Assembly (NCBI RefSeq): GCF_035920345.1
Contig: NZ_CP109149.1
Span: forward strand, 5,022,001-5,086,000
DNA length: 64,000 nucleotides
Origin: Nocardia vinacea
GTDB lineage: Bacteria; Actinomycetota; Actinomycetes; Mycobacteriales; Mycobacteriaceae
Direction: 5' to 3'
The notes beneath the pieces are model-generated. The model was not told the DNA's origin. It did not search any database and saw nothing but the letters and a program-made list of their open reading frames with translations. This document shows, piece after piece, positions 1-64,000 of this stretch. Position numbers and translations under genes: made by a program. Every line of letters begins with the position of its first letter. Positions within the stretch are counted from its first letter, which is position 1.

Positions 1-805
1 CGATCTCCTCCACCTCATCGATGAACAGCAGCAGCTCGTCGAGTTCGGCCAGGTCGGCGAATACCTCGCGCAGCGAGGCAGCCAGTCCACCCGTCGCGGC
101 GGCGGCCAACCGGGAGGGAAACAATTCGACGAACGGCCAACCGAGTCGGGACGCGACCGCTTTCGCGAAGCTGGTCTTGCCGGTCCCCGGTGGCCCGAAC
201 AGGATGACGCTCTTGGGCGGCAAAACCCGATAACGTTCGGCCACATCGGGATTCGTCAAAGGCAACACGACCCGGCGTTCGATGATCTCCTTCTCTCGGT
301 CCATCCCGGCCATCGACTGCCACAGTCCCGGTGGAAGCAGCCGCCCGCCCAGTTCGGCCAGCAGGGTGGACTGCGCGGGGGGCAACGGTTCCAGCAGCTC
401 GTAGTAGACCAGGCCCGCCCGGCGCAAGTACCCGGAATTCTCGAACGCCACCGATCCGGTGGCGCCCTCGGGTACCAGCGTGCAGATCCGCCGCACGCCG
501 TTCGACCGCAGCCGGCGCTCCAGTTCGGCAAGCAGTGCGCTGCCGATACCACGCCGCCGCCACCGCGCCGCCAGCGCCACCAACAGGACCCAGGCCCGCT
601 CGCCATAGATCTGGGCGACCGCCATCCCGACCATCTCTCCACCGACCTCGGCCACTACCGCCGACTGCCCCGCGCGTGCGGCCGCCATCACCTCCGCCAG
701 CGCGAAGACCGGCTCGCCGGTAGCAGGCGCACGGCTCTGCTCCCAGATCTGGATCCCCTGATCCAGATCTTCGTCACGGAATTCGCGTAGTCGCCATACC
801 GGCAT
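1..805 (-). CDS. GNAT acetyltransferase fused to AAA ATPase (3' end outside window)
   Basis: Seen: an open frame running off the left edge, starting MPVWRLREFRDEDL at 805 after a gagg-type RBS. Residues 1-130 look like a GNAT fold, with an acetyl-CoA loop RRRGIGSALLAELERRL near residue 85. An AAA module follows, with Walker A GPPGTGKT near residue 203 and a Walker B-like LLLFIDEVEEI close to the window edge. Known: GNAT domains transfer acetyl groups and AAA modules remodel proteins by ATP hydrolysis. Inference: a single chain joining both, function unknown. The frame stays open further upstream, so an earlier GTG start is possible. At least the C-terminal part is missing. Confidence 0.75.
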   Translation of the reverse strand, partial: MPVWRLREFRDEDLDQGIQIWEQSRAPATGEPVFALAEVMAAARAGQSAVVAEVGGEMVGMAVAQIYGERAWVLLVALAARWRRRGIGSALLAELERRLRSNGVRRICTLVPEGATGSVAFENSGYLRRAGLVYYELLEPLPPAQSTLLAELGGRLLPPGLWQSMAGMDREKEIIERRVVLPLTNPDVAERYRVLPPKSVILFGPPGTGKTSFAKAVASRLGWPFVELFPSRLAAAATGGLAASLREVFADLAELDELLLFIDEVEEI

Positions 806-969
806 ACATACCTCGAACAGCCATCGGCGAGCCTCGGAGAACTCGGCCGTCCTCTCAGTAAATACCCTGGGCGAGCCTCCCGCCATGACGGGAACCGAGT
901 CGGTCGGTGCCCTGGCGCGCCATCGACTACATGAGTGCGGCCAGATACCGCCGCTCAGTGCGACGAACA

Positions 970-2460
970 TCAGCAGCTCGGTGTGGGCGCGCCCCCGGCG
1001 GGGGTGTGTTCGGCGGTTCCGGTGATGTTGCGAGCCATGCCGCCGAACACGGCGGCGTGAAACGGTGTGATCGCCTTCCAGTAGAGGTGCCCAGCAAGTC
1101 CGTGCGGCTGGAAGATGGCGCGTTGCCGATAGCGGGAACCTCCGCCGCGGTCGGGCTCGACGCCGAGTTCGAGCCATGCCAGTCCCGGGACCTGCATTTC
1201 GGCGCGAAGCCGCAACAGGTGGGGACGGTCGATGTGTTCAACGCGCCACCAGTCCAGGGCTTCGCCAGGGTGCAGGCGATGTGGGTCTCTGCGGCCGCGA
1301 CGTAAACCGACCCCGCCGGTGACCCGGTCGATCCAGCCGCGCAGCGACCAGGCAAGCGGAAACGAGTACCAGCCGTTTTCGCCGCCGATGGATTCGATCA
1401 CCGCCCACAGGGTGTCGGAGTCGGCATGGGTGTGGCGCTCGCGGAAGTCCTCGTAGAGTGAGCCGCCGGACCAGGCCGGGTCAGTGGGCAGCGGATCCGA
1501 GGGCGCGCCGGGTGTGCTGGCGTCCGACCAGCGGGTCGGCACCTCGGCGTTGCGGATGCGGGTCAGTGCCAGCTCCATGGCGCGTTCGCAGCGGGTGAGG
1601 CCGTCGGCGGGATCGGGGATGTGCGCGGCGATGTCGTGGTCGCCGCACACGACTTCGTGGACGAGAGATTCGATGAGCGGGACGGCCAGGGCGCGCGGTA
1701 CCGGGGTCACCAGGTTGACCCATTGCGCCGACAGCCATGGCGAGAGCACCGGGACCGGCAGCACCATCCGACGAGTCAGCCCGGCGACCACCGCGTATTC
1801 GCGCATCATGGTCAGGTAGGTCAGGACGTCGGGGCCACCGATATCGAACGGGCGGTTGACGTCGGCGGGCAGCTCGGCGGCCCGCAGCAGGTAGTACAGG
1901 ACATCGCGCACAGCGATGGGTTGGATGCGGTTGCGCACCCATCGGGGGGTGATCATCGCGGGCAGGCGTTCGGACAGGTAGCGCAGCATCTCGAAACTGG
2001 CCGAGCCGGATCCGATGATGACCGCCGCGCGCAGTTCCGCGGTGGGGACCCCGGATGCCCGCAGGATTTCTCCGACCTCGGCGCGTGAGGCGAGGTGGCG
2101 CGAGAGCGCTGTGTGTTCCGGGATGATGCCGCCGAGATAGACGATGCGCCTGACCCCGGCCGAGGTCGCCGCGGCCGCGACGACCCGCGCGGCGTGCTGG
2201 TCGATGTCGGCGAAGTCGCGGCGGGTCAACGAGTGCACCAGGTAGTAGACGACCTCCTGGTCAGCGACCGCGGCGCGCACGTCGTCGTCATCGGTGATAT
2301 CGCCGCGGAACACCTCGACCTGATCCCGCCACGGCACTTCCGCCAATTTCGCCGGTGTCCGGGCCACCGCCCGCACCCGATGACCAGCCTGCGCCAGTGC
2401 GGGCACCAAGCGTCCGCCGATGTAGCCGGTCGCGCCGAAAACCACACACCGCATGCTCAA
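970..2460 (-). CDS. SDR-type NAD(P)-binding oxidoreductase with C-terminal DUF2867 domain
   Basis: A 496-residue protein starting MSMRCVVFGATGYIGGRLV. The GATGYIG glycine loop at residues 9-15 marks an atypical short-chain dehydrogenase/NmrA-like Rossmann fold that binds NAD(P). From about residue 340 the sequence changes to a DUF2867 region rich in Trp and Arg (GGENGWYSFPLAWSLRGW and similar). This two-domain layout is a known actinobacterial family without an assigned substrate. It stands alone, 160 bases from the GNAT-AAA gene. A dense antisense frame over it is a high-GC artefact. Function beyond nucleotide binding is not known. Confidence 0.88.
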   Translation of the reverse strand: MSMRCVVFGATGYIGGRLVPALAQAGHRVRAVARTPAKLAEVPWRDQVEVFRGDITDDDDVRAAVADQEVVYYLVHSLTRRDFADIDQHAARVVAAAATSAGVRRIVYLGGIIPEHTALSRHLASRAEVGEILRASGVPTAELRAAVIIGSGSASFEMLRYLSERLPAMITPRWVRNRIQPIAVRDVLYYLLRAAELPADVNRPFDIGGPDVLTYLTMMREYAVVAGLTRRMVLPVPVLSPWLSAQWVNLVTPVPRALAVPLIESLVHEVVCGDHDIAAHIPDPADGLTRCERAMELALTRIRNAEVPTRWSDASTPGAPSDPLPTDPAWSGGSLYEDFRERHTHADSDTLWAVIESIGGENGWYSFPLAWSLRGWIDRVTGGVGLRRGRRDPHRLHPGEALDWWRVEHIDRPHLLRLRAEMQVPGLAWLELGVEPDRGGGSRYRQRAIFQPHGLAGHLYWKAITPFHAAVFGGMARNITGTAEHTPAGGAPTPSC

Positions 2461-2784
2461 TCACCCTTCTTCCCGGCATGGACGTCGAGATCAGTGGGGA
2501 CCGCGGCCGCTCCGGCACCAACGCACCCGCGGCGACAAGGATGGGCGTCGCGGGGAATTCCTAACCCGCCGCCGGCACATCGGAGCGGGGCCCGGCGACC
2601 CATATCCCATTGTTCACCGCATCACAGTTGCGTGTTCGTCGGCGACCTGTTTCAGGCACTCAACGACGTCGACTTCGTCATTCCCGGCGCGGAGCTATAC
2701 CCGTTGGAGCGGAGAAGCGATGGGCGGCACCGACTATCGAGATCCGGACACCGTTCTGATCGGATTGCATCTGCCATTAATGTA
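2461..2784. other. Intergenic stretch upstream of the 2785 frame
   Basis: About 320 bases between the divergent SDR gene and the small frame at 2785. It should contain the SDR promoter on the minus strand. An open plus-strand frame enters from about 2641. I see no repeat, RNA gene or convincing promoter here. Confidence 0.4.
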
Positions 2785-3009
2785 ATGGCGCGCAATGCCG
2801 CTCACATCGCGGGCCGGCTGCGTGCTTTGGTAGATCCGCCCTACAAAATGATCAATCAGCTATCGGAATGCGTGTTCATCATCGCTGGTGCTTCCGGCCG
2901 CGTCGTTTACGCTGGCACAATTCGGTCGTCGCGTCATCACGATGGCTTGACTGCGATTGAATCGGGCAGCACCCTTGAAATGCAAACAGATAATCCAACG
3001 CTCTATTAG
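2785..3009 (+). CDS. Hypothetical 74-residue protein (uncertain)
   Basis: A short frame starting MARNAAHIAGRLRALVDPP and ending at a TAG 15 bases before the next gene. It includes SECVFIIAGASGRVVYAGT, which reads like a beta-alpha stretch of a folded protein. Base composition is lower in GC than the neighbours. The frame stays open upstream to about 2641 (reading GDLFQALNDVDFVIPGAELY), so this may be the surviving end of a longer gene. No clear RBS precedes 2785. I do not recognise the family; it may be a relic. Confidence 0.35.
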   Translation: MARNAAHIAGRLRALVDPPYKMINQLSECVFIIAGASGRVVYAGTIRSSRHHDGLTAIESGSTLEMQTDNPTLY

Positions 3010-3024
3010 AGGAGACGATGGAGC

Positions 3025-3522
3025 ATGTCTAGCGAACATCTATCCGAAGAGCCGCAATCGGCACGAGGAACCAAAAGCTCACGAGACACCGGTTCGGATT
3101 CCGGCGGCGGATCGGCGGATCGCCCGACCGGCACATTCGACGAAGAAGAAGTCACCTCGACCCGCGACCACAATCCGACGGAAGAAAACATCGCCACGAC
3201 CGGGACCCTCCCCCCGGGAGACGTGGAACCGGCCATACCACCCTATGAAGGCCGTCAAACAAGCGCCAAAGGAATTACGACCAGCAGTGCGGGCGAGGGA
3301 ACCGGCGCCAACACCGGAGGCGCGGTACACCCGGTGATCGACTCGAAGTTCAAAGCACCAGATCCCGATGACACTCCCGGGGGCGCCACCACCTCGCCAG
3401 CTGACGAGCAACCCGCATCGCAGGCCCCGGAAACCGAAGCCTCAGACGAGGGTGCAGAAGGTGGCCATCACAGCGGCGTACGCAGGGCCGAGGACCAACC
3501 CCGCGAATCCCGGCCGAAGTGA
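3025..3522 (+). CDS. Low-complexity acidic hypothetical protein
   Basis: A 165-residue protein starting MSSEHLSEEPQSARGTKSS behind a good RBS (gaggagacgatggagc, then ATG). It is rich in Ser, Thr, Glu, Asp, Gly and Pro, with no hydrophobic segment, so it is probably intrinsically disordered and cytoplasmic. The segment DTGSDSGGGSADRP followed by TGTFDEEEVTST is of a kind seen in small Nocardia and Rhodococcus proteins of unknown role. It lies in a group of short genes beside a stress sigma factor, which suggests a stress link, but no SigF-like promoter is visible in front of it. Confidence 0.7.
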   Translation: MSSEHLSEEPQSARGTKSSRDTGSDSGGGSADRPTGTFDEEEVTSTRDHNPTEENIATTGTLPPGDVEPAIPPYEGRQTSAKGITTSSAGEGTGANTGGAVHPVIDSKFKAPDPDDTPGGATTSPADEQPASQAPETEASDEGAEGGHHSGVRRAEDQPRESRPK

Positions 3523-3818
3523 CCCCGCCTTGGACGACGGCGAGCACCTGATCGAACTCAACTCGTCATCGGTCCGAACGCCCCCGGAGTCGGGCAACCA
3601 GGTCCCGATTGCGCGACACCTGCCACATCATCGGCGTACAGGCCCCCGCCCAGCCCCGGGCGGGGCAGGTCATGCAATCCGATACGCCTTCAGACGCCGA
3701 CCCGACGACTGAACGCAATGTAGTGGTCACGACTCATCGGTGCTCATGTTCTCGAGCCCCCGACAGCCGGAGAAACCTCAGGATCGATGTCAGGAGTTAT
3801 GCGACGGGTTATTCGGGG

Positions 3819-4190
3819 TCAGCCCCCCTGATGCTTCCCACGTGACTTCGAGTCCGGATCGATTTCGTCGGCGCGCTCCCACTCCTTATCCACGTCGGTT
3901 CGCGAATCCGCCGCCTCCCTGCGATGCACCTGCGCCTGCTGGGCAAGCTGCTCGGCCTGCGCCGCCTTGACCTCACCTTCCGCCTTTGCCGCCCGGCTCC
4001 TGGCAGCGGCCTCCTCTGCCCGCGCCTGCCGCTGACCGACCTCTAATTCCTGTTCCGCCGCGCGGTCACGGATACCCTTGGCTTCGACCCGCTGATGTTC
4101 GCGCCGTTTGCCCATCAGCAACCAGGCCCCAAGCAAAATGATCACAACCGCGACGACGATGATCACGATCACAATGGTGGTGCTCATCAT
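3819..4190 (-). CDS. Small membrane-anchored coiled-coil protein
   Basis: A 123-residue protein. Residues 3-26 (TTIVIVIIVVAVVIILLGAW and on) form one strong transmembrane helix. A charged region follows, rich in Ala, Glu, Gln and Arg (residues about 35-95, for example EEAAARSRAAKAEGEVKAAQ), predicted as a coiled coil, then an Asp/Lys-rich tail. The RBS gcgaggagtcga lies just before ATG. This architecture is common in actinobacteria and is often annotated only as a hypothetical or DUF protein. It is probably a membrane-tethered cytoplasmic coiled coil. The role is unknown. Confidence 0.78.
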   Translation of the reverse strand: MMSTTIVIVIIVVAVVIILLGAWLLMGKRREHQRVEAKGIRDRAAEQELEVGQRQARAEEAAARSRAAKAEGEVKAAQAEQLAQQAQVHRREAADSRTDVDKEWERADEIDPDSKSRGKHQGG

Positions 4191-4563
4191 TCGACTCCTC
4201 GCACTCTCCCCTCTCTACCCTAACGCCACTTCACTAGCCCCGAACTGGGAAAATGAGCGATCAGACGCCCAGCCGGTTCCAGCCCCGTATCTACCGTCAG
4301 CCTGTCACTCCGGCGAGTAGCGCATATCGGCCGATCTCATCGATGTCACCGACCGCGCCGTAGCGTGTGGGGGTGTACATCCCTGGTCCCGAGGCGTCTA
4401 CTGGAATATGCAGGCCATCGGGTTGATCATCGTGGCTTATTCTTCCAGTGGCCATTTGGGGTGGGCGTAGTGAGCGGTGCTGGCATTGCGCACATGACCG
4501 ATACCAGCACCGGAGGGGTTTCTCGGGCCCTTCGAGTACAGCAGCGAAACCAGGTAGCCGGCC
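4191..4563. other. Intergenic region between divergent small membrane genes
   Basis: About 370 bases between the divergent genes at 3819-4190 and 4564-4719. It must hold both promoters. Nothing with a clear SigF consensus (GTTT-N15-GGGTA) is visible. The longer frames here lack RBSs and good codon use, so I call no gene. Confidence 0.4.
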
Positions 4564-4719
4564 ATGATCGTTCTCGGAATCATTCTTCTTATCGTCGGGT
4601 TCATATTCGGTATCCCGATCCTGTGGACCATCGGGATCGTGGTCCTCGTCATCGGGCTCGTATTACTGCTGTTGGGGTCGATGGGCCGCGCCGTCGGCGG
4701 CCGGCGCCATTACTACTGA
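4564..4719 (+). CDS. DUF6131-like 51-residue membrane protein
   Basis: A very short gene encoding MIVLGIILLIVGFIFGIPIL, then a second hydrophobic run (IVVLVIGLVLLLLG) and the basic end GRRHYY. Two transmembrane helices are joined by a tight turn. Length and pattern match the small actinobacterial DUF6131 family, which has no known function. It sits 300 bases from the SigF-type sigma gene, a common setting for such stress-associated membrane peptides. The start has only a weak RBS (aggtagccggcc). Confidence 0.75.
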   Translation: MIVLGIILLIVGFIFGIPILWTIGIVVLVIGLVLLLLGSMGRAVGGRRHYY

Positions 4720-5017
4720 CCCCTGGACAGCGTCGGCGCTTCTGATCCCGGTCGCCGTACCGCTGCCATGCTGACCGCGCTCAGCGTCGGCGGTAATCAC
4801 CCCATGTCACAGCTCGCTCTATTTGTTATCCCAACAACGCGGCAACACTGCCGAATAGTCACCCACGGCCCAGCCCGCTGGCACCGTGAACTCGGCCTGC
4901 TCCGCACATCCCGCCAGGACGTGCGTTCCCCAGCCGGAATTCTGCTGCCGCACCAGAATCACGTCCTCACCAGCACTCTCGATCGGAGGACCGAGTTCCC
5001 GTCGGCGGCAGCGCTTG

Positions 5018-5851
5018 TCAGGCGACTTCGCGGCGGCTGTCGGCTCCGATCGCTTGCTCCCGCAGCGTGTTCAGAGTCTTGGTGAGAATGCGGGAGACCT
5101 GCATCTGGGAGACGCCGAGGCGCTCAGCGATCTGGCTTTGGGTCTTGGATTCGAAGAAACGCATGATCAGCACCCGGCGCTGGGAATCGGGAAGCGCAGC
5201 GATCAACGGGCGCACCGACATCGCGTCTTCCAACAATCGGTAGCACGGCTCTACAGCGCCGAGGGTGTCGATGACCGAGGGGCGAGTGCCTTCGTCGTTA
5301 TCGCCGACACCGATGTCGAGCGAGTTGGTCTGGTAGGCATTGGCCGCGATCAGCGCCTGAGTGACCTCACCGAGTTCCAGATCGAGTTCAGCGGCGATCT
5401 CCCGCGCGGTCGGCATCCGCTCGAGCCGCTGCGCCAGCGTCTCCACAGTCGGCCGAATCATCGCCTGTAGTTCTTTGGCCCGGCGCGGTACTCGCAGCGC
5501 CCAGGCGCAGTCGCGAAAGTAGCGCCGCACCTCACCCATGACGGTCGGCACCGCGAACGACAGGAACGAACAGCCTCGCGTGACGTCGAAACGATCCACC
5601 GCCTGCACCAGCCCCAGCCGAGCGATCTGCTGCAAGTCCTCGAATTCCGTACCGCGGCCGGCGAACTTGCGAGCGATGTGGTCGGCCAAGGGTAGACACC
5701 GCCGCACGATCTCCTCGCGCACGACCTGCCGATGAGCATCCCCGGGCGCAAGGGCAGCCAGCTTCTCGAACCATGGCTCGATGTCGTCGTAGCTGTCTCC
5801 GGCACCGGTTGCGTGTCGGGATTCTTCGTTTCGAACCGTCGTTCTACTCAT
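5018..5851 (-). CDS. RNA polymerase sigma factor, SigF/SigB/SigG group
   Basis: A 277-residue group-3 sigma-70 factor. Region 2 (residues about 45-115) contains FEDLQQIARLGLVQAVDRFD and GCSFLSFAVPTVMGEVRRYF; region 3 spans about 120-190; region 4 (about 215-265) has an HTH, KTQSQIAERLGVSQMQVSRI. These features fit the SigF/B family used for general stress and stationary phase. Such factors recognise GTTT-N15-17-GGGTA. Start: ATG at 5851 with AGGGGAG nine bases upstream. No anti-sigma RsbW gene is adjacent, so control is likely from elsewhere plus autoregulation (promoter at 5894-5918). Confidence 0.92.
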   Translation of the reverse strand: MSRTTVRNEESRHATGAGDSYDDIEPWFEKLAALAPGDAHRQVVREEIVRRCLPLADHIARKFAGRGTEFEDLQQIARLGLVQAVDRFDVTRGCSFLSFAVPTVMGEVRRYFRDCAWALRVPRRAKELQAMIRPTVETLAQRLERMPTAREIAAELDLELGEVTQALIAANAYQTNSLDIGVGDNDEGTRPSVIDTLGAVEPCYRLLEDAMSVRPLIAALPDSQRRVLIMRFFESKTQSQIAERLGVSQMQVSRILTKTLNTLREQAIGADSRREVA

Positions 5852-5893
5852 CCGAGTCTCCCCTCATTTCATATGAAGTTCGATGTCAGTGGG

Positions 5894-5918
5894 GTACCCC
5901 AGTTGTCGTAATCGAAAC
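5894..5918 (-). promoter_or_regulatory. SigF-type promoter of the sigma gene
   Basis: On the minus strand, GTTT (5918-5915), a 15-base spacer and GGGTAC (5899-5894) match the SigF/B consensus. The predicted start of transcription near 5887 leaves a leader of about 36 bases with the RBS. This suggests the sigma factor drives its own gene. Confidence 0.65.
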
Positions 5919-5955
5919 GTGACCAACGGGAACCAGCCGCGTCGAGGTCGGACGG

Positions 5956-6294
5956 ATGACGTTGAACCACAACCACGCCGACTATCACACCGAGATCGAA
6001 CAAGCCGCGTTCGAACCGAGCAATTCGGTGGCCGAGCCCGAACAGGATGCTAGTGGGCCGCTGGTTGTCCTATCCGGATGCCCATCGACAATCGATCGGC
6101 GCGAATCACAAAGAGCTGCCGGTCAATTCAGCGCACGCAAGCACAGTGCGGTCGTATTCGAAGGATGGCGCAATACCCCAAGGCCGCCCAGCAGCACAAC
6201 CCCGCCCGCTCGTCGGCCCAGAACAAAGCCCGACCGACGGCGCCCAGCCGCTAGATCAGCCGACGTCGAGCTGAATATCACAGTGCCACAATGA
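5956..6294 (+). CDS. Hypothetical 112-residue protein (doubtful)
   Basis: A frame starting MTLNHNHADYHTEIEQAAFE, divergent from the sigma gene. The first 40 or so codons use G/C third bases as real genes do here, but the second half turns Pro/Arg-rich (TPRPPSSTTPPARRPRTKPD), typical of a wrong frame. It may be a small stress protein with a frameshift, or no gene. I recognise no domain. Confidence 0.3.
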   Translation: MTLNHNHADYHTEIEQAAFEPSNSVAEPEQDASGPLVVLSGCPSTIDRRESQRAAGQFSARKHSAVVFEGWRNTPRPPSSTTPPARRPRTKPDRRRPAARSADVELNITVPQ

Positions 6295-6353
6295 TATCCG
6301 TCATTGCAGATCATCACCTGGCGGCCGCCGCACGAGCCGGCTCCCGGGGAAGC

Positions 6354-6935
6354 TCACCGATGCGGGTCGGCGTGTACATGCGATCGCAGACCCTGCAAAC
6401 CGAACAGGATGAGCAGCTCGACCGTGCCGCCGTCGGCGCTGCCCAGCCAGTGCGGTAGGGAGGTGTCGAATTCCGCGGCCTCGCCGGGCGGCAAGGTCAG
6501 GTCGCGCTCGCCGACTACCAATCGGAGGCGGCCGTTGAGCACATACAGCCACTCGAAGCCGTCGTGCGTCTGCGGGGTCGGCTCCAGCGGTGCCGGACGC
6601 GCGGGAATGATCATCTTGAACGCGTGCACCCCGCCCGGCCGCCGAGACAGCGGCACGAAGATCATCCCGAACCGCCGGATCGGTTTCAGATGGATTCGGG
6701 GATCGCCGGTGCGGGGCGCACCGACGAGATCGTCCAACGGCACGTCATAGGTGCGAGCGAGCGGCAGCAGCAACTCGAGGGTTGCCCGGCGCTGCCCGCT
6801 CTCCAGCCGGGACAGCGTGCTCTCGGAGACACCGGTCGTCGTCGCGAGGGCGGCGAGGGTGATGCCGCGCTCGCGCCGTAACGCACGCAGCCGCAGGCCC
6901 ACCGCGTCGAGCACGTCATCTGTTTCGGGGTCCAT
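6354..6935 (-). CDS. XRE-family transcriptional regulator with cupin sensor domain
   Basis: A 193-residue protein starting MDPETDDVLDAVGLRLRALR. Residues about 9-65 form an HTH_3 DNA-binding domain (GITLAALATTTGVSESTLSR). Residues about 105-185 form a cupin-2 barrel (THDGFEWLYVLNGRLRLVVG; LTLPPGEAAEFDTSLPHW). An earlier in-frame ATG at 6974 would add 13 residues of poor coding quality. This family usually controls the divergent neighbouring gene in response to a small ligand in the cupin. Here the divergent gene is at 7022/7136, and the spacing leaves a shared promoter region of about 90 bases. Confidence 0.88.
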   Translation of the reverse strand: MDPETDDVLDAVGLRLRALRRERGITLAALATTTGVSESTLSRLESGQRRATLELLLPLARTYDVPLDDLVGAPRTGDPRIHLKPIRRFGMIFVPLSRRPGGVHAFKMIIPARPAPLEPTPQTHDGFEWLYVLNGRLRLVVGERDLTLPPGEAAEFDTSLPHWLGSADGGTVELLILFGLQGLRSHVHADPHR

Positions 6936-7021
6936 GCGCCCATCTTGCCGGAACCGCAAGATTGCGTGCCACATCGGCGTGCGCCGAATGAGACTGAGCT
7001 ATTCCGACAGAAGGAGTCTCG

Positions 7022-8152
7022 ATGACTACCCCCGATGCGGTCACGTTCTGGGCCGGCGTGTACGCCGACCGGCCGACACCCGCGGAACCACGCCCGAATG
7101 TTCTTCTCGCCGAGACGGTTCCAGGACAGGACCACATGATCACCGCAACCCGGCCGCACGGCTTGCTCCGCTCCACACGCGCGGTCGCCACCATCGCACT
7201 CGCGATCCTGCTCACTACGGGGACCGCGGCCTGCTCCACGGCAACCCCCGCCGTCCCCGCCTACGCCGCCGCCACGCACGGGGATCCCAAGTTCGAGAAC
7301 ACTTTTCAGCACAAGTTCGCCAACGTCGACGGCGTCCGCATGCACTATGTGACCGGCGGCCACGGCACGCCGGTGGTGCTGATCCACGGCTGGCCCCAGA
7401 CCTGGTACGGCTGGTGGCCGATCATGCCCGCGCTCGCCGAACACCACACCGTCTACGCCGTCGACCTCCCCGGACTGGGTGACAGCACCGGCGCACCGAC
7501 CGGCTACGACAAGGCAACCCTCGCCCGATACGCGCATACCCTGATCGCCGACCGGCTCGGCGTGCGGGACGCCCAAGTCGTCGGACACGACTTCGGCGCC
7601 GCCGTCGCGTTCGAGTACGCCGACCAGTTCCCCGCCGACACCGCCCGCCTCGGCTACCTCGACCTGCCGCTCCCCGGCCCCGCGATCGATGCACGCACCT
7701 ACCGCACGCTGAGCTGGCACATCGCCTTCCACTCCCAGCCACGGGTCCCCGAAGCGATCGTCGGCGACCACGTCCGCGAGTACCTGGCCATGTTCTATCC
7801 GCAGGTCTCCTTCGGCGGCACGGCATTCGGCGGCACCTCGGAGCGGTCCCCGTTCACCGACGCCGAGATCGACGAATTCGCCCGCACCTACAGCAGGCCC
7901 GCGGCACTGTCGGGCGGCTTCGAGCTCTATCGCGCTCTCGACAAGGACATCCGCGATACCGTGGCGGCCCCACCGACTTCCGTCCCGACCCTGCTCATGA
8001 CCGCCCAGGGCCAACTCGACGCGATCCGAGCCACTCTCTCTCCGCGCCTGACCAACATCGTGCGAGCCGTGGACGTCCCGCAGGCGGGGCACTGGCTCGT
8101 CGAGGAGAATCCCCAGTTCGTCACCGCGGAACTCGAGAACTTCCTCGACTGA
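7022..8152 (+). CDS. Epoxide-hydrolase-like alpha/beta hydrolase, lipoprotein, with extra N-terminus
   Basis: Two starts are possible. ATG 7022 has a strong SD (gaaggag) and gives 376 residues. ATG 7136 gives 338 residues and begins a lipoprotein signal (residues LLTTGTAAC, lipobox cysteine about 71 in the long form). The enzyme body has HGWPQTWYGWW (oxyanion loop), a GHDFG nucleophile elbow with Asp as in epoxide hydrolases and dehalogenases, and a late His in AGHWL. The first 38 residues (DAVTFWAGVYADR, then PRPNVLLAETVPG) resemble the N-terminus of class I SAM methyltransferases (FWD..Y........RPN..L), suggesting a gene fusion or deletion scar. It is probably a cell-surface hydrolase of unknown substrate, likely controlled by the XRE-cupin neighbour. 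Confidence 0.82.
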   Translation: MTTPDAVTFWAGVYADRPTPAEPRPNVLLAETVPGQDHMITATRPHGLLRSTRAVATIALAILLTTGTAACSTATPAVPAYAAATHGDPKFENTFQHKFANVDGVRMHYVTGGHGTPVVLIHGWPQTWYGWWPIMPALAEHHTVYAVDLPGLGDSTGAPTGYDKATLARYAHTLIADRLGVRDAQVVGHDFGAAVAFEYADQFPADTARLGYLDLPLPGPAIDARTYRTLSWHIAFHSQPRVPEAIVGDHVREYLAMFYPQVSFGGTAFGGTSERSPFTDAEIDEFARTYSRPAALSGGFELYRALDKDIRDTVAAPPTSVPTLLMTAQGQLDAIRATLSPRLTNIVRAVDVPQAGHWLVEENPQFVTAELENFLD

Positions 8153-8629
8153 CGACGCCTGGGCCGGTCCGGATGGCAAATACGTCATGGTCGGCGTCAG
8201 CTGAACCAGCTCTCCGCGCCCGGATAACATCCTCGCCGCCTACATGGCCTCGGGCACATGACATCTCGACAAGCACGACTTTGCCGACGAGAGCGCATTC
8301 ACGAATATCTCTCGGGCGATCATGTGGGAGGGACTGTAAGTCTGCGCGGAACTTGGTCGCTACAGCTTCCTGCTCGTTGCCGCGCCACCACGCATTCATG
8401 GCATGACGGGAGTCCCCGTCAACCCGGTCGCGATCCTCTGAACGTATCACCGGGTTCACCCGCACCTGGCCCGGCCAGTTATGGCCCGGGCAGGTGTTCC
8501 TCGCCCACTGCAAGCGATCCGCGCATCAGCCATACTGTTGACAGCCTTTGTCTCCCAACATATTTGACAAAATGCTAAAGCGTGATCGATCAGTGTAGCC
8601 CGCCGATCGGCGGCCGAGAGAGGGAAATC
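8153..8629. other. Intergenic region with possible gene relics
   Basis: About 480 bases without an intact gene. Short plus-strand stretches read like protein (DNILAAYMASGT; DFADESAFTNISRAIMWEGL) but are broken by stops and frame changes, so this may be a decayed gene. The end near 8540-8625 should contain the promoter of the secreted protein at 8630. Confidence 0.35.
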
Positions 8630-8965
8630 ATGGGATTGCCAAGTGCATTCGGCAAGGCGGCCGGTGTGGGCATCGCGGCGCTCGCACTGCTCGCGCCGCT
8701 AACCGGTACCGCGCAGGCGGCCATTGGCCGGGCCTCCTACGTCACTGTGACGGGAAAGATCTTGTCGATCGAACGGCCGGACAGCGGCGCCTGTATCCAA
8801 TTGCAGGATGCCACAGTACGTTTCGAGAACGGCACCAGCGACCGGGCGTACCTGTTCGGTGATTCCGCGTGCGGTGCGGGATCCGAGATCGAGGGTGTCG
8901 ATCTCATCTGGAAGGCTCCGGCCGGGGTGCAGGCCCTGTCCGCGCGCTTCGAGCCGACCGGGTAG
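8630..8965 (+). CDS. Small secreted protein
   Basis: A 111-residue protein starting MGLPSAFGKAAGVGIAALAL behind gagaggg. An earlier ATG at 8582 adds 16 residues but lacks signal-peptide logic. A Sec signal peptide ends near TGTAQA/AIG. The mature part of about 80 residues is beta-rich, with two Cys (GACIQLQ and DSACGAG) that could form a disulfide. No known domain is visible. Small secreted proteins of this kind are frequent in Nocardia and Mycobacterium; the function is unknown. It appears monocistronic. Confidence 0.75.
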   Translation: MGLPSAFGKAAGVGIAALALLAPLTGTAQAAIGRASYVTVTGKILSIERPDSGACIQLQDATVRFENGTSDRAYLFGDSACGAGSEIEGVDLIWKAPAGVQALSARFEPTG

Positions 8966-9040
8966 CCCGCGACATCGACGCCGGAAAGACCCGAAAACCA
9001 GCCTCCCGCAATGAATTGTGCGGCGACGGCGCCGTGTTCG

Positions 9041-9199
9041 CTAGGCGACCGTGAGCACGATCTTGCCTTGGATATGCCCTCGTGCGGCGCGTTCGTGCGC
9101 CGCCCTGGCGTCTGCGAGCGGGAACGCGCTGTCGATCGCAACGGCAGCGTGCCCGCGTCGAGCAACCGACCCAATTCAGCGAGCTGCGCACCGCTCGAA
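9041..9199 (-). pseudogene. 3' remnant of a zinc-type/quinone oxidoreductase (MDR) gene, frameshifted
   Basis: The minus strand reads SSGAQLAELGRLLDAGTLP, then after a one-base frame change AIDSAFPLADARAAHERAAR plus GHIQGKIVLTVA and a stop at 9041. Together these are the characteristic C-terminus of NADP-dependent medium-chain oxidoreductases (quinone oxidoreductase type). The upstream 250 codons are absent: the sequence beyond 9200 shows no continuation. It is a truncated, shifted relic with no active product. Confidence 0.7.
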
Positions 9200-9614
9200 C
9201 GGACCTAACCTGTTCGACTGCCAATTCCTGCTGATCTCGAGCAAGCATTGGACCGCGAAGACCACGGCCAACTTTGGCGGCGACGAGGAATGTCTCGCCG
9301 CGAGGATCAGCTTGCCGCAACCGGTCGCTCTCGGCCTTTCCCGACTGTGATCTGCCTCTGCCGTACCCGCCGCCAGTGGACCAGCCGGTCGGCGCAGTCG
9401 CTGATGCACTCGCATCGCAATTATGTTGCGGGGAACGGGAATAGGACCGCCTCGTGTGCGGCGCGCGCTCAGTTCATGGCGGTCGCCATCGCCGCCGGGT
9501 GGGCCTGGAAGCCGGCGCGGAAGTGTTCTTCACCAGCCGATTCGGGGTGGGGACGGCACTTGTCGGTGCCGTCACATATCTTGGGCGCATCGTGATCGAC
9601 CGGGAGGGAGAACG
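9200..9614. other. Intergenic region before the SWIM-VWA-MoxR operon
   Basis: About 415 bases between the oxidoreductase relic and the SWIM gene. Plus-strand frames are open but have poor codon use. The promoter of the five-gene operon should lie near 9500-9600. No repeat or RNA gene is seen. Confidence 0.4.
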
Positions 9615-10124
9615 ATGGCCTCGAATCCGAGTGCCACGCCGGATGAACCGGCATGGGAAAGCGCTTCTGTCGTGCGGGTTTTGCCCGCCGTCGCACCGCG
9701 CAAACTGAACAAGGTGCCGTTCGTGGAGCTGGCCGACGGACGCCTCCAGGGCGTGGTGTCGAGTGGCTCCGACATTTCACGCGTGTACGTGGCGTCGGTG
9801 ACCGCGGGGACGCATGGGCTGAGCTGTAGCACCAATAACAACCGGCCGTGCGGCGGGTTGAACCAGGGGTGGGTCTGCAAGCACCTGGACGCACTCATCG
9901 AAGAAGCGGTGCTCCAGTACGGGCAGGACCGGGTGGCGCGGTTCCTGCGTGTCGAGGTCCCCGAGGGCACCCGACTCGCGAACTGCCTCAGCGGAACTCG
10001 CGACCCGGCTCCGGCCGCCGTGGTGTTCAGCCGGTTCCTGCGGCATCTGACCTACCTGGAACTGCCGGGTAGCGCGACGCCGATCCCGGAACTGCACTGG
10101 TTCCCGGCGGGGGTGGGTCGCTGA
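9615..10124 (+). CDS. SWIM-type zinc-finger protein
   Basis: A 169-residue protein starting MASNPSATPDEPAWES after gggaggga. Residues about 75-105 hold LSCSTNNNRPCGGLNQ followed by GWVCKHLDALIEE. The Cys...Cys...Cys-x-His spacing matches a SWIM zinc-binding motif, generally used for DNA or protein contacts. First gene of a five-gene operon; its stop TGA overlaps the next ATG by one base, so translation is coupled. A SWIM gene (YehQ-like) also accompanies the VWA/MoxR/DUF5682 genes in E. coli. Here the SWIM part and DUF5691 are separate proteins. Role in the complex unknown. Confidence 0.8.
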   Translation: MASNPSATPDEPAWESASVVRVLPAVAPRKLNKVPFVELADGRLQGVVSSGSDISRVYVASVTAGTHGLSCSTNNNRPCGGLNQGWVCKHLDALIEEAVLQYGQDRVARFLRVEVPEGTRLANCLSGTRDPAPAAVVFSRFLRHLTYLELPGSATPIPELHWFPAGVGR

Positions 10125-11500
10125 TGCAGGCTGTACAACTGGCCGCGCTGGCGGTTACGCCCGATGGCGTCGCGGCGGCCCTGGAGGCGGTGGGCGGCTT
10201 CGATACCGCGCTGGTCAACGGCTTCGCCCGGGTTTCCGAACCGCAGAGCGCGGCACTGGCGACGCTGGCCGCCGCCGTGGCGGGTTCGCCACTGGCCGAG
10301 GCGGTTACGGCGGCGGTGTCGAAGGTGAGCACGGGAGCGATCGGCACGGACGAGCTGTCAGCGCTGGCCGCCGCCCGTGCCGCCCTGCTGGGCGCGGTGC
10401 ACGACGCACTGGTGGACCAAGCCGATACGGCCATGGGCCGCAATCGATCCGAGTGGTCAATTGAACTGGATCAAGCCACCCCGAGCCCACTCGCGGCGGG
10501 TTCCCGCGCCTGGCTGGGCGAACTGGCCGTCGCCGGATGGCGCGGCGTGGACCACGACCTGGTGGCAGCCGCGGATCAAACCGTAGAGTCGCTACTGGCC
10601 GAACCCGCGCTGCGACGGCTGGCGGTGCTGCTGGACGGCTTCACCGCCGAACTGGGCGCTTCCGCGCCGATCGCCACCATGGATCGGGTGCCCGCGCGAC
10701 GCTGGGCCGATCTCTGGACGCGCGCCCTGCTGCTGTCCTGGCGCGGCGCGGAATCCGCGACGAGCGAGCCGGTTTCGGGTCGCCTGCTGCCGCTGGGCGT
10801 GGACGTGCACGAACACGGGACCGCGGTGCAGGCACAGGTGCACGGTGTGCTGGAGGTCGCGGGCACACCGGCCCGTCGGGTGCGGGTATCGGTGGCGGCG
10901 GCCAAGGTGGACACCATTGTGGGACCCGCGGTTTGGCAGTTACTGGGCGCGCATCGGCAATTGCTCACCGCGCTGGCCGAGCAGCGCGCGCTGGAGCTCA
11001 CCGAGATGCCGCTGACGGCGACCGGTGACCTGCTGTGGGATGACGATCAGGCCAAGGCCGGGGATGCCGCCGATCCGTTCGTCACCGCCACCGTGCAGCT
11101 GCCGCAGGCGCAGGCCCCTGCCGTCGCGCCGCTGAATCGCGATCCGGTGCACATCGCCGAACCGGTTCTGCTCGAGGGGTATCGGTTCCGCGACGGTGCG
11201 CTGGAGTTGGGTGAGCAGCGGATTCGGGTGGAACTCGACGCGCTGCCGACCGCCGGTCCGCTCACTCCGGCCGGGGTGACCGGCTCCAGCACCATGATCG
11301 GATTGCTGCGCTGGGATGCCAGTGGCTGGTCGGTGCGACCGCTGGCCGTGCGGCGCAAGGTCAAGAGCGCACTCACCGCCTTCCACAACGGTGATTGGGC
11401 GCTCGGCCCGACCGATCCGAAAGTCGCCAAGGCACAGGCCAAGTCGGGCGATGCCGTGGCCGTGTTGCGTGAACGCGCGGGACGGTTGTTGCGCGAATGA
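10124..11500 (+). CDS. DUF5691-like protein of the VWA-MoxR operon
   Basis: A 458-residue protein starting MQAVQLAALAVTPDGVAAAL, overlapping the SWIM stop (TGATG). Mostly alpha-helical and Ala/Leu-rich, with no catalytic motif I can identify. A protein of this size (DUF5691) typically sits between the SWIM and VWA genes in actinobacterial versions of the cluster; this assignment rests on position and length. It may be a helical scaffold for the MoxR-VWA machine. There is a 40-base gap before the VWA gene. Confidence 0.7.
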   Translation: MQAVQLAALAVTPDGVAAALEAVGGFDTALVNGFARVSEPQSAALATLAAAVAGSPLAEAVTAAVSKVSTGAIGTDELSALAAARAALLGAVHDALVDQADTAMGRNRSEWSIELDQATPSPLAAGSRAWLGELAVAGWRGVDHDLVAAADQTVESLLAEPALRRLAVLLDGFTAELGASAPIATMDRVPARRWADLWTRALLLSWRGAESATSEPVSGRLLPLGVDVHEHGTAVQAQVHGVLEVAGTPARRVRVSVAAAKVDTIVGPAVWQLLGAHRQLLTALAEQRALELTEMPLTATGDLLWDDDQAKAGDAADPFVTATVQLPQAQAPAVAPLNRDPVHIAEPVLLEGYRFRDGALELGEQRIRVELDALPTAGPLTPAGVTGSSTMIGLLRWDASGWSVRPLAVRRKVKSALTAFHNGDWALGPTDPKVAKAQAKSGDAVAVLRERAGRLLRE

Positions 11501-11540
11501 CTACAGCATCGCGAAGCGATTCCATGGGGGTGACAGTCGG

Positions 11541-12875
11541 GTGACGGGTGGGCCGAATCATGAGACGCGACGCCAGATCCTGTACTGGCGTCTACTGGCC
11601 GGCGTCTTCAATGCGGATCAGCAACCGACGCTGGAACAGGCGAGCGCGGGCATCGTCGACGATCTGGGGTTGCCGCTGGCCGTGCTCGATCCGGGCATTT
11701 CCATCGACAATGTGGTGCAACGCTATCCGGAGATGGAGGCGGAGTTCGAAAGCCTCGACTTCTCCGAGACAGTTGACTCCACAGCCGAGGACGACGGGAA
11801 CGAGGCCGAAGCCGTTTCGCCCCGGCCCGTCGGCGCGGCCGATGTCCGCACCGCCGCGCTGGTTTCCAAGCTGCTGCTGAACGTCTTCGCCACCGGCTCC
11901 GGTCAGGTCAGCGCCACCCAGCTGGCGGGCTGGCAGTCCGATGCCACTTGGCTGCGCCGCTGCCTGGGTGAGGAGCAGGCCGACGCCGTGCAAGGCGTGC
12001 TCACCGGTCTGGAAGGCGAACTGGTATCCCGCATGCGGCTGCGCGAAGTGCTGGCCGATCCGCACCTGGCCGCCCAGCTCACCCCGAGCATGTCGCTCAT
12101 CGAACAACTGTTGCGCGACAAACACAATCTGTCCGGCGTGGCCCTGGCCAATGCCAAGCGCCTCATCCGCCGCTACATCGACGAGGTCGCCGAAGTCCTG
12201 CGCACCCAGGTGCAGCAGACCAGCATCGGCACCGTCGACCGCTCGGTCCCGCCCAAGCGCATCCTCCGCAACCTGGACGTGGACCGGACCATCTGGAAGA
12301 ACCTGCCCAACTGGAACCCCCGAGACGAGCGCCTCTACGTCGACCGGCTCTACTACCGCCAGACCGCCAAGCGCACCGTCCCCGCGCGCATGATCGTGGT
12401 GGTGGACCAGTCCGGTTCCATGGTCGACTCCATGGTGAACTGCACCATTCTGGCGTCGATCTTCGCGGGCCTGCCCAAGGTGGATGTACATCTCATCGCC
12501 TACGACACCCGCGCCCTGGACCTCACCCCATGGGTGCACGACCCGTTCGAGGTGCTGTTGCGCACCAATCTCGGGGGCGGCAACGACGGCCCGGTCGCCA
12601 TGGCCATGGCCCAGCCCAAGATAACCGACCCGAAAAACACTGTGCTGGTGTGGATTTCAGACTTCTACGAGTTCGACCGCTCCCAGCCGCTGTTCGAGGC
12701 CATGGAGGCGGTGCACCGTTCCGGGGTGAAGCTCATCCCGGTCGGCTCGGTGAACAGCTCCGGCCACCAGAGCATCAACCCGTGGTTCCGTGAACGGTTC
12801 AAAAACCTTGGCACTCCGGTGATCTCCGGACGCATCCAGAAGCTCGTGCACGAACTCAAGAACTTTCTCGACTAG
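11541..12875 (+). CDS. VWA-domain protein (CoxE/YehP-like)
   Basis: A 444-residue protein starting with GTG (VTGGPNHETRRQILYWRLL). The frame is open upstream to 11316, but that part overlaps the DUF5691 gene and reads as noise. Residues 1-280 are helical. Residues about 280-430 form a von Willebrand A domain with the metal-ion site DQSGSM (289-294), a later Asn/Gly loop (RTNLGGGNDGP) and VLVWISDFYEFD, which carries the final MIDAS aspartate. VWA proteins pair with MoxR AAA ATPases, and the MoxR gene follows 13 bases downstream. Probably the substrate- or metal-binding adaptor of that ATPase. Confidence 0.9.
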   Translation: MTGGPNHETRRQILYWRLLAGVFNADQQPTLEQASAGIVDDLGLPLAVLDPGISIDNVVQRYPEMEAEFESLDFSETVDSTAEDDGNEAEAVSPRPVGAADVRTAALVSKLLLNVFATGSGQVSATQLAGWQSDATWLRRCLGEEQADAVQGVLTGLEGELVSRMRLREVLADPHLAAQLTPSMSLIEQLLRDKHNLSGVALANAKRLIRRYIDEVAEVLRTQVQQTSIGTVDRSVPPKRILRNLDVDRTIWKNLPNWNPRDERLYVDRLYYRQTAKRTVPARMIVVVDQSGSMVDSMVNCTILASIFAGLPKVDVHLIAYDTRALDLTPWVHDPFEVLLRTNLGGGNDGPVAMAMAQPKITDPKNTVLVWISDFYEFDRSQPLFEAMEAVHRSGVKLIPVGSVNSSGHQSINPWFRERFKNLGTPVISGRIQKLVHELKNFLD

Positions 12876-12888
12876 GAGACCAGCCATC

Positions 12889-14007
12889 ATGAACGACGTT
12901 TTGCGCGCCCCCGCCGAGGTCAAGTACGCCGACGAACTGGATTGGCTGGAGTCCATCGACGACGGCCCCAGGCCGTTCGCGTGGCGGCTGAGCCCGAAGA
13001 TGGTGCGGCTGTTCATCCTCGGCTCCGAACGCGCCGACGGACTGGACCGCGAGGTGGAGCAGAAGTGGTTCGGCGACCGCAGCTTCGTCGAGCGCAGCAT
13101 TGTCACCCTGGCCTCGGACCGGGGTCTGCTGCTCATCGGCGATCCGGGTACCGGCAAGAGCTGGCTGGCCGAGCTGCTGGCCGCGGCCATCAGCCGCAAT
13201 TCCACACTGGTGGTGCAGGGCACCGCCGGCACCACCGAGGACCACATCAAGTACTCGTGGAACATCTCCATGGTCATCGCCAAGGGGCAGTCGAGAGAGT
13301 CGATGATCCCGTCGCCGATCATGACCGCCATGGAGCAGGGCGTGATCGGCCGCTTCGAGGAGCTCACCCGCTCCACCAGCGACGTGCAGGACGCGCTGAT
13401 CTCCATCCTGTCGGAGAAGTACGTCTCCATCCCCGAGCTCGACGACGACAATGTGGTGTTCGCACAGCCTGGCTTCTCCATCATCGCCACCGCCAATAGC
13501 CGCGACCGGGGTGTGAACGACCTGTCCTCGGCACTCAAGCGGCGCTTCAACTTCGTGCGCATTCCGGTGGTGTCCAACAAGAAGAGCGAGGCGGAGATCG
13601 TGCGTTTCCGCACCGCAGAACTGCTGCGCCGCCATTCCCTCGAACTGGAACTGCCACCCACGCTGCTGGACATCCTGCTGGAGAGCTTCGCCGATCTGCG
13701 CGCCGCCGCGGCGGCCGCCACCAGCGACGACGACAAGCTGGAGTCGGCGCTGTCCACCGCCGAGCAGATCGGTGTGCTCGAGGACGCCATCCTGCACAGC
13801 CAGTTCTTCGGTGCGAAGCAATTGCGCGCCGAGACCCTCGCCGGTTCGCTGGTCGGGTCCCTGGCCCGGCGCACGCCCGAGGACCTGGCCATTCTCAACA
13901 AGTACCTGCACGGCGTGGTCGAGCCGCGTACCAAGGACAAGAAGGGCAATGCCGCCTGGGGTGAATTCCTGGAGGGCGGCCGGGCGGCGATCGCGAGGCT
14001 GTCGTGA
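12889..14007 (+). CDS. MoxR-type AAA+ ATPase (YehL-like)
   Basis: A 372-residue AAA+ protein. Walker A GDPGTGKS is at residues 84-91. The Walker B region is degenerate, around GRFEELTRSTSDVQDALISI. A sensor-like IIATANSRDRGVNDLSSALK and an arginine-rich RRFNFVRIPV follow. ATP hydrolysis drives remodelling, typically chaperone-like maturation together with a VWA partner. Its stop codon overlaps the GTG of the DUF5682 gene (GTGA), so the two are translationally coupled and probably made in proportion. Confidence 0.92.
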   Translation: MNDVLRAPAEVKYADELDWLESIDDGPRPFAWRLSPKMVRLFILGSERADGLDREVEQKWFGDRSFVERSIVTLASDRGLLLIGDPGTGKSWLAELLAAAISRNSTLVVQGTAGTTEDHIKYSWNISMVIAKGQSRESMIPSPIMTAMEQGVIGRFEELTRSTSDVQDALISILSEKYVSIPELDDDNVVFAQPGFSIIATANSRDRGVNDLSSALKRRFNFVRIPVVSNKKSEAEIVRFRTAELLRRHSLELELPPTLLDILLESFADLRAAAAAATSDDDKLESALSTAEQIGVLEDAILHSQFFGAKQLRAETLAGSLVGSLARRTPEDLAILNKYLHGVVEPRTKDKKGNAAWGEFLEGGRAAIARLS

Positions 14008-16805
14008 TCGTCTCCGATACCCGGTCCACGCCGAATACCTTTGCCGCGCTGCGGGATCAGTTGGCGGACGCGGCCGTCGCGTTCGCCGGGATGCCGGGGG
14101 CGGCTGGCGACATCCTGACGGGCATGGTCGACGATGTCGACCGGGCGCTGTCGGAGCGGCTGGAGATCTTCCCGGTCTGTCACCACTCACCCGCCTCCGG
14201 TCTGGCCATGGTGCGGCGGCTGCGCGAAAAGCAGCCGAGCGTCATCTACCTGGAACTGTGCGAAGACATGCGGCCGCTGCTGGACGAACTGCGCAACTGC
14301 CGGTTGCCGGTCGCCTTGCAGGCCTTCGCCACCGATGTCGAGGGTTTCCCGGCGGAATGGGCACCGCTGTCGGTGGTCGCGCCGATCACCGAATCGTCGG
14401 CCGAGTACCAGGCCATCGCCTATGCGCTCGATACGCCGGGTGTCGAACTGGTGCTGGTGGATCGGTCCACCGATCACGTCTTCCAGTGGGCTCCCAAAAA
14501 GGCGGAGTCGGAAACACCTGCCGACGACGAGCCGCCCGAGGACGAGGGCCTGCACGGCGCCGCGGTCGGCATCGAAATCGGTGATCTGCGACCGCGTTTC
14601 GCCGAACTGGAAGAACACCTGCTGCACCACGGCAAGGTCCGGCATTGGTCGGAATGGTGGGACCAGTACGTGGAGCAGCCCCTCGTGGACGCCGATTACG
14701 ACACATACCGCCAGGTCATGGTGATGATCGGCAGCCTGTTCCGGCGGCTGCGGCGCGGCAGCACCGTCGAGGACGAGGACCGCGAGCGGTACATGTGGAC
14801 CCGCATGCGGGAACACTTGGCCGCCAACGACATCGATCCGGCACAGGTGTTGTATGTGTGCGGCGCCGCCCATGCGGCCAGCCCGGTCGAACAGTTCGGA
14901 CTGGAGTCGGACGCGGCGTTCGAGATCTCGTCGCGCTCGGCCACCAAGTGGCACTACGGGCTGATCCCGTCCAGCCATTCCGCCATCGAGGCGCAGTTCG
15001 GGCTGGCCGGCGGCGCGGTGTCGATCGCGGCAGCCACCTGGGCGAAGGGTTTGCGGCGCGGCAGATTGCAGTCGTTCCAGCTGGAGGGCCAGCAGGGAAC
15101 GAAGAAGCGCGCCAAGAAACCGCCGCTGCTGCCGGTGGAACCGGAAGCCGAAGTGACGGACCAGCTTTCGGGTTTTCTGTCCCAGCCGCCGGTGCTGGAC
15201 CCACTCGATGAGGCCGAACTGCTGGAATGGTCGGTGGATATCGTCCGGCTGGCCAGGCGCAACGGCTACCTGGCCAGCACCGCCGACGCCATCGCCATCT
15301 TCGAGACCTCGATCCTGCTGGCGGGCTTGCGCAATCGTGCCCGTCCGACGCCGTACGACTTCCAGGACGCGGCCGTCACCTGCCTCGAGAAGGACCGGGT
15401 GCCGGGGCGGCGCGATGTGCGGCGGCTGTGCGAAATCCTGCTCGGCGGCGACCGCATCGGCCAGGTCGGATACGCGGCGCTGCCACCGCTGGCCCGCGAT
15501 GTGCTCGACCGGCTGGAACCGCTGGGGCTGGATCTGTCCAAGCGGACACTGCAACGCGCGCTGCTGGACCTGAAGGCGAATCCGGACCTGCGGCCGTGCT
15601 CGGATCTGCTGTGGCTGCTGCGCAGGTTGCTGCCACAGGACGCGCTGCGGCCCATCATGGGCTCACGCGGACTGGGCGAGACCTCGATCCAGGAGAGCTG
15701 GGATATCGGGCTCGGCAAATACCAGCGCTCGCTGGTGGAGCTCGGCTACGAGGGCGTGTCGGTGGAGCAGGTGCTGGAGCAGCGCCTGCGGCGTGCGGTC
15801 GCCGCACCGGACGCGACAGCGGCGGTGGCGCTGGGCGCGGTCGAGGACGCGCTGGCGTATCTGGGATCAGTCCGGCTCGCCGACGAGCTGGGCAATCGCG
15901 CGGTCGAACTCCTCGCCGCCGAGCGAACGGTCGACGACGCGCCCGTCGTGCTTCGGCGTATCCGCCTGCTGCTCAACTACTTCCGCTCCACCGAAGCCGG
16001 CCTGCCGGCGTGGTGCGAACGGTTCGTGACGGCCGGGTACGCGCACTACTGCACCCTGCTGCCCACCGCCTTTGCCGCCGAGGAGACCGGACCGGCGCAG
16101 GTGGCGGCCATGCTGGGCTTCCTCTTCGGGATGGAGAACCTGGCGCTGTCGCTGGGCTGCGATCACACCCAGCTGGAATTGGCGGTGCTGCAATCGCACC
16201 CGGAGGCGCCGGCCATGGTGGCCCTGCTGTGGGCGGCGCGTTTCCAGCTCGGCCTGCTGACCATGGCCGAGCTACGCGAGCGGTGCGACGGAATGCTGGC
16301 CAATCCCCTGGTACTGCCAACGGTTCCGCAGTACGTGAGCGGTTTCGTGCAGGCCATCGACCCGGCTCCGGCATTGAAACCCTTTGTAGTGGAGCTATTG
16401 TCGAAGGCCTTCGGCACGCTGCCGGACACGGTGCTGCTGCCGTGGCTGCCGAAGCTCATCACCACCCTGAAGGATCAGGCGGGCGGCCTGATCCCGGGAC
16501 TGGTCCGCGAAGCAGGTCGCACCTTCCCCGGCGCACTGCCCGCCGTGGACGCCTTCGTGCCGCCCTGGTCGGTCGAATTCACCACGGCCGCAACGCCGGT
16601 GGCGGCACCGCGCGGGCCGGTCACCGAACTACTGGCCGCCCACCCCGCCGCCTGCGACGCGCTCGCCGGACTGCTCGGCGTCGAGGGCGGCTGGCAGGAG
16701 GCCGGACCGGCCGGAAACCGCGAGGTAACCGATTTGCTCGACCGGTTCCCCGCAACCGCCGCCGCACTGGCAGTGCAGCTCGGAGTGTCAGCCGCGCGGA
16801 GCTGA
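14004..16805 (+). CDS. DUF5682-family protein (YehM-like)
   Basis: A 933-residue protein starting GTG (MIVSDTRSTPNTFAALRDQL), overlapping the MoxR gene by 4 bases. Residues about 50-110 read FPVCHHSPASGLAMVRRLRE and SVIYLELCEDMRPLLDEL, and near 283-292 LYVCGAAHAASP. Paired His, an E..ED.R run and a late GAAHA resemble the metal site of the TraB/ChaN/EreA-type fold; that link is my inference. The C-terminal 500 residues are helical, repeat-like and without recognised motifs. Last and largest gene of the operon, probably the effector or target of the MoxR-VWA pair. Confidence 0.85.
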   Translation: MIVSDTRSTPNTFAALRDQLADAAVAFAGMPGAAGDILTGMVDDVDRALSERLEIFPVCHHSPASGLAMVRRLREKQPSVIYLELCEDMRPLLDELRNCRLPVALQAFATDVEGFPAEWAPLSVVAPITESSAEYQAIAYALDTPGVELVLVDRSTDHVFQWAPKKAESETPADDEPPEDEGLHGAAVGIEIGDLRPRFAELEEHLLHHGKVRHWSEWWDQYVEQPLVDADYDTYRQVMVMIGSLFRRLRRGSTVEDEDRERYMWTRMREHLAANDIDPAQVLYVCGAAHAASPVEQFGLESDAAFEISSRSATKWHYGLIPSSHSAIEAQFGLAGGAVSIAAATWAKGLRRGRLQSFQLEGQQGTKKRAKKPPLLPVEPEAEVTDQLSGFLSQPPVLDPLDEAELLEWSVDIVRLARRNGYLASTADAIAIFETSILLAGLRNRARPTPYDFQDAAVTCLEKDRVPGRRDVRRLCEILLGGDRIGQVGYAALPPLARDVLDRLEPLGLDLSKRTLQRALLDLKANPDLRPCSDLLWLLRRLLPQDALRPIMGSRGLGETSIQESWDIGLGKYQRSLVELGYEGVSVEQVLEQRLRRAVAAPDATAAVALGAVEDALAYLGSVRLADELGNRAVELLAAERTVDDAPVVLRRIRLLLNYFRSTEAGLPAWCERFVTAGYAHYCTLLPTAFAAEETGPAQVAAMLGFLFGMENLALSLGCDHTQLELAVLQSHPEAPAMVALLWAARFQLGLLTMAELRERCDGMLANPLVLPTVPQYVSGFVQAIDPAPALKPFVVELLSKAFGTLPDTVLLPWLPKLITTLKDQAGGLIPGLVREAGRTFPGALPAVDAFVPPWSVEFTTAATPVAAPRGPVTELLAAHPAACDALAGLLGVEGGWQEAGPAGNREVTDLLDRFPATAAALAVQLGVSAARS

Positions 16806-16913
16806 CGCGGGCCCGGCCGGTTCGTCCCCGAAATGGGCGGCCGGGCTGCCGCCGAACTGGACAGAGCGGTCGGCAGTGGGACTGATCTCGGGGCGCACCC
16901 GGGAGTGGGGTCC

Positions 16914-16955
16914 GGGGGCGAAGCCCGCCGGGTGGGGTGTGGGGGCTTCGCCCCC
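16914..16955. terminator. GC hairpins downstream of the DUF5682 operon
   Basis: GGGGGCGAAGCCC (16914-16926) is complementary to the later GGGCTTCGCCCCC (16943-16955). The latter region, GGGGGCTTCGCCCCC (16941-16955), can also fold on itself. No U-tract follows, as is usual in actinobacteria. Likely transcription end of the operon, though the sequence is also a common actinobacterial repeat. Confidence 0.4.
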
Positions 16956-16999
16956 ACAAAACACGACGAAACGAGAAAGGCTCATGCTCTCCATGAGCG

Positions 17000-17196
17000 T
17001 GAGCCGCCTACGAGTGGAGTGGACCTTGGGGGACCTTACTCGAACACGAACACGCAGGTAGAAGCCCTGGAAGCCCTGATCAAGAAGCTGCCCGACACCA
17101 CGACAACTACCCAGCCGCCTGCGGAACGGCCATCCTGACCGCACTCCGCCAACACGGAATACCCACCCGAGACACCCACGGAAGACCTCGGTAGCG
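17000..17196 (+). pseudogene. Degraded 3' end of an unknown gene
   Basis: One frame reads SNTNTQVEALEALIKKLPD. After a one-base shift it continues HDNYPAACGTAILTALRQHG plus IPTRDTHGRPR and a stop at 17196. Both halves look protein-like and belong together only if a frame change near 17100 is allowed. I do not recognise the family. One of several broken genes between 16.8 and 17.8 kb. Confidence 0.4.
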
Positions 17197-17224
17197 GGCG
17201 CATGACCGTGCCCCTCCATCCGAG

Positions 17225-17580
17225 TAACAGCACTGGGCCAGCCCGATCGCGTGCTCGACTATGACGCTGCGAGATTCCCCCGGAACCAGATCGAAGGGAT
17301 CCCACACCAGTGCGGAGATCTGTTCTGCACCCGCGAGGACCGGCCGCTCACGCTCGCGTGATTTGAGTTTCAGCGAGGTCGCATCGACCATCACAATGCG
17401 CGGTTGGGGTCCTCGGGGGCGCCGATGTTCCAGCACCCACACCGTCTTATCCACCGACGACACCGGGTACAGGTCCCTCGACAAGTGAATGACCGCGCGC
17501 GCACCGCGCCCCGGTCCACCAACTCCTTGCGGACTGACTGTTCATGTTCATCCGATGACGTCGCCGATACCGACATCAGC
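17225..17580 (-). pseudogene. Fragment of an N-6 DNA methylase (type I restriction HsdM-like)
   Basis: Minus strand: EHEQSVRKELVDRGAVRA, then after removal of one extra base VIHLSRDLYPVSSVDKTVWV and LKSRERERPVLAGAEQISAL. This is the region just after the catalytic domain of N-6 adenine methylases (type I HsdM or BREX/PglX-like), where ..LVDRGAVRAVI.LP..L......K.VWVL is typical. The catalytic NPPY part is not present, and a frameshift sits near 17490. A dead remnant of a restriction or defence locus. Confidence 0.6.
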
Positions 17581-17602
17581 ACCGATGCCCGCCCCCTGCT
17601 CC

Positions 17603-17738
17603 GCTCTTGCTTACAGCGCGGCCTGCAGCCAGGCGAAGTTAGCGTTTAGCTCGCCACCAGCAGGCCAGCTCAGCCACCTGGACTGCGGCCTGGAGGGCAG
17701 CGCACGAAGCGGGATCAACCGGAGCTTCCGGCATCGGA
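17603..17738. other. Short decayed C-terminal coding remnants
   Basis: On the minus strand two overlapping frames end in plausible protein C-termini: ELNANFAWLQAAL, stopping near 17604, and AAVQVAELACWWRAKR, stopping near 17639. Neither has a start or a full domain. They extend the graveyard of broken genes between the DUF5682 operon and the ABC importer. Confidence 0.3.
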
Positions 17739-17775
17739 ACCGCCCACCGCGTCAGATCGTGACGCGGTGGGCGGT
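17739..17775 (-). terminator. Strong hairpin after the ABC importer operon
   Basis: ACCGCCCACCGCGTCA (17739-17754), loop GATCG, then its perfect complement TGACGCGGTGGGCGGT (17760-17775). It starts 12 bases after the stop of the minus-strand binding-protein gene. A 16-bp perfect stem with no U-run is the usual actinobacterial terminator form. Confidence 0.75.
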
Positions 17776-17786
17776 CATGGTCGCAT

Positions 17787-18890
17787 CTATTGGTTGTAGC
17801 CGAAGATTGCGTTCCAGGCCCGTTGGTCGGTGGCGGCGTTGCTGATCGACTCGGCGGGCGTGATCCGGTGCACCCTGGGGTCGGTGAAATCTGGCAGTTG
17901 CACGCCGCGCACATTGGGCGCGGCGATGTCGGTGCGGACCGAATACTCACCCATGTCGGCGAAGACTTGCTGGCCGCGTTTGGCGAGGTTCCAGTTGAGG
18001 AACAGCTTGGCGGCAGCGGTGTTCGTCGCGGTGGAGGCGACCCCGGTGTAGTAGTCGTATGCCGTGACGCCCTCCTCCGGGACGACGAACTTCACCGGCG
18101 CGTTCGCGTTGTTCGCGATATTGACGGCGCTGACGACAACAGTGCCCGCGTCGATCTGGCCGCGGGCCAGCGCGTCGAGCTGGGCACCGATTGAATCGAA
18201 AACCCTTGCCCCGGAAGCATATTGACGGAGGTAGTCGTCACCGAGCGTCGCCCGCTGGAACCGTGTCAGTGCGAGAGCGCTGCCACCGGCGCCGGCTTGG
18301 GCGATGCCCCGCTTGTTGGACCACCGGTTGTCCAGTAGTGATCGCCAACTGGTCGGCGCCGCGTCGGCGTGGACCAGCGCGGTGTTGTAGCCGAAGGTGT
18401 AAACAGGGTCGAAGGTGCGGTAGTACGAGCCACCGTCGAAGATCACGTCGTCGTGTAGGTTCGTCGCGGTCGATGGCTGGTATGGCTGAAAGACGCCCCG
18501 TTCGGCGAGGCCGTGCGCGAATCCGGCGTCGGAGATGCGAACGATGTCGGCGTTGAGTTTGCCCGCGCCGTGCTCGGCGACGATTCGCTCGTACAGGCGG
18601 TTGGGGGTCAGCCGGATCTGTTTGACCTTGATGCCGGTATCGGCTTCGAATTGGTGCAGAAGTGTGGCTTCGCTGGCTTGGGTGTAGCCGCTGTAGAGGG
18701 TGAGCTTGCCCTCGGCCCTGGCTTGTTTCCACAGGCTCTGGTCGGCGATCTGCTCGCCGTTGATGATCAGCGCGTCGTCTCGTTGGATGCTCTGGGCCGG
18801 TCGGGCCAATGGTTGGCCTCCCGGGGGCGGTGCACAGGCGGTCAGTGCGGCTAGTAAGGCGGCGCTCAGCCCGATCACGATCTTCTTCAT
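17787..18890 (-). CDS. ABC transporter substrate-binding lipoprotein (iron/thiamine/phosphonate type)
   Basis: A 367-residue protein starting MKKIVIGLSAALLAALTAC: a lipoprotein signal with lipobox ALTAC (Cys 19). An upstream start at 18953 would bury the signal, so 18890 is chosen. The body is an extracellular solute-binding family 1 / AfuA-Fbp-type periplasmic fold (GKLTLYSGYTQASEATLLHQ; GYNTALVHADAAPTSWRSLL). Its ATG overlaps the permease stop (ATGA). Known relatives bind Fe3+, thiamine, polyamines or 2-aminoethylphosphonate; the ligand cannot be read from sequence. The PrpF neighbour hints at an organic acid or its metal complex. Confidence 0.85.
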   Translation of the reverse strand: MKKIVIGLSAALLAALTACAPPPGGQPLARPAQSIQRDDALIINGEQIADQSLWKQARAEGKLTLYSGYTQASEATLLHQFEADTGIKVKQIRLTPNRLYERIVAEHGAGKLNADIVRISDAGFAHGLAERGVFQPYQPSTATNLHDDVIFDGGSYYRTFDPVYTFGYNTALVHADAAPTSWRSLLDNRWSNKRGIAQAGAGGSALALTRFQRATLGDDYLRQYASGARVFDSIGAQLDALARGQIDAGTVVVSAVNIANNANAPVKFVVPEEGVTAYDYYTGVASTATNTAAAKLFLNWNLAKRGQQVFADMGEYSVRTDIAAPNVRGVQLPDFTDPRVHRITPAESISNAATDQRAWNAIFGYNQ

Positions 18891-20668
18891 CAGACGGTTT
18901 CCTTGGATCCGAGGCGGCGCGACAGCACGGCGAGGGTGGCGATGACGACGCAATACAGCAGGCTGAGTTCGGCTGCGGCTTGGAAGGAGCCGTTGTCGTA
19001 GGCGTCGAAGATCGCGATCGACAGCAATCGCGTGTCCGAGGTGAACAAGAACAGCGCCGCGGTCAGTTCCCGCATGGACAGCATCAACAGCAGCAGGAAG
19101 GTGGAGGAGAGTCCGACCCGCAGCAGTGGTGCGGTGACGAAGCTGATGGCTCTATACCTGCGTGCGCCGAGCATCACCGCGCTGTCTTCGAGGTCCTTGT
19201 CGAGCTGGATGATCGAGGCCGACACGCCGCGGTATCCCTGCGGGAGGAACACCGCGACGAAGGCGATGACCAGGACGGCGAGGGTTCCGTAGAGCGGTAT
19301 CGGCATAGCCAGCCAGGTCCACAGCAGACCAAGTCCGAGCACGACGGCGGGTACGGCGAGCGGGAGCATGGCAACGTATTCGAGTAGCTTGCGGCCGGGC
19401 GCGTCGGTGCGATACCGGGTGTAGGCGAGGGCGAAGCAGAGCGCGGTTCCGATCGCGGCGGTCGCGACACCGACGGTGACGCTGTTGACCACGACGTGGT
19501 GGAAATCGGAACTCCTCAGTGTCTGTCCCATACCCCACAGGGACAACGCGCCGGGGCGGCCCAACTGCCCGAGGTCGGCGACATAGGGACTGGTTTGCAG
19601 GCTCGCGAGAATGAGCGCGAACACCGGGAGCACCACCGCCAGGGCGCAGTACACCCAGGCGAAGACAGCGGCGGGACGGCGCCAACCGCGCAGCGGAACC
19701 TTGCGGGCCCGCACACCTTTACCCGTGACGGTCGTGTACTGCTTGCCGGCCATCGCCCGCTGTTGGAACGCGACCACGACTACCAGCAGCACCGTGAGCA
19801 CGACGGCGACGGCAGCCGCGTCATTGGAACGGGCGGGCGAGGCGTTCATCAGTCGGTAGATCATGGTCGGCAGCGTGTCGATACCGCCTGCCACACCGAT
19901 GACCTGACCGACCGGAAAGTTCTCGACGGACAGGGCGAAGACCAAGATGCCCGAGCCAACGACGGCAGGCATGACCAGCGGGAACGTGACCTTGCGCAGC
20001 ATCTGGGTGAGTTTGGCCCCATGCAGACTGGCCGCGTCCTCGAGATCGGGATTCATTAGCGACAGCGCCGAGTGCACCATGAGAAACGGGTACGGCGCGT
20101 AATAGAGGCCGAGGACGAAGATCATCCCGCCGAAGCTGTAGATATTGATCGCATTGGGCAGGCCGATGCTGTTCAAAGCCAGATTGAGGTAGCCGGTGGC
20201 GGGCCCTCCCAACAGTACCCACGCCAGCGAGCCGACGAGTGCGGGCAGGAACAGTGGAGCGATTCCGATGCCATAGATGAGTTTCCGGCCGGGGATATCG
20301 GTGCGGGCTGCCAAGAAGGCGAGCGTGCAACCGATCGCCAGCGCCAGCAGCGACGCGCCGATCCCGACGGCGGCCGAGTTCAGCATCGCCGACCGTGCGG
20401 TACCGGAGCCGAGCACCCGGAAGTTGTCCAGGGTGAAGTCGCCGAAGTCGAACAGCGAGGTGCGTTCGGACTTGTCGGTGAACGCGCCCATGACGATGAA
20501 GAACATCGGGCACAGCACGATGAGGGCGAGCAGAGCCAATTGCAGCAGCACCGGGAGCCAGCGCCGCACTCGGGGCCGCCGGTATCGGGACGCTGTGGAT
20601 TTCCTTGCGGGCTCGATACTTTCGGAGCGGGGCTGATCCGTGGTCGGCCCGGTGGCGAGGGCACTCAT
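18890..20668 (-). CDS. ABC transporter permease, two fused BPD domains
   Basis: A 592-residue membrane protein with about 12 transmembrane helices: two copies of the binding-protein-dependent permease domain in one chain. EAA-type loops appear in each half (EDAASLHGAKLTQMLRKVTF; EDSAVMLGARRYRAISFVTA). Single-chain double permeases are typical of Fe3+ (FbpB/SfuB) and phosphonate/thiamine importers. The first 45 residues are a charged cytoplasmic tail. It overlaps the ATPase gene upstream by 4 bases and the binding-protein gene downstream by 1, so the three are co-translated. Confidence 0.9.
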   Translation of the reverse strand: MSALATGPTTDQPRSESIEPARKSTASRYRRPRVRRWLPVLLQLALLALIVLCPMFFIVMGAFTDKSERTSLFDFGDFTLDNFRVLGSGTARSAMLNSAAVGIGASLLALAIGCTLAFLAARTDIPGRKLIYGIGIAPLFLPALVGSLAWVLLGGPATGYLNLALNSIGLPNAINIYSFGGMIFVLGLYYAPYPFLMVHSALSLMNPDLEDAASLHGAKLTQMLRKVTFPLVMPAVVGSGILVFALSVENFPVGQVIGVAGGIDTLPTMIYRLMNASPARSNDAAAVAVVLTVLLVVVVAFQQRAMAGKQYTTVTGKGVRARKVPLRGWRRPAAVFAWVYCALAVVLPVFALILASLQTSPYVADLGQLGRPGALSLWGMGQTLRSSDFHHVVVNSVTVGVATAAIGTALCFALAYTRYRTDAPGRKLLEYVAMLPLAVPAVVLGLGLLWTWLAMPIPLYGTLAVLVIAFVAVFLPQGYRGVSASIIQLDKDLEDSAVMLGARRYRAISFVTAPLLRVGLSSTFLLLLMLSMRELTAALFLFTSDTRLLSIAIFDAYDNGSFQAAAELSLLYCVVIATLAVLSRRLGSKETV

Positions 20669-21780
20669 GCGGGCACCGCCGTCGCCTCGACGCGGTCATC
20701 GCGCAGGACTTGGGCTCCGCCCGGGACGGCGGTGACCACCGCGCGCTCGCCGATCCCCAGGACCCGGCTGGTGTGGCCGGTGGCGATGGCTTCTACTTCG
20801 GGACCGTCATCCAGTGTCACCCGGTACCGGATCGACGCGCCCTGATAACTGGCGACTTCGACGCGGCCGGTCCAGGACTGCCCGTCGGGCCTGGTGTCGT
20901 CGGCCGCGGTGACCAGCAGATCCTCCGGGCGCAGACAGACGATGATCGGGCCGGACTCGGTTGGGGTGGCATCCACCCGGACCGCGATGGACGGGTAGTC
21001 GGTCAGCTCGACCGCACCGCGTTGTCCCGTGCCGGTCGTGCAGCGGAAGATATTGCCGACACCGAGAAAGTCCGCGATCGAGGCGCATGTCGGCTTGGTG
21101 TAGATCTCCTCCGGAGTACCGATCTGCACGATGCGCCCCTGATGCATCAGCGCGATGCGGTCGGCCAGGGCGAACGCTTCGACCTGGTCATGGGTGACGT
21201 ACACGGTCGTCAGTCCGAGTCGCAGTTGCAGCTCGCGCAACTCCATCCGGAGGCGCTCGCGCAGGCGAGCGTCGAGGTTGGACAGCGGCTCGTCGAGCAG
21301 CAGCACGCTCGGGCGCATCACCAGACTTCGCGCGAGCGCGACCCGCTGCATCTGCCCGCCGCTGAGCAGGCTGGCACCTCGGTCGGCCAGCTCCCGCAGG
21401 CCTACCAAGTCCAATGCCTCGAGCACCCGCGTGCGGATCTCCTGCTTTCCGACCTTCTGCATCTTCAACGAGAACGCGACATTCTCGAACACGGTGCGGT
21501 GCGGCCACACCGCGTACGACTGGAACACCATCCCGACATTGCGTTTGTGGGGCGGAACGGTGCGGCCTTTCGTCGAGTCGTGGACGACTCGATCACCGAT
21601 GGCGATACGTCCGGCGTCGGGGGTTTCGAGGCCGGCGACGCATCGCATGGTGCTGGTCTTACCGCATCCGGATTGCCCGAGCAGAACCAGTGATTCGCCG
21701 TCGGCGATATCGAGGTAGAGGTCGCGTACCACGATGTTGCCCGCGTACGCGAGAGTCAGGTTGTCGATCGTGACTTTCAT
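20665..21780 (-). CDS. ABC transporter ATP-binding protein
   Basis: A 371-residue nucleotide-binding subunit. Walker A GQSGCGKT at residues 35-42; signature LLSGGQMQRVALARSL and Walker B VLLLDEPLSNLDA around 135-165; switch His in VYVTHDQVEAFALADR. A C-terminal TOBE-like domain (residues about 240-371) is typical of the MalK/PotA/FbpC group, where it senses regulators. It powers import by the permease at 18890-20668. First gene of the transporter trio, 178 bases downstream of the PrpF-like gene in the same direction. Confidence 0.92.
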   Translation of the reverse strand: MKVTIDNLTLAYAGNIVVRDLYLDIADGESLVLLGQSGCGKTSTMRCVAGLETPDAGRIAIGDRVVHDSTKGRTVPPHKRNVGMVFQSYAVWPHRTVFENVAFSLKMQKVGKQEIRTRVLEALDLVGLRELADRGASLLSGGQMQRVALARSLVMRPSVLLLDEPLSNLDARLRERLRMELRELQLRLGLTTVYVTHDQVEAFALADRIALMHQGRIVQIGTPEEIYTKPTCASIADFLGVGNIFRCTTGTGQRGAVELTDYPSIAVRVDATPTESGPIIVCLRPEDLLVTAADDTRPDGQSWTGRVEVASYQGASIRYRVTLDDGPEVEAIATGHTSRVLGIGERAVVTAVPGGAQVLRDDRVEATAVPA

Positions 21781-21958
21781 GTATTTCCTTCATCCTGGAC
21801 AGCGATGTCCACGGGGTGGCCGACTGTTCGCCCGTTCGTGTTGGTTCCGCTCGGGCTATGCGGTCTGCCTGGGGGCGATTGTGGTCGACTACCGCGTCGA
21901 GTTCTGATGATTCGGCGGTTCGGATCAGATTTCTCGGCCGTCCGCCGGTGCCTGGCCG

Positions 21959-23089
21959 TCATGCGGATCCGGCCAGGACCGTCGTCGGCGTGATGAAGAG
22001 CTCTGCGGTAGCGATGCGCCGGGCGGCTCGATACAAGGTGACGGACTCGGGGACACCATCCGGTGTCGAGGTCATGTCGAGCTCGAGGATGCCGGCCGGG
22101 GTGCCCAGTCGCAGGGATCCGGGCCACCCGATGCGGGCGTTGTCGGCGACTATGCTGCCGGGCACGGTCGCCGCGGCTGCCACGGCGACGGCTGAGGTGA
22201 GTCCGATCGCGGGATGCGGCGCGAGCATGGAGACCATCCGGACCGAAACGTCGTATTCCTCCGCGGTGGTATATACCCCCGTGCTGGTGCGGTAGTCGTG
22301 TGGCGGCCCGACGATGCCGACCTTCGGGATCGCGTACGAGACGGGATCACCGGCGCGGCTGAGCCCCATCCGCAGCGAGGACGCGGTGCGTAGCGCGATG
22401 AGCAGGGGTAGGCGCTCGGCGATCAGATTGTTGTCCTCGGTGCCGGTCAGTCCTAGGTCGGTGGCGTGGAACAGGGCGGCAGGGGCGCCGGCGATCACCA
22501 GTGTGGCTCGATAGTTGTTGTCACCGACCGTGATCCGATCCGACGCCGCACCGGTCGGTAGCAATGATCGGTGGTCGGCGGCCAGATCGGTGAAGGTCAG
22601 CGAGACCGGGACGCCGAGAGCGCTCGTGCCCGGGACGGCGGCAGTGCCCTCGGCGGGCACGATTCCATTCGGGGTGGCGATCTCCGCGGTGAGGATCGCT
22701 CCGGTGTTCTGGTTGCGCATGCGCACCGTCGTGGTCGCGGTGTCGACCGCGACGAGCCCTGCCTGCAGCGCGTACAGACCGATCGCTGTCGCGCAGTTCC
22801 CGCAGTTGCTGCCCCATTCCACTCGCCGGTCCCCGATCGCCACCTGTGCGAATAGGTAGTCGATGTCGATACCACGCGTGCTGGAGCGTCGGACGACCGC
22901 GGCCTTCGATGTAGTGGAACTGCCGCCGCCGACACCGTCGAGTTGGCGGGGATCGCCCGAGCCGAAGGCCGATGTCAGGATGGCGTCGAGCCCGCCGGCC
23001 CGTCCGATCAAGGGGTCGACGTCAACCGCGTTGAAGAGCCAGCATTTGCTAGTCCCTCCGCGCATCCAGGTTCCGCGGAGTGTGAACAC
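21959..23089 (-). CDS. PrpF-family isomerase/tautomerase
   Basis: About 376 residues if it starts at GTG 23089 (VFTLRGTWMRGGTSKCWLFN). The family normally begins a few residues before MRGGTSK; a frame open to ATG 23209 would add 40 unlikely residues and leave no room for a promoter. The PrpF fold is a two-lobed diaminopimelate-epimerase-like structure; visible motifs include GGGSSTTSKAAVV and GSNCGNCATAIG with a conserved Cys. Relatives isomerise aconitate, 2-methylaconitate or 4-oxalomesaconate. It lies divergent from a LysR gene and upstream of the ABC trio, so it probably processes the imported tri- or dicarboxylate. Confidence 0.85.
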   Translation of the reverse strand: MFTLRGTWMRGGTSKCWLFNAVDVDPLIGRAGGLDAILTSAFGSGDPRQLDGVGGGSSTTSKAAVVRRSSTRGIDIDYLFAQVAIGDRRVEWGSNCGNCATAIGLYALQAGLVAVDTATTTVRMRNQNTGAILTAEIATPNGIVPAEGTAAVPGTSALGVPVSLTFTDLAADHRSLLPTGAASDRITVGDNNYRATLVIAGAPAALFHATDLGLTGTEDNNLIAERLPLLIALRTASSLRMGLSRAGDPVSYAIPKVGIVGPPHDYRTSTGVYTTAEEYDVSVRMVSMLAPHPAIGLTSAVAVAAAATVPGSIVADNARIGWPGSLRLGTPAGILELDMTSTPDGVPESVTLYRAARRIATAELFITPTTVLAGSA

Positions 23090-23215
23090 CCGTCCGGCCC
23101 GCCTTTCGCTCGTGAAGAGGATCTGTGAACCACCGCGCGACTCCCAGCTGTTCGTGAGCCGGGTCACGGTGACACAGACAAGCGTGCAGCCTCGGACACT
23201 GGAGTACAATTTCGA

Positions 23216-23246
23216 AAACCTTGAGGAGGTTTAACTTCTACTAAAC
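23216..23246. promoter_or_regulatory. Candidate LysR operator
   Basis: Two overlapping inverted repeats in the divergent LysR/PrpF promoter: AAACCT (23216-23221) with AGGTTT (23227-23232), and GTTTA (23229-23233) with TAAAC (23242-23246). They lie 15-45 bases before the LysR start, the usual place for an autoregulatory LTTR site. Confidence 0.45.
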
Positions 23247-23260
23247 TCTGGAGCCGCACC

Positions 23261-24184
23261 ATGCTCGACCCTCGTCGCCTGTTGTTGCTGATCGATGTGG
23301 TGCGCGCCGGCTCCATCACGTCAGCCGCGGCACAGCTGAACTACACGACCTCGGCGGTCTCCCAACAGATCGCCAAGCTCGAGACCGAGGCCGGCCAACC
23401 GCTGCTGGAACGGCACGCGCGCGGCATTCGACTGACCGAGGCGGGGGCCATGTTGACTCGTCGTGCCGAGCGCATCGAGACTCAACTGCTTGCCGCGCGC
23501 AGGGAGCTCGACGACATCGCCGGACTCCGCTCGGGCACCGTGCGGATCGGGACTTTTCCCACGGCCGGATCGAGTCTGCTGCCGTCGGTGGTCAAGCTGT
23601 TCAAGGCCCGCCATCCGGCCGTGGCCCTGACCGTGCGCAGCTCCCGATTCGCGCAATTGCGCGCAATGCTCGACACGCGCGAAGTCGAACTGTCGCTGCT
23701 CTGGGACTACGCGTGGGCTCGCGTCGACGATCAGGAGCTCGCGGTGCATGAACTCCTGATCGATCCACCGACGCTCGTCGTATCGGTCAACCATCGCTTC
23801 GCCGATCGGAAGACAATCGCGATGGACGAACTCGCCGATGAGCAATGGATCACCCGTGAGGACAACCATCCGGTCGGGTTAGCCTTGGAAAAGGCCTGCA
23901 ACGCAGCAGGATTCACCCCCTCGGTAGCATTTGCGGCAAACGACTACCAGGAAGCCCAAGCCATGGTGGCGGTCGACCTCGGCGTATCGCTGGCGCCCCG
24001 ACTTGCGCTGTCGAACCTGCGCGAGGACGTCCGCGTCATTCCGCTGACCGGCGGGGCCCCGTCCCGGCGAATTCTGCTTGCGCACATGGCAGAGCAGCGT
24101 CTCACTCCGGCCGCGAACACACTCCTGAGGACCTTCGAGGAAGTCGCCCAGGGGTTCGTGGAGGCGCCCCTCGCGAGCCGATGA
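23261..24184 (+). CDS. LysR-family transcriptional regulator
   Basis: A 307-residue LTTR. Residues 1-60 form the winged HTH (LDPRRLLLLIDVVRAGSITS; AAAQLNYTTSAVSQQIAKLE). From about residue 90 to 295 there is the two-lobed effector-binding domain (GTVRIGTFPTAGSSLLPSVV). RBS tctggagccgcacc, then ATG. Divergent from the PrpF/ABC unit, which it most likely activates in the presence of the transported acid or its product. The predicted site at 23216-23246 supports this. Confidence 0.92.
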   Translation: MLDPRRLLLLIDVVRAGSITSAAAQLNYTTSAVSQQIAKLETEAGQPLLERHARGIRLTEAGAMLTRRAERIETQLLAARRELDDIAGLRSGTVRIGTFPTAGSSLLPSVVKLFKARHPAVALTVRSSRFAQLRAMLDTREVELSLLWDYAWARVDDQELAVHELLIDPPTLVVSVNHRFADRKTIAMDELADEQWITREDNHPVGLALEKACNAAGFTPSVAFAANDYQEAQAMVAVDLGVSLAPRLALSNLREDVRVIPLTGGAPSRRILLAHMAEQRLTPAANTLLRTFEEVAQGFVEAPLASR

Positions 24185-24666
24185 TACGAAGAGTCGAGGG
24201 ACAAATTCTGTTTCGCCGCAGGTTGATGGACGTTAGCCCATCGCGCATTCGGCTCGAGTCCACCGCCGACAGCTAACGCTTGCTCTTACGGGCGCGGGAC
24301 ACCTCGCAGGCTTCGCGGAGCGTTTGGTCACCTTCCGAGCGCGGCTCGACGGGGCCCGGACGACCGGCAGCCTGGTCGCGACGCTCTCGTCAGGGCGGCA
24401 TACACCTTCGGCGCCGCGAAGACGCGGCGCTCAGCGGCCAATCGGCCCGCTGGGGCGTTCACTGCGACCTGGGCGTCGCGACCGGGCCAGCACATTCAGT
24501 CTGACCACCGCCGCGTCGGCAATGTTCGGTACCGAAAAGGCGGTCTAAGACCGTCCGGGCCGGTCGAGAATCGAGAGTTCTCCCGCCCGTTGGCAAGAAC
24601 TTGGCAAGATGGCCGAAACGCGAAAGGCCAGAACCGAATGGATACCGGTCCTGACCTGCGATTTTC
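24185..24666. other. Gene remnants left of the integrated element
   Basis: About 480 bases with two relics. On the minus strand a C-terminus reads SEGDQTLREACEVSRARKSK and stops at 24273. On the plus strand a frame ends SLTTAASAMFGTEKAV at 24548, like the last residues of a tyrosine recombinase. Then come two adjacent 11-bp repeats, TTGGCAAGAAC (24590-24600) and TTGGCAAGATG (24601-24611), and the att core. This arrangement mirrors the int end at 42,045 and may be a former element. Confidence 0.4.
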
Positions 24667-24704
24667 GAGTGGAGCTAAGGGGACTCGAACCCCTGACCCC
24701 CACA
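24667..24704. repeat. att site, displaced 3' half of tRNA-Ala
   Basis: From gagtggagctaagggg to cccctgacccccaca, identical over 38 bases to 42123-42160. It contains the T-stem/loop and acceptor 3' strand of tRNA-Ala on the minus strand, but the 5' half of the tRNA is missing beyond it. This is the outer crossover product of the integration. Confidence 0.9.
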
Positions 24705-24843
24705 TTACGAGAACTCATGACTACCGCAGACAACTACGAACGACTCTACCGTCGGAAAAATATCATCTGACCAGCTCATACGACGACAATCGACTACTCA
24801 GGACTATCGAACACACATTCGGTAGATCGCTACGTTGGTGGGA

Positions 24844-24865
24844 TTTGTTGGGACTTAGTTGGGAG
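24844..24865. repeat. Paired 11-bp arm-type repeats, left end
   Basis: TTTGTTGGGAC (24844-24854) directly followed by TTAGTTGGGAG (24855-24865). The second is identical to 42045-42055 and the first nearly matches 42056-42066. Their position inside both ends of the element fits arm-type binding sites of the integrase. Confidence 0.6.
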
Positions 24866-25468
24866 CATCCTGCGGCTGGCACCGGCGTGTCTAATCCGTG
24901 ACACGCCATGACTTTCCACTATTGGTTAACCATCAGCTACGCGGACCGGTTTTTCACCTGGTTGCCGGGGCAGCGGTCAATGCGGGTAGGTGCGGCGGTT
25001 TGGTTGTGACGGCTGACGGCGAGTTCGCCGGTGTAAGCACAGAGTACGGCTGCACCATCGGTTTGAAGGTGGCCCGCGCGACGCTGACTCACCGAGACCA
25101 GGCCGAACACCGGCATTTACGGCGGGATGGAGCACAGCTCGCGGGGTGACATTTCGGTTACGCACTCCTTCTATTGCTCGCCTGGACCAGTGACCGATGG
25201 CGGGCGGGTGTATGGGAGTCTGCGCAGGTCGGCGCAGGATTTTGTTAGCAGCGGGGTTGTTCAACTGCAAGCCATCCCGCGAGGGATGGTGCGGTAGCAC
25301 CGGTGGATGGCCACGAACATCTCCCCGAATATCGACACGAGCCCGAGAACCTATGTAACGCTTGCTCATCAAGCAGGGATAGATGCGAAGTGCAGTCCGG
25401 CACAAGGGGTTAGGCGCAGGTAGCCGGGTGCCGATCTATGTCTAAGCGGCGGACGAGAGGGAGGGCCA
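24866..25468. other. Left-end region of the element, non-coding
   Basis: About 600 bases without a convincing gene. A frame at 24898-25149 (starting MTRHDFPLLVNHQLRGPVF) has no RBS. Two back-to-back hairpins, CATCCC-GCGA-GGGATG (25273-25288) and GGTGC-GGTA-GCACC (25288-25301), lie 170 bases before the ATPase gene and could shape its leader or end an upstream transcript. Confidence 0.4.
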
Positions 25469-27601
25469 ATGGTCAGGCGCCGGAACAAGAGGTCGAAGCA
25501 GGTGGCATCCGCTAAGGCCGGCACTCCGGCTCCAACCGCAACGCCTGATCTCGTTCAATCTGCTCCTCAGATCGTCCCGAAACTGCCCAAAGACGCGATA
25601 AAGCGAATTAATATCGGCCAGTCCTTCGCTGAGTATGATGCGGCATTAGATGATCCATCGATCTACGTTCATACACCAGCACTTGCCGCCGCAGCAGACC
25701 CTGCGAGCGGAAAAGTCTTCTTTGTGGGTCGCCGAGGAACTGGAAAGACTGCTATTCGGAGGTACTGCGACCTCAACGGCGGCGAAACCAAGGTGATTGT
25801 ACCGGAAATATTCAGCCCTTCATCAACTCTGCAGGATGTTGAGCTTCTTAGAAACGCAAAGCAGAAGCCATTTCGTTCACTGGTATCAGCTTTCCGAAGA
25901 GCGCTTCAAGTTGAGGTGATTTCGATCTGGCTGGACAGTTATTCCGCACGTCTGGTAATCCCCGTTGAGGTTCAGCAGGAGTTAGATACTTTTGCTGACC
26001 TTGACTTTGACTTGCGCTGCCTTCAGGCGATATCGCGTATTGGCGGAGCTTTAGCGGACGGTGACGATGAAAGATGGCTGCGTGAGAACAAGGTGGCCAA
26101 ACAGGTAGCCGATGGAATCAAAAAAATGTGGTCTAATGTGCTGACCACACAAACCGTTTTGATTGATAGCATAGACGATTACTGGGAAGGAAGCGACGAA
26201 GGGCTCGTCTACCTGACGGCGTTCATGCACGCATGCCAGGAAGTGTCTACCCAGATTCCCAAGGCTCGTACGATTCTATTTTTGCGAGAGAACATATTCG
26301 AACGGGTCAGAGCATTGGATACCGAGTCATCTCGCATTGAGACTGCCGTGGTGGGAATGGAATGGACCGAGCGCCAACTGCTTGAGGTTGTCGAACGTCG
26401 ACTCAATAGAAATCTTACGGCAAAATTCGATCTAAAGGGAGGCACTTGGCAGGCATTCTTTGAACGGCCGGAGGATGCCTGGCGAAGCGTACTCGATTAC
26501 TGCCAGCGGCGACCACGAGATGTTCTCATTTACGCCAGTAATGCAGTAGAAGCAGCTCAGACTGCTGGACATGACCGAATTCTAATAGAGGATGTTCAGC
26601 AGGCGAGAAGGCGCTTCTCCGACAACCGTTTTAAGGACCTGGGTGATGAGTACTCGGAAAATTACCCGCGCATAGCGACCGTGCTTTCCCGCTTCTATGG
26701 TCTAGGAACGGCATATACATTCGGAGGAGTCGAGTCCTTTATTAGAATGCTTCATAACGATCCGGAAGTATTGAGACTCTGCGGTTCGTGGATTTATGAG
26801 AACTCATCTCCCGAGAAATTCATCAGACTACTTTATGACATCGGATTTGTCGGCATACGGAGCGAAGGCAAAGCACCGAAATTTCGCGCGCTCGGACCGA
26901 TGGATACCAGTCCACCTCCTGTTGCGGATACGACCGATGTAATTATTCACCGATGCTACTGGGATGCTCTAGATCTTCAGGATCGACTAGTTCGCGATCT
27001 TTCTGGGAAGAAGGAGTTTGGGAAGATTGGAATTATCGAGGATCTTCCCGGCGGCCTCGACCCCACCGAATATGCTGATAGTATAGAAATGACTATCTCG
27101 ACGTTGCAAGAGTTGCCATTGGGAACTAGTGGAGCAACGGACTTTGAAGAGGTGGTCGGCGACGTCCTGAAGCTTTGCTTCTTCCGAAGTCTTGTAAATG
27201 TTGAAGAGCGAGTCAGAAATCATAATGGGCGAGTAATTCGAGATTGGATTGCGTCGAATCGAGCTACTAGCGGCTTCTGGGAATCGGTACGCTCACGATA
27301 CGGCGCCAACCAGGTTATCTGGGAATGCAAGAATTACGACGAATTACATGCCGATGACTTCCATCAGCTCGCTTACTACATGACCGAGGCAGCGGGAAGG
27401 TTTGTGGTTCTGGTATTTCGCGGCGAGATGAAGCCAAGCTATTACGAACACATGCAGCGGGTGATGGCAAATACTAAAGGACTAATTCTCCCCCTGAACT
27501 CTAAAGATCTAATGGTGTTTCTTCGTCAAGCACTCAACGGAAAAATCAAAGAAGATCATATCCAAGATCGTTACGATGGCGTAGTTCGGAAGCTTTCGTA
27601 G
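25469..27601 (+). CDS. P-loop ATPase with C-terminal PD-(D/E)XK nuclease domain (putative defence)
   Basis: A 710-residue protein after gagggagggcc. Residues about 80-390 form a P-loop ATPase: Walker A GRRGTGKT near 86-93, Walker B-like VLIDSIDDYWEG near 230, then an arginine-rich helical part (YCQRRPRDVLIYASNAVEAA). Residues about 560-650 hold FEEVVGDVLKLCFFRSLVN, IRDWIAS and QVIWECKNYDE, that is E...D...ExK of a restriction-endonuclease (Mrr-like) fold. GC is clearly below that of the host genes. STAND-like ATPases fused to nucleases are typical phage-defence proteins. The ApeA-like gene follows 132 bases downstream. The exact family was not identified. Confidence 0.75.
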   Translation: MVRRRNKRSKQVASAKAGTPAPTATPDLVQSAPQIVPKLPKDAIKRINIGQSFAEYDAALDDPSIYVHTPALAAAADPASGKVFFVGRRGTGKTAIRRYCDLNGGETKVIVPEIFSPSSTLQDVELLRNAKQKPFRSLVSAFRRALQVEVISIWLDSYSARLVIPVEVQQELDTFADLDFDLRCLQAISRIGGALADGDDERWLRENKVAKQVADGIKKMWSNVLTTQTVLIDSIDDYWEGSDEGLVYLTAFMHACQEVSTQIPKARTILFLRENIFERVRALDTESSRIETAVVGMEWTERQLLEVVERRLNRNLTAKFDLKGGTWQAFFERPEDAWRSVLDYCQRRPRDVLIYASNAVEAAQTAGHDRILIEDVQQARRRFSDNRFKDLGDEYSENYPRIATVLSRFYGLGTAYTFGGVESFIRMLHNDPEVLRLCGSWIYENSSPEKFIRLLYDIGFVGIRSEGKAPKFRALGPMDTSPPPVADTTDVIIHRCYWDALDLQDRLVRDLSGKKEFGKIGIIEDLPGGLDPTEYADSIEMTISTLQELPLGTSGATDFEEVVGDVLKLCFFRSLVNVEERVRNHNGRVIRDWIASNRATSGFWESVRSRYGANQVIWECKNYDELHADDFHQLAYYMTEAAGRFVVLVFRGEMKPSYYEHMQRVMANTKGLILPLNSKDLMVFLRQALNGKIKEDHIQDRYDGVVRKLS

Positions 27602-27733
27602 TTTGCTTATCTGCTTCCAGTCATTGTGGGTCGCAATATTGGCCACCATATGCCCGTGTACCGCACAGGCAATTTCCGATCCCGAGCACATGTTGCTAAT
27701 GCCGGCAACGTGGCTATTGGAGGTACGCGAGGA

Positions 27734-29152
27734 ATGACAGCTAGGCATATTCCTGGAGATTTTTGGCACGCCGCGACCAGAATGCGCTCAGATGGAGAGA
27801 TCGTCTTAGGCGACTACGGGCAGCGACCTGTTTTATCTGTTCACCGACAGATAATTCAGGAAAAGGCCGTCAAGATAACACGTATAGGCGACCACGAATT
27901 GCAGGCGGCATACGGAGGCAGCCCCACCGATATCGTAGAAGACTACAAGCCACGCACTTTCCTCGGCGAGGCCGAGGATGGCACCAAACTTACCCTGATC
28001 GGTGCGCAGGGTGGCTACAATCTCACGGGACTTCATGGATTGGGGCAAGAGTTCAGATGCTACGCAGTAGTGGAAGGCGACCATGTGGACGAATACCAGA
28101 GATACTCGCATGCAAGATATCTATTCGATGGCCCCTGGAAGAATGTGGTCATCTCTGACAGAGAATCATTCCACGCTATCGGCGGAGGCGGCCTGGAGGT
28201 CTATCGACAAGAAGCATCAACTTGGATTGAAGTGCAAGCGTCCAACGGTGCGAGCCTCAGGGAGTACGAAACCCGTATCTTAATTCCGTTGATGTCATTC
28301 TTGGCAGTTGCAGGGCAGTGCAAGATTTCAGTATCAAGGATGAATGTCCGGAGTAACTCAGATTCGCCATGGCTTGAAGTTCATCCATCACGCTCGCCGG
28401 AATTCCCGGCGCGCGCCTCTCGTCCTGGCCCCATTCCGATAAAGCATCTCACCCTGGAGCGCGCAGCTAGTTGGATCGATGCCAGCGAGAAGGCGGAGGG
28501 TCTGATTGAAGCTCTTGCCGGGCTTGACGAATCGTTGCCCATTGAGACTCAAGTAATTACACTTGCGGCAGTAGCAGAGGGCATGCATCGGAGATTCCAT
28601 TGCGATAAGGTGGCATTTCCAGAACTGAACAAAGCGCAAAGAAGGGCAGTGCGGAAAGCCGCAAAAGATGCTGCTACCGCACAACTTGCGGAATTTGGAA
28701 TTAATGACCATGATCGTATCGACCCTGCCTTGGACGGCCCATTGGCCCAGATAAACGATATGAAATTCCGAGAACGTATGCGAGAGTTAGCGGAAGTTGC
28801 ACGATGCTTTGACCCGGAAATCGTTTCAGATTTCCACGACTGGACAAAATCGGTAGCCGAAATCAGGAACAAGTTCGTGCACCAATTGATGGACGATGAC
28901 GACGAATGCGAACAACCATGGAATCCGGAAGAGTCGCGGGTCGAGAAGCAAAAGTTCTACAATCTGGCGACTGCGGTCGGATACTCACTTTCGTGGGTTC
29001 TCAAACTCAATCTGCTTGCACACGGAGGATTCGAGCGCGGACTAGTCAGTTCCGAGATTTTGCAGTATGAGCCCTACGAGTATTCACGAGCCTATGTTGC
29101 CAGTTTAATTTCAGATAGCGCTGCTCGGAGTAAAGGCGGTATTCAGGATTAG
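27734..29152 (+). CDS. ApeA-like HEPN-domain protein (putative abortive-infection protein)
   Basis: About 472 residues from ATG 27734 (MTARHIPGDFWHAATRMRSD), preceded by ggaggtacgcgagga. In-frame starts at 27626 and 27650 are weaker. The N-terminal half is beta-rich with PGDFW and GLHGLGQEF-type patterns, as in ApeA N-terminal domains. The C-terminal half is helical and carries EIRNKFVHQL, an R-x4-H motif of HEPN ribonucleases, near residues 377-382. ApeA proteins protect against phage, probably by cutting RNA. AT-rich like its neighbour. It probably forms a defence module with the ATPase-nuclease, though it could act alone. Confidence 0.7.
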   Translation: MTARHIPGDFWHAATRMRSDGEIVLGDYGQRPVLSVHRQIIQEKAVKITRIGDHELQAAYGGSPTDIVEDYKPRTFLGEAEDGTKLTLIGAQGGYNLTGLHGLGQEFRCYAVVEGDHVDEYQRYSHARYLFDGPWKNVVISDRESFHAIGGGGLEVYRQEASTWIEVQASNGASLREYETRILIPLMSFLAVAGQCKISVSRMNVRSNSDSPWLEVHPSRSPEFPARASRPGPIPIKHLTLERAASWIDASEKAEGLIEALAGLDESLPIETQVITLAAVAEGMHRRFHCDKVAFPELNKAQRRAVRKAAKDAATAQLAEFGINDHDRIDPALDGPLAQINDMKFRERMRELAEVARCFDPEIVSDFHDWTKSVAEIRNKFVHQLMDDDDECEQPWNPEESRVEKQKFYNLATAVGYSLSWVLKLNLLAHGGFERGLVSSEILQYEPYEYSRAYVASLISDSAARSKGGIQD

Positions 29153-29696
29153 CGACCAAGCTTCAAAGATCTAGAGCTTAGGTGGCAAGCCCCGGAGGGG
29201 CGCGGCAGCACTTTCTAGTACGGGGGCACCGCTGTTGTGCTGGCTCGGTCCCCATCATCCTGGTGGGTGTGCCGGGGTGCCCGCCTGGGAGCGGAGCGGG
29301 AGGGCGGGCGCACCGGGCGGCGCGCGTAGCGCGCCGCTCTTGATTCTGTAGAGGGAAATTCGGCAAGTTCTCTTACTTGGGTTTCCGGCTTCTTTTTCTT
29401 CTTTTTCTTTCTCTTCCGGGGGCTCCCAACTCTTCTCACTCTTCTACATGAACCCATCAAGCTTGCGGCACAAAAGATTTCGCGGGACTGATCGGATTCC
29501 CCGCACATCCAGCGACGCACCCCGGCAGGCACCTACGGCGCAAGGCTCCAGGAGTGGGGCGCCGAATCCGGCAGGACGGGGAACTCACGCGTGCCGGGAT
29601 CAGGTGACGAAGGCCCCCTCGCCTCGAGGTCTGTTCTGGAACGGCACCTCCGTGCGTAGGGAAGAGTCCCTTCGCAGCTTGCGCTGGGAGCCTGGA
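29153..29696. other. Non-coding stretch between convergent cargo blocks
   Basis: About 540 bases separating the plus-strand defence genes from the minus-strand peptide operon. It holds the hairpin at 29317-29337 and a 29-base pure pyrimidine run at 29389-29417. No frame here has a credible start or codon use. Confidence 0.5.
29317..29337. terminator. Hairpin between convergent operons
   Basis: GCGGCGCGC, loop GTA, GCGCGCCGC: a perfect 9-bp stem followed on the plus strand by TCTTGATTCT. Suitable to end transcription from the ApeA-like gene, and possibly from the opposite operon. Confidence 0.5.
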
Positions 29697-30248
29697 TCAG
29701 GTCGGTTGCAGCATGATCGCGCGCCCGGTCCAACTGGCCCAGAACCGTCGCGCCGGAACCTCCGAATGCTCGGCACCCCATCGGGACGGGTCGGCGAATC
29801 CCGCGATGGTGTCACCGTCGCGGTCTGCCTCGCCGGTAAACACGATCAGGTGTCCGCCCTGGCGTCCGTCTTCAGGCAGTTGCCACGTGCACGAGATGAT
29901 GCTGGGTATGCCGTCAGCGGCCATACCCTGAAGCGTGGAACGGTCGACCGCTTCGGCAGTACCGGCGAGGCCGTGCCGTGTGGCCAGCGCGACCAGTCCG
30001 GCGTGTGTCCAGCCCACCCCGGTGGCATACGCGTTGGTGGCCAACCCCTCTCGGAGTAGTTCACGCTGTAGCGGCACCGGCAGGCCATGGAACCGGAGCA
30101 GCATTCGCAGGCACGCAATGCCGCAACACCGATCGCCCCATGTCTGTGGGCCACCATCGGGCCATGGGAAACCGGGGTCATCGGTTTCGTCGTCGGTGAA
30201 GTGTTGCGGGAACCGGTGGACATCCAGCGGAAGGCGGTGCAATCTCAC
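29697..30248 (-). CDS. C39-like cysteine peptidase (Peptidase_C39_2 type)
   Basis: A 183-residue protein with GTG start (MRLHRLPLDVHRFPQHFTDD). Papain-like C39 motifs: Gln35, Cys41 and/or Cys42 in GPQTWGDRCCGIACLRML, His133 in QGGHLIVFTG, Asp153 in FADPSRW. No transmembrane or ABC-transporter part is attached, unlike bacteriocin exporters. Such stand-alone enzymes cleave double-Gly-type leaders or act as acyltransferases. The GTG overlaps the end of a 14-codon ORF. Last gene of the small-peptide operon, 76 bases after the ATP-grasp gene, so it likely trims or condenses a peptide product. Confidence 0.8.
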   Translation of the reverse strand: MRLHRLPLDVHRFPQHFTDDETDDPGFPWPDGGPQTWGDRCCGIACLRMLLRFHGLPVPLQRELLREGLATNAYATGVGWTHAGLVALATRHGLAGTAEAVDRSTLQGMAADGIPSIISCTWQLPEDGRQGGHLIVFTGEADRDGDTIAGFADPSRWGAEHSEVPARRFWASWTGRAIMLQPT

Positions 30249-30289
30249 TCCGTTCGATCCGGGGTAGCCAGCCCAATGTAGGGCAACAT
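30245..30289 (-). CDS. Possible 14-codon ORF coupled to the C39-like gene
   Basis: Reads MLPYIGLATPDRTE and stops at a TGA overlapping the GTG of the peptidase. The RBS is weak (ttggggcg). It could be a translational coupling leader or a tiny peptide. Size alone gives it a fair chance of being accidental. Confidence 0.25.
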   Translation of the reverse strand: MLPYIGLATPDRTE

Positions 30290-30324
30290 CGCCCCAAGCT
30301 GGAGCGAAGGGCCGCGGTTACTGC

Positions 30325-31320
30325 TCAACAAACGGATCGGACGACCCACGGAGGACGAACCCCGTTCTCGATCGCATCCGCGAGCAGCATCAGGATCAGC
30401 TCCCGATATCCGATTCCGACCGCGTGGGCCGCAACCGGCAGATTGCTGTGCCGCTGCACACCGGGAGTCGTGTTCACCTCTAGCGCGTATGCGATACCAG
30501 CCGTATCGACCATGTAGTCGATACGGATTGCGCCACGGCACTCCAGGAATCCGTATACCGCCAGCGCACCGAAGGACATCGCGTCGAGGGTGGGCAACGC
30601 CAGATCATCGGGAACCTGATAGGTAACCGCTGGGCCATCGCCGCCGCCGAGCTTGGTTTCCTCGTCGTAGTAATCGCGTTCGGTGATCACTTCCAACGGC
30701 GGCAACGCTTTCGGCCCGGTCGGAGTGCCGAGCACCGCAACCGTCATCGCACGACCGACGACGAACTCCTCGAGGAAGAATCGGCGAAATCCGCGCTCAC
30801 GGAATCGATGCGCCGCATTGGCGACTTCGGCCAGAGTCTCGACTCGTTGCAACCCGACGCTAGAGCCGCCGTCGACCGCTTTCAGCATCGCGGGCATCGG
30901 GAACACCGGGACCGCCGATTGCGTGATCAGCCCGGAGTCGCGCAGTGTCGGGATGCCGACGTATTTGAACACCGCCTTCGAGGCCAGCTTGTCCGCACCG
31001 ATACTGCCCGGGAGAACACCCGACGACGTGTAGGGCACGTGCAGGTAGTCCAACAGACCTTGCAGACGGCCATCCTCACCCCAGGGGCCGTGGACGTTCA
31101 CGTATGCGACGTCGAACGTACGGACCCGCTCAACGAAATCGGCGGCGGTCGGGTCGAGGTGCTCGGCATCGATACCGGACTCGGTGAGGGTTTCCATGAT
31201 CGCAGTCAGCGACCATTTCTCGTGCGGTGTATTGAGAATGTAGACGCGATCCTCTTCTGAGACCGGCCCGTACAGGACTGCGACGCGCACGCCCTTCAGA
31301 CTCGCGGGGACGTTGATCAT
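30325..31320 (-). CDS. ATP-grasp ligase, D-Ala-D-Ala ligase (Ddl)-like
   Basis: A 331-residue protein starting MINVPASLKGVRVAVLYGPV with AAGGAG seven bases upstream; earlier in-frame starts lack an RBS. Ddl-family motifs are complete: HGPWGEDGRLQGLLDYLHVP (N-lobe), KAVDGGSSVGLQRV (Gly-rich ATP loop), FFLEEFVVGRAM, IRIDYMVDTAGIAYALEVNT followed by TPG (metal and ATP site). It forms an amide bond through an acyl phosphate. In a mobile element beside tiny ORFs and a C39-like peptidase, a role in joining amino acids to a peptide is more likely than cell-wall synthesis, but D-Ala ligation for resistance cannot be excluded. Confidence 0.85.
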   Translation of the reverse strand: MINVPASLKGVRVAVLYGPVSEEDRVYILNTPHEKWSLTAIMETLTESGIDAEHLDPTAADFVERVRTFDVAYVNVHGPWGEDGRLQGLLDYLHVPYTSSGVLPGSIGADKLASKAVFKYVGIPTLRDSGLITQSAVPVFPMPAMLKAVDGGSSVGLQRVETLAEVANAAHRFRERGFRRFFLEEFVVGRAMTVAVLGTPTGPKALPPLEVITERDYYDEETKLGGGDGPAVTYQVPDDLALPTLDAMSFGALAVYGFLECRGAIRIDYMVDTAGIAYALEVNTTPGVQRHSNLPVAAHAVGIGYRELILMLLADAIENGVRPPWVVRSVC

Positions 31321-31489
31321 GTCCGGCTCCTTCGGGATGACTGGGGGATCTCTGGAACACATGTCCGAGGCGCGCCGGTTAGAAGCAACCATCGGTCGAT
31401 CGTGCATGAGGCAATCGAATACGCTGTGTAGGTAGATGATTCGGCCGAGTGGGTGCCCGCACTCCTGGGAACACACTGTTCGGACGCGA

Positions 31490-31792
31490 TCACCGTTCCC
31501 CGCCGGATCGCGGCACAATCCCTGCTGGAGTCACCAGATCGCACGCCAATGCGACTGCCTTCGTGTGTCCGCCGAAGTGGGCTAGGTCGGGGGTTAAGAT
31601 GGCGGAAGCTCCTGCCTTGCAAACGGTTTCGACTATCAGTGTCGTCGGCATATAGGTGTCGGTACCGATGGTGAGCAGTCCGGCTAGCTCATAGCCTTGG
31701 CGCTGCGCCAGATGTCTGATCACCTGCTCGTACCGTTGCCGATCCGGTCCGGTGATTTCGAGCAGCAGTAGACCGATTGCCTTGGGTTGCAT
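31490..31792 (-). CDS. Small protein with resolvase-like fold, no catalytic Ser seen
   Basis: A 100-residue protein starting MQPKAIGLLLLEITGPDRQR after aaaggaag. The pattern (AIGLL..., QRYEQVIRHLAQRQGYELAG, then an alternating beta-alpha run ending ITPAGIV-like) resembles the N-terminal domain of serine recombinases seen in short actinobacterial proteins lacking the catalytic Ser and the DNA-binding tail. That resemblance is inference. It sits in the operon between the 25-codon ORF and the ATP-grasp gene. Possibly regulatory. Confidence 0.65.
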   Translation of the reverse strand: MQPKAIGLLLLEITGPDRQRYEQVIRHLAQRQGYELAGLLTIGTDTYMPTTLIVETVCKAGASAILTPDLAHFGGHTKAVALACDLVTPAGIVPRSGGER

Positions 31793-31830
31793 GGGTCTTC
31801 CTTTGCTCGCGCTCTCCGCTCCCACCCCCG

Positions 31831-31908
31831 TCAGGATGCAACCGCATCGCCGCGCCAAATCTGCTGAGCAGTCTCGTTGTCGAAACCCTCGTCGTCACTG
31901 AGGCCCAT
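31831..31908 (-). CDS. 25-codon ORF, candidate precursor peptide
   Basis: Starts MGLSDDEGFDNETAQQIWRG and ends DAVAS before TGA. Its ATG overlaps the TGA of the 97-residue gene (TGATG), and GAAGGA lies eight bases upstream, inside that gene's end, so it is clearly translated in coupling. Acidic first half, one Trp and one Arg, and a small-residue tail: features of a peptide substrate rather than a folded protein. Too short for domain recognition. The ATP-grasp and C39-like genes follow. Confidence 0.6.
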   Translation of the reverse strand: MGLSDDEGFDNETAQQIWRGDAVAS

Positions 31909-32201
31909 CAGTGGTGTCCTTCCGGTGAATTCGTGTGCTCGCGGTGGCGGTGGGTTGTTGTCAGGACGGTGTCCACGACGCTGACCGGTTCGACGGTGAT
32001 CGCGTCCTGTGCGGTCGTGTCGTCGTAATCGGCGCACCAACCGTCTTGGTCCACCTCGGTTATCCCGTTGACGGAGTGGCGGAGTGTGACGCCGTCGACC
32101 GGGGCGATAGCGAGTTTCGCTGGGGTCTCTTCGTGGAACTGCGCGAGCAATTTCCATACAGACACGTCGATTTCGCGCCGCTGGCGCTGGATCTCGGACA
32201 C
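31908..32201 (-). CDS. Hypothetical 97-residue protein of the peptide operon
   Basis: GTG start (VSEIQRQRREIDVSVWKLLA), 4 bases after the previous stop; cgggag upstream. An N-terminal helix with many charges is followed by a beta-rich part (KLAIAPVDGVTLRHSVNGIT) and an acidic WCADYDDTT segment, then a His-rich tail. No known family is recognised. Its stop overlaps the 25-codon ORF. A frame extending to 32312 overlaps the upstream gene and is unlikely. Confidence 0.65.
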   Translation of the reverse strand: MSEIQRQRREIDVSVWKLLAQFHEETPAKLAIAPVDGVTLRHSVNGITEVDQDGWCADYDDTTAQDAITVEPVSVVDTVLTTTHRHREHTNSPEGHH

Positions 32202-32205
32202 TCGG

Positions 32206-32520
32206 CTACGCTCCCGTGGTCGGGACCGGAAGGCTGGTCCGGCGCAGCAAGACGTTCCAGTAGTCCGAGCGCACCGCGTCCCAGAGATCGGTATATCTGG
32301 GGAACGCGTCACGCGCTTCCCACAAGTTCGGCGGTCCGTCGAGAATCACCAGGCCCGGCTTTGCGGCGGGCAGTGCTGTTCCGCTGGGCCACCGGTAGGC
32401 CGGTGAGGCGTCCGCCCGATTCTGGATGTGGAGCAGCTGGCATTCGCGCCGCACAAGACGCCATGTGGCGACCTTCCGACCGTCCGGTGATTCGGTGGTA
32501 CGCAGGCGATCTCGGTTCAC
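32206..32520 (-). CDS. Hypothetical 104-residue protein of the peptide operon
   Basis: GTG start overlapping the stop of the 65-residue gene (TAGTG) with gaggtgg upstream. Sequence VNRDRLRTTESPDGRKVATW and later LVILDGPPNLWEARDAFPR, LWDAVRSDYWNVLLRR: Trp- and Arg-rich, compact, soluble. I recognise no family. Strict coupling on both sides makes it a true operon member, perhaps a partner or recognition subunit for the ligase. Confidence 0.65.
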   Translation of the reverse strand: MNRDRLRTTESPDGRKVATWRLVRRECQLLHIQNRADASPAYRWPSGTALPAAKPGLVILDGPPNLWEARDAFPRYTDLWDAVRSDYWNVLLRRTSLPVPTTGA

Positions 32521-32717
32521 TACGCCACCTCGTCGTTGGTACGCCCGGTGTCGGAGGACTCGACACCCCGACACCGGGACGATTCGGTCGACGCTGGATC
32601 AGTTCCCCACTCCCGGACCGCTTCCGCGAAGAGTTCAACCTTTTCGGCCGGTGCTCCTGTGTAGCTGCGGGGTGGCCCTACGAACGGGTCGCGTTGTTGA
32701 AGCTCGTTGTTCGGCAT
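32520..32717 (-). CDS. Hypothetical 65-residue protein, first gene of the peptide operon
   Basis: Starts MPNNELQQRDPFVGPPRSYT with ggaggtcggcag directly before ATG, a strong SD. Middle part AEKVELFAEAVREWG is helical; the tail SSRCRGVESSDTGRTNDEVA is Ser/Asp/Arg-rich and flexible. An earlier ATG at 32861 would run into the promoter region. It could be an alternative precursor (helical leader plus variable tail) or a small regulator. No family recognised. Divergent from the XRE-TPR regulator by about 200 bases. Confidence 0.6.
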   Translation of the reverse strand: MPNNELQQRDPFVGPPRSYTGAPAEKVELFAEAVREWGTDPASTESSRCRGVESSDTGRTNDEVA

Positions 32718-32914
32718 CTGCCGACCTCCGGTGCGTCGACTGCGGCTTAGGTGCGCCCGGCCCCTGAAACAAACTCTCAAGTACTGGGAGAGGGTCGTCT
32801 CTCCGGGCGCATATCTAGCTGACCATGGGAGATGTCCGGAAAAATACGAGTTGACGTCCACAGCGCGTCCACAAAACGGCCGGACGCGTTCACGAAACAG
32901 CTAGATTCGACGGT
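32718..32914. promoter_or_regulatory. Divergent promoter region of peptide operon and XRE-TPR gene
   Basis: Contains the inverted repeat CTCTC (near 32774) / GAGAG around AAGTACTGG, two GTCCACA copies (about 32853 and 32865), CTAGCT near 32814 and AGCTAG near 32900. A -10-like TAGATT (32902-32907) lies seven bases before ATG 32915, suggesting a leaderless regulator mRNA. The XRE protein probably binds here. Confidence 0.45.
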
Positions 32915-34186
32915 ATGGACGGTCTCGCCGCTGTCGTCGGCGCACAGCTTCGAGCGGCTCGCGAAGCCGCCGGGGTTTCCCTGGCCGCGCTCGCCGCTCA
33001 AATCCCGTACAGCAAGTCCGCGCTCTTCTACTACGAGACCGGACAGCGCACGCAGACACCCGATGTCATAGCGTGGTACGAAAGGCGTTTTGGTGCCATC
33101 CAAGACCCTGTAGCAACCTTGCTCAACCTTGGAAAGGCTGATGTGGAACGGCGCTCTTTCCTACGTGTCGGATACTCCACAGCCATCAGCGCATCCGTGT
33201 TGCTCCCTGGATGGCTCGACCGGGGGGCATCTGTCGCGTCGGACAAGGCGACCGGTCTTCGGCACATTGGCCAAGCCGATGTAGCCGCGGTACGAGACGT
33301 AATGGTGCTGTTCTCCCAGATCGACCAGCGACTTGGCGGCGGACATGGACGGACAGCTGTTGTCCAGTACTTGACCAATGAAGTGACCAGCTACCTGAAA
33401 GGGTCCTTTGCCAGCGACGCTGTTCGTCGTGAAATGTTCGCAGCAGCAAGCGAATTGGCATATCTGGCGGGGTGGATGGCGTTCGACAACGACGAGCACG
33501 CCGCCGCGCAGCGCTACTTCGCCGCATCGACCAAGCTTTCCGCCGAAGCGAACGATGCCCCACTGACGGGTCACGTACTGCGCGCCATGGCACACCAAGC
33601 CATCGACCTGGGTGAACCTCAGCAAGGACTACAGCTCGCCGAAGCATCAGTCAGCGGTACCCGATACCAAGCCGCCTGCCCACGTGAACGCGCGCTCTTA
33701 AAGGTTGTGCACGCCAAAGCATTGAGCGCAGCGGGTCAGAAAGCCGAGTCGGCGAAAGCCCTGCTCGAGGCCGAACGTGATCTTGCCGCCGCTTCCGACT
33801 CCGATCATGAGCCCGCTCGGGTGTTCTTCTTCTCCGAAGCGAGCCTCGCCCACGAAACCGCGTGCGCGCTACGCGATTCGGGTGACATGGCCGGTGCCGC
33901 CGAACAATTCCAGCTCAGCGTCCGCAAACGCAAAGCCACGACGTTTACCCGGACCCATGCGGTAACCCTCGGCTACCTCGGTACCGTGCAGGCCCGCAGC
34001 GGCGAACTCGAACAGGCATGCACGACATGGACATCCGCGCTCGACGCAATGGACGGCGTCCAGTCAGGGCGCACCAGGAATGTTGCCCGCGATATACGCG
34101 CAACCGTGGCACCGTACCGGCATATTGCGGGTGCGAGCGAGATCGATGAGCGGGCAAAGGAATATCTAGCCGCCAGTGGAATGTAG
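32915..34186 (+). CDS. XRE-family regulator with TPR-like repeats
   Basis: A 423-residue protein starting MDGLAAVVGAQLRAAREAAG. Residues 8-65 form a helix-turn-helix (GVSLAALAAQIPYSKSALFY). The rest is a long run of paired helices of TPR type (ASELAYLAGWMAFDNDEHAA; GYLGTVQARSGELEQACTTW). This architecture is common in actinobacterial elements and often senses a peptide or small protein. Probably leaderless. It is divergent from the peptide operon and upstream of the TrmO-family gene with a 12-base gap, so it likely controls both. Confidence 0.88.
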   Translation: MDGLAAVVGAQLRAAREAAGVSLAALAAQIPYSKSALFYYETGQRTQTPDVIAWYERRFGAIQDPVATLLNLGKADVERRSFLRVGYSTAISASVLLPGWLDRGASVASDKATGLRHIGQADVAAVRDVMVLFSQIDQRLGGGHGRTAVVQYLTNEVTSYLKGSFASDAVRREMFAAASELAYLAGWMAFDNDEHAAAQRYFAASTKLSAEANDAPLTGHVLRAMAHQAIDLGEPQQGLQLAEASVSGTRYQAACPRERALLKVVHAKALSAAGQKAESAKALLEAERDLAAASDSDHEPARVFFFSEASLAHETACALRDSGDMAGAAEQFQLSVRKRKATTFTRTHAVTLGYLGTVQARSGELEQACTTWTSALDAMDGVQSGRTRNVARDIRATVAPYRHIAGASEIDERAKEYLAASGM

Positions 34187-34198
34187 GACAGGGGTCAT

Positions 34199-34669
34199 AT
34201 GACAGACGAAGTGTTCGAAGTCGTACCGATCGCGCATGTGATCGGCGGTCGAAGCGAACCGACAGACGATCACTGGGGAGGCACCGAGACAATCATCCGC
34301 ATAGATGACCCCCGGTTCACCGAAGAGTCCGTTCAGGGTTTGGACGCGTTCAGCCACCTCGAAATCATCTTCCGGTTCCACTTGACCGATCCAACGGACC
34401 TGCACTTCGGTGCACGCAGTGCCCGCGACAACCCCGCATGGCCCAAGGTCGGCATCTTCGGGCATCGGAATATGCGGCGCGTCAACTGGCTTGGGGTTTC
34501 CCGTGCTCGACTGCTTCGCGTAGACGGCTTAGACCTACACGTAGCCGAGCTGGACGCGGTGGACGGTACTCCCGTGCTGGACATCAAGCCGTGGTTTGCC
34601 GAGTTCGGGCCGCGTGGCGAGATCCACCAGGCTCCATGGTCAACCGAGATGCTGAAAGACTACTTCTAA
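34199..34669 (+). CDS. TrmO/TsaA-family protein (SAM-dependent tRNA N6-methyltransferase-like)
   Basis: A 156-residue protein starting MTDEVFEVVPIAHVIGGRSE. Visible family features: a beta-barrel start with PIAHV, GLDAFSHLEIIFRFH (equivalent of the GLxxFSHLWLLFxFH signature), ARDNPAWPKVGIFGHR (the R.NPIGLS region of the family) and DGTPVLDIKPW (GTPVLDIKPY). TrmO methylates t6A37 of tRNA, but several relatives modify metabolites or occur in biosynthetic clusters. Immediately after the XRE-TPR regulator; a terminator follows. Either a methyltransferase of the peptide system or a tRNA-linked function. Confidence 0.82.
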   Translation: MTDEVFEVVPIAHVIGGRSEPTDDHWGGTETIIRIDDPRFTEESVQGLDAFSHLEIIFRFHLTDPTDLHFGARSARDNPAWPKVGIFGHRNMRRVNWLGVSRARLLRVDGLDLHVAELDAVDGTPVLDIKPWFAEFGPRGEIHQAPWSTEMLKDYF

Positions 34670-34697
34670 GTGGCGGCCATTGCCCTGAAGCCGAAGC

Positions 34698-34730
34698 GGC
34701 CCCCAACTTCGATGTTGGGGGCCACTTTTC
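34698..34730 (+). terminator. Intrinsic terminator after the TrmO-family gene
   Basis: GGCCCCCAAC (34698-34707), loop TTCGAT, GTTGGGGGCC (34714-34723), then ACTTTTC. A perfect 10-bp GC stem followed by a T-rich tract, 28 bases after the stop. Confidence 0.85.
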
Positions 34731-35387
34731 GGTCAACCGCTGGTATGGCTACGGGGGAACCTGCCGCAAGTGTGATGGAAATCACCCCACCTATTCTCCG
34801 TCGCTCTAGCGTGCCTTTTGAGTGCGTTCAGTCTTGTTGGGTCGGTTTCGTGCCGTTTGGTGCCGTTCGGTGCCGAATCGTCCGGTTCGGTTCCATTCAG
34901 TCGGGTTGGTTCGTTCCGATTCACTCTATGGGGCGAATTCGCGCCAAATTCCGGATAGAACAAGGGTTGTAACCGATTCGCGGGTACACGTCGGGTGCGC
35001 GATTGTGCAGGAAGGCTGGACAAGCCTCGTACTGTTGTTCTGTAGAACGATCGCGAGCGGAAGGTGGATGCTTTGTCATTGGCTGTAAACCATTGGTGTG
35101 CAAGCAGTTTCGTAACCATCGAGGCGGGTTCTCAAGTGGGAGTATGCTCGATGGTGCCGTCTTGTTTGTGAGCGATACGTGTTAGTGGCGGCCCCCGCGC
35201 GATACAGCGCTTGCATTGTCACCGAATCCTTTTCGCGCGTGTAGCGCCCGTGGCGTCGACCCGGCGGTGTCACCCTTCTTCTGAATCCTTGTTCCGGTAG
35301 CGGATTTTCCGATGCGGATGCCTTGCTGTTTGCGTGTAATGCGTGCGGCCGGTTGCGGCGTCTTCTACTGGCAGACAAGGAGATTCA
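34731..35387. other. Non-coding part of the transfer region
   Basis: About 650 bases between the terminator and the first possible small ORF. It includes the 10-bp tandem repeats. Frames on both strands lack RBSs. Likely promoter, transfer locus or regulatory RNA sequence. Confidence 0.4.
34850..34879. repeat. Three tandem 10-bp repeats
   Basis: GTGCCGTTTG, GTGCCGTTCG, GTGCCGAATC head to tail. Similar GTTC/GGTTCG-rich words continue to 34930. It lies in the non-coding transfer region of the element and could be a binding site for the translocase (clt-like) or a regulator. Confidence 0.45.
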
Positions 35388-35645
35388 GTGCTGAGCAGGT
35401 CTATCACGCAGCTGTGCCGATACATGGCATGGAGTGTGATCCACGCGACATGCGTTGGGGTTTCCCAAGATTTGTGTGAACCCAAGTTGCGGGCGTTGCT
35501 TGACGCGTGCAGCCGGGACGGGTCCAATGGAAGTGCCAGGGGATGGCTTACGGATCGGTGTTGGGAGAAAGGAGGTTCTTCCCGTGTCGCCGGGTTCCGG
35601 CCTGCCCTGGTACGAATCGGTCGATGGGCACCCGATCATGGGTGA
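35388..35645 (+). CDS. Possible 85-residue protein
   Basis: GTG start seven bases after AAGGAG; begins VLSRSITQLCRYMAWSVIHA. Cys-rich, with no clear membrane segment. It overlaps the next candidate ORF (35584) in another frame, so not both need be real. AICEs often carry small spread genes here, but no homology is visible. Confidence 0.35.
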   Translation: MLSRSITQLCRYMAWSVIHATCVGVSQDLCEPKLRALLDACSRDGSNGSARGWLTDRCWEKGGSSRVAGFRPALVRIGRWAPDHG

Positions 35646-35904
35646 GTCCCGATTCACGCGCGGAAGTGTCCGTGCCGCTGAGTGTTGCGCGGTACGTGAT
35701 GGTGTGGTTTGCCCGCGCGATTTCTGTTGTCCTGCCATGTGCTTGGAGGCTGTGGCCTCGCGTGGACATATGTCCTGGGCAATCGATGGCACACCGCGAG
35801 TGTGGGTAGGCCGCACATCTGCGGTTCATCGGGTGACCATGGTTGCTGGAGAAAAGGAGGTGAGAATTATGCGAAACGAATTACATATCGGTAATTCCGG
35901 ATAA
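35584..35904 (+). CDS. Possible 106-residue Cys-rich protein with internal strong start
   Basis: GTG 35584 is preceded by AGAAAGGAGG. The frame (VSPGSGLPWYESVDGHPIMG and later ECCAVRDGVVCPRDFCCPAM) runs to 35904. Inside it, AAAAGGAGGTGA precedes ATG 35871, which alone gives the 11-residue MRNELHIGNSG. Either one protein is made, or the short peptide is translated separately. A third frame across the middle encodes a hydrophobic stretch. I cannot decide between them. Confidence 0.35.
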   Translation: MSPGSGLPWYESVDGHPIMGESRFTRGSVRAAECCAVRDGVVCPRDFCCPAMCLEAVASRGHMSWAIDGTPRVWVGRTSAVHRVTMVAGEKEVRIMRNELHIGNSG

Positions 35905-35913
35905 GTTTCGCGA

Positions 35914-35943
35914 GCTGTCCCCCCGCGCCAACGAGGGGACAGC
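35914..35943 (+). terminator. Hairpin after the small ORFs
   Basis: GCTGTCCCC (35914-35922) pairs with GGGGACAGC (35935-35943). It ends two bases before a GTG (35945). It could terminate or attenuate transcription towards the 36265 gene. Between here and 36264 there is an open frame from 35945 with poor codon use, which I do not call. Confidence 0.5.
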
Positions 35944-36264
35944 CGTGAACGAAAAAGAAACTCCAATGCGATTGATGGTCGGTGTTGGAGTCCCCTCTTA
36001 TCACTTGTCGCAGAAACAGAGGTTCTGCTGTGTCCACAGTAGTGCATGGGGGCGTGCGTGGAAAGTCGGACGGTGCTGTCAGGTCTGGGGAGCTGGCGGG
36101 CTGGTGCCCAGGTACTGGGGTGTGTTGCGGGGCGCGTGGTCCGCCGGTTGCGCTGGTCATGAGCCCTTGACGGCGCGGTTGTCGTGCCGTGTCGTGACCG
36201 TCTGTGAGGTTGCTGACGGTCTTCTCCGAGACAGATCAGAACAGAACCCAGAAAGGCTAAGCCC

Positions 36265-36714
36265 TTGACTACTGAATCACTGAAAGATCAAAAGGACCCA
36301 CGCAAGGAATACCGGTTCCCGGTGCCGTTCGAAAATCATTTCCACGCTGGTCTCTACCAGTTGGGAGAGGTCCGTGCGGATACCGAATATACCGGTGATC
36401 CGAACCGGGTGGGACCGCACAAGCGCGACCCGGTGACCGGATTGTTGCAATGGAAGATCACCGTGAGTGATCCCGCCGTACGCAACGCCCGCCGCGCCAG
36501 CTACGAAATCACCTTGCTGGCGAATGAGGAACCGGTCCCCACGACAGCGGAGATCGGAAACAACCTCCGGCCGATCACGCTGACCGATGTCACGCTGCAA
36601 CCCCGCACCGCTGGTCAGAACGAATTCAAGTATCTCGACTACACCGTGCGCGCGACCGGATATGCCCCGGCTCCCGGTCCCCGCTCGAGCGGTTCGGCTG
36701 CGAAAAGCGCCTGA
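36265..36714 (+). CDS. Conserved-type hypothetical protein of the AICE transfer region
   Basis: A 149-residue protein with TTG start (MTTESLKDQKDPRKEYRFPV) after agaaagg. Beta-rich, soluble, ending in a Pro/Ser tail. Proteins of this size precede the FtsK/TraB gene in several actinobacterial elements; this is a positional statement, not a domain match. Followed by a strong hairpin, then the translocase gene. Confidence 0.7.
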   Translation: MTTESLKDQKDPRKEYRFPVPFENHFHAGLYQLGEVRADTEYTGDPNRVGPHKRDPVTGLLQWKITVSDPAVRNARRASYEITLLANEEPVPTTAEIGNNLRPITLTDVTLQPRTAGQNEFKYLDYTVRATGYAPAPGPRSSGSAAKSA

Positions 36715-36738
36715 TCTCAGGCGTTGACACACAAAAGC

Positions 36739-36776
36739 GGGGTGGGTCCGGCCGTCTGCGTGACCGGACCCACCCC
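36739..36776 (+). terminator. Strong hairpin between 36265 gene and translocase
   Basis: GGGGTGGGTCCGG (36739-36751) pairs with CCGGACCCACCCC (36764-36776) over 13 bp. No U-tract. Probably a terminator or attenuator that separates the two genes' expression. Confidence 0.7.
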
Positions 36777-36846
36777 ACCCAACCCTGTTGGGCGTCGTAA
36801 TCGCCTGTAGGGCAAGCAGATTCGCAACATCTCGAAAGGTTTTGTC

Positions 36847-38313
36847 ATGGTCCGTTCAGCGGAATATCAGAAACCCCCGACCGGAACACCAACGGTGTTA
36901 GACGATCTCGGCCAAGCGTTGATGTTCACCCTCGAAGCCGCGGTGCTGGGGTTGGTACATGTGCTGTGGTGGGCGTTGCTGTTCCCGATGATCTCGCTCC
37001 CCGTCGCGGCCGTGGTGGCGCTGTGGTGGTGGCTGGGCTGGCCGTACGCGGTCGGGGTGGCGGCGTTGTCGGTAGCAGGCTGGGCGTTGTGGTGGGCGTG
37101 GTGGCCGAACTCGTGGCGGCGGTGGGTGTGGGGGCGGATGCGGTCGCGGTACCTGACGTGGAAGCGCTACCGGCGCGGGTGGAAGACCCTCACCGCGCTG
37201 CACAAGCTGACGACGATCCTCGATACCGGGGTGCTGACACCACGGCTGGCGACGGTCACTATCGGTGATACCGCCGATGAGTTGCTGATCAAGCTGTTGA
37301 AGGGGCAGACCGCAGAGCAGTGGGCCAAGCAGGCCGATGCGTTGCGGCACTCGTTCGGCGCGCTGCGGGTCCGCGTGCGGCTCGCGGAACCTGGGTGGGT
37401 GCGGGTGCAGGTCATCCACACCGATCGACTCTTGGAACCGGTCGCGTTTCCTCGGGTGGAACCGAAAACCGTTGATCTGGAAGCACTCACGATCGGGTTG
37501 ACCGAGATGGGCACACCGTGGCGAGTGCGGCTGCTGGGCAATCAGATCTTGGTGGCCGGTGAGACCGGCTCGGGTAAGGGCTCGGTGGTGTGGTCGTTGA
37601 TCGCCGCGTTGGGTCCAGCTATCCGGGAGGGCTGGGTGGTGTTGTGGATGATCGACCCGAAGGGCGGTATGGAATACGGTGCTGCCCGAAAATGGTTGGC
37701 GCGCTTCGCATCCGATAACGGTCCCGGCGCCGTCGCGATACTGCGGGACGCGGTGGAGCTGGTGCAGAAACGCGGAAACACCTACATGGACAAGTGGGAA
37801 CGCAAGATCACCCCAACCGTGGATGAGCCGCTGGTGGTGGTGCTCATCGATGAGGCCGCGAGCCTGACCGCCTACTACAACGACCGCAAGATCAAAGACG
37901 AAATCTCGCGGTTGTTGGGCGTGGTCCTGACCCAGTCCCGCGCGGTCGCGGCTCCGGTCGTGGCGTGCCTTCAGGACCCGAGCAAGGACATCGTTGAGAT
38001 GAGGCAGCTTTTTCCGTGCCGGTTGGGGCTGCGCATGGCCGAACCAACTCAACCGAACATGCTGTTCGGGCCGTCCGGTCGCGACCGGGGCGCACTGTGC
38101 GACGAAATCCCGGAAACGACACCCGGTGTCGCTTACGTCCAAGAAGAAGGCTCCACCGACATCACCCGGGTACGCGCCTACCACGTCACCGACGACGATA
38201 TCCGCTGGATCATGGCCACATACCCGCTGCTACCCCGCGATACCGAAGGCAAGCCGATCGTGGACATGACCAAACCGGCCGAAACGGACGAAGATCACGG
38301 CGGAGCAGCATGA
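36847..38313 (+). CDS. FtsK/SpoIIIE-family DNA translocase (TraB/TraSA-like)
   Basis: A 488-residue protein, start ATG after cgaaagg. Two or three N-terminal transmembrane helices (residues about 20-100, GLVHVLWWALLFPMISLPV and WWAWWPNSWRRW). From residue about 220 an FtsK motor domain: Walker A GETGSGKGS (near 237-245) and Walker B VVVLIDEAASL (near 330). It pumps double-stranded plasmid DNA between mycelial cells in AICE conjugation and is the only transfer motor needed. The stop overlaps a 15-codon ATG frame of doubtful meaning. Confidence 0.9.
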   Translation: MVRSAEYQKPPTGTPTVLDDLGQALMFTLEAAVLGLVHVLWWALLFPMISLPVAAVVALWWWLGWPYAVGVAALSVAGWALWWAWWPNSWRRWVWGRMRSRYLTWKRYRRGWKTLTALHKLTTILDTGVLTPRLATVTIGDTADELLIKLLKGQTAEQWAKQADALRHSFGALRVRVRLAEPGWVRVQVIHTDRLLEPVAFPRVEPKTVDLEALTIGLTEMGTPWRVRLLGNQILVAGETGSGKGSVVWSLIAALGPAIREGWVVLWMIDPKGGMEYGAARKWLARFASDNGPGAVAILRDAVELVQKRGNTYMDKWERKITPTVDEPLVVVLIDEAASLTAYYNDRKIKDEISRLLGVVLTQSRAVAAPVVACLQDPSKDIVEMRQLFPCRLGLRMAEPTQPNMLFGPSGRDRGALCDEIPETTPGVAYVQEEGSTDITRVRAYHVTDDDIRWIMATYPLLPRDTEGKPIVDMTKPAETDEDHGGAA

Positions 38314-38712
38314 ACAAAAGCGATCTGCCTCGATGGTCATCGCCAGCCTCGCGGTAGGCGAACGCCCTGATCAAATACCCCCGATTACCAGGGGAAACAC
38401 GCACTTGGACAGCGATAGGTAGCCTGGCATAAGCCGCGCGGGGCGACAGTATGAAACATCCTCTGCGAGCGGCATTCTCATTCACCGCGGGTAGCGCATC
38501 TGAACTTTCTTGATTCCAGCGCGGGTAGCGCATCCTCGAAAATCTTTCCGGCGCGGGTAGCGCCTGGTGATTGTCGTACCGGCGGCGTCACCCCAATAAC
38601 TGAAATCTGTTCCGGCAGTGGCTCTTTCGTACTCTGCGGCATCGCGCTGATGTATGCGTTCGATCGGTGCGTCCAGCGCGATGCCTCTCCTACCACGGGA
38701 CAGGTGAATCTC
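38314..38712. promoter_or_regulatory. Upstream region of the Rep gene, probable replication origin/control
   Basis: About 400 bases, mostly non-coding, containing the three iterons at 38487, 38521 and 38553. The rep start was set at 38713, so this is the leader and likely origin of the excised circle. Confidence 0.5.
38487..38563 (+). repeat. Three iterons GCGGGTAGCGC
   Basis: Exact 11-bp copies at 38487-38497, 38521-38531 and 38553-38563, spaced 34 and 32 bases apart (about three helical turns), 150-225 bases before the Rep gene. Regular phasing points to a protein-binding array, for the initiator or a repressor of rep. Confidence 0.75.
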
Positions 38713-40437
38713 ATGACAGACACGGTCGATAACGACCAGACACACGCCAGCGAGGACGACGAGCAACCACCGCCTCGGCGGGGGCCGTCGTTCGATGAAG
38801 TGGCGGTAGAGACCGCGAAACGGTTCGGGGTGTGTATCCGGCCGATGGTCCTCGAACGCACCGACACCATAGCCGGGGCGGTCTCGCATGTTCCGGTGCC
38901 GTGCGGCAACACGATGGAAGCGGTGTGCCCGGCCTGTGCGAAGAAAGCGAAGGCGTTGCGGCTGGCCCAGTGCCGGGAAGGCTGGCACCTGGACCACGAG
39001 CCCGAAATCCCGCGTGCACGCCCGAGTTTCGATCAGACCGGGCTGATGGCGTACCGGGCGGATCTGATCGCCGAGTGCGAACGGGTCCGCGCCGGGGAAG
39101 CCGGGCACCTGGGCGAGATTCCGGTACTGCTCGATGACATCGCGTGGGTGGATAAACAACTGGCCGCGTTGGGGATGCGAGGCAAGACGCCAGCACCCGA
39201 ATCGGCCGACGCCAGCGACGACGGCACCGCCCCAGACCCAGATTCTGATTCTGATTCTGGGAATGGGAAGCAGGATTCCGGGCATGCTCGGTCGACTCGT
39301 CGCCGCCCGGATGTACCGGAGCTGCCGCGCAACCCGATCCAGAACCGCACCATCGGGCGCGAATACGCGGGCAAGTTCAAGCCCTCGATGATGATCACAC
39401 TCACCCTGCCCAGCTACGGGCACGTGTACCGCGACGACGGCACCCCCATCGACCCCGACACCTACGACTACGACCGGGCGGCGTGGGACGCGATCTGGTT
39501 CGCGCGGTTGTTCTCCCGCTGGATACAGAACCTGCGCCGCGTGGCCGGCTGGAACGTGCAGTACTTCGCCAGCGTCGAACCCCAACGACGCGGCGCCCCA
39601 CATGTCCACATCGCAATCCGCGGCGACATCCCCCACCGGATCATCCGCCAAGTCACCCAAGCCACCTACCACCAAGTGTGGTGGCCACACCCCGCCGAAA
39701 TGGTCTACGGCAGGGCGCGGGTGCCGCTGTGGGACCGCGACAAGAAAACGTTCGTCGACCCGGACATGCGGACACCGTTGCAAAGCTGGGACGCCGCGAT
39801 GGAAACCACCTGGGATCACGATGCCCCGGCGCACCTGGTGCGGTTCGGTACACAGGTCCATTCGAAAGGCATCCTCGGCGGCACAGAGGAAGCAAACCGC
39901 CACATCGGCTACCTGTGTAAGTACCTCACCAAATCGGTCAGTGAGGTTCTGGAGGCGAAAACTCCTCGGCAACACACCCATTACGACCGGCTACACCAAG
40001 CGCTGTGCCGCACTCCATGTTCGGAACGGTGCGCGGTGTGGCTGCTGTACGGGATCGTCCCCAAAGGCGCGAAGTCCAGGATGCAACCCGGCCGCTGCAA
40101 GACACGAGCACACCGACGCGAAACCCTGGGCCTGCCCGGTAACCGGGTACTGACCTCGGAACTATGGACCGGGAAAACCCTCGGCGACCACCAAGCCGAC
40201 CGCATGGAATTCGTCCGCGCCACCCTCGCGGCGGCAGGGATCGACAAACCCGCCCCCGACCCGCACCGCTACACCTGGTCGAAACTCGCACCGGGAACCC
40301 GAATCCCGTCACGGGCGCATCTGCTCATGGCCGCCATCGCTCAACGCATCGCCTGGCGCAACGAATACGACCGGGCCATGCTCGCCGCCGAACCTCCACC
40401 CGGCCCGGAGAGATCGACCGCCATCCAACACAGCTAA
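38713..40437 (+). CDS. RepSA-like replication initiator
   Basis: 574 residues from ATG 38713 (MTDTVDNDQTHASEDDEQPP); an in-frame start at 38650 is less likely. N-terminal zinc-like Cys group (VPCGNTMEAVCPACAKKAKA). Rolling-circle features: HVHIAIRGDIPHRII (HUH metal site) and IGYLCKYLTKSVSE (candidate catalytic Tyr). Family: pSAM2 RepSA-type initiators of actinobacterial elements, which nick and start replication after excision. The C-terminus is Pro/Arg-rich. Excisionase and integrase genes follow directly, the normal AICE order. Confidence 0.88.
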   Translation: MTDTVDNDQTHASEDDEQPPPRRGPSFDEVAVETAKRFGVCIRPMVLERTDTIAGAVSHVPVPCGNTMEAVCPACAKKAKALRLAQCREGWHLDHEPEIPRARPSFDQTGLMAYRADLIAECERVRAGEAGHLGEIPVLLDDIAWVDKQLAALGMRGKTPAPESADASDDGTAPDPDSDSDSGNGKQDSGHARSTRRRPDVPELPRNPIQNRTIGREYAGKFKPSMMITLTLPSYGHVYRDDGTPIDPDTYDYDRAAWDAIWFARLFSRWIQNLRRVAGWNVQYFASVEPQRRGAPHVHIAIRGDIPHRIIRQVTQATYHQVWWPHPAEMVYGRARVPLWDRDKKTFVDPDMRTPLQSWDAAMETTWDHDAPAHLVRFGTQVHSKGILGGTEEANRHIGYLCKYLTKSVSEVLEAKTPRQHTHYDRLHQALCRTPCSERCAVWLLYGIVPKGAKSRMQPGRCKTRAHRRETLGLPGNRVLTSELWTGKTLGDHQADRMEFVRATLAAAGIDKPAPDPHRYTWSKLAPGTRIPSRAHLLMAAIAQRIAWRNEYDRAMLAAEPPPGPERSTAIQHS

Positions 40438-40451
40438 TCTGGAGCAATCAA

Positions 40452-40694
40452 ATGAGTATTGATCTTCCTGCCGGGCCGGGGTCTTCTGAACACGCACGAT
40501 CACGGCCGGTTCGACAGTGGGCCACCACCAAAGCCGCCGCGGCGCACATCTGCGTACATCCCGAAGTGCTGCGCCGCTGGAATCGCAATCGTGACAAGTA
40601 CCCGTGGCTACCGCGACCCAAGCGGGTCGGAAAGGATTTTCGGTGGGATTTGAACGCGCTCGACGCGGCGCTAGAGGCACGCACCGACGAGTGA
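40452..40694 (+). CDS. Excisionase-like helix-turn-helix protein
   Basis: An 80-residue protein starting MSIDLPAGPGSSEHARSRPV with ggag upstream. Residues about 25-75 (WATTKAAAAHICVHPEVLRR, then WLPRPKRVGKDFRWDLNALD) form a MerR/Xis-type winged helix that bends DNA. Lies between rep and int, 25 bases before the integrase, the standard xis position in pSAM2-like elements. It would direct the integrase towards excision. Confidence 0.82.
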   Translation: MSIDLPAGPGSSEHARSRPVRQWATTKAAAAHICVHPEVLRRWNRNRDKYPWLPRPKRVGKDFRWDLNALDAALEARTDE

Positions 40695-40719
40695 ACCGCG
40701 CCCCTGAGAAGATGCGGCG

Positions 40720-42048
40720 GTGAGGCGGGGCAGACCGGCCCGCCCTATCGGCGTCCCCGGCACGCCCATGCTGACCGAGTTATCGGCCGGGCACTGGGAA
40801 GCGCGGATACTCGTCCGCGACGCCTCCGGCAAGAGGCGTGACCTGAGACGGGTCTCCCCGATCAGGCTCGACACACGCGGCCGAAAGATACCCGACCGCA
40901 ACGGGTCTCACGCTCTGGATGCGGTGATGGCGGCTGCGGCGGCTATCCGGGTGGACCTCGGCGGGGAACTGTCGGACTCCACCACGGTGCAACAGCTGTG
41001 GATTCTGTACCGGGGCTATCTGGTCGAACAGGGCCGCGCGGGCAGCACACTGGAACGCTACGACGTGGCAGCGGAGCTGTTCACCACCGCGTTCGGGCAG
41101 CGGCGGCTACTGGAGGTCACCACGTCATCGGTTGAGGCGTTCCTCAAGCAGGTCGGCGCGGTAAAAGGACCGTCTTCGATGCGGACCGGCCGCAATGTCT
41201 TGTCGGGCATGTTCCGCTACGCGGTGCGCAAAGATGCCCTCACGGTCAACCCTGTCCGTGAGTCGGAGATGGCGAAGAACGTGGAGGCCAAGGGCCGTAC
41301 CGGCGGCGCACGTGACATCACCATTGATGAACTGCGGTTCATCCTCGCGGCGGTGCGGACTTCGCAAGTGCCGTGCCCGCGCAAGCTCTCGCGCGCCGAG
41401 CGCAGCCGGAATACTCCGGTGAAGGCGTACACCCCGCCCACGGTCGCGGACTACTGTGACAGTGCCGATCTGGCCGACGTGGTAACCCTGCTGGCGGCAA
41501 CGGGCTTGCGGCGCAGTCAGATTCTCGGCGTCCTCTGGACTGACATAGATCTCGATGCCCGGACTCTGCGCAGTACCGGCAAGGTCGTGCGCGTCAAAGG
41601 TGAGGGCCTGGTACGCATAGACCGCGACGACGACCCCAAGAACCGCCGGGGAACAATCGCCCTGCCTGACTTCGCCGTTGAGATGCTCAAGCGGCGCAAA
41701 GCGGTACTAGCGGCCCGCAAGCTGGTCGCCCCGCCGGACCCGGACACACCGACACTCGACCTGCTTTTTCCCTCGGCCGTGTGGACGCTGCGCGACCCCC
41801 AGAACGTCGGCCACGAATGGCAGCGAGTACGCGAAGCGCTGGGCATGGCCGATGACATCACCGCGCACAGCTTCCGCCACGCCGTCGCGACAATTCTCGA
41901 TGACGCGGGCCTGTCGGCACGGATCACCGCTGACGTACTCGGCCATGCGGACCCCGCCATGACCCAGCGGCGCTACATGGCACGCGGGCGAACTCACCAC
42001 GCGGCGGCGGAAGCACTCGAACGCGCCGTCAATGGTCCGGGGAATTAG
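40720..42048 (+). CDS. Tyrosine recombinase / integrase
   Basis: A 442-residue integrase, GTG start (MRRGRPARPIGVPGTPMLTE). N-terminal arm-binding and SAM-like core-binding domains (residues about 80-180), then the catalytic domain: Arg in TGLRRSQILG, HSFRHAVATILDDAG (H-x-x-R), LGHADPAMTQRRYMARG with the second His and the nucleophile Tyr. It catalyses site-specific integration into tRNA-Ala, whose 3' end begins 78 bases downstream. Its stop lies inside the right-end arm repeats, so part of attP overlaps the gene. Confidence 0.94.
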   Translation: MRRGRPARPIGVPGTPMLTELSAGHWEARILVRDASGKRRDLRRVSPIRLDTRGRKIPDRNGSHALDAVMAAAAAIRVDLGGELSDSTTVQQLWILYRGYLVEQGRAGSTLERYDVAAELFTTAFGQRRLLEVTTSSVEAFLKQVGAVKGPSSMRTGRNVLSGMFRYAVRKDALTVNPVRESEMAKNVEAKGRTGGARDITIDELRFILAAVRTSQVPCPRKLSRAERSRNTPVKAYTPPTVADYCDSADLADVVTLLAATGLRRSQILGVLWTDIDLDARTLRSTGKVVRVKGEGLVRIDRDDDPKNRRGTIALPDFAVEMLKRRKAVLAARKLVAPPDPDTPTLDLLFPSAVWTLRDPQNVGHEWQRVREALGMADDITAHSFRHAVATILDDAGLSARITADVLGHADPAMTQRRYMARGRTHHAAAEALERAVNGPGN

Positions 42049-42066
42049 TTGGGAGTTTGTTGGAGG
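42045..42066. repeat. Paired 11-bp arm-type repeats, right end
   Basis: TTAGTTGGGAG (42045-42055) then TTTGTTGGAGG (42056-42066), matching the left-end pair in reversed order. Likely integrase arm sites. Confidence 0.6.
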
Positions 42067-42069
42067 ATT

Positions 42070-42108
42070 GGCCGCTTCCGGTTCGTCTCACCGAACCAAA
42101 AAGCGGCC
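42070..42108 (+). terminator. Imperfect hairpin after int
   Basis: GGCCGCTT (42070-42077) with AAGCGGCC (42101-42108) and inner GGTTCG/CGAACC. It can end int transcription before the tRNA. Confidence 0.5.
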
Positions 42109-42122
42109 CTCACCTGCGAAAA

Positions 42123-42160
42123 GAGTGGAGCTAAGGGGACTCGAACCCCTGACCCCCACA
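42123..42160. repeat. att site within the intact tRNA-Ala
   Basis: The same 38 bases as 24667-24704, covering the tRNA 3' half from the anticodon-stem edge through the acceptor end plus a few flanking bases. The element brings this copy, which restores the tRNA. Confidence 0.9.
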
Positions 42161-42198
42161 CTGCCAGTGTGGTGCGCTACCAGCTGCGCCATAGCCCC
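42126..42198 (-). tRNA. tRNA-Ala (anticodon GGC)
   Basis: The minus strand folds as a cloverleaf: acceptor GGGGCTA/TAGCTCC with one G-U pair, D-arm GCGCAGCTGGTAGCGC, anticodon arm CCACA-CTGGCAG-TGTGG with GGC preceded by T33, T-arm AGGGG-TTCGAGT-CCCCT. CCA is not encoded. It is the integration target of the adjacent element. Confidence 0.93.
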
Positions 42199-42312
42199 GA
42201 GTGGGTCGCTGTCGGGTTTCCCTGACTGCCTGAACGAAGTTACACCACTGGCGTGTCGGCAACCAAATCGCCTCGATTCGGGGGTGGCGGAGTGAGTTGT
42301 TGGACCGTAGAA

Positions 42313-42328
42313 TCGAACACATGTTCGA
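42313..42328. promoter_or_regulatory. LexA (SOS) box over the start of the DUF222 gene
   Basis: TCGAACACATGTTCGA: a perfect TCGAAC-N4-GTTCGA palindrome as bound by actinobacterial LexA. The ATG at 42321 lies inside the box, so repression would block transcription start directly. Confidence 0.8.
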
Positions 42329-43835
42329 TTGCGATGATCTCTCATCCGTGGACTTCGGGGGCATGACCGACGAGGGGCTGATCGAGGCCCTGCGGGCGGC
42401 GCATGGGTGGGCGGCGATGGCGCAGGCCGCTGAGGTGTTCGCGGCGCGGGAGTTGTATCGACGGCATCGGGCCGAGAGTGCGGAGCCGGGGCCGGGTGGG
42501 GTGCGGGCCGGCGAGTTCGCCGCCAGTGAGGCCGCGGTGGCGTTGCAGGTCGACGAGGGGACGGCGGGGGCGTTGATCGATATCGGTCTGGCACTGGAGG
42601 ATTCATTGCCGCGAACGCGGGCGGCTTTCGCGGCGGGACGGATCGATCTAGCCAAGGTGCGGGTGATCGTGGACAGCACCCGAGCGATCGCCAGGGAGGT
42701 GCTGGACGCGCTGGAGCCGCGACTACTCGAGGCGGCGGGACGAAACAATCCGGTGCGGCTGCGGCAGGCGGCGCGGCGGTGGGCGGCGCGACTGGATCCC
42801 GGCGGCACGCAGCGCCGGCGGGAACTGCGGCAGGACGAGCGCGACGTTCGGCTGCGAGCGGTGCAAGACAGCATGGCGGTATTCGACGGATTACTGCCCG
42901 CGCCGGGGGCACAGACAGTGGCGATGCGACTGCGCGAGATGAGTACGCAGGTGTGCGCATCGGATCCGCGGAATATGCCGCAGCGGCGGGCGGACGCTCT
43001 GGTGGCGCTCGCGGATGGTTCCGGACGGCTGAAATGCCAGTGCGGACGCGGTGAGCGTTGTCCGAAGTTCGGTACGCCGATCGAACAGCCGCGCAGACCA
43101 CTGATCCAGATCGGGATTCCGGCGGACACGCTGCTCGGGATTGAGGAGGCACCGGCATTTCTGGCGGGGTACGGGCCGATCGACGCGGCGCTGGCCCGGA
43201 TTCTGGCCGAACACGCACGCTTCCAGGTCATACCGGAACGTTCGAACGCCGACGACGATGCGGCCGTTGTCGATGAGGCGATGCAGTGGCGGCCAACGCC
43301 GCGACTGGAGCGCGAGGTGCGGGCGGTGGACGGCATGTGCCGCTTTCCCGGATGCGTCATGCCCGCCGCCGAATCCGAACTGGACCACAATCACCCCTTC
43401 GACCACCAACGCCCAGGCCGCGGCGGACGCACCATCCGCACCAATCTAGCCACACTCTGCACACGGCACCATCGCCTGAAAACGTTGGCGGACAACAAAA
43501 GACTCCCCTGGCGCATCTGGCGCGCCGATCCGGATCGCCTCCAATGGACCGTGCCGACCGGCGATATCCACACCACGATCCGCGAGGGCGCGCGATACCT
43601 ATTTCCGCGCACCGACACCGACGCCCCCGTTGCCCCCTACACCGGCCACCACAGATCCGAACCGCCCGAAACTCCTCCCGCAATCCCCATCCATCCCGCC
43701 GACCGACCAACCGCCGAAGACATCGCCTACCCGCTCGACGGCTACATAGTCGTCCACGGCCAACTCCGGCGAATCCGCCCCGAGGACGAGATCCCCGACG
43801 ACCACCCCAAGCCAGCCCGGTTCCCCGCCCCCTGA
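42321..43835 (+). CDS. DUF222 / HNH endonuclease (13E12-repeat type)
   Basis: 504 residues from ATG 42321 (MFDCDDLSSVDFGGMTDEGL); TTG 42297 is an alternative. DUF222 domain residues about 10-320 (RAAFAAGRIDLAKVRVIVD). HNH motif near 340-390: MCRFPGCVMPAAESELDHNH, then NLATLCTRHHRLK. Known in mycobacteria as REP13E12 proteins, several induced by DNA damage through LexA boxes and some used as phage attachment sites. Stands next to the tRNA, just outside the element. Activity is likely metal-dependent DNA nicking; the biological role is uncertain. Confidence 0.9.
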   Translation: MFDCDDLSSVDFGGMTDEGLIEALRAAHGWAAMAQAAEVFAARELYRRHRAESAEPGPGGVRAGEFAASEAAVALQVDEGTAGALIDIGLALEDSLPRTRAAFAAGRIDLAKVRVIVDSTRAIAREVLDALEPRLLEAAGRNNPVRLRQAARRWAARLDPGGTQRRRELRQDERDVRLRAVQDSMAVFDGLLPAPGAQTVAMRLREMSTQVCASDPRNMPQRRADALVALADGSGRLKCQCGRGERCPKFGTPIEQPRRPLIQIGIPADTLLGIEEAPAFLAGYGPIDAALARILAEHARFQVIPERSNADDDAAVVDEAMQWRPTPRLEREVRAVDGMCRFPGCVMPAAESELDHNHPFDHQRPGRGGRTIRTNLATLCTRHHRLKTLADNKRLPWRIWRADPDRLQWTVPTGDIHTTIREGARYLFPRTDTDAPVAPYTGHHRSEPPETPPAIPIHPADRPTAEDIAYPLDGYIVVHGQLRRIRPEDEIPDDHPKPARFPAP

Positions 43836-43846
43836 CCGGGCGATTC

Positions 43847-44172
43847 TGCTCCGAGCGGGGCGCCAAGGCTGTCGAGTACCGATCCACCCCGACCGGGTCG
43901 CAAGGCCGTCCGGATGCCGCTCCACCCCGAGCAGCACATGGGCCGCCCAGATTCCCGATCCACTCCAAGCGACACACCGGGTACCTATCCCTGAGTGCCG
44001 CTCGTGGGGCTGACCGGGCCATTCCGCTCCGAGCGGGGCACCGAGGCCGTCGAGTACCGATCCATTTCGAACGGCTCACGGAGCAGCCCGGATACTCGAT
44101 CCACCCCGAGCAGCTCGCAGGGCTGCCCAGATGTCCGCTCCACAAGCAACTCGCAGAGACTCCCCGATGCCC
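43847..44172. repeat. Degenerate tandem repeat, about 38-39 bp units
   Basis: Units beginning CGATCC or CGCTCC start at about 43847, 43880, 43918, 43956, 43999, 44025, 44058, 44097, 44136 and 44165. Spacing is often 38-39 bases, with some shorter units. A larger block is duplicated: the words around GCTCCGAGCGGGGC and GTCGAGTACCGATCCA recur about 178 bases apart. A minisatellite directly after the DUF222 gene. Confidence 0.7.
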
Positions 44173-45289
<1,117 letters not shown>

Positions 45290-45304
45290 GCCCGAATAGA
45301 CCTG

Positions 45305-45336
45305 ACGGGGTCCGTGCCATCGAGCACGGGCCCCGT
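45305..45336 (+). terminator. Terminator of the Rpf-like gene
   Basis: ACGGGGTCCGTGC pairs with GCACGGGCCCCGT around loop CATCGA, with one mismatch. A GC-rich stem 15 bases after the stop, followed by TGTCGTC. Confidence 0.7.
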
Positions 45337-45695
45337 TGTCGTCAGTACGGTCGAAGACATCAAACGAAATCGCCGGTGCCGGAATTATTTCCAGCAACCA
45401 AGTGAACAACCACCGTACAATTCAACCGACCGCACGCTCGACATCGCGATCGAAAACCCCTCCGCGGCGGCAGAATTCATAACTCTCACCCCAGCTCGAG
45501 ATGCCTGCGACGTCAACCGAGAGTCCCACTCATCGGTACCGCCTATTTCAATTCCGCAAATCGAGCGTTCTTATGGTCCGAAACACCTGCGGGGAGTGAT
45601 CCATCTCACTACCCTGTGTCCACCCGGCAACTCGTCCTGATCCACGCACGGTTCAGGTCTTTACGAAATGCCGTGGCTAGAAAGGCATCTCGACC
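45337..45695. other. Intergenic region before the MFS gene
   Basis: About 360 bases of mixed composition with no gene. The promoter and RBS (agaaaggcatctcgacc) of the MFS gene lie at its right end. No repeats seen. Confidence 0.4.
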
Positions 45696-47654
45696 ATGAG
45701 CTCGACCCAGACCGCAGATCCGCCGACCCTGCTCACGGGGCTGTGGCAACGCAAGCTACCGCACTATCCCGATACACCCGCCCGCTCCTGGTATCTGGCC
45801 GTCGTGGTCATCGCCTCGATCGCGCTCTACTACCAACTATTCGTCACCGGCGCCGTGGGCAATGAACTCATCGGCTACTTCGACCTGTCCTTCGCCTACT
45901 TCGTCTGGATCTTCATCATCGGCGCCGCCTTCGGTGCGGTGGCCTCGGTGCTCGCGGGCGTGCTGGATCGATGGGGTCGGGCGAATATCGTCGCCTACGG
46001 CGTGGTGATCTGCTCGCTGCTGACCCTGTTCGCGGTGCCCGCGACGACCACCAAGGAGCAGTACCTGTTCGTGTACTGCCTGGTGAGCATTGTCGAGGGC
46101 GCGGTGCTGGTGGCCACACCGGCACTGATCCGCGACTTCTCCCCACAGCTGGACCGGGCATCGGCAATGGGCTTCTGGACGCTCGGACCGGTGATCGGCG
46201 CCCTGGTCACCACGCAGATCTCCACCCGCACGCTCGACGCGCATCCGGACTGGCAGTACCACTACCGACTGTGCGGCGTGATCAGCCTCGTCATCGCGGT
46301 GGTCGCGGTGGTCGGTTTGCGTGAGCTGAGTCCGCAACTGCGGGACCAGATCATGGTGACATTGCGCGACCGTGCGCTGATCGAGGCCCGTGCCCGCGGG
46401 CTGGATGTCAAGGAACTCGAGCAGGGTGTGTGGCGACAGATGTTGCGCCCCAACATCATCGGCTCGGCGTTGGCGATCAGCCTGTTCCTTGCCTTCTTCT
46501 ACACCATCGTGTCGTTCCTACCGGTGTATATGGCGACGAACTTCGGCTTCAGTCCGGCCAAGGCCAATGCGCTCGGCAACTGGTACTGGGCCGCCAATGC
46601 GATAGCGCTGGTGCTGGCCGGGATCGTGTCGGACAGACTCAAGGTGCGCAAGCCGTTCATGATCGTCGGCGCGCTCATCAGCATCGTCGGCATGTACCTG
46701 TTCATCGGCTACACCGATCAGCCCGATACCGATTACTACTCGTTCGCAACGGTTTTCGTGGTGATCGCGGTCGGCACGGGCATCGCTTACTCCACCTGGA
46801 TGGCGAGCTTCACCGAGACGGTCGAGGCCCGTAATCCGGCCGCGACCGCGGTGGGTCTCGCGGTGTGGGGCGGCACGCTGCGCAGCGTCGTCACCGTGGT
46901 GCTGTTCGGATTGCTGATCGTGGTGAACGCGGCCGGTCCGCTGGTCAATTACGGACCGCGGCTGTCGGAGATCGCGCACAAATACGCCCAGCAACTCGCG
47001 ACAATCCAGACGGTCGGCACGGAAACCCTTGCGGCACTGCAGCAGAACCCCAATGATCAGGTCGCACAGGTTACCGCGCTGACCAAACTGACCGGCGCGT
47101 CACCGGCCGATATCCAGACGACCGTCGGCCTCAACACCCGCTACCCGCAGGAATTGGCGACGCTGCAGGCGATCGATTCGGCGACACTGGCTTCGCTGAC
47201 CACGAATCCGGCCGATGCGAACGCAGGTCTGGCAGCGGTCGGACAGGTCGCGAAGAAGTTCGGCATTCCGGTGGATCAGGCGATCGCGCGCCTGCAAGCC
47301 GTGCAGCAGATTCCAGCCGCTGACCTCGCGGTGGCGGCGACCGTCGGCCCCAAACTGGCGCAGGCGACTACGCAGTTGCAGTCGGTCGGCACCATTCCGG
47401 CCGATGATCAGGCCTACCTGGCCGCGCACGCCAAGGAAGTACAGCAGGCACAAGCCGATTCGCCGAAGCAGTGGGAACGCTGGTGGTGGATCTGCCTGGC
47501 CGCACAGGTCGTGTTCCTGCCGTTCGTCTTCCTGATGGCCGGACACTGGAGCCCGAAGAAGGCGGCCGCCGAGGCCAAGGCGCACGATGAACTCGTCGAG
47601 CGCGAACTGGCCGCGATCGCGGAGGAAGAGCCGGAGCCGGAACCCGCCGGTTAG
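45696..47654 (+). CDS. MFS transporter with large loop before the last helix
   Basis: A 652-residue membrane protein. Residues 30-435 give about 11 transmembrane helices with MFS loops (GVLDRWGRANIVAYG; IVSDRLKVRKPF). Residues about 435-590 are a soluble insertion of repeated helical units (ALTKLTGASPADIQTTVGLN; AIARLQAVQQIPAADLAVA). A last helix (WWWICLAAQVVFLPFVFLMA) and an acidic tail follow. Substrate unknown; metabolite:proton symporters have a similar core without this insert. Likely monocistronic, ending in a two-way hairpin. Confidence 0.85.
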   Translation: MSSTQTADPPTLLTGLWQRKLPHYPDTPARSWYLAVVVIASIALYYQLFVTGAVGNELIGYFDLSFAYFVWIFIIGAAFGAVASVLAGVLDRWGRANIVAYGVVICSLLTLFAVPATTTKEQYLFVYCLVSIVEGAVLVATPALIRDFSPQLDRASAMGFWTLGPVIGALVTTQISTRTLDAHPDWQYHYRLCGVISLVIAVVAVVGLRELSPQLRDQIMVTLRDRALIEARARGLDVKELEQGVWRQMLRPNIIGSALAISLFLAFFYTIVSFLPVYMATNFGFSPAKANALGNWYWAANAIALVLAGIVSDRLKVRKPFMIVGALISIVGMYLFIGYTDQPDTDYYSFATVFVVIAVGTGIAYSTWMASFTETVEARNPAATAVGLAVWGGTLRSVVTVVLFGLLIVVNAAGPLVNYGPRLSEIAHKYAQQLATIQTVGTETLAALQQNPNDQVAQVTALTKLTGASPADIQTTVGLNTRYPQELATLQAIDSATLASLTTNPADANAGLAAVGQVAKKFGIPVDQAIARLQAVQQIPAADLAVAATVGPKLAQATTQLQSVGTIPADDQAYLAAHAKEVQQAQADSPKQWERWWWICLAAQVVFLPFVFLMAGHWSPKKAAAEAKAHDELVERELAAIAEEEPEPEPAG

Positions 47655-47660
47655 TTGCGT

Positions 47661-47689
47661 CGTGCCGGGCGGTACGGCCGCCCGGCACG
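47661..47689. terminator. Bidirectional terminator between MFS and DsbA-like genes
   Basis: CGTGCCGGGCGG, loop TACGG, CCGCCCGGCACG: a 12-bp perfect stem between two convergent stops (47654 and 47691). Confidence 0.8.
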
Positions 47690-47690
47690 A

Positions 47691-48428
47691 TCACTTGGTC
47701 AGGTCGACGACCCATTCGTGGTTGTTCACATCGATCTTGTTTTTGCCGTCGAAGACGGCGGGCGTGGCGACCTCGCCATTGGCATCCGTCAGCGCAGCAC
47801 GTGCCATCTGCGCGTGGATCTTCGCCGCGTCGAGTTTCGCGCCCGAGCTGATGCACTGCACCCCCTCGAGCGAGGCGCCCGATTCCTTGGCGACATTCGC
47901 GAGATCGTCATTGCTGAGATCCGCGCCGCCTTCGCCCGGCTGCTTCGAGGTGAACAGCAGCGCATGGAATTTCGAATACACCGGACCCGAACCGGTATCC
48001 GCGACACATTCGTTCGCGGCGACCGCACGGGTCGAATAATCCTTGCTATTCGACTTCGGGTCGAGGAATGCCACGAGGTGGTAGCGGACGGCGAGTTTGC
48101 CCTCGTCCATCTGCTGCGCGATCTCCTGACCGTAGAGTCGCTCCAGCGCGCCGCAGGACGGGCACAGCGGATCCTCGTACACATCGATGGTCTTCGCCGC
48201 GTCCGGGCGACCGAGGAGAATCGTGCCGTTGTTCTGGTCCACGACCGCGCGCACGTCCGCGCTGTGCACCGATCCATAGCCGTCATTGCGGATCGTGGCG
48301 TCGTCGCGCCCCCACCGGAACGCGAGGATCACGATCAACACGATGAGCGCGAGCGCCACGCCACCCAGGGCATATGTGGTCGCACTGGACATCGGCCGCG
48401 GCGTGTACTTCGATCCCGATTCGCTCAC
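47691..48428 (-). CDS. DsbA-family thiol:disulfide protein, membrane anchored
   Basis: About 245 residues from GTG 48428 (VSESGSKYTPRPMSSATTYA); starts at 48485 and 48392 are also possible. One N-terminal transmembrane helix (ALGGVALALIVLIVILAF), then a thioredoxin/DsbA fold with active site CPSC in VYEDPLCPSCGALERL. The helical insert holds further Cys (NECVADTG, VQCISS). It acts outside the membrane, forming or shuffling disulfides in exported proteins, as related mycobacterial DsbA-like proteins do. Convergent with the MFS gene. Confidence 0.88.
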   Translation of the reverse strand: MSESGSKYTPRPMSSATTYALGGVALALIVLIVILAFRWGRDDATIRNDGYGSVHSADVRAVVDQNNGTILLGRPDAAKTIDVYEDPLCPSCGALERLYGQEIAQQMDEGKLAVRYHLVAFLDPKSNSKDYSTRAVAANECVADTGSGPVYSKFHALLFTSKQPGEGGADLSNDDLANVAKESGASLEGVQCISSGAKLDAAKIHAQMARAALTDANGEVATPAVFDGKNKIDVNNHEWVVDLTK

Positions 48429-48624
48429 CCCGAATACTCTGCCCCAATCACACGCCACCCCGCGCATGGGGTGCTGCTGGACCACTGATCACCATCGGTG
48501 CTTCGGCGACCGCGCCGCAGGCATTGACGAAATAGACGAGGCCGAGCAGTCAGGGCCGCCGCAGCGTCATTGATGCAGGCAAACGTCGACCCTCCGGGGT
48601 TGCATGGTGGTCAGACGTCCCAGA

Positions 48625-50205
48625 TCAGCGAGAGGCGTAGTTGTTGCCTCGAGGGTCGGGAGTGGGGGCGTCGTCGAGGCGCTCGGAGCCGTCGGGGCCG
48701 TAGGTGTAGGCGGGTGGGCTGTCCGCGATGGCTTCCACTTTCGATTCCACACCGCGTCGGTGCAGTGGTTCCGGGACGAGGGCCCAGATGGCGGCGGCGA
48801 TGGCGAGTAGTGCGCCGGTCAGGGCGAGGGCGAGGGCGTAGGAGAAATGTTGGGCGACGGCGCCTACTGCGACCGGGCCGATGACGGTGCCGAGGTCGGC
48901 GGCCATTTGGAAGCCCGCTAGGACCGGGCCGCCGCGAGCCTTCGGTCCGATGACGTCGGCGACCGCGGCCTGCTGGGCGGGAGTGAACATGCCCGAGCCC
49001 AGTCCTGCCACGAATGAGGTCACCAGCAGCCAGGGCAGGTTCGACGCGAGTCCGAGTCCGGCGGTACCGGCCGCGCAGATTAGGGATCCGATGATCAGGA
49101 AGGGTTTGCGCCCGAAGCGGTCCGAAAGCCTGCCGGATGCGAAAAGCACCGCCACATTGCCCGCGGCGAACACCGTCAGCGTGACACCGGCCATGCCCGG
49201 TTGCTGATGCAGCACTTCGACAACGAGCAGCGGCACGAGCGCCATCCGCACGCCGAATACCGCCGCGCCATTGGCGAAATTCGACAGCAGTACCGCCCGA
49301 TACTCCGACCGTTCCAGTCCATCCCGGAAGGACATCAGCCGCAGCCCGCCCACCGGTTCCGGTGCGGCCAGGGTCGAATGCCGCAGGTTCACATAGACCA
49401 CAGCGGTAGCGAGCAACAGCGCCGCCGCGTAGATCAGGAACGGCGCCCGCAATCCGAGCCCGGCAAGCGCACCACCGACCAGCGGCCCGCTCACGGATCC
49501 GATCAGAAAACTCGTCGACCACAGCCCGGACACCCGCCCGCGCTGCGCGGGCGGTGACATCCGGATCACCAGTGCCAGCGACGACACCGTGAACATGGTC
49601 GACCCGACCCCGCCCGCCGACCGCAAAACTATTAGCTGCCAATAACTCTGGGCGAACGCGCTGGCCCCGGTCGACACCGCGACGATCAACAGGCCCCCGA
49701 GATACACCGACCGCTCCCCCAGCCGCTGCACCAACCGCCCACTGACCGGCGCGAACAACAGCCGCATCAACGCAAACGCACTCACAATCGCCGAAGCCGC
49801 GGCAACACCGACCCCGAAGCCCCGCGCAAACTGCGGCAACACCGGCGCCACCAGACCGAACCCGACGGCGATAACAAACGATGCCCCGACCAACACCCAG
49901 ATCTCAACCGGCAGCGCCCTGGAAGCCGCCCCACTCCACCCAGCCCCCGCCCCGCCCTGCTCCCCAACAGAATCCGATGCCCCAACCGATCCCGCCGACC
50001 CCCATACCTTCGCCGCTCCCGCTGGCACCGTCGCCCCCGCCAATGCTGCCGAACCCAGCGCCCCTGCCTCCTCCGAACCGGACACCGCCTCAGCTTCCGC
50101 CCCCCACACCTTCCCCGGTCCCACCGACCCCGAGGCCGCTGCCTCCCCCGCTGAAGCTCTCGAACCTAGCGACTCCGACGACCCCGCAGTCGATCTATCA
50201 CTCAC
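48625..50205 (-). CDS. MFS transporter with Ala/Gly/Ser-rich N-terminal extension
   Basis: A 526-residue protein, GTG start overlapping pgm by 8 bases. Residues 1-95 are low complexity (SESLGSRASAGEAAASGSVG and similar). From residue 98 (LPVEIWVLVGASFVIAVGFG) twelve transmembrane helices follow, with the MFS motif GRLSDRFGRKPFLIIG and VSGRLVQRLGERSVYLGG. DHA1-type drug or sugar exporters look like this. A start close to the first helix would remove the odd extension, but no good RBS was found there. Confidence 0.85.
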   Translation of the reverse strand: MSDRSTAGSSESLGSRASAGEAAASGSVGPGKVWGAEAEAVSGSEEAGALGSAALAGATVPAGAAKVWGSAGSVGASDSVGEQGGAGAGWSGAASRALPVEIWVLVGASFVIAVGFGLVAPVLPQFARGFGVGVAAASAIVSAFALMRLLFAPVSGRLVQRLGERSVYLGGLLIVAVSTGASAFAQSYWQLIVLRSAGGVGSTMFTVSSLALVIRMSPPAQRGRVSGLWSTSFLIGSVSGPLVGGALAGLGLRAPFLIYAAALLLATAVVYVNLRHSTLAAPEPVGGLRLMSFRDGLERSEYRAVLLSNFANGAAVFGVRMALVPLLVVEVLHQQPGMAGVTLTVFAAGNVAVLFASGRLSDRFGRKPFLIIGSLICAAGTAGLGLASNLPWLLVTSFVAGLGSGMFTPAQQAAVADVIGPKARGGPVLAGFQMAADLGTVIGPVAVGAVAQHFSYALALALTGALLAIAAAIWALVPEPLHRRGVESKVEAIADSPPAYTYGPDGSERLDDAPTPDPRGNNYASR

Positions 50206-51838
50206 CGGACAGCGCCTGCCCGACCACTTCTTCCGCGGCCGCCTGGACCTGGGTCAGGTGTTCGGGGCCCTCGAAGGACTCCGCGTAGATCTTGTACTTG
50301 TCTTCGGTGCCGGAGGGGCGGGCGGCGAACCAGGCGTTTTCGGTGGTGACCTTCAGGCCGCCGAGGGGGGCGCCGTTGCCGCGGGCTCGAGTGAGGACCG
50401 CGGTGATCGGCTCACCGGCGATCTCCTTTGTGGTGATCATGTCCGGTGTCAACTTCCCGAGCAGTGCTTTCTGTTCCGGAGTCGCGACGGCGTCGATGCG
50501 GGCATAGGCCGGACTGCCGTAGCGCTTCTCGAGTTCGACATAGCGCGCGGACGGGCTCTGGCCGGTGACCGCGGCGATCTCGGTGGCCAGCAGGGCGAGC
50601 AGGATGCCGTCCTTGTCGGTGGTCCACACGGTGCCGTCCATCCGCAGGAACGATGCGCCCGCACTCTCCTCACCGCCGAAAGCCAGACTGCCGCTGAATA
50701 ATCCGGGCACGAAGAACTTGAAGCCGACCGGCACCTCGTACACATCGCGCCCGAGCACACTGACCACCCGGTCGATCATCGACGAACTCACCGCCGTCTT
50801 GCCGATCTTGGTGAGCGCATCCCAGCCCATCCGGTTCGCGACCAGATATTCGATGGCGACCGCGAGGAAGTGGTTCGGATTCATCAGTCCGCCATCGGGT
50901 GTGACGATGCCGTGCCGATCCGCGTCGGCGTCGTTGCCGGTGGAGATGTCGTAGTCGTCCTTGATGGCGATCAGCGAGGCCATCGCATAGCGCGAGGACG
51001 GATCCATCCGAATCTTGCCGTCGGAGTCCAGCGTCATGAACCGCCAGGTCGGATCGACGAACGGGTTGACGACCTCGAGTTCGAGGTCGTAGCGCTGCCC
51101 GATCTCCTCCCAGTAGTCGACGCTGGCCCCACCCATCGGATCGGCGCCGAGCCGGATCCCGGCGCCGCGAATGGCATCCAGGTTCAACACATTCGGCAGA
51201 TCCGCGATGTAGTGGTCGAGGTAGTCGTAGCGCTCGACGCAGTTTTCCAGCGCATGGCGAAGCGTGGTCCGCCGCACCCCGGCCAAGCCGTTGCGCAACA
51301 GTTCGTTGGCGCGGTTGGCGATCGCGTCGGTGGCCTTGGTATCGGCCGGACCGCCGTGCGGCGGGTTGTATTTGAAGCCGCCGTCGCGCGGCGGATTGTG
51401 CGACGGCGTGACGACGATGCCATCGGCCTGATGCTTTGCCCCACCGCGGTTGTGCCGCAACACCGCATGACTCAGCGCGGGCGTCGGGGTGTAGCGATCG
51501 CGCGCGTCGATCATCGCGGTCACATCATTGGCGGCGAGCACCTCGAGTGCGGTGGTCCACGCGGGTTCGGACAATGCGTGGGTATCGCGGGCCAGATAGA
51601 CCGGACCAGTAATCCCCCGCGTGGCACGGTATTCCACGATCGACTGGGTGATGGCCAGGATATGCGCCTCGTTGAACGCGGTATCCAGACTGGAACCCCG
51701 ATGCCCCGAGGTGCCGAACGCCACCTGCTGCGCCGGCTCCGCCGGATCCGGGATCCGGCTGTAGTAGGCCGTCACCAGACGCGCGATGTCCTCCAGGTCG
51801 GTGGGACGCGCGGGTCGCCCGGCTCGATCATGGGCCAT
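50198..51838 (-). CDS. pgm: Phosphoglucomutase (alpha-D-glucose phosphate-specific)
   Basis: 546 residues from ATG 51838 (MAHDRAGRPARPTDLEDIAR), RBS aagggaga; ATG 51901 would overlap crcB. Alpha-D-phosphohexomutase family: FGTSGHRGSS near the start, the phosphoserine loop VVTPSHNPPRDGGFKYN, metal loop GNDADADRHG, sugar loop GGEESAGASFLR, and a phosphate-binding C-terminal domain (TENAWFAARPSGTEDKYKIY). It interconverts glucose 1-phosphate and 6-phosphate for glycogen, trehalose and cell-wall precursors. Downstream of the crcB-DUF190-crcB genes and overlapping the MFS gene. Confidence 0.95.
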   Translation of the reverse strand: MAHDRAGRPARPTDLEDIARLVTAYYSRIPDPAEPAQQVAFGTSGHRGSSLDTAFNEAHILAITQSIVEYRATRGITGPVYLARDTHALSEPAWTTALEVLAANDVTAMIDARDRYTPTPALSHAVLRHNRGGAKHQADGIVVTPSHNPPRDGGFKYNPPHGGPADTKATDAIANRANELLRNGLAGVRRTTLRHALENCVERYDYLDHYIADLPNVLNLDAIRGAGIRLGADPMGGASVDYWEEIGQRYDLELEVVNPFVDPTWRFMTLDSDGKIRMDPSSRYAMASLIAIKDDYDISTGNDADADRHGIVTPDGGLMNPNHFLAVAIEYLVANRMGWDALTKIGKTAVSSSMIDRVVSVLGRDVYEVPVGFKFFVPGLFSGSLAFGGEESAGASFLRMDGTVWTTDKDGILLALLATEIAAVTGQSPSARYVELEKRYGSPAYARIDAVATPEQKALLGKLTPDMITTKEIAGEPITAVLTRARGNGAPLGGLKVTTENAWFAARPSGTEDKYKIYAESFEGPEHLTQVQAAAEEVVGQALSGE

Positions 51839-51885
51839 GCTCGGGTCTCCCTTCCGTGTCGGCTGCGCCCGGCTCGTCATCAAAA

Positions 51886-52248
51886 TCATGTCCACAACCA
51901 CTGGGTCGTGGCCGCGGCGACGAACACCGCGGTCAGGCTGGTCACGACGCTGATCACCACATTGCCCACCGCATAGGCGTAGGCACCCTCGGCCGCGAGC
52001 CTGATCGTCTCGTAGCCGAATGTGCTGAATGTGGTCAGCGCACCGCAGAAACCTGTTCCCGCGGCGGCCAGCAGCCAGCTGTTCGCGCCGGCGCCGATCA
52101 GTCCACCGAGCAACGCCGAACCGACAATGTTAACGGTCAATGTGCCCAGCGGCAGCAGAGATTCGAATCGCGCGGCCATCGCACGGTCGATGAGATACCG
52201 CGCAGGCGCGCCGAGCATGCCGCCGGCTAGGACGAGCACCGCCATCAT
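51886..52248 (-). CDS. crcB: CrcB/Fluc fluoride channel subunit (second copy)
   Basis: A 120-residue membrane protein with four helices. CrcB signatures: GGMLGAPARYLIDR, LTVNIVGSALLGG with the conserved Asn, and FCGALTTFSTFGYE with the fluoride-contacting Phe and Thr/Ser. Works as a dual-topology dimer that lets F- leave the cell. Its start overlaps the DUF190 stop by 4 bases. Paired with the other crcB gene at 52653, so a heterodimer is likely, as in many Gram-positives with adjacent copies. Confidence 0.93.
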   Translation of the reverse strand: MMAVLVLAGGMLGAPARYLIDRAMAARFESLLPLGTLTVNIVGSALLGGLIGAGANSWLLAAAGTGFCGALTTFSTFGYETIRLAAEGAYAYAVGNVVISVVTSLTAVFVAAATTQWLWT

Positions 52249-52619
52249 CGGGCGACCCCCAGCGTCGGCTGCCAGATCTCTACTTCGGACAATGCGACAT
52301 TCACCGCGGCGAGCACCTCGGAATTCTGTTCGACGAAGTCACGCAACCGCTCGGTCTCGTCAATGATCATCACCAGCACGGGTAGGTGTTCGGCCAGATC
52401 GAGGATCCGACTGGTGTGGATGCGCGAGGACGCGCCGTAACCTTCCACGCCGCGCCACACGCTGGCACCGGCCAGTCCGGTGTCCCGGGCGCGCCGCACG
52501 ATCTCGTGGTAGAGGGGCCCGTGTCGCCACTTGTCGTCCTCGTCGAGCAGCAGTGTCAGCCGCGCGGCCGACTGCCACTGTCCCGCCGCCGGACCAGTGC
52601 CCGTCGGTGAATCTTTCAT
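52245..52619 (-). CDS. DUF190-family protein
   Basis: A 124-residue protein starting MKDSPTGTGPAAGQWQSAAR with gaaggggg upstream. The DUF190 core is ARLTLLLDEDDKWRHGPLYH, then IVRRARDTGLAGASVWRGVE, GYGASS and LPVLVMIIDETERLRDFV: a PII-like ferredoxin fold with a conserved GxxGYG loop. It is typically encoded beside crcB and thought to regulate or assist the fluoride channel. Here it sits between the two crcB genes, overlapping the second. Confidence 0.92.
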   Translation of the reverse strand: MKDSPTGTGPAAGQWQSAARLTLLLDEDDKWRHGPLYHEIVRRARDTGLAGASVWRGVEGYGASSRIHTSRILDLAEHLPVLVMIIDETERLRDFVEQNSEVLAAVNVALSEVEIWQPTLGVAR

Positions 52620-52652
52620 CGCCTGACCCCCTTCCGTCGCACTCTCCACTAT

Positions 52653-53081
52653 TCAACTCGTCCGCCGTGCCGTACCAGTAGCCCACCGCGCCAAAACCAT
52701 GCCGAGCACGACCGCCCCAAGGCCCGCCACCACCGTCCCCCCGAGATAGCCGAGCGCCTCGACCGGCGCACCCGATTCGAGCAGTCTACGAACCTCGAGG
52801 CTGTAGGTGGAAAAAGTGGTGAAGCCGCCGAGCACGCCGATACCGAGAAATGGGCGGAGCAGTCTGTGGGCTACCCATACCTCGGTGATCAGAACCATCA
52901 GAATTCCGATCGCAAAGCATCCCACGACATTGATCGTGAAGGTCGCCCAGGGGACCCGGTGCGGTTGTGCGGGCCACCACACGCCGATGCCGTAGCGCGC
53001 CAGCGCGCCGAGACCACCGCCGAGGGAGATCACCACCAGCACGGACGGCTCGACGGCAGGGTTGCGGGCCCGCTGACCCAT
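52653..53081 (-). CDS. crcB: CrcB/Fluc fluoride channel subunit (first copy)
   Basis: 142 residues from ATG 53081 (MGQRARNPAVEPSVLVVISL) behind aggaggtcagcgc; the frame to 53249 is not needed. Four helices: GGGLGALARYGIG, ATFTINVVGCFAIG with the Asn, GGFTTFSTYSLEV with the Phe box. Partner of the second copy. No fluoride riboswitch consensus (GGCGATGG...GTTCGCC) is visible in the 200 bases upstream, so control differs from typical crcB units. Confidence 0.92.
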   Translation of the reverse strand: MGQRARNPAVEPSVLVVISLGGGLGALARYGIGVWWPAQPHRVPWATFTINVVGCFAIGILMVLITEVWVAHRLLRPFLGIGVLGGFTTFSTYSLEVRRLLESGAPVEALGYLGGTVVAGLGAVVLGMVLARWATGTARRTS

Positions 53082-53274
53082 GCGCTGACCTCCTGCCGAG
53101 CCGAATGTCACCGGCGCAATGCTAACGGTCGGGTCGGCGGAGCCGAACATCCGGGACGACGGCACGCACCATGACCAGCGTCGTTCGTTGACACGGCGGC
53201 GGCGAGAACGTACGAATGCCTGGAAGGTTCGGCCGAAGTTCCCACCCAACCCCTACGGACACTGGTCGGGAGCG

Positions 53275-54558
53275 ATGATGGCGGCACGAATGGCGATATC
53301 CGAAGCGCCTCGAAAGACGGCGCAAAACGGGCGCCAGCAACTGTTCGGCAGATCGATTCGTGGCAACTGGGGGTCTTCGGTCCGGCGACTCGGTGTCGCG
53401 GCATCGGCGGTCGCGCTGGCCGCACTCGGCTATGCGCCGCCCGCCATGGCACAGGCGATCTATCCGATTCCAGAGCCGGACGGTTTCTATTGGGCGCCAC
53501 CGGATGTGGGCAACTTCCAGCCCGGCGATGTGATCCGCAGTCGGCCGGTGGCCGCGGCGGGCTTTCCAGGCGCGACAGCATGGCAGTTGCTGTACCGGTC
53601 GACCGATTCGGCAGGCAATCCCATCGCGGCCATGACTACCCTGCTGCTACCCGCGGGCGGCGGACTCAACCGGCCGCTGGTCTCGTATCAAGCGTTCGTC
53701 AATTCGCTCGGCCTGCAGTGCGCGCCGTCGCACAGCCTCTTCGATGGCGGCATGCAAGAGGGGCCCGCGCTGAATCTGCTGCTGGCTCGCGGCTGGGCGG
53801 TCGCCGTTCCCGACCACCTCGGGCCGACCAGCGCCTATGGCGCGGCCCGCCTCGGCGGTCGGCTCACCCTGGACGGGATACGCGCGGTAAAGCGTTTCGC
53901 GCCAGCCGATCTCGCGGCTAGTCCGGTCGGTATGGCGGGATACTCGGGCGGCGCTATGGCGACCGGATTCGCGGCGGCGATGGCACCGGAGTACGCGCCG
54001 GAGCTGCCGATCGTCGGGGTCGCGCAGGGCGGGGTTCCGGTGAATATCGGTAAGCTGGCCCGCGATGTCGGCAGGCAGCCGAGCCCGCTGTTCGGCCTCG
54101 GATTCGCTGCCACCGTCGGTCTGGAGCGCGAATATCCGGCCCAGCTCTCGATGGAGCGGTTCCTCAATCCCGAGGGTTGGGCACTGCGCAGCCAGGTTGC
54201 GAATGCCTGCACCTCCGAAATCATCGCGGCGGGCGCGAACAAGGACTTCGACGATGTCTTCAACGGCTCGATGTTCGACACCGACGACGCCGCGATCGGG
54301 ATCCTGCACGAGAACAGCCTGGAGATATATCCCGGTGTACCACGCGCTCCGATCTACGAATGGCACGGCGCCAACGATCAGGTGGATCCGTGGCTGGCCC
54401 GCGAGGTGGTGGACCGCTATTGCACGGCGGGCACGCCGGTGCTGTTCGACCTGATTCCGGGCACCGACCACAATGCGGCGATATTCGCCGGTGCGCCACG
54501 GGCATTCAACTATCTGTCCGACCGGTTCGCGGGACTCCCGGCCCCGAGCAACTGCTGA
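53275..54558 (+). CDS. Secreted lipase (LIP family)
   Basis: 427 residues from ATG 53275 (MMAARMAISEAPRKTAQNGR), gggagcg upstream. Signal peptide around residues 30-60 (GVAASAVALAALGYAPPAMA, cleaved before QAIYPIP). Alpha/beta hydrolase with nucleophile Ser in GMAGYSGGAMATG, a charge-relay Asp in HGANDQVDPW and His in GTDHNAAIF. Matches the secretory lipase (LIP) family of actinobacteria and fungi, which hydrolyses triacylglycerols or other esters outside the cell. Four mature Cys. Divergent from crcB, ended by a 15-bp hairpin. Confidence 0.9.
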   Translation: MMAARMAISEAPRKTAQNGRQQLFGRSIRGNWGSSVRRLGVAASAVALAALGYAPPAMAQAIYPIPEPDGFYWAPPDVGNFQPGDVIRSRPVAAAGFPGATAWQLLYRSTDSAGNPIAAMTTLLLPAGGGLNRPLVSYQAFVNSLGLQCAPSHSLFDGGMQEGPALNLLLARGWAVAVPDHLGPTSAYGAARLGGRLTLDGIRAVKRFAPADLAASPVGMAGYSGGAMATGFAAAMAPEYAPELPIVGVAQGGVPVNIGKLARDVGRQPSPLFGLGFAATVGLEREYPAQLSMERFLNPEGWALRSQVANACTSEIIAAGANKDFDDVFNGSMFDTDDAAIGILHENSLEIYPGVPRAPIYEWHGANDQVDPWLAREVVDRYCTAGTPVLFDLIPGTDHNAAIFAGAPRAFNYLSDRFAGLPAPSNC

Positions 54559-54567
54559 GGGATACAA

Positions 54568-54603
54568 CACTGCGCCCGCGTCGATGCTGACGCGGGCGCA
54601 GTG
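54568..54603 (+). terminator. Terminator of the lipase gene
   Basis: CACTGCGCCCGCGTC (54568-54582), loop GATGCT, GACGCGGGCGCAGTG (54589-54603): a perfect 15-bp stem ten bases after the stop. Confidence 0.85.
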
Positions 54604-54632
54604 CCGTCGGACAGACCTTGAGTGAACACCTC

Positions 54633-54693
54633 ATGCGGCCACCACGGAGCGAGTCTTACGAGCGACCCGTTCGCGGCCCGTCTCGCGTCCGAG
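54633..54693. repeat. Dispersed intergenic repeat, copy A
   Basis: About 60 bases from ATGCGGCC through ACCACGGAGCGAGTCTTACG and AGCGACC to GCGTCCGAGT. It recurs inverted at 58573-58640 and partly at 58457-58482. Lies between convergent genes. Confidence 0.7.
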
Positions 54694-54787
54694 TCGTCGA
54701 AGCGCATGCGCCGTAGGCGCGAGTCTCGACGGCTCGGACGCGAGACACCGGGGGCCGCGAACACGCGGCGCCCGCGCCGCCAAAAAC

Positions 54788-56287
54788 TCAGTGCACGATT
54801 ACTGGTTCGCCTTCCGACGGAGCCGGAACCGTATTCGGCATCAGGAATGCGGTGATCACCGCACCGGCCACGAAAATCGCGGTGGCCCACCAGAAGCTGG
54901 TCGTGTAGCTCTCGATCTGGGCCTGTGCCACGGCGAGTGGACCCGGCGTATGCGACGACAGGTAGTCCGTCGCGGCCGAGGCGGCGATGGTGCTCAGCAG
55001 CGCCGTGCCGATCGAACCGCCGACCTGCTGGCTGGTGTTGATCATCGCCGAGGCGACACCGGCATCCTCGTGGTGTACACCGGCCGTCGCTCCCTGGAAG
55101 GCGGTCGACATCGCACCACCGAGACCGAGACCCATCAGGATCAGGGCGGGCAGGATATTCGCGACATAGCCGCTGTCCAAGCTGATCTGGGTCAGCCATG
55201 CCATGCCGAACGCGGCGACCAGGAAGCCACCGGCGACCACCATTTTCGGACCGACCTTCGGCAGCAGCAGCGAGGGCACCGTGGTCGAGGAGACGACCAT
55301 GCCCGCCACCATCGGCAGGAACGCCAGACCGGTCTTGATCGGCGAGTACCCCATGCTCAGCTGCATGTAGTAGGTCAGGAACAGGAAGATCGCGAACATT
55401 CCGATGCCCATGACGAATACCGTCAGGAACGAACCGCCGCGAGTGCGGTCCAGCACGATGCGCAGCGGCAACAACGGATTCGCGACCCGGGTCTCGATCC
55501 ACACGAACACCGCGAGCAGGGCGGCGCCACCGATCAGGAAACCGAGGGTGACCGGGTTGCCCCAGCTGGCCGACTCGGCGTGCGAGAACCCGTAGACGAT
55601 GCCGAACAGTGCGGCGGTCACCACAACGGTGCCTGGGATGTCGAGCTTGGGCCGTTCGGCGACCACATGCTTGGCCAGCAGCAGCACCGCGCCCACCAGC
55701 GCGACCGCAGCAAAGCCGAGGTTCACGAACATCACCCAGCGCCACGAGGCCCATTCGGTGAGCATGCCGCCGAGCAACAGACCGATGGCGCCACCCGCAC
55801 CGGCGACCGCACCGAAGATGCCGAAGGCCTTGGCGCGCTCACCCGGTTCGGTGAAGGTCACCGTGAGCAGCGACAGTGCGGCGGGCGCGAGCAGCGCACC
55901 GAAGACGCCCTGTCCGACGCGGGCCGCGACCAGCATTTCGAAGCTGGTGGCCGCGCCGCCGACCGCGGAGGCGACGGCGAATCCGATCAGGCCGATAATG
56001 AAGGTGTTACGTCGGCCGAACAGGTCACTGAGTCGGCCACCGAGCAGCAACAGGCTGCCGAAGGCCAGCGCGTAACCGGTGACGACCCACTGCCGATCGC
56101 CATCGCTGAAACCGAGGTCCTGTTGCGCTGCGGGCAGCGCGATATTCACCACGGTCGCGTCGAGCACAACCATGAGCTGAGCCACGCCGAGTACGGCGAG
56201 CACCCACCAGCGCAGGGCGTGCGAGCCGCGGCGGCCCGAGTCGGTTTTCTCGGGGGCGGGTGCCCCACGGTCCAACGTGGTAGTCAT
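54788..56287 (-). CDS. DHA2-family (EmrB/QacA) MFS drug exporter
   Basis: A 499-residue protein with 14 predicted transmembrane helices. Motif VVLDATVVNIALPAAQQDLG (helix 1 of DHA2) and GRLSDLFGRRNTFIIG (loop 2-3), AVAGAGGAIGLLLGGMLTEW (motif C of antiporters, helix 5). It exports drugs or cationic compounds with proton antiport. Divergent from a TetR gene across 110 bases, the usual repressor-exporter pair. Confidence 0.93.
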   Translation of the reverse strand: MTTTLDRGAPAPEKTDSGRRGSHALRWWVLAVLGVAQLMVVLDATVVNIALPAAQQDLGFSDGDRQWVVTGYALAFGSLLLLGGRLSDLFGRRNTFIIGLIGFAVASAVGGAATSFEMLVAARVGQGVFGALLAPAALSLLTVTFTEPGERAKAFGIFGAVAGAGGAIGLLLGGMLTEWASWRWVMFVNLGFAAVALVGAVLLLAKHVVAERPKLDIPGTVVVTAALFGIVYGFSHAESASWGNPVTLGFLIGGAALLAVFVWIETRVANPLLPLRIVLDRTRGGSFLTVFVMGIGMFAIFLFLTYYMQLSMGYSPIKTGLAFLPMVAGMVVSSTTVPSLLLPKVGPKMVVAGGFLVAAFGMAWLTQISLDSGYVANILPALILMGLGLGGAMSTAFQGATAGVHHEDAGVASAMINTSQQVGGSIGTALLSTIAASAATDYLSSHTPGPLAVAQAQIESYTTSFWWATAIFVAGAVITAFLMPNTVPAPSEGEPVIVH

Positions 56288-56404
56288 GTGTCCCCTTTGT
56301 CTCGAGGCTTGATCCGGAGAAGGCGCCTCCGCTTACCGAGTTAAGCTAACACAATAACGGAGACATCCCCTCCACTTAATCCCGCTTATTGCTAGGATGT
56401 GCCT

Positions 56405-57079
56405 GTGAATCCCGCCACTACCGTGCCTCCACCTCGGCGTCTACGCGCCGACGCTGCCCGCAATCAGCAGCGCATCGTCGAGGCAGCCCGCCAGCTCTTC
56501 GCCGATCACGGCCTGGAGATCACCCTCGATGACGTGGCCGAACGCGCGGGGGTCGGCGTCGGCACCGTCTACCGACGCTTCGCCAACAAGAAGGAATTGA
56601 TCGCCGAGGTCTTCGAACAGAACGTCGGCGAATTCGCCGTCGCCGCAGAGACCGCGGCCAAGCATCCCGACCCCTGGCTGGGACTGGTCCAGTTCTTCGA
56701 GTACGCCTGCACCCATCTGGCCACCAATCGCGGCTTCAGCGAGGTCATGCTCGAACTCGAGGAGGATCTGGAGCGCTTCGCCCAGTTGCGCGACCGGATC
56801 AAGCCGACCGTCGCCGCGGTCATCGATCGCGCGCGCGAGGCCGGCGCACTGCAGCCCGATATCGAGCCCTCGGACTTCTTCGCGCTGATCCACATGGTCG
56901 ACGCGCTCGCCGAGTTCTCCAAGCCGGTGAATCCGAATGCCTGGCAGCGCTATATGGCCATCGCGCTCAACGGCGTTCGCAGCGATGACACGCCGCGCCG
57001 ACTACTACCGGCACCCCCCTTGACGGATGAGGAAGTCGAACAAGCCAAGTCGTTCGCCTGCGCGGGCCGCAAGCGCTAG
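56405..57079 (+). CDS. TetR-family repressor, probably leaderless
   Basis: 224 residues from GTG 56405 (VNPATTVPPPRRLRADAARN); GTG 56399 adds two residues. TAGGAT at 56393-56398 is placed so that transcription would start at 56405, that is a leaderless mRNA. HTH residues about 15-60: RIVEAARQLFADHGLEITLD, DVAERAGVGVGTVYRRFANK. The C-terminal ligand domain is helical (QLRDRIKPTVAAVIDRAREA). It most likely represses the divergent exporter and itself, released by an exported drug. Confidence 0.9.
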   Translation: MNPATTVPPPRRLRADAARNQQRIVEAARQLFADHGLEITLDDVAERAGVGVGTVYRRFANKKELIAEVFEQNVGEFAVAAETAAKHPDPWLGLVQFFEYACTHLATNRGFSEVMLELEEDLERFAQLRDRIKPTVAAVIDRAREAGALQPDIEPSDFFALIHMVDALAEFSKPVNPNAWQRYMAIALNGVRSDDTPRRLLPAPPLTDEEVEQAKSFACAGRKR

Positions 57080-57135
57080 CGCAAAAAACCGGGGATATCT
57101 AGCGCTCAACTGAGCCAACCCTTACAGTTGGACGC

Positions 57136-58431
57136 ATGACCAACTCGTGGGGGAACTGGGCCGGGGATCAGCAGTGCGCGCCAGCCGCCATCGTCGCCCC
57201 GCGCGATACCGAAGAATTGGCCGAGATCATCGGCCGCGCCGCCACCACCGGACAGACAGTACGCGTCGCCGGTGCGGGTCATTCGTTCACCGATGCCGTA
57301 CTCACCGACGGCATCCTGCTCGACCTCGCGAAGCTGAACCGCATCCTCAATGTGGACCGGGAGACCGGCCGCGTTCGAGTGGAGGCGGGCGTCACCCTCA
57401 ATGCCGCGAGCAATGCATTGCATCCGCTCGGCCTGGCCTTCCCCAATCTCGGCGATATCGACGTGCAGACCGTCGCGGGCGCGACCGCCACCGCCACCCA
57501 CGGCACCGGCGCGACCCTGCAAAACCTCTCGGCCGCACAGCAATCCATCGAACTGGTGCTCGCCGACGGCAGCCGAGTCGAGTTGAACGAGGAGTCCGAT
57601 CCGGACGGCTGGCGCGCGGCGCGAGTCAGCGTCGGGGCGCTCGGCGTGGTCAGTGCGGTCACCCTGCAGATGGTGCCGTCGTTCGTGCTGGAGGGAATCG
57701 AGCGGCCGGTGCCGGTCGAGGACGTCCTCACGGATCTGGACGCCTATGTCGACGGCAACCAGCATTTCGAGTTCTACATGTTCGGCCACAGCCCGCTGGC
57801 GATGACGAAGCGCAATAACCCCGTCGACCTGCCGGAACAGCCGCGCGGCCGGGCCGCCGACTGGTTCGCCGACATCCTGATGTCCAACTACGCCTTCGAC
57901 GCGCTGTGCCGACTCGGCAAGCGCCAGCCGCGGCTGGTGCCGTGGATCCATCGCGGCGCGGCGTATGCGGGCAGTTACCGCCGCCAGGTCGACCGCTCCT
58001 ATCGAGTCTTCGCCTCACCCCGGTTGATTCGCTTCACCGAGATGGAATACGCGATCCCGCGCGAACATTCCGTCGCCGCCATCCGCGAGATCAAGGACCT
58101 CGCGACGCGGTTCGATACGCTGATGCCGATCGAGGTGCGCTGGGTCGCCCCCGATGACGCGTTTCTCTCCCCCGCCGGTGGCCGCGAAACCTGCTATATC
58201 GCCGTGCACCAGTACCGCGGCATGGACTTCGAGCCGTATTTTCGCGCCTGCGAAGCGGTTTTCGACAAGTACGACGGCCGCCCGCACTGGGGCAAGCGCC
58301 ACTTCCAGAGCGCCGAGACGTTGCGGCCGCGCTATCCGGACTGGGACCACTTCGCCGAAGTACGCCGCCGCTTCGATCCCAAGGGCCGCTTCGCCAACGC
58401 CTACGTCGAGCGGGTACTCGGCTCTGTTTGA
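57136..58431 (+). CDS. FAD-linked aldonolactone oxidoreductase (D-arabinono/L-gulono-lactone oxidase family)
   Basis: A 431-residue protein. N-terminal FAD-binding PCMH domain: VAPRDTEELAEIIGRAATTG, VAGAGHSFTDAV (HS in place of the flavin-linking His of some relatives), GDIDVQTVAGATATATHGTG. C-terminal ALO domain with HWGKRHF, the family signature, near residue 388. Known mycobacterial members oxidise L-gulono-1,4-lactone or D-arabinono-lactone with a dye or cytochrome acceptor. Follows the tetR gene by 56 bases in the same direction but is probably independent. Confidence 0.9.
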   Translation: MTNSWGNWAGDQQCAPAAIVAPRDTEELAEIIGRAATTGQTVRVAGAGHSFTDAVLTDGILLDLAKLNRILNVDRETGRVRVEAGVTLNAASNALHPLGLAFPNLGDIDVQTVAGATATATHGTGATLQNLSAAQQSIELVLADGSRVELNEESDPDGWRAARVSVGALGVVSAVTLQMVPSFVLEGIERPVPVEDVLTDLDAYVDGNQHFEFYMFGHSPLAMTKRNNPVDLPEQPRGRAADWFADILMSNYAFDALCRLGKRQPRLVPWIHRGAAYAGSYRRQVDRSYRVFASPRLIRFTEMEYAIPREHSVAAIREIKDLATRFDTLMPIEVRWVAPDDAFLSPAGGRETCYIAVHQYRGMDFEPYFRACEAVFDKYDGRPHWGKRHFQSAETLRPRYPDWDHFAEVRRRFDPKGRFANAYVERVLGSV

Positions 58432-58456
58432 TTGCAGCGCCTTCGGCGCTGCGTGT

Positions 58457-58640
58457 TCGCTCGTAAGACTCGCTCCGTTGCGGCTGGGAAGGGCTTGGAT
58501 TCTTACTGCTTCAGCGCTGTCTGGTGGTTACCCGGGTCCGCTCGTGCACCTCGCGATGCGTCGGGAGCGCGGACTCGGGCGCGAGACGGGCCGCGAACGG
58601 TCGCTCGTAAGACTCGCTCCGTGGTGGCCGAGCCGCATGG
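58457..58640. repeat. Dispersed intergenic repeat, copies B and C
   Basis: Copy B (58573-58640) is the inverse of copy A at 54633, including TCGCTCGTAAGACTCGCTCC. Copy C (58457-58482) repeats the core TCGCTCGTAAGACTCGCTCC only. They fill the gap between convergent genes. Confidence 0.7.
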
Positions 58641-58641
58641 T

Positions 58642-59388
58642 TCAGCTGGCGAGTATCTCGGTGACCAGGCGCGGTAAGACGGTGCCGATGGGTTCACGGA
58701 TGACCTCGGTGGCGATGCTGTCGTAGGGCGTCGGTTCGGCATTGACGATGACCAGATCCGCGCCGCTGTCGACGGCGATCGCGCACATCGATGCGGCGGG
58801 CTCCACCTGCAGCGAGGAACCGATGGCCAGGAAGATATCGCTGGCCTCGGCGGTCAGCGCGGCCTTGGTCATGGTGCGGCGATCCATCTGCTGGCCGAAC
58901 ATGATGGTCGCGGATTTCAGGATGCCGCCGCAGGCCGGACACGGCGGATCCGCCTCGCCCGCGGCCACCCGCGCCAGGGTGGCCGCCATGCTCGTCTGGT
59001 ATTCGCAACCGACACAGACGACTTCGAACATATTGCCGTGGATTTCGATCACCCGGCCGGGTGAGGATCCGGCGCGCTGGTGCAGTCGGTCGATGTTCTG
59101 GGTGATGATCGTGATGGTGCGCCCGGCGCGCTCCAGGTCGGCCAGTGCGGCGTGCGCGGCATTGGGTTGGGCCTGCCAGGCCGGATTGTCGCGGCGGGCC
59201 AGCCAGGAGCGTTTGCGCAGCTCCGGATCGGCGAGGTAGGCATCGTAGGTCGACAACAGTTCGGCGATGGGGTCTTTCGTCCATACGCCGCGGGGGCCGC
59301 GGAAGTCGGGAATGCCGGAATCGGTGGAGATGCCCGCGCCGGTGAGCACGCCGATCCGCCCGTCCCGTTTGCGCCAGTCGGTCGTCAC
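58642..59388 (-). CDS. cobB: Sir2-family NAD-dependent protein deacylase
   Basis: A 248-residue sirtuin. NAD-binding GAGISTDSGIPDFRGPRGVW, NID motif ITQNIDRLHQRAG, catalytic His in EIHGNMFEV, four zinc Cys in VVCVGCEYQ and PPCPACGG, then IMFGQQMD and IGSSLQVEPAA. It removes acetyl or other acyl groups from lysines using NAD+. The Ala-Glu (YxxR) pocket signature of class III desuccinylases is not obvious. Stands alone between the dispersed repeats and the DUF2236 gene. Confidence 0.95.
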   Translation of the reverse strand: MTTDWRKRDGRIGVLTGAGISTDSGIPDFRGPRGVWTKDPIAELLSTYDAYLADPELRKRSWLARRDNPAWQAQPNAAHAALADLERAGRTITIITQNIDRLHQRAGSSPGRVIEIHGNMFEVVCVGCEYQTSMAATLARVAAGEADPPCPACGGILKSATIMFGQQMDRRTMTKAALTAEASDIFLAIGSSLQVEPAASMCAIAVDSGADLVIVNAEPTPYDSIATEVIREPIGTVLPRLVTEILAS

Positions 59389-59452
59389 ATCGATTCAGCC
59401 TAGGGGGCTGCGTTATCAGTGCCCAGGGCACGCGGTCGACAAGCCAAGTTCA

Positions 59453-59479
59453 TGAGAGATTGTTACACTAAGTCTCTCA
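59453..59479. promoter_or_regulatory. Palindromic operator upstream of the DUF2236 gene
   Basis: TGAGAGA (59453-59459) and TCTCTCA (59473-59479) around 13 bases that include TTACACTAAG, a likely promoter element. Size and symmetry fit a TetR-type operator. It begins 59 bases before the ATG. Confidence 0.65.
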
Positions 59480-59511
59480 AGCTCTTGGATGGTTGATCAA
59501 AGGAGATCGCA

Positions 59512-60417
59512 ATGACCGCCGCCGCATTCGATGCCGATTCACGGACCGCACCGGAGCGCCGCCCGTTCGCACCGGGTACTCGAATGTGGGACGAAACCGG
59601 CCTGATCACCTTCTCCCTCACCGCCGGCTCGGCATTTCTGCTGCAGACCATGGAACCGACCATCGCCGCCGTGGTCGACGAACACTCCACCTTCCGCACC
59701 GATCCGCTCGGACGCGCGGTGCGCAGCATCGGTTCGGTGATGATGTGGATCTACGGCGGCGACGAGGCGATCGCCGAAGCGGATCGCCTGCGCAAGATGC
59801 ACGCCTCGCTCAACACCACCACCCCCGATGGTGTCCGGCACAAGGCGCTGGCCTCCGGCCCGTGGGCCTGGGTGCTGCACACCGGTACCTTCGCCTTCAC
59901 CGAGAATGCCGAATACTTCGCCCGCCGCCCGCTGACCCCGGCCGAGAAGGACGCGTACTACCAGGAAACGGTGCAGCTCATGCGCAATTTCATGGTGGCA
60001 CCCAAGGAGGTTCCGGCGAACTACACCGAATTCGAGAAGTTTTTCACGGATATGGTGGAGAACCACCTGCAGGAGACCGGCACCGCGCACGATTACCTGC
60101 GGGTGATCCGGTCGATCGCGCCGCCCGAGCAATTGCCGCGTGCATTGCGCCCGGCCTGGAAGCGCATGGTCGCACCGGTCGGTCGGCTGCAGTATTTCGT
60201 AACCGTCGGCACCACCCCGGAGGCGGCCCGGCGCAAGCTCGGCCTGACGTGGTCGGAGTCCGATGAGCGCAAGCTGAAGGCGTTGGGCTGGTTCATCGCT
60301 CGCACGGTGCCGCTGCTGCCGGAGCGGGTGCGCTACTTCCCGATCGCATACGAGGCGCGGCGGCTCGCGCGCGATCGCGCGCGGCTGCGCAAGGTCATCA
60401 ATTTGCGTCCCATGTGA
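59512..60417 (+). CDS. DUF2236 / MpaB-like oxygenase
   Basis: A 301-residue protein with aaaggag before ATG. Family pattern: FLLQTMEPTIAAVVDEHSTF, PLGRAVRSIGSVMMWIYGGD, RKMHASLNTTTPDGVRHKAL (H-containing loop), PWAWVLHTGTFAF with the conserved His. The family includes the rubber-cleaving latex-clearing protein (Lcp), where such His residues bind heme b, and MpaB of mycophenolic acid synthesis. Likely a heme-dependent oxygenase acting on a lipophilic substrate. Controlled through the palindrome at 59453; the regulator is not adjacent. Confidence 0.88.
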   Translation: MTAAAFDADSRTAPERRPFAPGTRMWDETGLITFSLTAGSAFLLQTMEPTIAAVVDEHSTFRTDPLGRAVRSIGSVMMWIYGGDEAIAEADRLRKMHASLNTTTPDGVRHKALASGPWAWVLHTGTFAFTENAEYFARRPLTPAEKDAYYQETVQLMRNFMVAPKEVPANYTEFEKFFTDMVENHLQETGTAHDYLRVIRSIAPPEQLPRALRPAWKRMVAPVGRLQYFVTVGTTPEAARRKLGLTWSESDERKLKALGWFIARTVPLLPERVRYFPIAYEARRLARDRARLRKVINLRPM

Positions 60418-60434
60418 CGCCTCGCGCGCGTTCA

Positions 60435-60468
60435 CGGCCCGCGGTTGCCGCTCCGGCACCGCGGGCCG
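60435..60468 (+). terminator. Terminator of the DUF2236 gene
   Basis: CGGCCCGCGGT (60435-60445) pairs with ACCGCGGGCCG (60458-60468), with inner GCCG/CGGC extending the stem. The rest of the gap to 60736 holds no gene, only the promoter region of arsC. Confidence 0.75.
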
Positions 60469-60736
60469 CGTCGTATCCAGGCAAAATGCCGATTTCCTGA
60501 CCGACCGGTTTCTTCTTGATTCATATCCCGCGTGCGGCAACAACTCTCGAGCGACGGGCCTCGAGATGCCTTGGCGGACAAAGTCGCCCCCTCGTCGCGA
60601 AACATATTCCACCCGTCCTGGTATACGTATCACGCACCCTGCGACGCAGCCCCGGTGCAGCCGCCCGACAATCCCGACATTGCGCCCAGAACCACGGCAC
60701 AGCTCCGATTCACCAGCCTGAAAGGTATTCCCGCAC

Positions 60737-61150
60737 ATGGCTCACAAGCCCAGCGTGCTGTTCGTCTGTGTCCACAATGCGGGCCGGTCGCAAATGGCCG
60801 CCGGATTCCTCGATGCGCTTGCCGGCGACCGCATCGATGCGCACACCGCCGGGAGCGCGCCCGCCGACGTCATCAATCCGGCCGCCGTAGCGGTCATGGC
60901 CGAACTCGGTATCGATATCTCGACACACGCGCCGAAGCTGCTGACCGTGGACGCGGTGGCCATGTCCGATGTCGTCGTCACCATGGGTTGCGGCGATGCG
61001 TGCCCGTTCTTCCCCGGTATCAGCTACCGCGATTGGATGCTGCCCGATGCGACCGGTGAGGACATCGTCATCGTGCGCTCGATCCGCGACCGGATCCGTA
61101 TCCTGGTGGAAAATCTGATCGCGGAACTGATCCCGGCCACCGCCTGCTGA
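60737..61150 (+). CDS. arsC: Arsenate reductase, LMW-phosphatase type (arsenate-mycothiol transferase-like)
   Basis: A 137-residue protein starting MAHKPSVLFVCVHNAGRSQM. The P-loop CVHNAGRSQMA (C11-x5-R) and the acidic segment FPGISYRDWMLPDA are those of low-molecular-weight phosphatase-type ArsC. Actinobacterial ArsC1/C2 join arsenate to mycothiol, then mycoredoxin reduces it. Cys in GCGDACPFF fits the thioredoxin-like ArsC pattern too, so the electron donor is open. No arsR or arsB gene is adjacent. Confidence 0.9.
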   Translation: MAHKPSVLFVCVHNAGRSQMAAGFLDALAGDRIDAHTAGSAPADVINPAAVAVMAELGIDISTHAPKLLTVDAVAMSDVVVTMGCGDACPFFPGISYRDWMLPDATGEDIVIVRSIRDRIRILVENLIAELIPATAC

Positions 61151-61198
61151 GTCCGATTTGTTCAAGACGCCTGCCGAAGTGCCGCATACGCTGCGGAT

Positions 61199-61588
61199 AT
61201 GACTCCACAACTCAATGTCATCGGCATTGTCGTCAGCGATATGGCCGCCTCACTCGCCTTCTACCGACGCCTGGGTCTCGAGTTCCCGGAGGCGGATGAC
61301 GGGCATATGGAGGCCCCCTTGCCCGGCGGTATGCGGCTGACGCTGGATACCGAGGCCGTGATCAAGTCGTTCCACTCCGACTGGCAGCCACCGACTTCCG
61401 CGGGGCGACTCGGCCTGGCCTTCCAGTGCGCGGACCCCGCCGAGGTCGACGCGGTCTACAGCGAACTCATCGATGCCGGATACCGCGGCGAACTGAAGCC
61501 TTGGGACGCCTTCTGGGGCCAGCGCTACGCGACGATCCTGGACCCGGATGGCAGTAGCGTCGATCTGTACGCCCCGCTGTCGGATTGA
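61199..61588 (+). CDS. VOC-family (glyoxalase/dioxygenase superfamily) protein
   Basis: A 129-residue protein of two beta-alpha-beta-beta-beta modules: VIGIVVSDMAASLAFYRRLG and FQCADPAEVDAVYSELIDAG, ending WGQRYATILDPDGSSVDLYA. The E or H metal ligands of glyoxalase I are only partly visible (Asp at the last strand), so it may be a binding or resistance protein rather than an enzyme. Convergent with the AraC gene 7 bases away. Confidence 0.88.
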   Translation: MTPQLNVIGIVVSDMAASLAFYRRLGLEFPEADDGHMEAPLPGGMRLTLDTEAVIKSFHSDWQPPTSAGRLGLAFQCADPAEVDAVYSELIDAGYRGELKPWDAFWGQRYATILDPDGSSVDLYAPLSD

Positions 61589-61595
61589 GCCGTCG

Positions 61596-62306
61596 CTAGG
61601 AGCGGGTGAGCAATTCGCTCAACGGCATGCCGGCCAGTTCGCGCACATCGCGCGCGAGGTGGGCCTGATCGGCGAATCCGGTGCGAAATGCGGTGTCCGC
61701 GAGCGGTACTCCGCTGCGGGCGACCGCGAGCGCCCGCTGCAGCCGCAGGATTCGCGCCAATGTTTTGGGCCCGTAGCCGAAGGCCGCGAGCGAGCGTCGG
61801 TGCAACACCCGCGCACCGAGCCCCGCGGCCTCGGCCGTCGCCGCGACCGACCATCCGGCGTCCAGCGCATCGACGATTCGCCGCAATACCGGGTCGGGCG
61901 GTTCGGTGTCGTTGGCCCGCCGCATTGCGATCGCCTCCAATGCGGCGGTCTGATCCGCTGCCGTCCCGACCTCTTCCGCGAGCCGCCGAGCCGCCGCCGC
62001 GGGCCACACATCCGCCAACTCGACCCGTTTATCGCGCAATTCGTGCGCGGGCACCCCGAGCAGTGCGGGCGCGCTGCCCGGTGCGAATCGAATCCCGACC
62101 CATCGAGTGCCCGTCGCACCATCGGCCATATACGCCCGGGTGTCCGGTCCAGCCACCAGCAACCTGCCATTGCTCCACAGCAGATCCATGCATCCGTCCG
62201 GCAACACCGGTACGGCCGCGGCCACGGTGACATTGGTATTCGTCCACACCACGGCACCCGGGAGCCGCGACGGCCGCTCCCGATATCCCGGCACTACCTC
62301 TGCCAC
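61596..62306 (-). CDS. AraC-family transcriptional regulator
   Basis: A 236-residue regulator. N-terminal DUF6597-like part ([40 protein letters not shown]) and a C-terminal double HTH about residues 140-236 ([51 protein letters not shown]). This subtype is common near VOC or acyl-binding genes and may control the convergent VOC gene or the hydrolase upstream. Confidence 0.88.
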
Positions 62307-62337
62307 GAATCCGAGGCTACCCGCGCCGCCTCGCGCC

Positions 62338-63222
62338 TCAGCCGAGGAAGGTCAGCAGCCGGTCGGCCAGCCACTGCGGCCGCTCTTCCGGCACGTAGTG
62401 ACCGCAGTCCGGGATCCGTTCCAGGCGCATATCGTCGGCGTAATCGCGATAGCTGTCCGGCACGCCCTCGGAGAGCGGATCGCAGGCGCCGTTGAGGTGC
62501 AGGGTCGGCACCCGCAGCCGCATCATGCGGTAGTGCCGTGCGAAATGCGGTACCTCGTGCAACATCACATTGCGATTGAAGTCGATGGTCGCCGAATGCG
62601 CACTCGGTGTGCGCATCCGGGACAGATAGACCGCGGCCTCCGCATCGCTGAAGCGCCCCTGGTGCCGCCACGCGCGCAGACTCCGCTTTGTCAGCACCGT
62701 TTGCAGTGCTGACGAACGCCCAAGCGCGGCAAGCGCGTAGACGTGCCACGGTCTGGTGAATACCGCGGGACGCACCCCATCGATAGTCCACGGATGCACA
62801 CCGGCCAGCGCGACGAACTGGTCGAACCGCTCCGGCCAGTTCAGGCAGGCGCGATACCCCACGACCAGCCCCCAATCACGTCCGACCACCCGCGCTCGAT
62901 CCACTTCCAACCGATCCAGCAATTCGACGAGATCACGCGCCAAGCGCTCGAACGTATAGCCGTCACCGGATCCTTCGGACCACCCGAGGCCGCGGATATC
63001 CGGACATATCACCCGATACCGCTGAGCGAGCGGTGCGATCACGTGCCGCCACTCCCACCAGTGCTGTGGCCAGCCGTGCAGCAAGATGAGCGGTTCACCC
63101 GCGCCCGCCTCGGCGTAGTGGATGCGCAGGCCACCGATCTGAACGAAGTGGTGGCGCACGTCAGTCGGGATATCGGCGGAAAGTGCGGTGAGTTCGGCGG
63201 AATTCGTCAGCGATGTAGTCAC
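62338..63222 (-). CDS. Epoxide-hydrolase-like alpha/beta hydrolase
   Basis: 294 residues from GTG 63222 ([20 protein letters not shown]) after aggagag. [10 protein letters not shown] (HGxP loop), nucleophile elbow [11 protein letters not shown] with Asp, cap domain Tyr residues and the terminal DCGHYVPEE His. Fits epoxide hydrolase/haloalkane dehalogenase-type enzymes, cytoplasmic. Divergent from an HxlR regulator, with repeated TTAG elements between them, so it is likely its target. Substrate unknown. Confidence 0.88.
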
Positions 63223-63271
63223 GGGTCTCTCCTGAGTTCGACCAACCCCCGACTCGAAGCTAACATAAGAT

Positions 63272-63303
63272 TTAGAAGTAAGCACACCATGATTTCGAAC
63301 TAA
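63272..63303. promoter_or_regulatory. Candidate HxlR operator
   Basis: TTAGAAGTAA (63272-63281) and TTCGAACTAA (63294-63303), an imperfect inverted repeat between the divergent hydrolase and HxlR genes, next to the HxlR start. Confidence 0.45.
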
Positions 63304-63307
63304 GAGG

Positions 63308-63958
63308 ATGGCGATGGCGCGGCGCACCTACAACCAGTACTGCGGACTGTCCCGCAGCCTCGATCTCGTCGGCGAACGCTGGACGCTGCTGATCATCCGC
63401 GAACTCATGGCGGGCCCGAAGCGCTACACCGACCTCGCCGACGCACTCGACGGCATCGGGACCAGCCTGCTCGCCGCGCGCATCAAACAGCTCGACGACG
63501 ACGGCCTGATCAGCCGGACCACCCTGCCACCACCGGCAGCGTCGCAGGTGTACGAACTCACCTCGGCCGGTCGGGAACTCGCGGCAGCGCTTGTCCCCCT
63601 TGCCATGTGGGGCATGCGGCACCATTTCGACGAACCGCGACGGCCCGAGGAGAGCTACCGCGCCGAATGGACGCTCGTCTTCCTCGCGACACTGATCGAC
63701 CCGCCCGCCGACATGCGGGCGACGATCCAGTTCCACATCGACAGTTCCGCCGCGGCCATCGTCATCGACGACGGACGAGCCACCGTGACACCCGGTGAAC
63801 TCGGCAATGCCGATGCCACCGTCACCACCGACCTGCACACCCTCGGTCGCCTCGGCACGCGCCAACTCGATCCGGCGGATGTGGTCGACCGCGTGCACGT
63901 CACGGGCGATACCGAACTCACCTTGCGCCTACTGGGATTGGTGATCGGTCACCGATGA
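63308..63958 (+). CDS. HxlR-family regulator with extended C-terminal domain
   Basis: A 216-residue protein (MAMARRTYNQYCGLSRSLDL; ATG 63314 possible). HxlR winged HTH about residues 10-100 with Cys in QYCGL: LVGERWTLLIIRELMAGPKR, RYTDLADALDGIGTSLLAAR. Residues 115-216 resemble an SCP2-like lipid-binding fold (ATIQFHIDSSAAAIVIDDGR, then DATVTTDLHTLGRL), seen in longer HxlR proteins. It may sense a lipophilic ligand and control the divergent epoxide-hydrolase-like gene. Confidence 0.88.
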   Translation: MAMARRTYNQYCGLSRSLDLVGERWTLLIIRELMAGPKRYTDLADALDGIGTSLLAARIKQLDDDGLISRTTLPPPAASQVYELTSAGRELAAALVPLAMWGMRHHFDEPRRPEESYRAEWTLVFLATLIDPPADMRATIQFHIDSSAAAIVIDDGRATVTPGELGNADATVTTDLHTLGRLGTRQLDPADVVDRVHVTGDTELTLRLLGLVIGHR

Positions 63959-64000
63959 ATTCCCGGCAGCCGCGTCGCATCGAGCAGACCGGACCATACC

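Follow-up and report, generated by a model that had tools for sequence, protein, structure and literature searches.

What would a group of seven co-directional frames, in which very small genes precede an ATP-grasp ligase and a stand-alone C39-like protein, do for a mobile element of Nocardia vinacea? The stretch analysed (hereafter the window; 64,000 nt of GCF_035920345.1, contig NZ_CP109149.1, positions 5,022,001-5,086,000 of the forward strand, within which all coordinates are counted) had received a first-pass annotation in which the seven frames are a candidate operon that ligates or trims a short peptide. The frames are indeed found on the minus strand at the places and lengths claimed, the first four overlapping or abutting (Table 1). 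The reading favoured here, with a probability of about 0.38 and from sequence comparison, is that the ligase and the C39-fold enzyme, the conserved core of the group, constitute a two-enzyme module for non-ribosomal, cell-wall-type D-amino-acid peptide chemistry, carried as AICE cargo and switched by a generic regulator module of the NsdA type.

Table 1. Features of the AICE and its cargo in the window
Feature	Position	Strand	Size	Basis or remark
AICE, att repeat to att repeat	24667..42160	no strand		38-bp repeat and Pfam domains
Conserved cargo block	29253..31827	-		35 bp before ORF100, ORF100, ligase, C39, ~440 bp downstream; blastn to L142, 93.5% over 2582 columns
C39-fold cysteine enzyme	29697-30248	-	183 aa	core gene
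Ddl-like ATP-grasp ligase	30325-31320	-	331 aa	core gene
ORF100	31490-31792	-	100 aa	family common in Nocardia; accompanies ligase and C39 on each of the two Nocardia AICEs
ORF25	31831-31908	-	25 codons	doubtful gene, not conserved; interval absent from sister AICE
ORF97	31908-32201	-	97 aa	generic small gene of regulator module; 44% homologue in sister AICE
ORF104	32206-32520	-	104 aa	generic small gene; in 51/98 Nocardia genomes
ORF65	32520-32717	-	65 aa	generic small gene; homologues adjoin ORF104 or ORF100 in several ligase-free Nocardia loci
NsdA-family HTH/TPR-like regulator, divergent	32915..34186	+		NF053720, 328 bits
TrmO-domain protein, paired with regulator	34199..34669	+		PF01980, 77.4 bits
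tra (FtsK_SpoIIIE)	36847-38313			Pfam domain
RepSA	38650-40437			Pfam domain
xis-like gene	40449-40694			without Pfam match
int (Phage_integrase)	40720-42048			Pfam domain

The AICE setting proposed at first pass is well founded. An integrase, a Tra protein of the FtsK/SpoIIIE type and a Rep protein lie between perfect 38-bp att repeats (copies at 24667 and 42123) at a tRNA gene, the tRNA-Ala being the single match of an RNA family search. The att-tra-rep-xis-int-att layout, RepSA, the tyrosine integrase at the tRNA 3' end and the NsdA-like XRE regulator are shared with pSAM2-type AICEs, as far as these are described in the available part of PMC3218068; the difference lies in the cargo, which here comprises the ligase-C39 cassette and a candidate defence pair. 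Promoter and terminator scans gave yields not above those of shuffled sequences, and DNA-level comparison with plasmids returned zero matches.

The unity of the seven frames is contradicted by a sister AICE in another Nocardia (genome G1305, locus L142), which carries identical 38-bp repeats (positions 1787 and 19693). There, ORF100, the ligase and C39 are kept as a discrete 2.6-kb block; outside it, blastn aligns only 37 bp just past its left end and 45 bp (80%) in ORF104. ORF100 is 95-96% identical between the two elements, whereas ORF65, ORF104 and ORF97 are merely 44-46% identical and accompany a different NsdA-type regulator, and the whole ORF25 interval is missing. ORF100, the ligase and C39 behave as real genes, since their dN/dS values between the elements are ~0.09, ~0.19 and ~0.15, respectively. 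ORF25 and ORF100 are separated by 38 bp, ORF100 and the ligase by ~170 bp, and the ligase and C39 by 76 bp.

The small genes are also far more widespread than the ligase to which they had been tied. Of 60 genomes searched, 36 of them Nocardia, 33 carry ORF100-like genes, every one a Nocardia; ORF104-like sequences have 11 matches within the window's own genome besides their wide occurrence in the genus (Table 1), and ORF97 homologues adjoin ORF104 in five loci (L160, L162, L164, L165 and L170); family ligases occur in 3 of 150 genomes. Outside Nocardia, the family loci read contain no homologue of ORF65, ORF97, ORF100 or ORF104 (ORF25 being too short for the thresholds used). Ligase homologues mostly without the small genes were the outcome named at first pass as refuting the operon, and with this distribution and the exchange seen in the sister AICE the small-gene operon is rejected as a unit: the tiny genes look like ordinary AICE parts, not a new peptide system. 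The sister AICE shows how such elements swap the regulator and small-gene module independently of cargo, which calls for caution before tiny coupled genes are taken for RiPP precursors.

It is very improbable that the ligase modifies a ribosomal peptide, encoded by ORF25 or another small ORF, whose leader is then removed by the C39 enzyme. Such a system is not without precedent: C39 domains cut double-glycine leaders, and these domains are the nearest solved folds to the C39 protein. Ligases of graspetides (microviridin-type) and of the pheganomycin type likewise belong to the ATP-grasp superfamily and adjoin small genes, work on microviridins, which are known graspetides, refers to ATP-grasp ligases alongside C39 peptidases, and a double-glycine peptidase is mentioned in such loci in the available part of a graspetide survey (PMC8939145), where 'Ddl' and 'D-alanine' are absent from the main text. 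The ligase considered here is of the Ddl family, and no conserved precursor gene was found beside it in the family loci read, nor any small gene common to the Nocardia and Streptomyces loci. ORF25, missing from the sister AICE, has no GG site and only chance-level tblastn matches elsewhere; a peptide in the gap between ORF100 and the ligase was also discarded, since an indel between the two elements interrupts the open stretch (by eye). Two further ORFs speak for such a peptide: S. sulfonofaciens (L021) has, 0.7 kb ahead of the ligase, an unannotated 27-codon ORF that ends in IDSAWSGGR, and L114 has a 53-codon ORF, ending FDSGWGARAGK, directly before it. As a shared Streptomyces precursor they were rejected: they are alike only in this short ending (by eye), a search of 5.8 billion proteins gave no relative for the L114 ORF, and the L021 ORF has no significant match in family loci. 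The many short GC-rich tblastx matches between upstream regions (best E 2e-13, L021 versus L115) are taken as noise because they are scattered over frames and strands.

The ligase is a genuine Ddl-type enzyme, as first proposed, with the Ddl fold and ATP-grasp domains and scores above cut-off for Dala_Dala_lig_C (103.7 bits) and Dala_Dala_lig_N (41.7 bits). It nevertheless differs from DdlA/DdlB (PF07478), falling below the curated Ddl cut-offs (PRK01372, 205 versus 243; TIGR01205, 161 versus 245.65), and it is encoded on a mobile element, where it is paired with C39, as an additional copy in a genome that has another Ddl-type gene elsewhere. In a tree with 20 Ddl-type loci, not all from the genome-contig scan, and 5 VanA-type rows (NF000206), from which the L114 ligase was left out, the family forms its own clade (support 100/100) and the window ligase falls within group 1 (26 rows, 98/93). 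A VanA identity is rejected by the placement of the five NF000206 rows elsewhere (100/100). Ddl active-site residues are retained, namely Ser and Arg in all 41 family rows, the later Ser in 40, and Glu in 40, the remaining row having a gap there. Two changes run through the whole family. The position following the omega-loop Lys, which we take to be of the Tyr216 type, is Leu in 41/41 rows, whereas 92 of 97 other Ddl-type loci have Tyr there, and Asn directly follows the later Ser in 41/41, presumably in place of the Leu282-type residue. According to the part of PMC7691350 available, Ddls making only D-Ala-D-Ala conserve the residues Ser150 and Tyr216 of E. coli DdlB, and substitutions at these positions confer weak D-Ala-D-Lac activity. 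Leu and Asn at acceptor-site positions suggest a changed substrate rather than a spare Ddl. Whether the pair edits wall precursors or makes a D-peptide, such ligases, listed in databases as 'D-alanine--D-alanine ligase', probably act on something else.

These changes make it improbable that the ligase is a resistant or extra target copy, protecting against a Ddl-directed inhibitor or against a peptide antibiotic destroyed by C39. Mobile ddl genes are known, integron cassettes with Ddl conferring resistance to D-cycloserine being described in the same partly available source (PMC7691350), and DapF, Ddl-like and MurF proteins encoded in one cluster, as in relatives, could each be target copies; however, no resistance family model was passed, the D-Ala-D-Lac ligase models listed giving 61-82 bits against cut-offs of 550-775.

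The partner is a papain-like protein that scores 28.2 bits with Peptidase_C39, above cut-off, and keeps the catalytic-type Cys42, His133 and Asp153 invariant, in line with its first description as a stand-alone C39-like protein. No signal peptide is evident by eye, and no substrate with a double-glycine site was identified. Compared with the C39 domains of ComA and PCAT1, it lacks an ABC transporter, and the Gln that ComA-type enzymes have 6 residues ahead of their Cys is not conserved; Gln15, 27 residues ahead of the Cys, is invariant instead. Its papain-fold relatives, drawn from alignment rows that re-examine Foldseek matches and not exhaustive for families, include phytochelatin synthase, CtaG (Foldseek only) and peptidases. 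We know of no C39-fold D,D-peptidase.

The linkage of the two enzymes, already suspected, is borne out by relatives: of the 18 family loci read, 16 have both ligase and C39, although these are not 18 independent cases, since most were found via the ligase and eight come from closely related Streptomyces. By tblastn, the ligase matches 2 Streptomyces plasmids (one read, L117) and seven phage records (28.7-32.6%). Among the 80 matches listed from the genome-contig scan, L021 and L063 were counted as family and the rest as Ddl-type by identity; among viral contigs, L101 belongs to the family and L102, at 32%, was not counted. Neither a phylum sample (396 genomes) nor the family of G069 (5 genomes) yielded new ligase loci. 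In group 2, DapF and a Mur-ligase protein flank the pair in 12/12 loci (in L147 only the last 52 DapF residues were matched); both DapF motifs, CGN and CGSG, are retained in all 11 of these loci that were checked. In one Nocardia, G1266, the MurF is full (TIGR01143, 419.8 bits, cut-off 288.6) and DapF also passes its model (TIGR00652, 182 bits, cut-off 114.65). That the pair recurs near cell-wall and D-amino-acid genes suggests that its chemistry concerns a small D-amino-acid peptide. The first-pass idea of a short peptide as substrate is plausible for the pair.

That peptide need not be destined for the wall. Almost as likely, though still unlikely in itself, is a pathway for a small secreted D-amino-acid peptide, a natural product of the di- or tripeptide type, which C39 would condense, transfer or trim and of which the AICE version would be reduced. 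The closest readable non-Nocardia relatives of the window cassette, the group-1 loci L021, L114 and L115, suit it better than the wall: each has an MFS gene and an L-amino-acid ligase gene (LAL_C2, ATP-grasp), two of the three have a FemAB-like gene and two (L114 and L115) a VanX-like gene, L114 adding an alanine racemase gene. The group-1 position of the window ligase and the enzymes other than peptidases among the C39 relatives argue in the same direction. Conversely, the window cassette lacks an exporter, a second ligase and a FemAB-like gene, and nothing for export was noticed in the group-2 clusters, which carry DapF and MurF-type genes. Counting against the wall, no mur, dapF, vanX, vanH or racemase gene is present in the window cassette, and in 11/12 group-2 loci the sole part of a Mur ligase detected is the C-terminal domain, without the ATP-binding domain.

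A vanH/vanX-type setting, named at first pass as an outcome that would refute the operon reading, is seen in part: relatives adjoin VanX-like, alanine racemase, DapF and MurF genes, but no vanH was noticed by eye beside family ligases, and the ligase stands outside the VanA-type enzymes. The VanX-like M15 protein of L114 reaches 43.8 bits with the VanX model, far below the cut-off of 320. The likeness to VanA/VanX is a possible shared logic, an alternative D-Ala-X ligase with a cytosolic peptidase, built here on a cysteine C39 fold as against the zinc fold of VanX.

The regulator would control the cassette without being specific to it. On the Streptomyces plasmid L117, a 46% regulator homologue and TrmO adjoin DapF-ligase-C39; among 20 Streptomyces TrmO loci read, five have an NsdA-like gene next to TrmO, and a specific association was rejected, the five pairs read further having no ligase or C39 within 6.5-7 kb.

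Under the favoured wall-type reading, the ligase, descended from D-Ala-D-Ala ligases, would use ATP to activate a D-amino acid, D-Ala or another, and couple it to a second substrate other than D-Ala, giving a D-amino-acid dipeptide or depsipeptide, perhaps through a compact VanA/VanX-like pair. The cytosolic C39-fold enzyme would hydrolyse or transfer D-dipeptides or stem peptides from the same pool. In group-2 relatives, the DapF epimerase and MurF-type ligase would complete a route to a peptidoglycan precursor; in the window, the AICE enzymes would borrow D-Ala and MurF from the host, so that the net effect would be an altered stem-peptide end, as with a minimal VanA and VanX. A bolder and rather unlikely proposal is that this is an undescribed mobile actinobacterial route to a non-canonical stem end, with a Ddl-derived ligase of changed acceptor site, C39 in the place of VanX and, in fuller versions, its own DapF and MurF. 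In the literature searched, largely non-subscription papers, no description was found of a DapF/Ddl/C39/MurF or ligase/C39/FemAB combination; the papers returned deal with essential or wall genes of other bacteria, cyanobacterial clusters and microviridins.

If the product is a D-peptide, the pair represents a rare class of small gene clusters in actinobacteria. If instead it edits wall precursors, mobile DNA would have a new way, centred on a cysteine enzyme and not on VanX, to change the target of wall-directed antibiotics or lysins.

The first-pass annotation had proposed a single peptide-modification operon of seven co-directional frames, and these were confirmed in the window, on the minus strand, with the lengths and spacing claimed. 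The identities given to the Ddl-like ATP-grasp ligase and the C39-fold cysteine enzyme are borne out, both lying over Pfam cut-offs, while the five small genes that precede them (ORF65, ORF104, ORF97, ORF25 and ORF100) gave no meaningful match in Pfam or NCBIfam. The genome consists of one contig of 10.36 Mb, of which the window covers bases 5,022,001-5,086,000. The mobile setting was also correctly recognized: FtsK/SpoIIIE, RepSA and tyrosine integrase domains exceed Pfam cut-offs, a tRNA-Ala adjoins int, and the ends of the AICE, an element of ~17.5 kb, are marked by a perfect 38-bp direct repeat. The same AICE carries a candidate anti-phage pair, namely an Sll1717-family P-loop ATPase (NF047389, 226 bits; C-terminal part matching PADLOC PDC-M36A) followed by an ApeA-like HEPN protein.

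How the seven genes hold together is best seen by comparison with a sister AICE inserted at the same 38-bp site in another Nocardia genome (L142 in G1305), whose backbone proteins match those of the window element (integrase 98%, xis-like protein 100%, RepSA 90% and FtsK 75% identity). A block that starts 35 bp ahead of ORF100 and extends some 440 bp beyond C39 is 93.5% identical over 2,582 aligned bases, and its flanks diverge until the shared backbone resumes, apart from two short matches, one of 37 bp just past the left end and one of 45 bp (80%) in ORF104. Within the block, protein identities are 95-96% for ORF100, 95% for the ligase and 97% for C39, with dN/dS values of ~0.09, ~0.19 and ~0.15, respectively. 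Directly upstream, ORF97, ORF104 and ORF65 share 44-46% identity with their counterparts, ORF25 is missing from the sister AICE, another NsdA-family protein (108.5 bits) takes the place of the regulator, and no match to TrmO was found in L142. Genome G009 (locus L134) has a regulator with 93% identity to this other one; it stands opposite ORF65- and ORF100-like genes, with neither ligase nor C39 within the 10 kb read. From the sister-AICE contrast and the G009 locus, the regulator and leading small genes are seen as one exchangeable module and ORF100-ligase-C39 as another; since the two exchange separately between AICEs, the proposal of a single seven-gene unit is not upheld. On contig C371 of G009 (loci L132/L144), an integrase 97% identical to that of the window (334 residues) adjoins genes like ORF65 and ORF100 together with further cargo, ligase and C39 being absent from the 20 kb read; this element is probably related to the window AICE.

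On sequence evidence, ORF65, ORF97, ORF100 and ORF104 are generic and not particular to the ligase. Of 60 genomes searched for ORF100-like proteins, 33 have them, and these 33 are all among the 36 Nocardia members of the set. A search of 98 Nocardia genomes found ORF104-like proteins in 51; the window's own genome has 11 matches, and a further one lies in the N. farcinica record NZ_LN868939.1. Homologues of ORF65, ORF97 and ORF104 are grouped at four loci (L160, L162, L164 and L165, the ORF65 match of the last being weaker), and neither ligase nor C39 was found within their 1.5-kb flanks. Searches of the Streptomyces loci and of Nocardia G1266 gave no homologue of any of the four proteins (best E 0.096; other search E<=1e-5), ORF25 being too short for detection at the thresholds used there. 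On a plasmid of Nocardia sp. NBC_01388 (L129), a divergent HTH regulator lies opposite seven small genes, one of them ORF104-like, and this similar series leads to other cargo (an FAD monooxygenase, a nucleotidyltransferase and two radical-SAM genes).

The divergent gene, described initially as XRE-TPR, remains a regulator but is assigned to the NsdA family by its NCBIfam match. Regulators of this kind are usual on AICEs: in an AICE survey (PMC3218068), 11 of 16 Frankia elements have XRE genes, which fall into two types, and the larger type is NsdA-like. In the window the regulator is paired with a TrmO-domain protein, which resembles a tRNA methyltransferase. An NsdA-TrmO pair with 46% and 50% identity to that of the window stands opposite the DapF-ligase-C39 cluster of L117. 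Its specificity for the ligase-C39 system was considered and rejected, as the pair recurs in 5 of 20 Streptomyces TrmO loci and neither ligase nor C39 was found there over 6.5-7 kb. Near one Streptomyces pair, a candidate isoaspartyl-methyltransferase-type protein was noticed by eye.

Coordinates of the features discussed
Feature	Location	Remarks
AICE direct repeats	window 24667 and 42123	38 bp
Candidate anti-phage pair	window 25469-29152 (+)
Block conserved in L142	window 29253-31827
NsdA-type regulator + TrmO-domain pair	L117:4622-6580; window 32915-34669; L175, L177, L185, L188, L189	Streptomyces and Nocardia
DapF/Ddl-like/C39/Mur-ligase cluster	L143:6593-10703	also L145-L152, L101, L116, L117
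82-aa protein	L101:6814-7059
Short ORF before ligase	L021:7182-7265	end IDSAWSGGR
Short ORF before ligase	L114:9763-9924	end FDSGWGARAGK
Regulator and small-gene series	L129:2934-10734	plasmid
Candidate methyltransferase-type protein	L195:1196-2419 (minus)	Streptomyces

The ligase and C39 behave differently from the small genes: judged by sequence comparison, the two form a genuine association that is rare, mobile and conserved, and an active-site change runs through the whole family. Eighteen distinct ligase-family loci were read (window, L142, L021, L114, L115, L101, L116, L117, L143, L145-L153), in a ligase-led sampling that includes eight mutually close Streptomyces clusters (L145-L152), and a C39 relative lies inside the cluster at 16 of them; none was found in L115 (whole 8-kb contig) or L153 (1.5-kb flanks only; ligase left out of the tree). 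L116 and L063, from the same genome, were counted once, and a viral contig with a 32% identical ligase (L102) and a second Streptomyces plasmid match stand outside the 18. The nearest ligase in a protein search is 94% identical (Nocardia sp. NPDC004278). At E<=1e-60, 3 of 150 Nocardia genomes have a family ligase (the window's, G1305 and G1266); counts that take in the genomes from which the searches began are 2/392 (E<=1e-90) and 10/150 (E<=1e-60) for Streptomyces, 2/397 for the order (E<=1e-80) and 1/396 for the phylum (E<=1e-85, the window's own). The C39 subfamily is rare, with 10 proteins found, the window's included, and four of the nine others seemingly come from assemblies with family ligases, a hint of more such linked pairs.

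The clusters fall into two kinds. In group 2, which includes the G1266 ligase, the order DapF, ligase, C39, Mur-ligase protein is found in 12/12 loci, the DapF match of L147 being limited to the last 52 residues. Of the 12 DapF proteins, 11 were checked, and every one of these retains the CGN and CGSG motifs. At 11/12 loci the match of the fourth gene is confined to a MurF-type C-terminal domain (e.g. PF02875, 47 bits, in L117); in G1266 this gene encodes a full MurF, over the NCBIfam cut-off. A phage-type integrase lies <1 kb downstream of the L101 cluster. Directly upstream of its DapF gene lies the gene of a protein of 82 aa, whose homologues at the corresponding place in L116, L145, L146, L148, L149 and L150 are 50-63% identical; none was found in L117, L143, L147, L151 or L152 (short flanks only for the last three). 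The group 1 loci of Streptomyces and G560 (L021, L114, L115) have MFS and L-amino-acid-ligase-type ATP-grasp genes (3/3 each), FemAB-like genes (2/3) and a VanX-like M15 gene (2/3; two tblastn pieces in L115, below the VanX model cut-off in L114). An alanine racemase gene is present in L114, and the MFS gene separates ligase from C39 in L021 and L114. Short ORFs precede the ligase in these last two loci; they are perhaps due to chance, or perhaps encode short precursor peptides.

No published description of this combination was found in the open-access literature. A RiPP system, for which microviridin clusters offer a known pairing of ATP-grasp ligases with C39 peptidases, is less likely; a target-copy resistance role is also less likely. 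Nearly as likely as the preferred reading is a secreted D-peptide pathway, favoured by the exporter and second ligase among group 1 neighbours. Across the relatives, the partner genes (DapF, MurF, alanine racemase, VanX-like) point to D-amino-acid peptide chemistry of cell-wall type as the common theme of the family. For the window, the most economical reading is that the cassette would be a stripped two-enzyme set, which may alter or clear D-dipeptides in its host.
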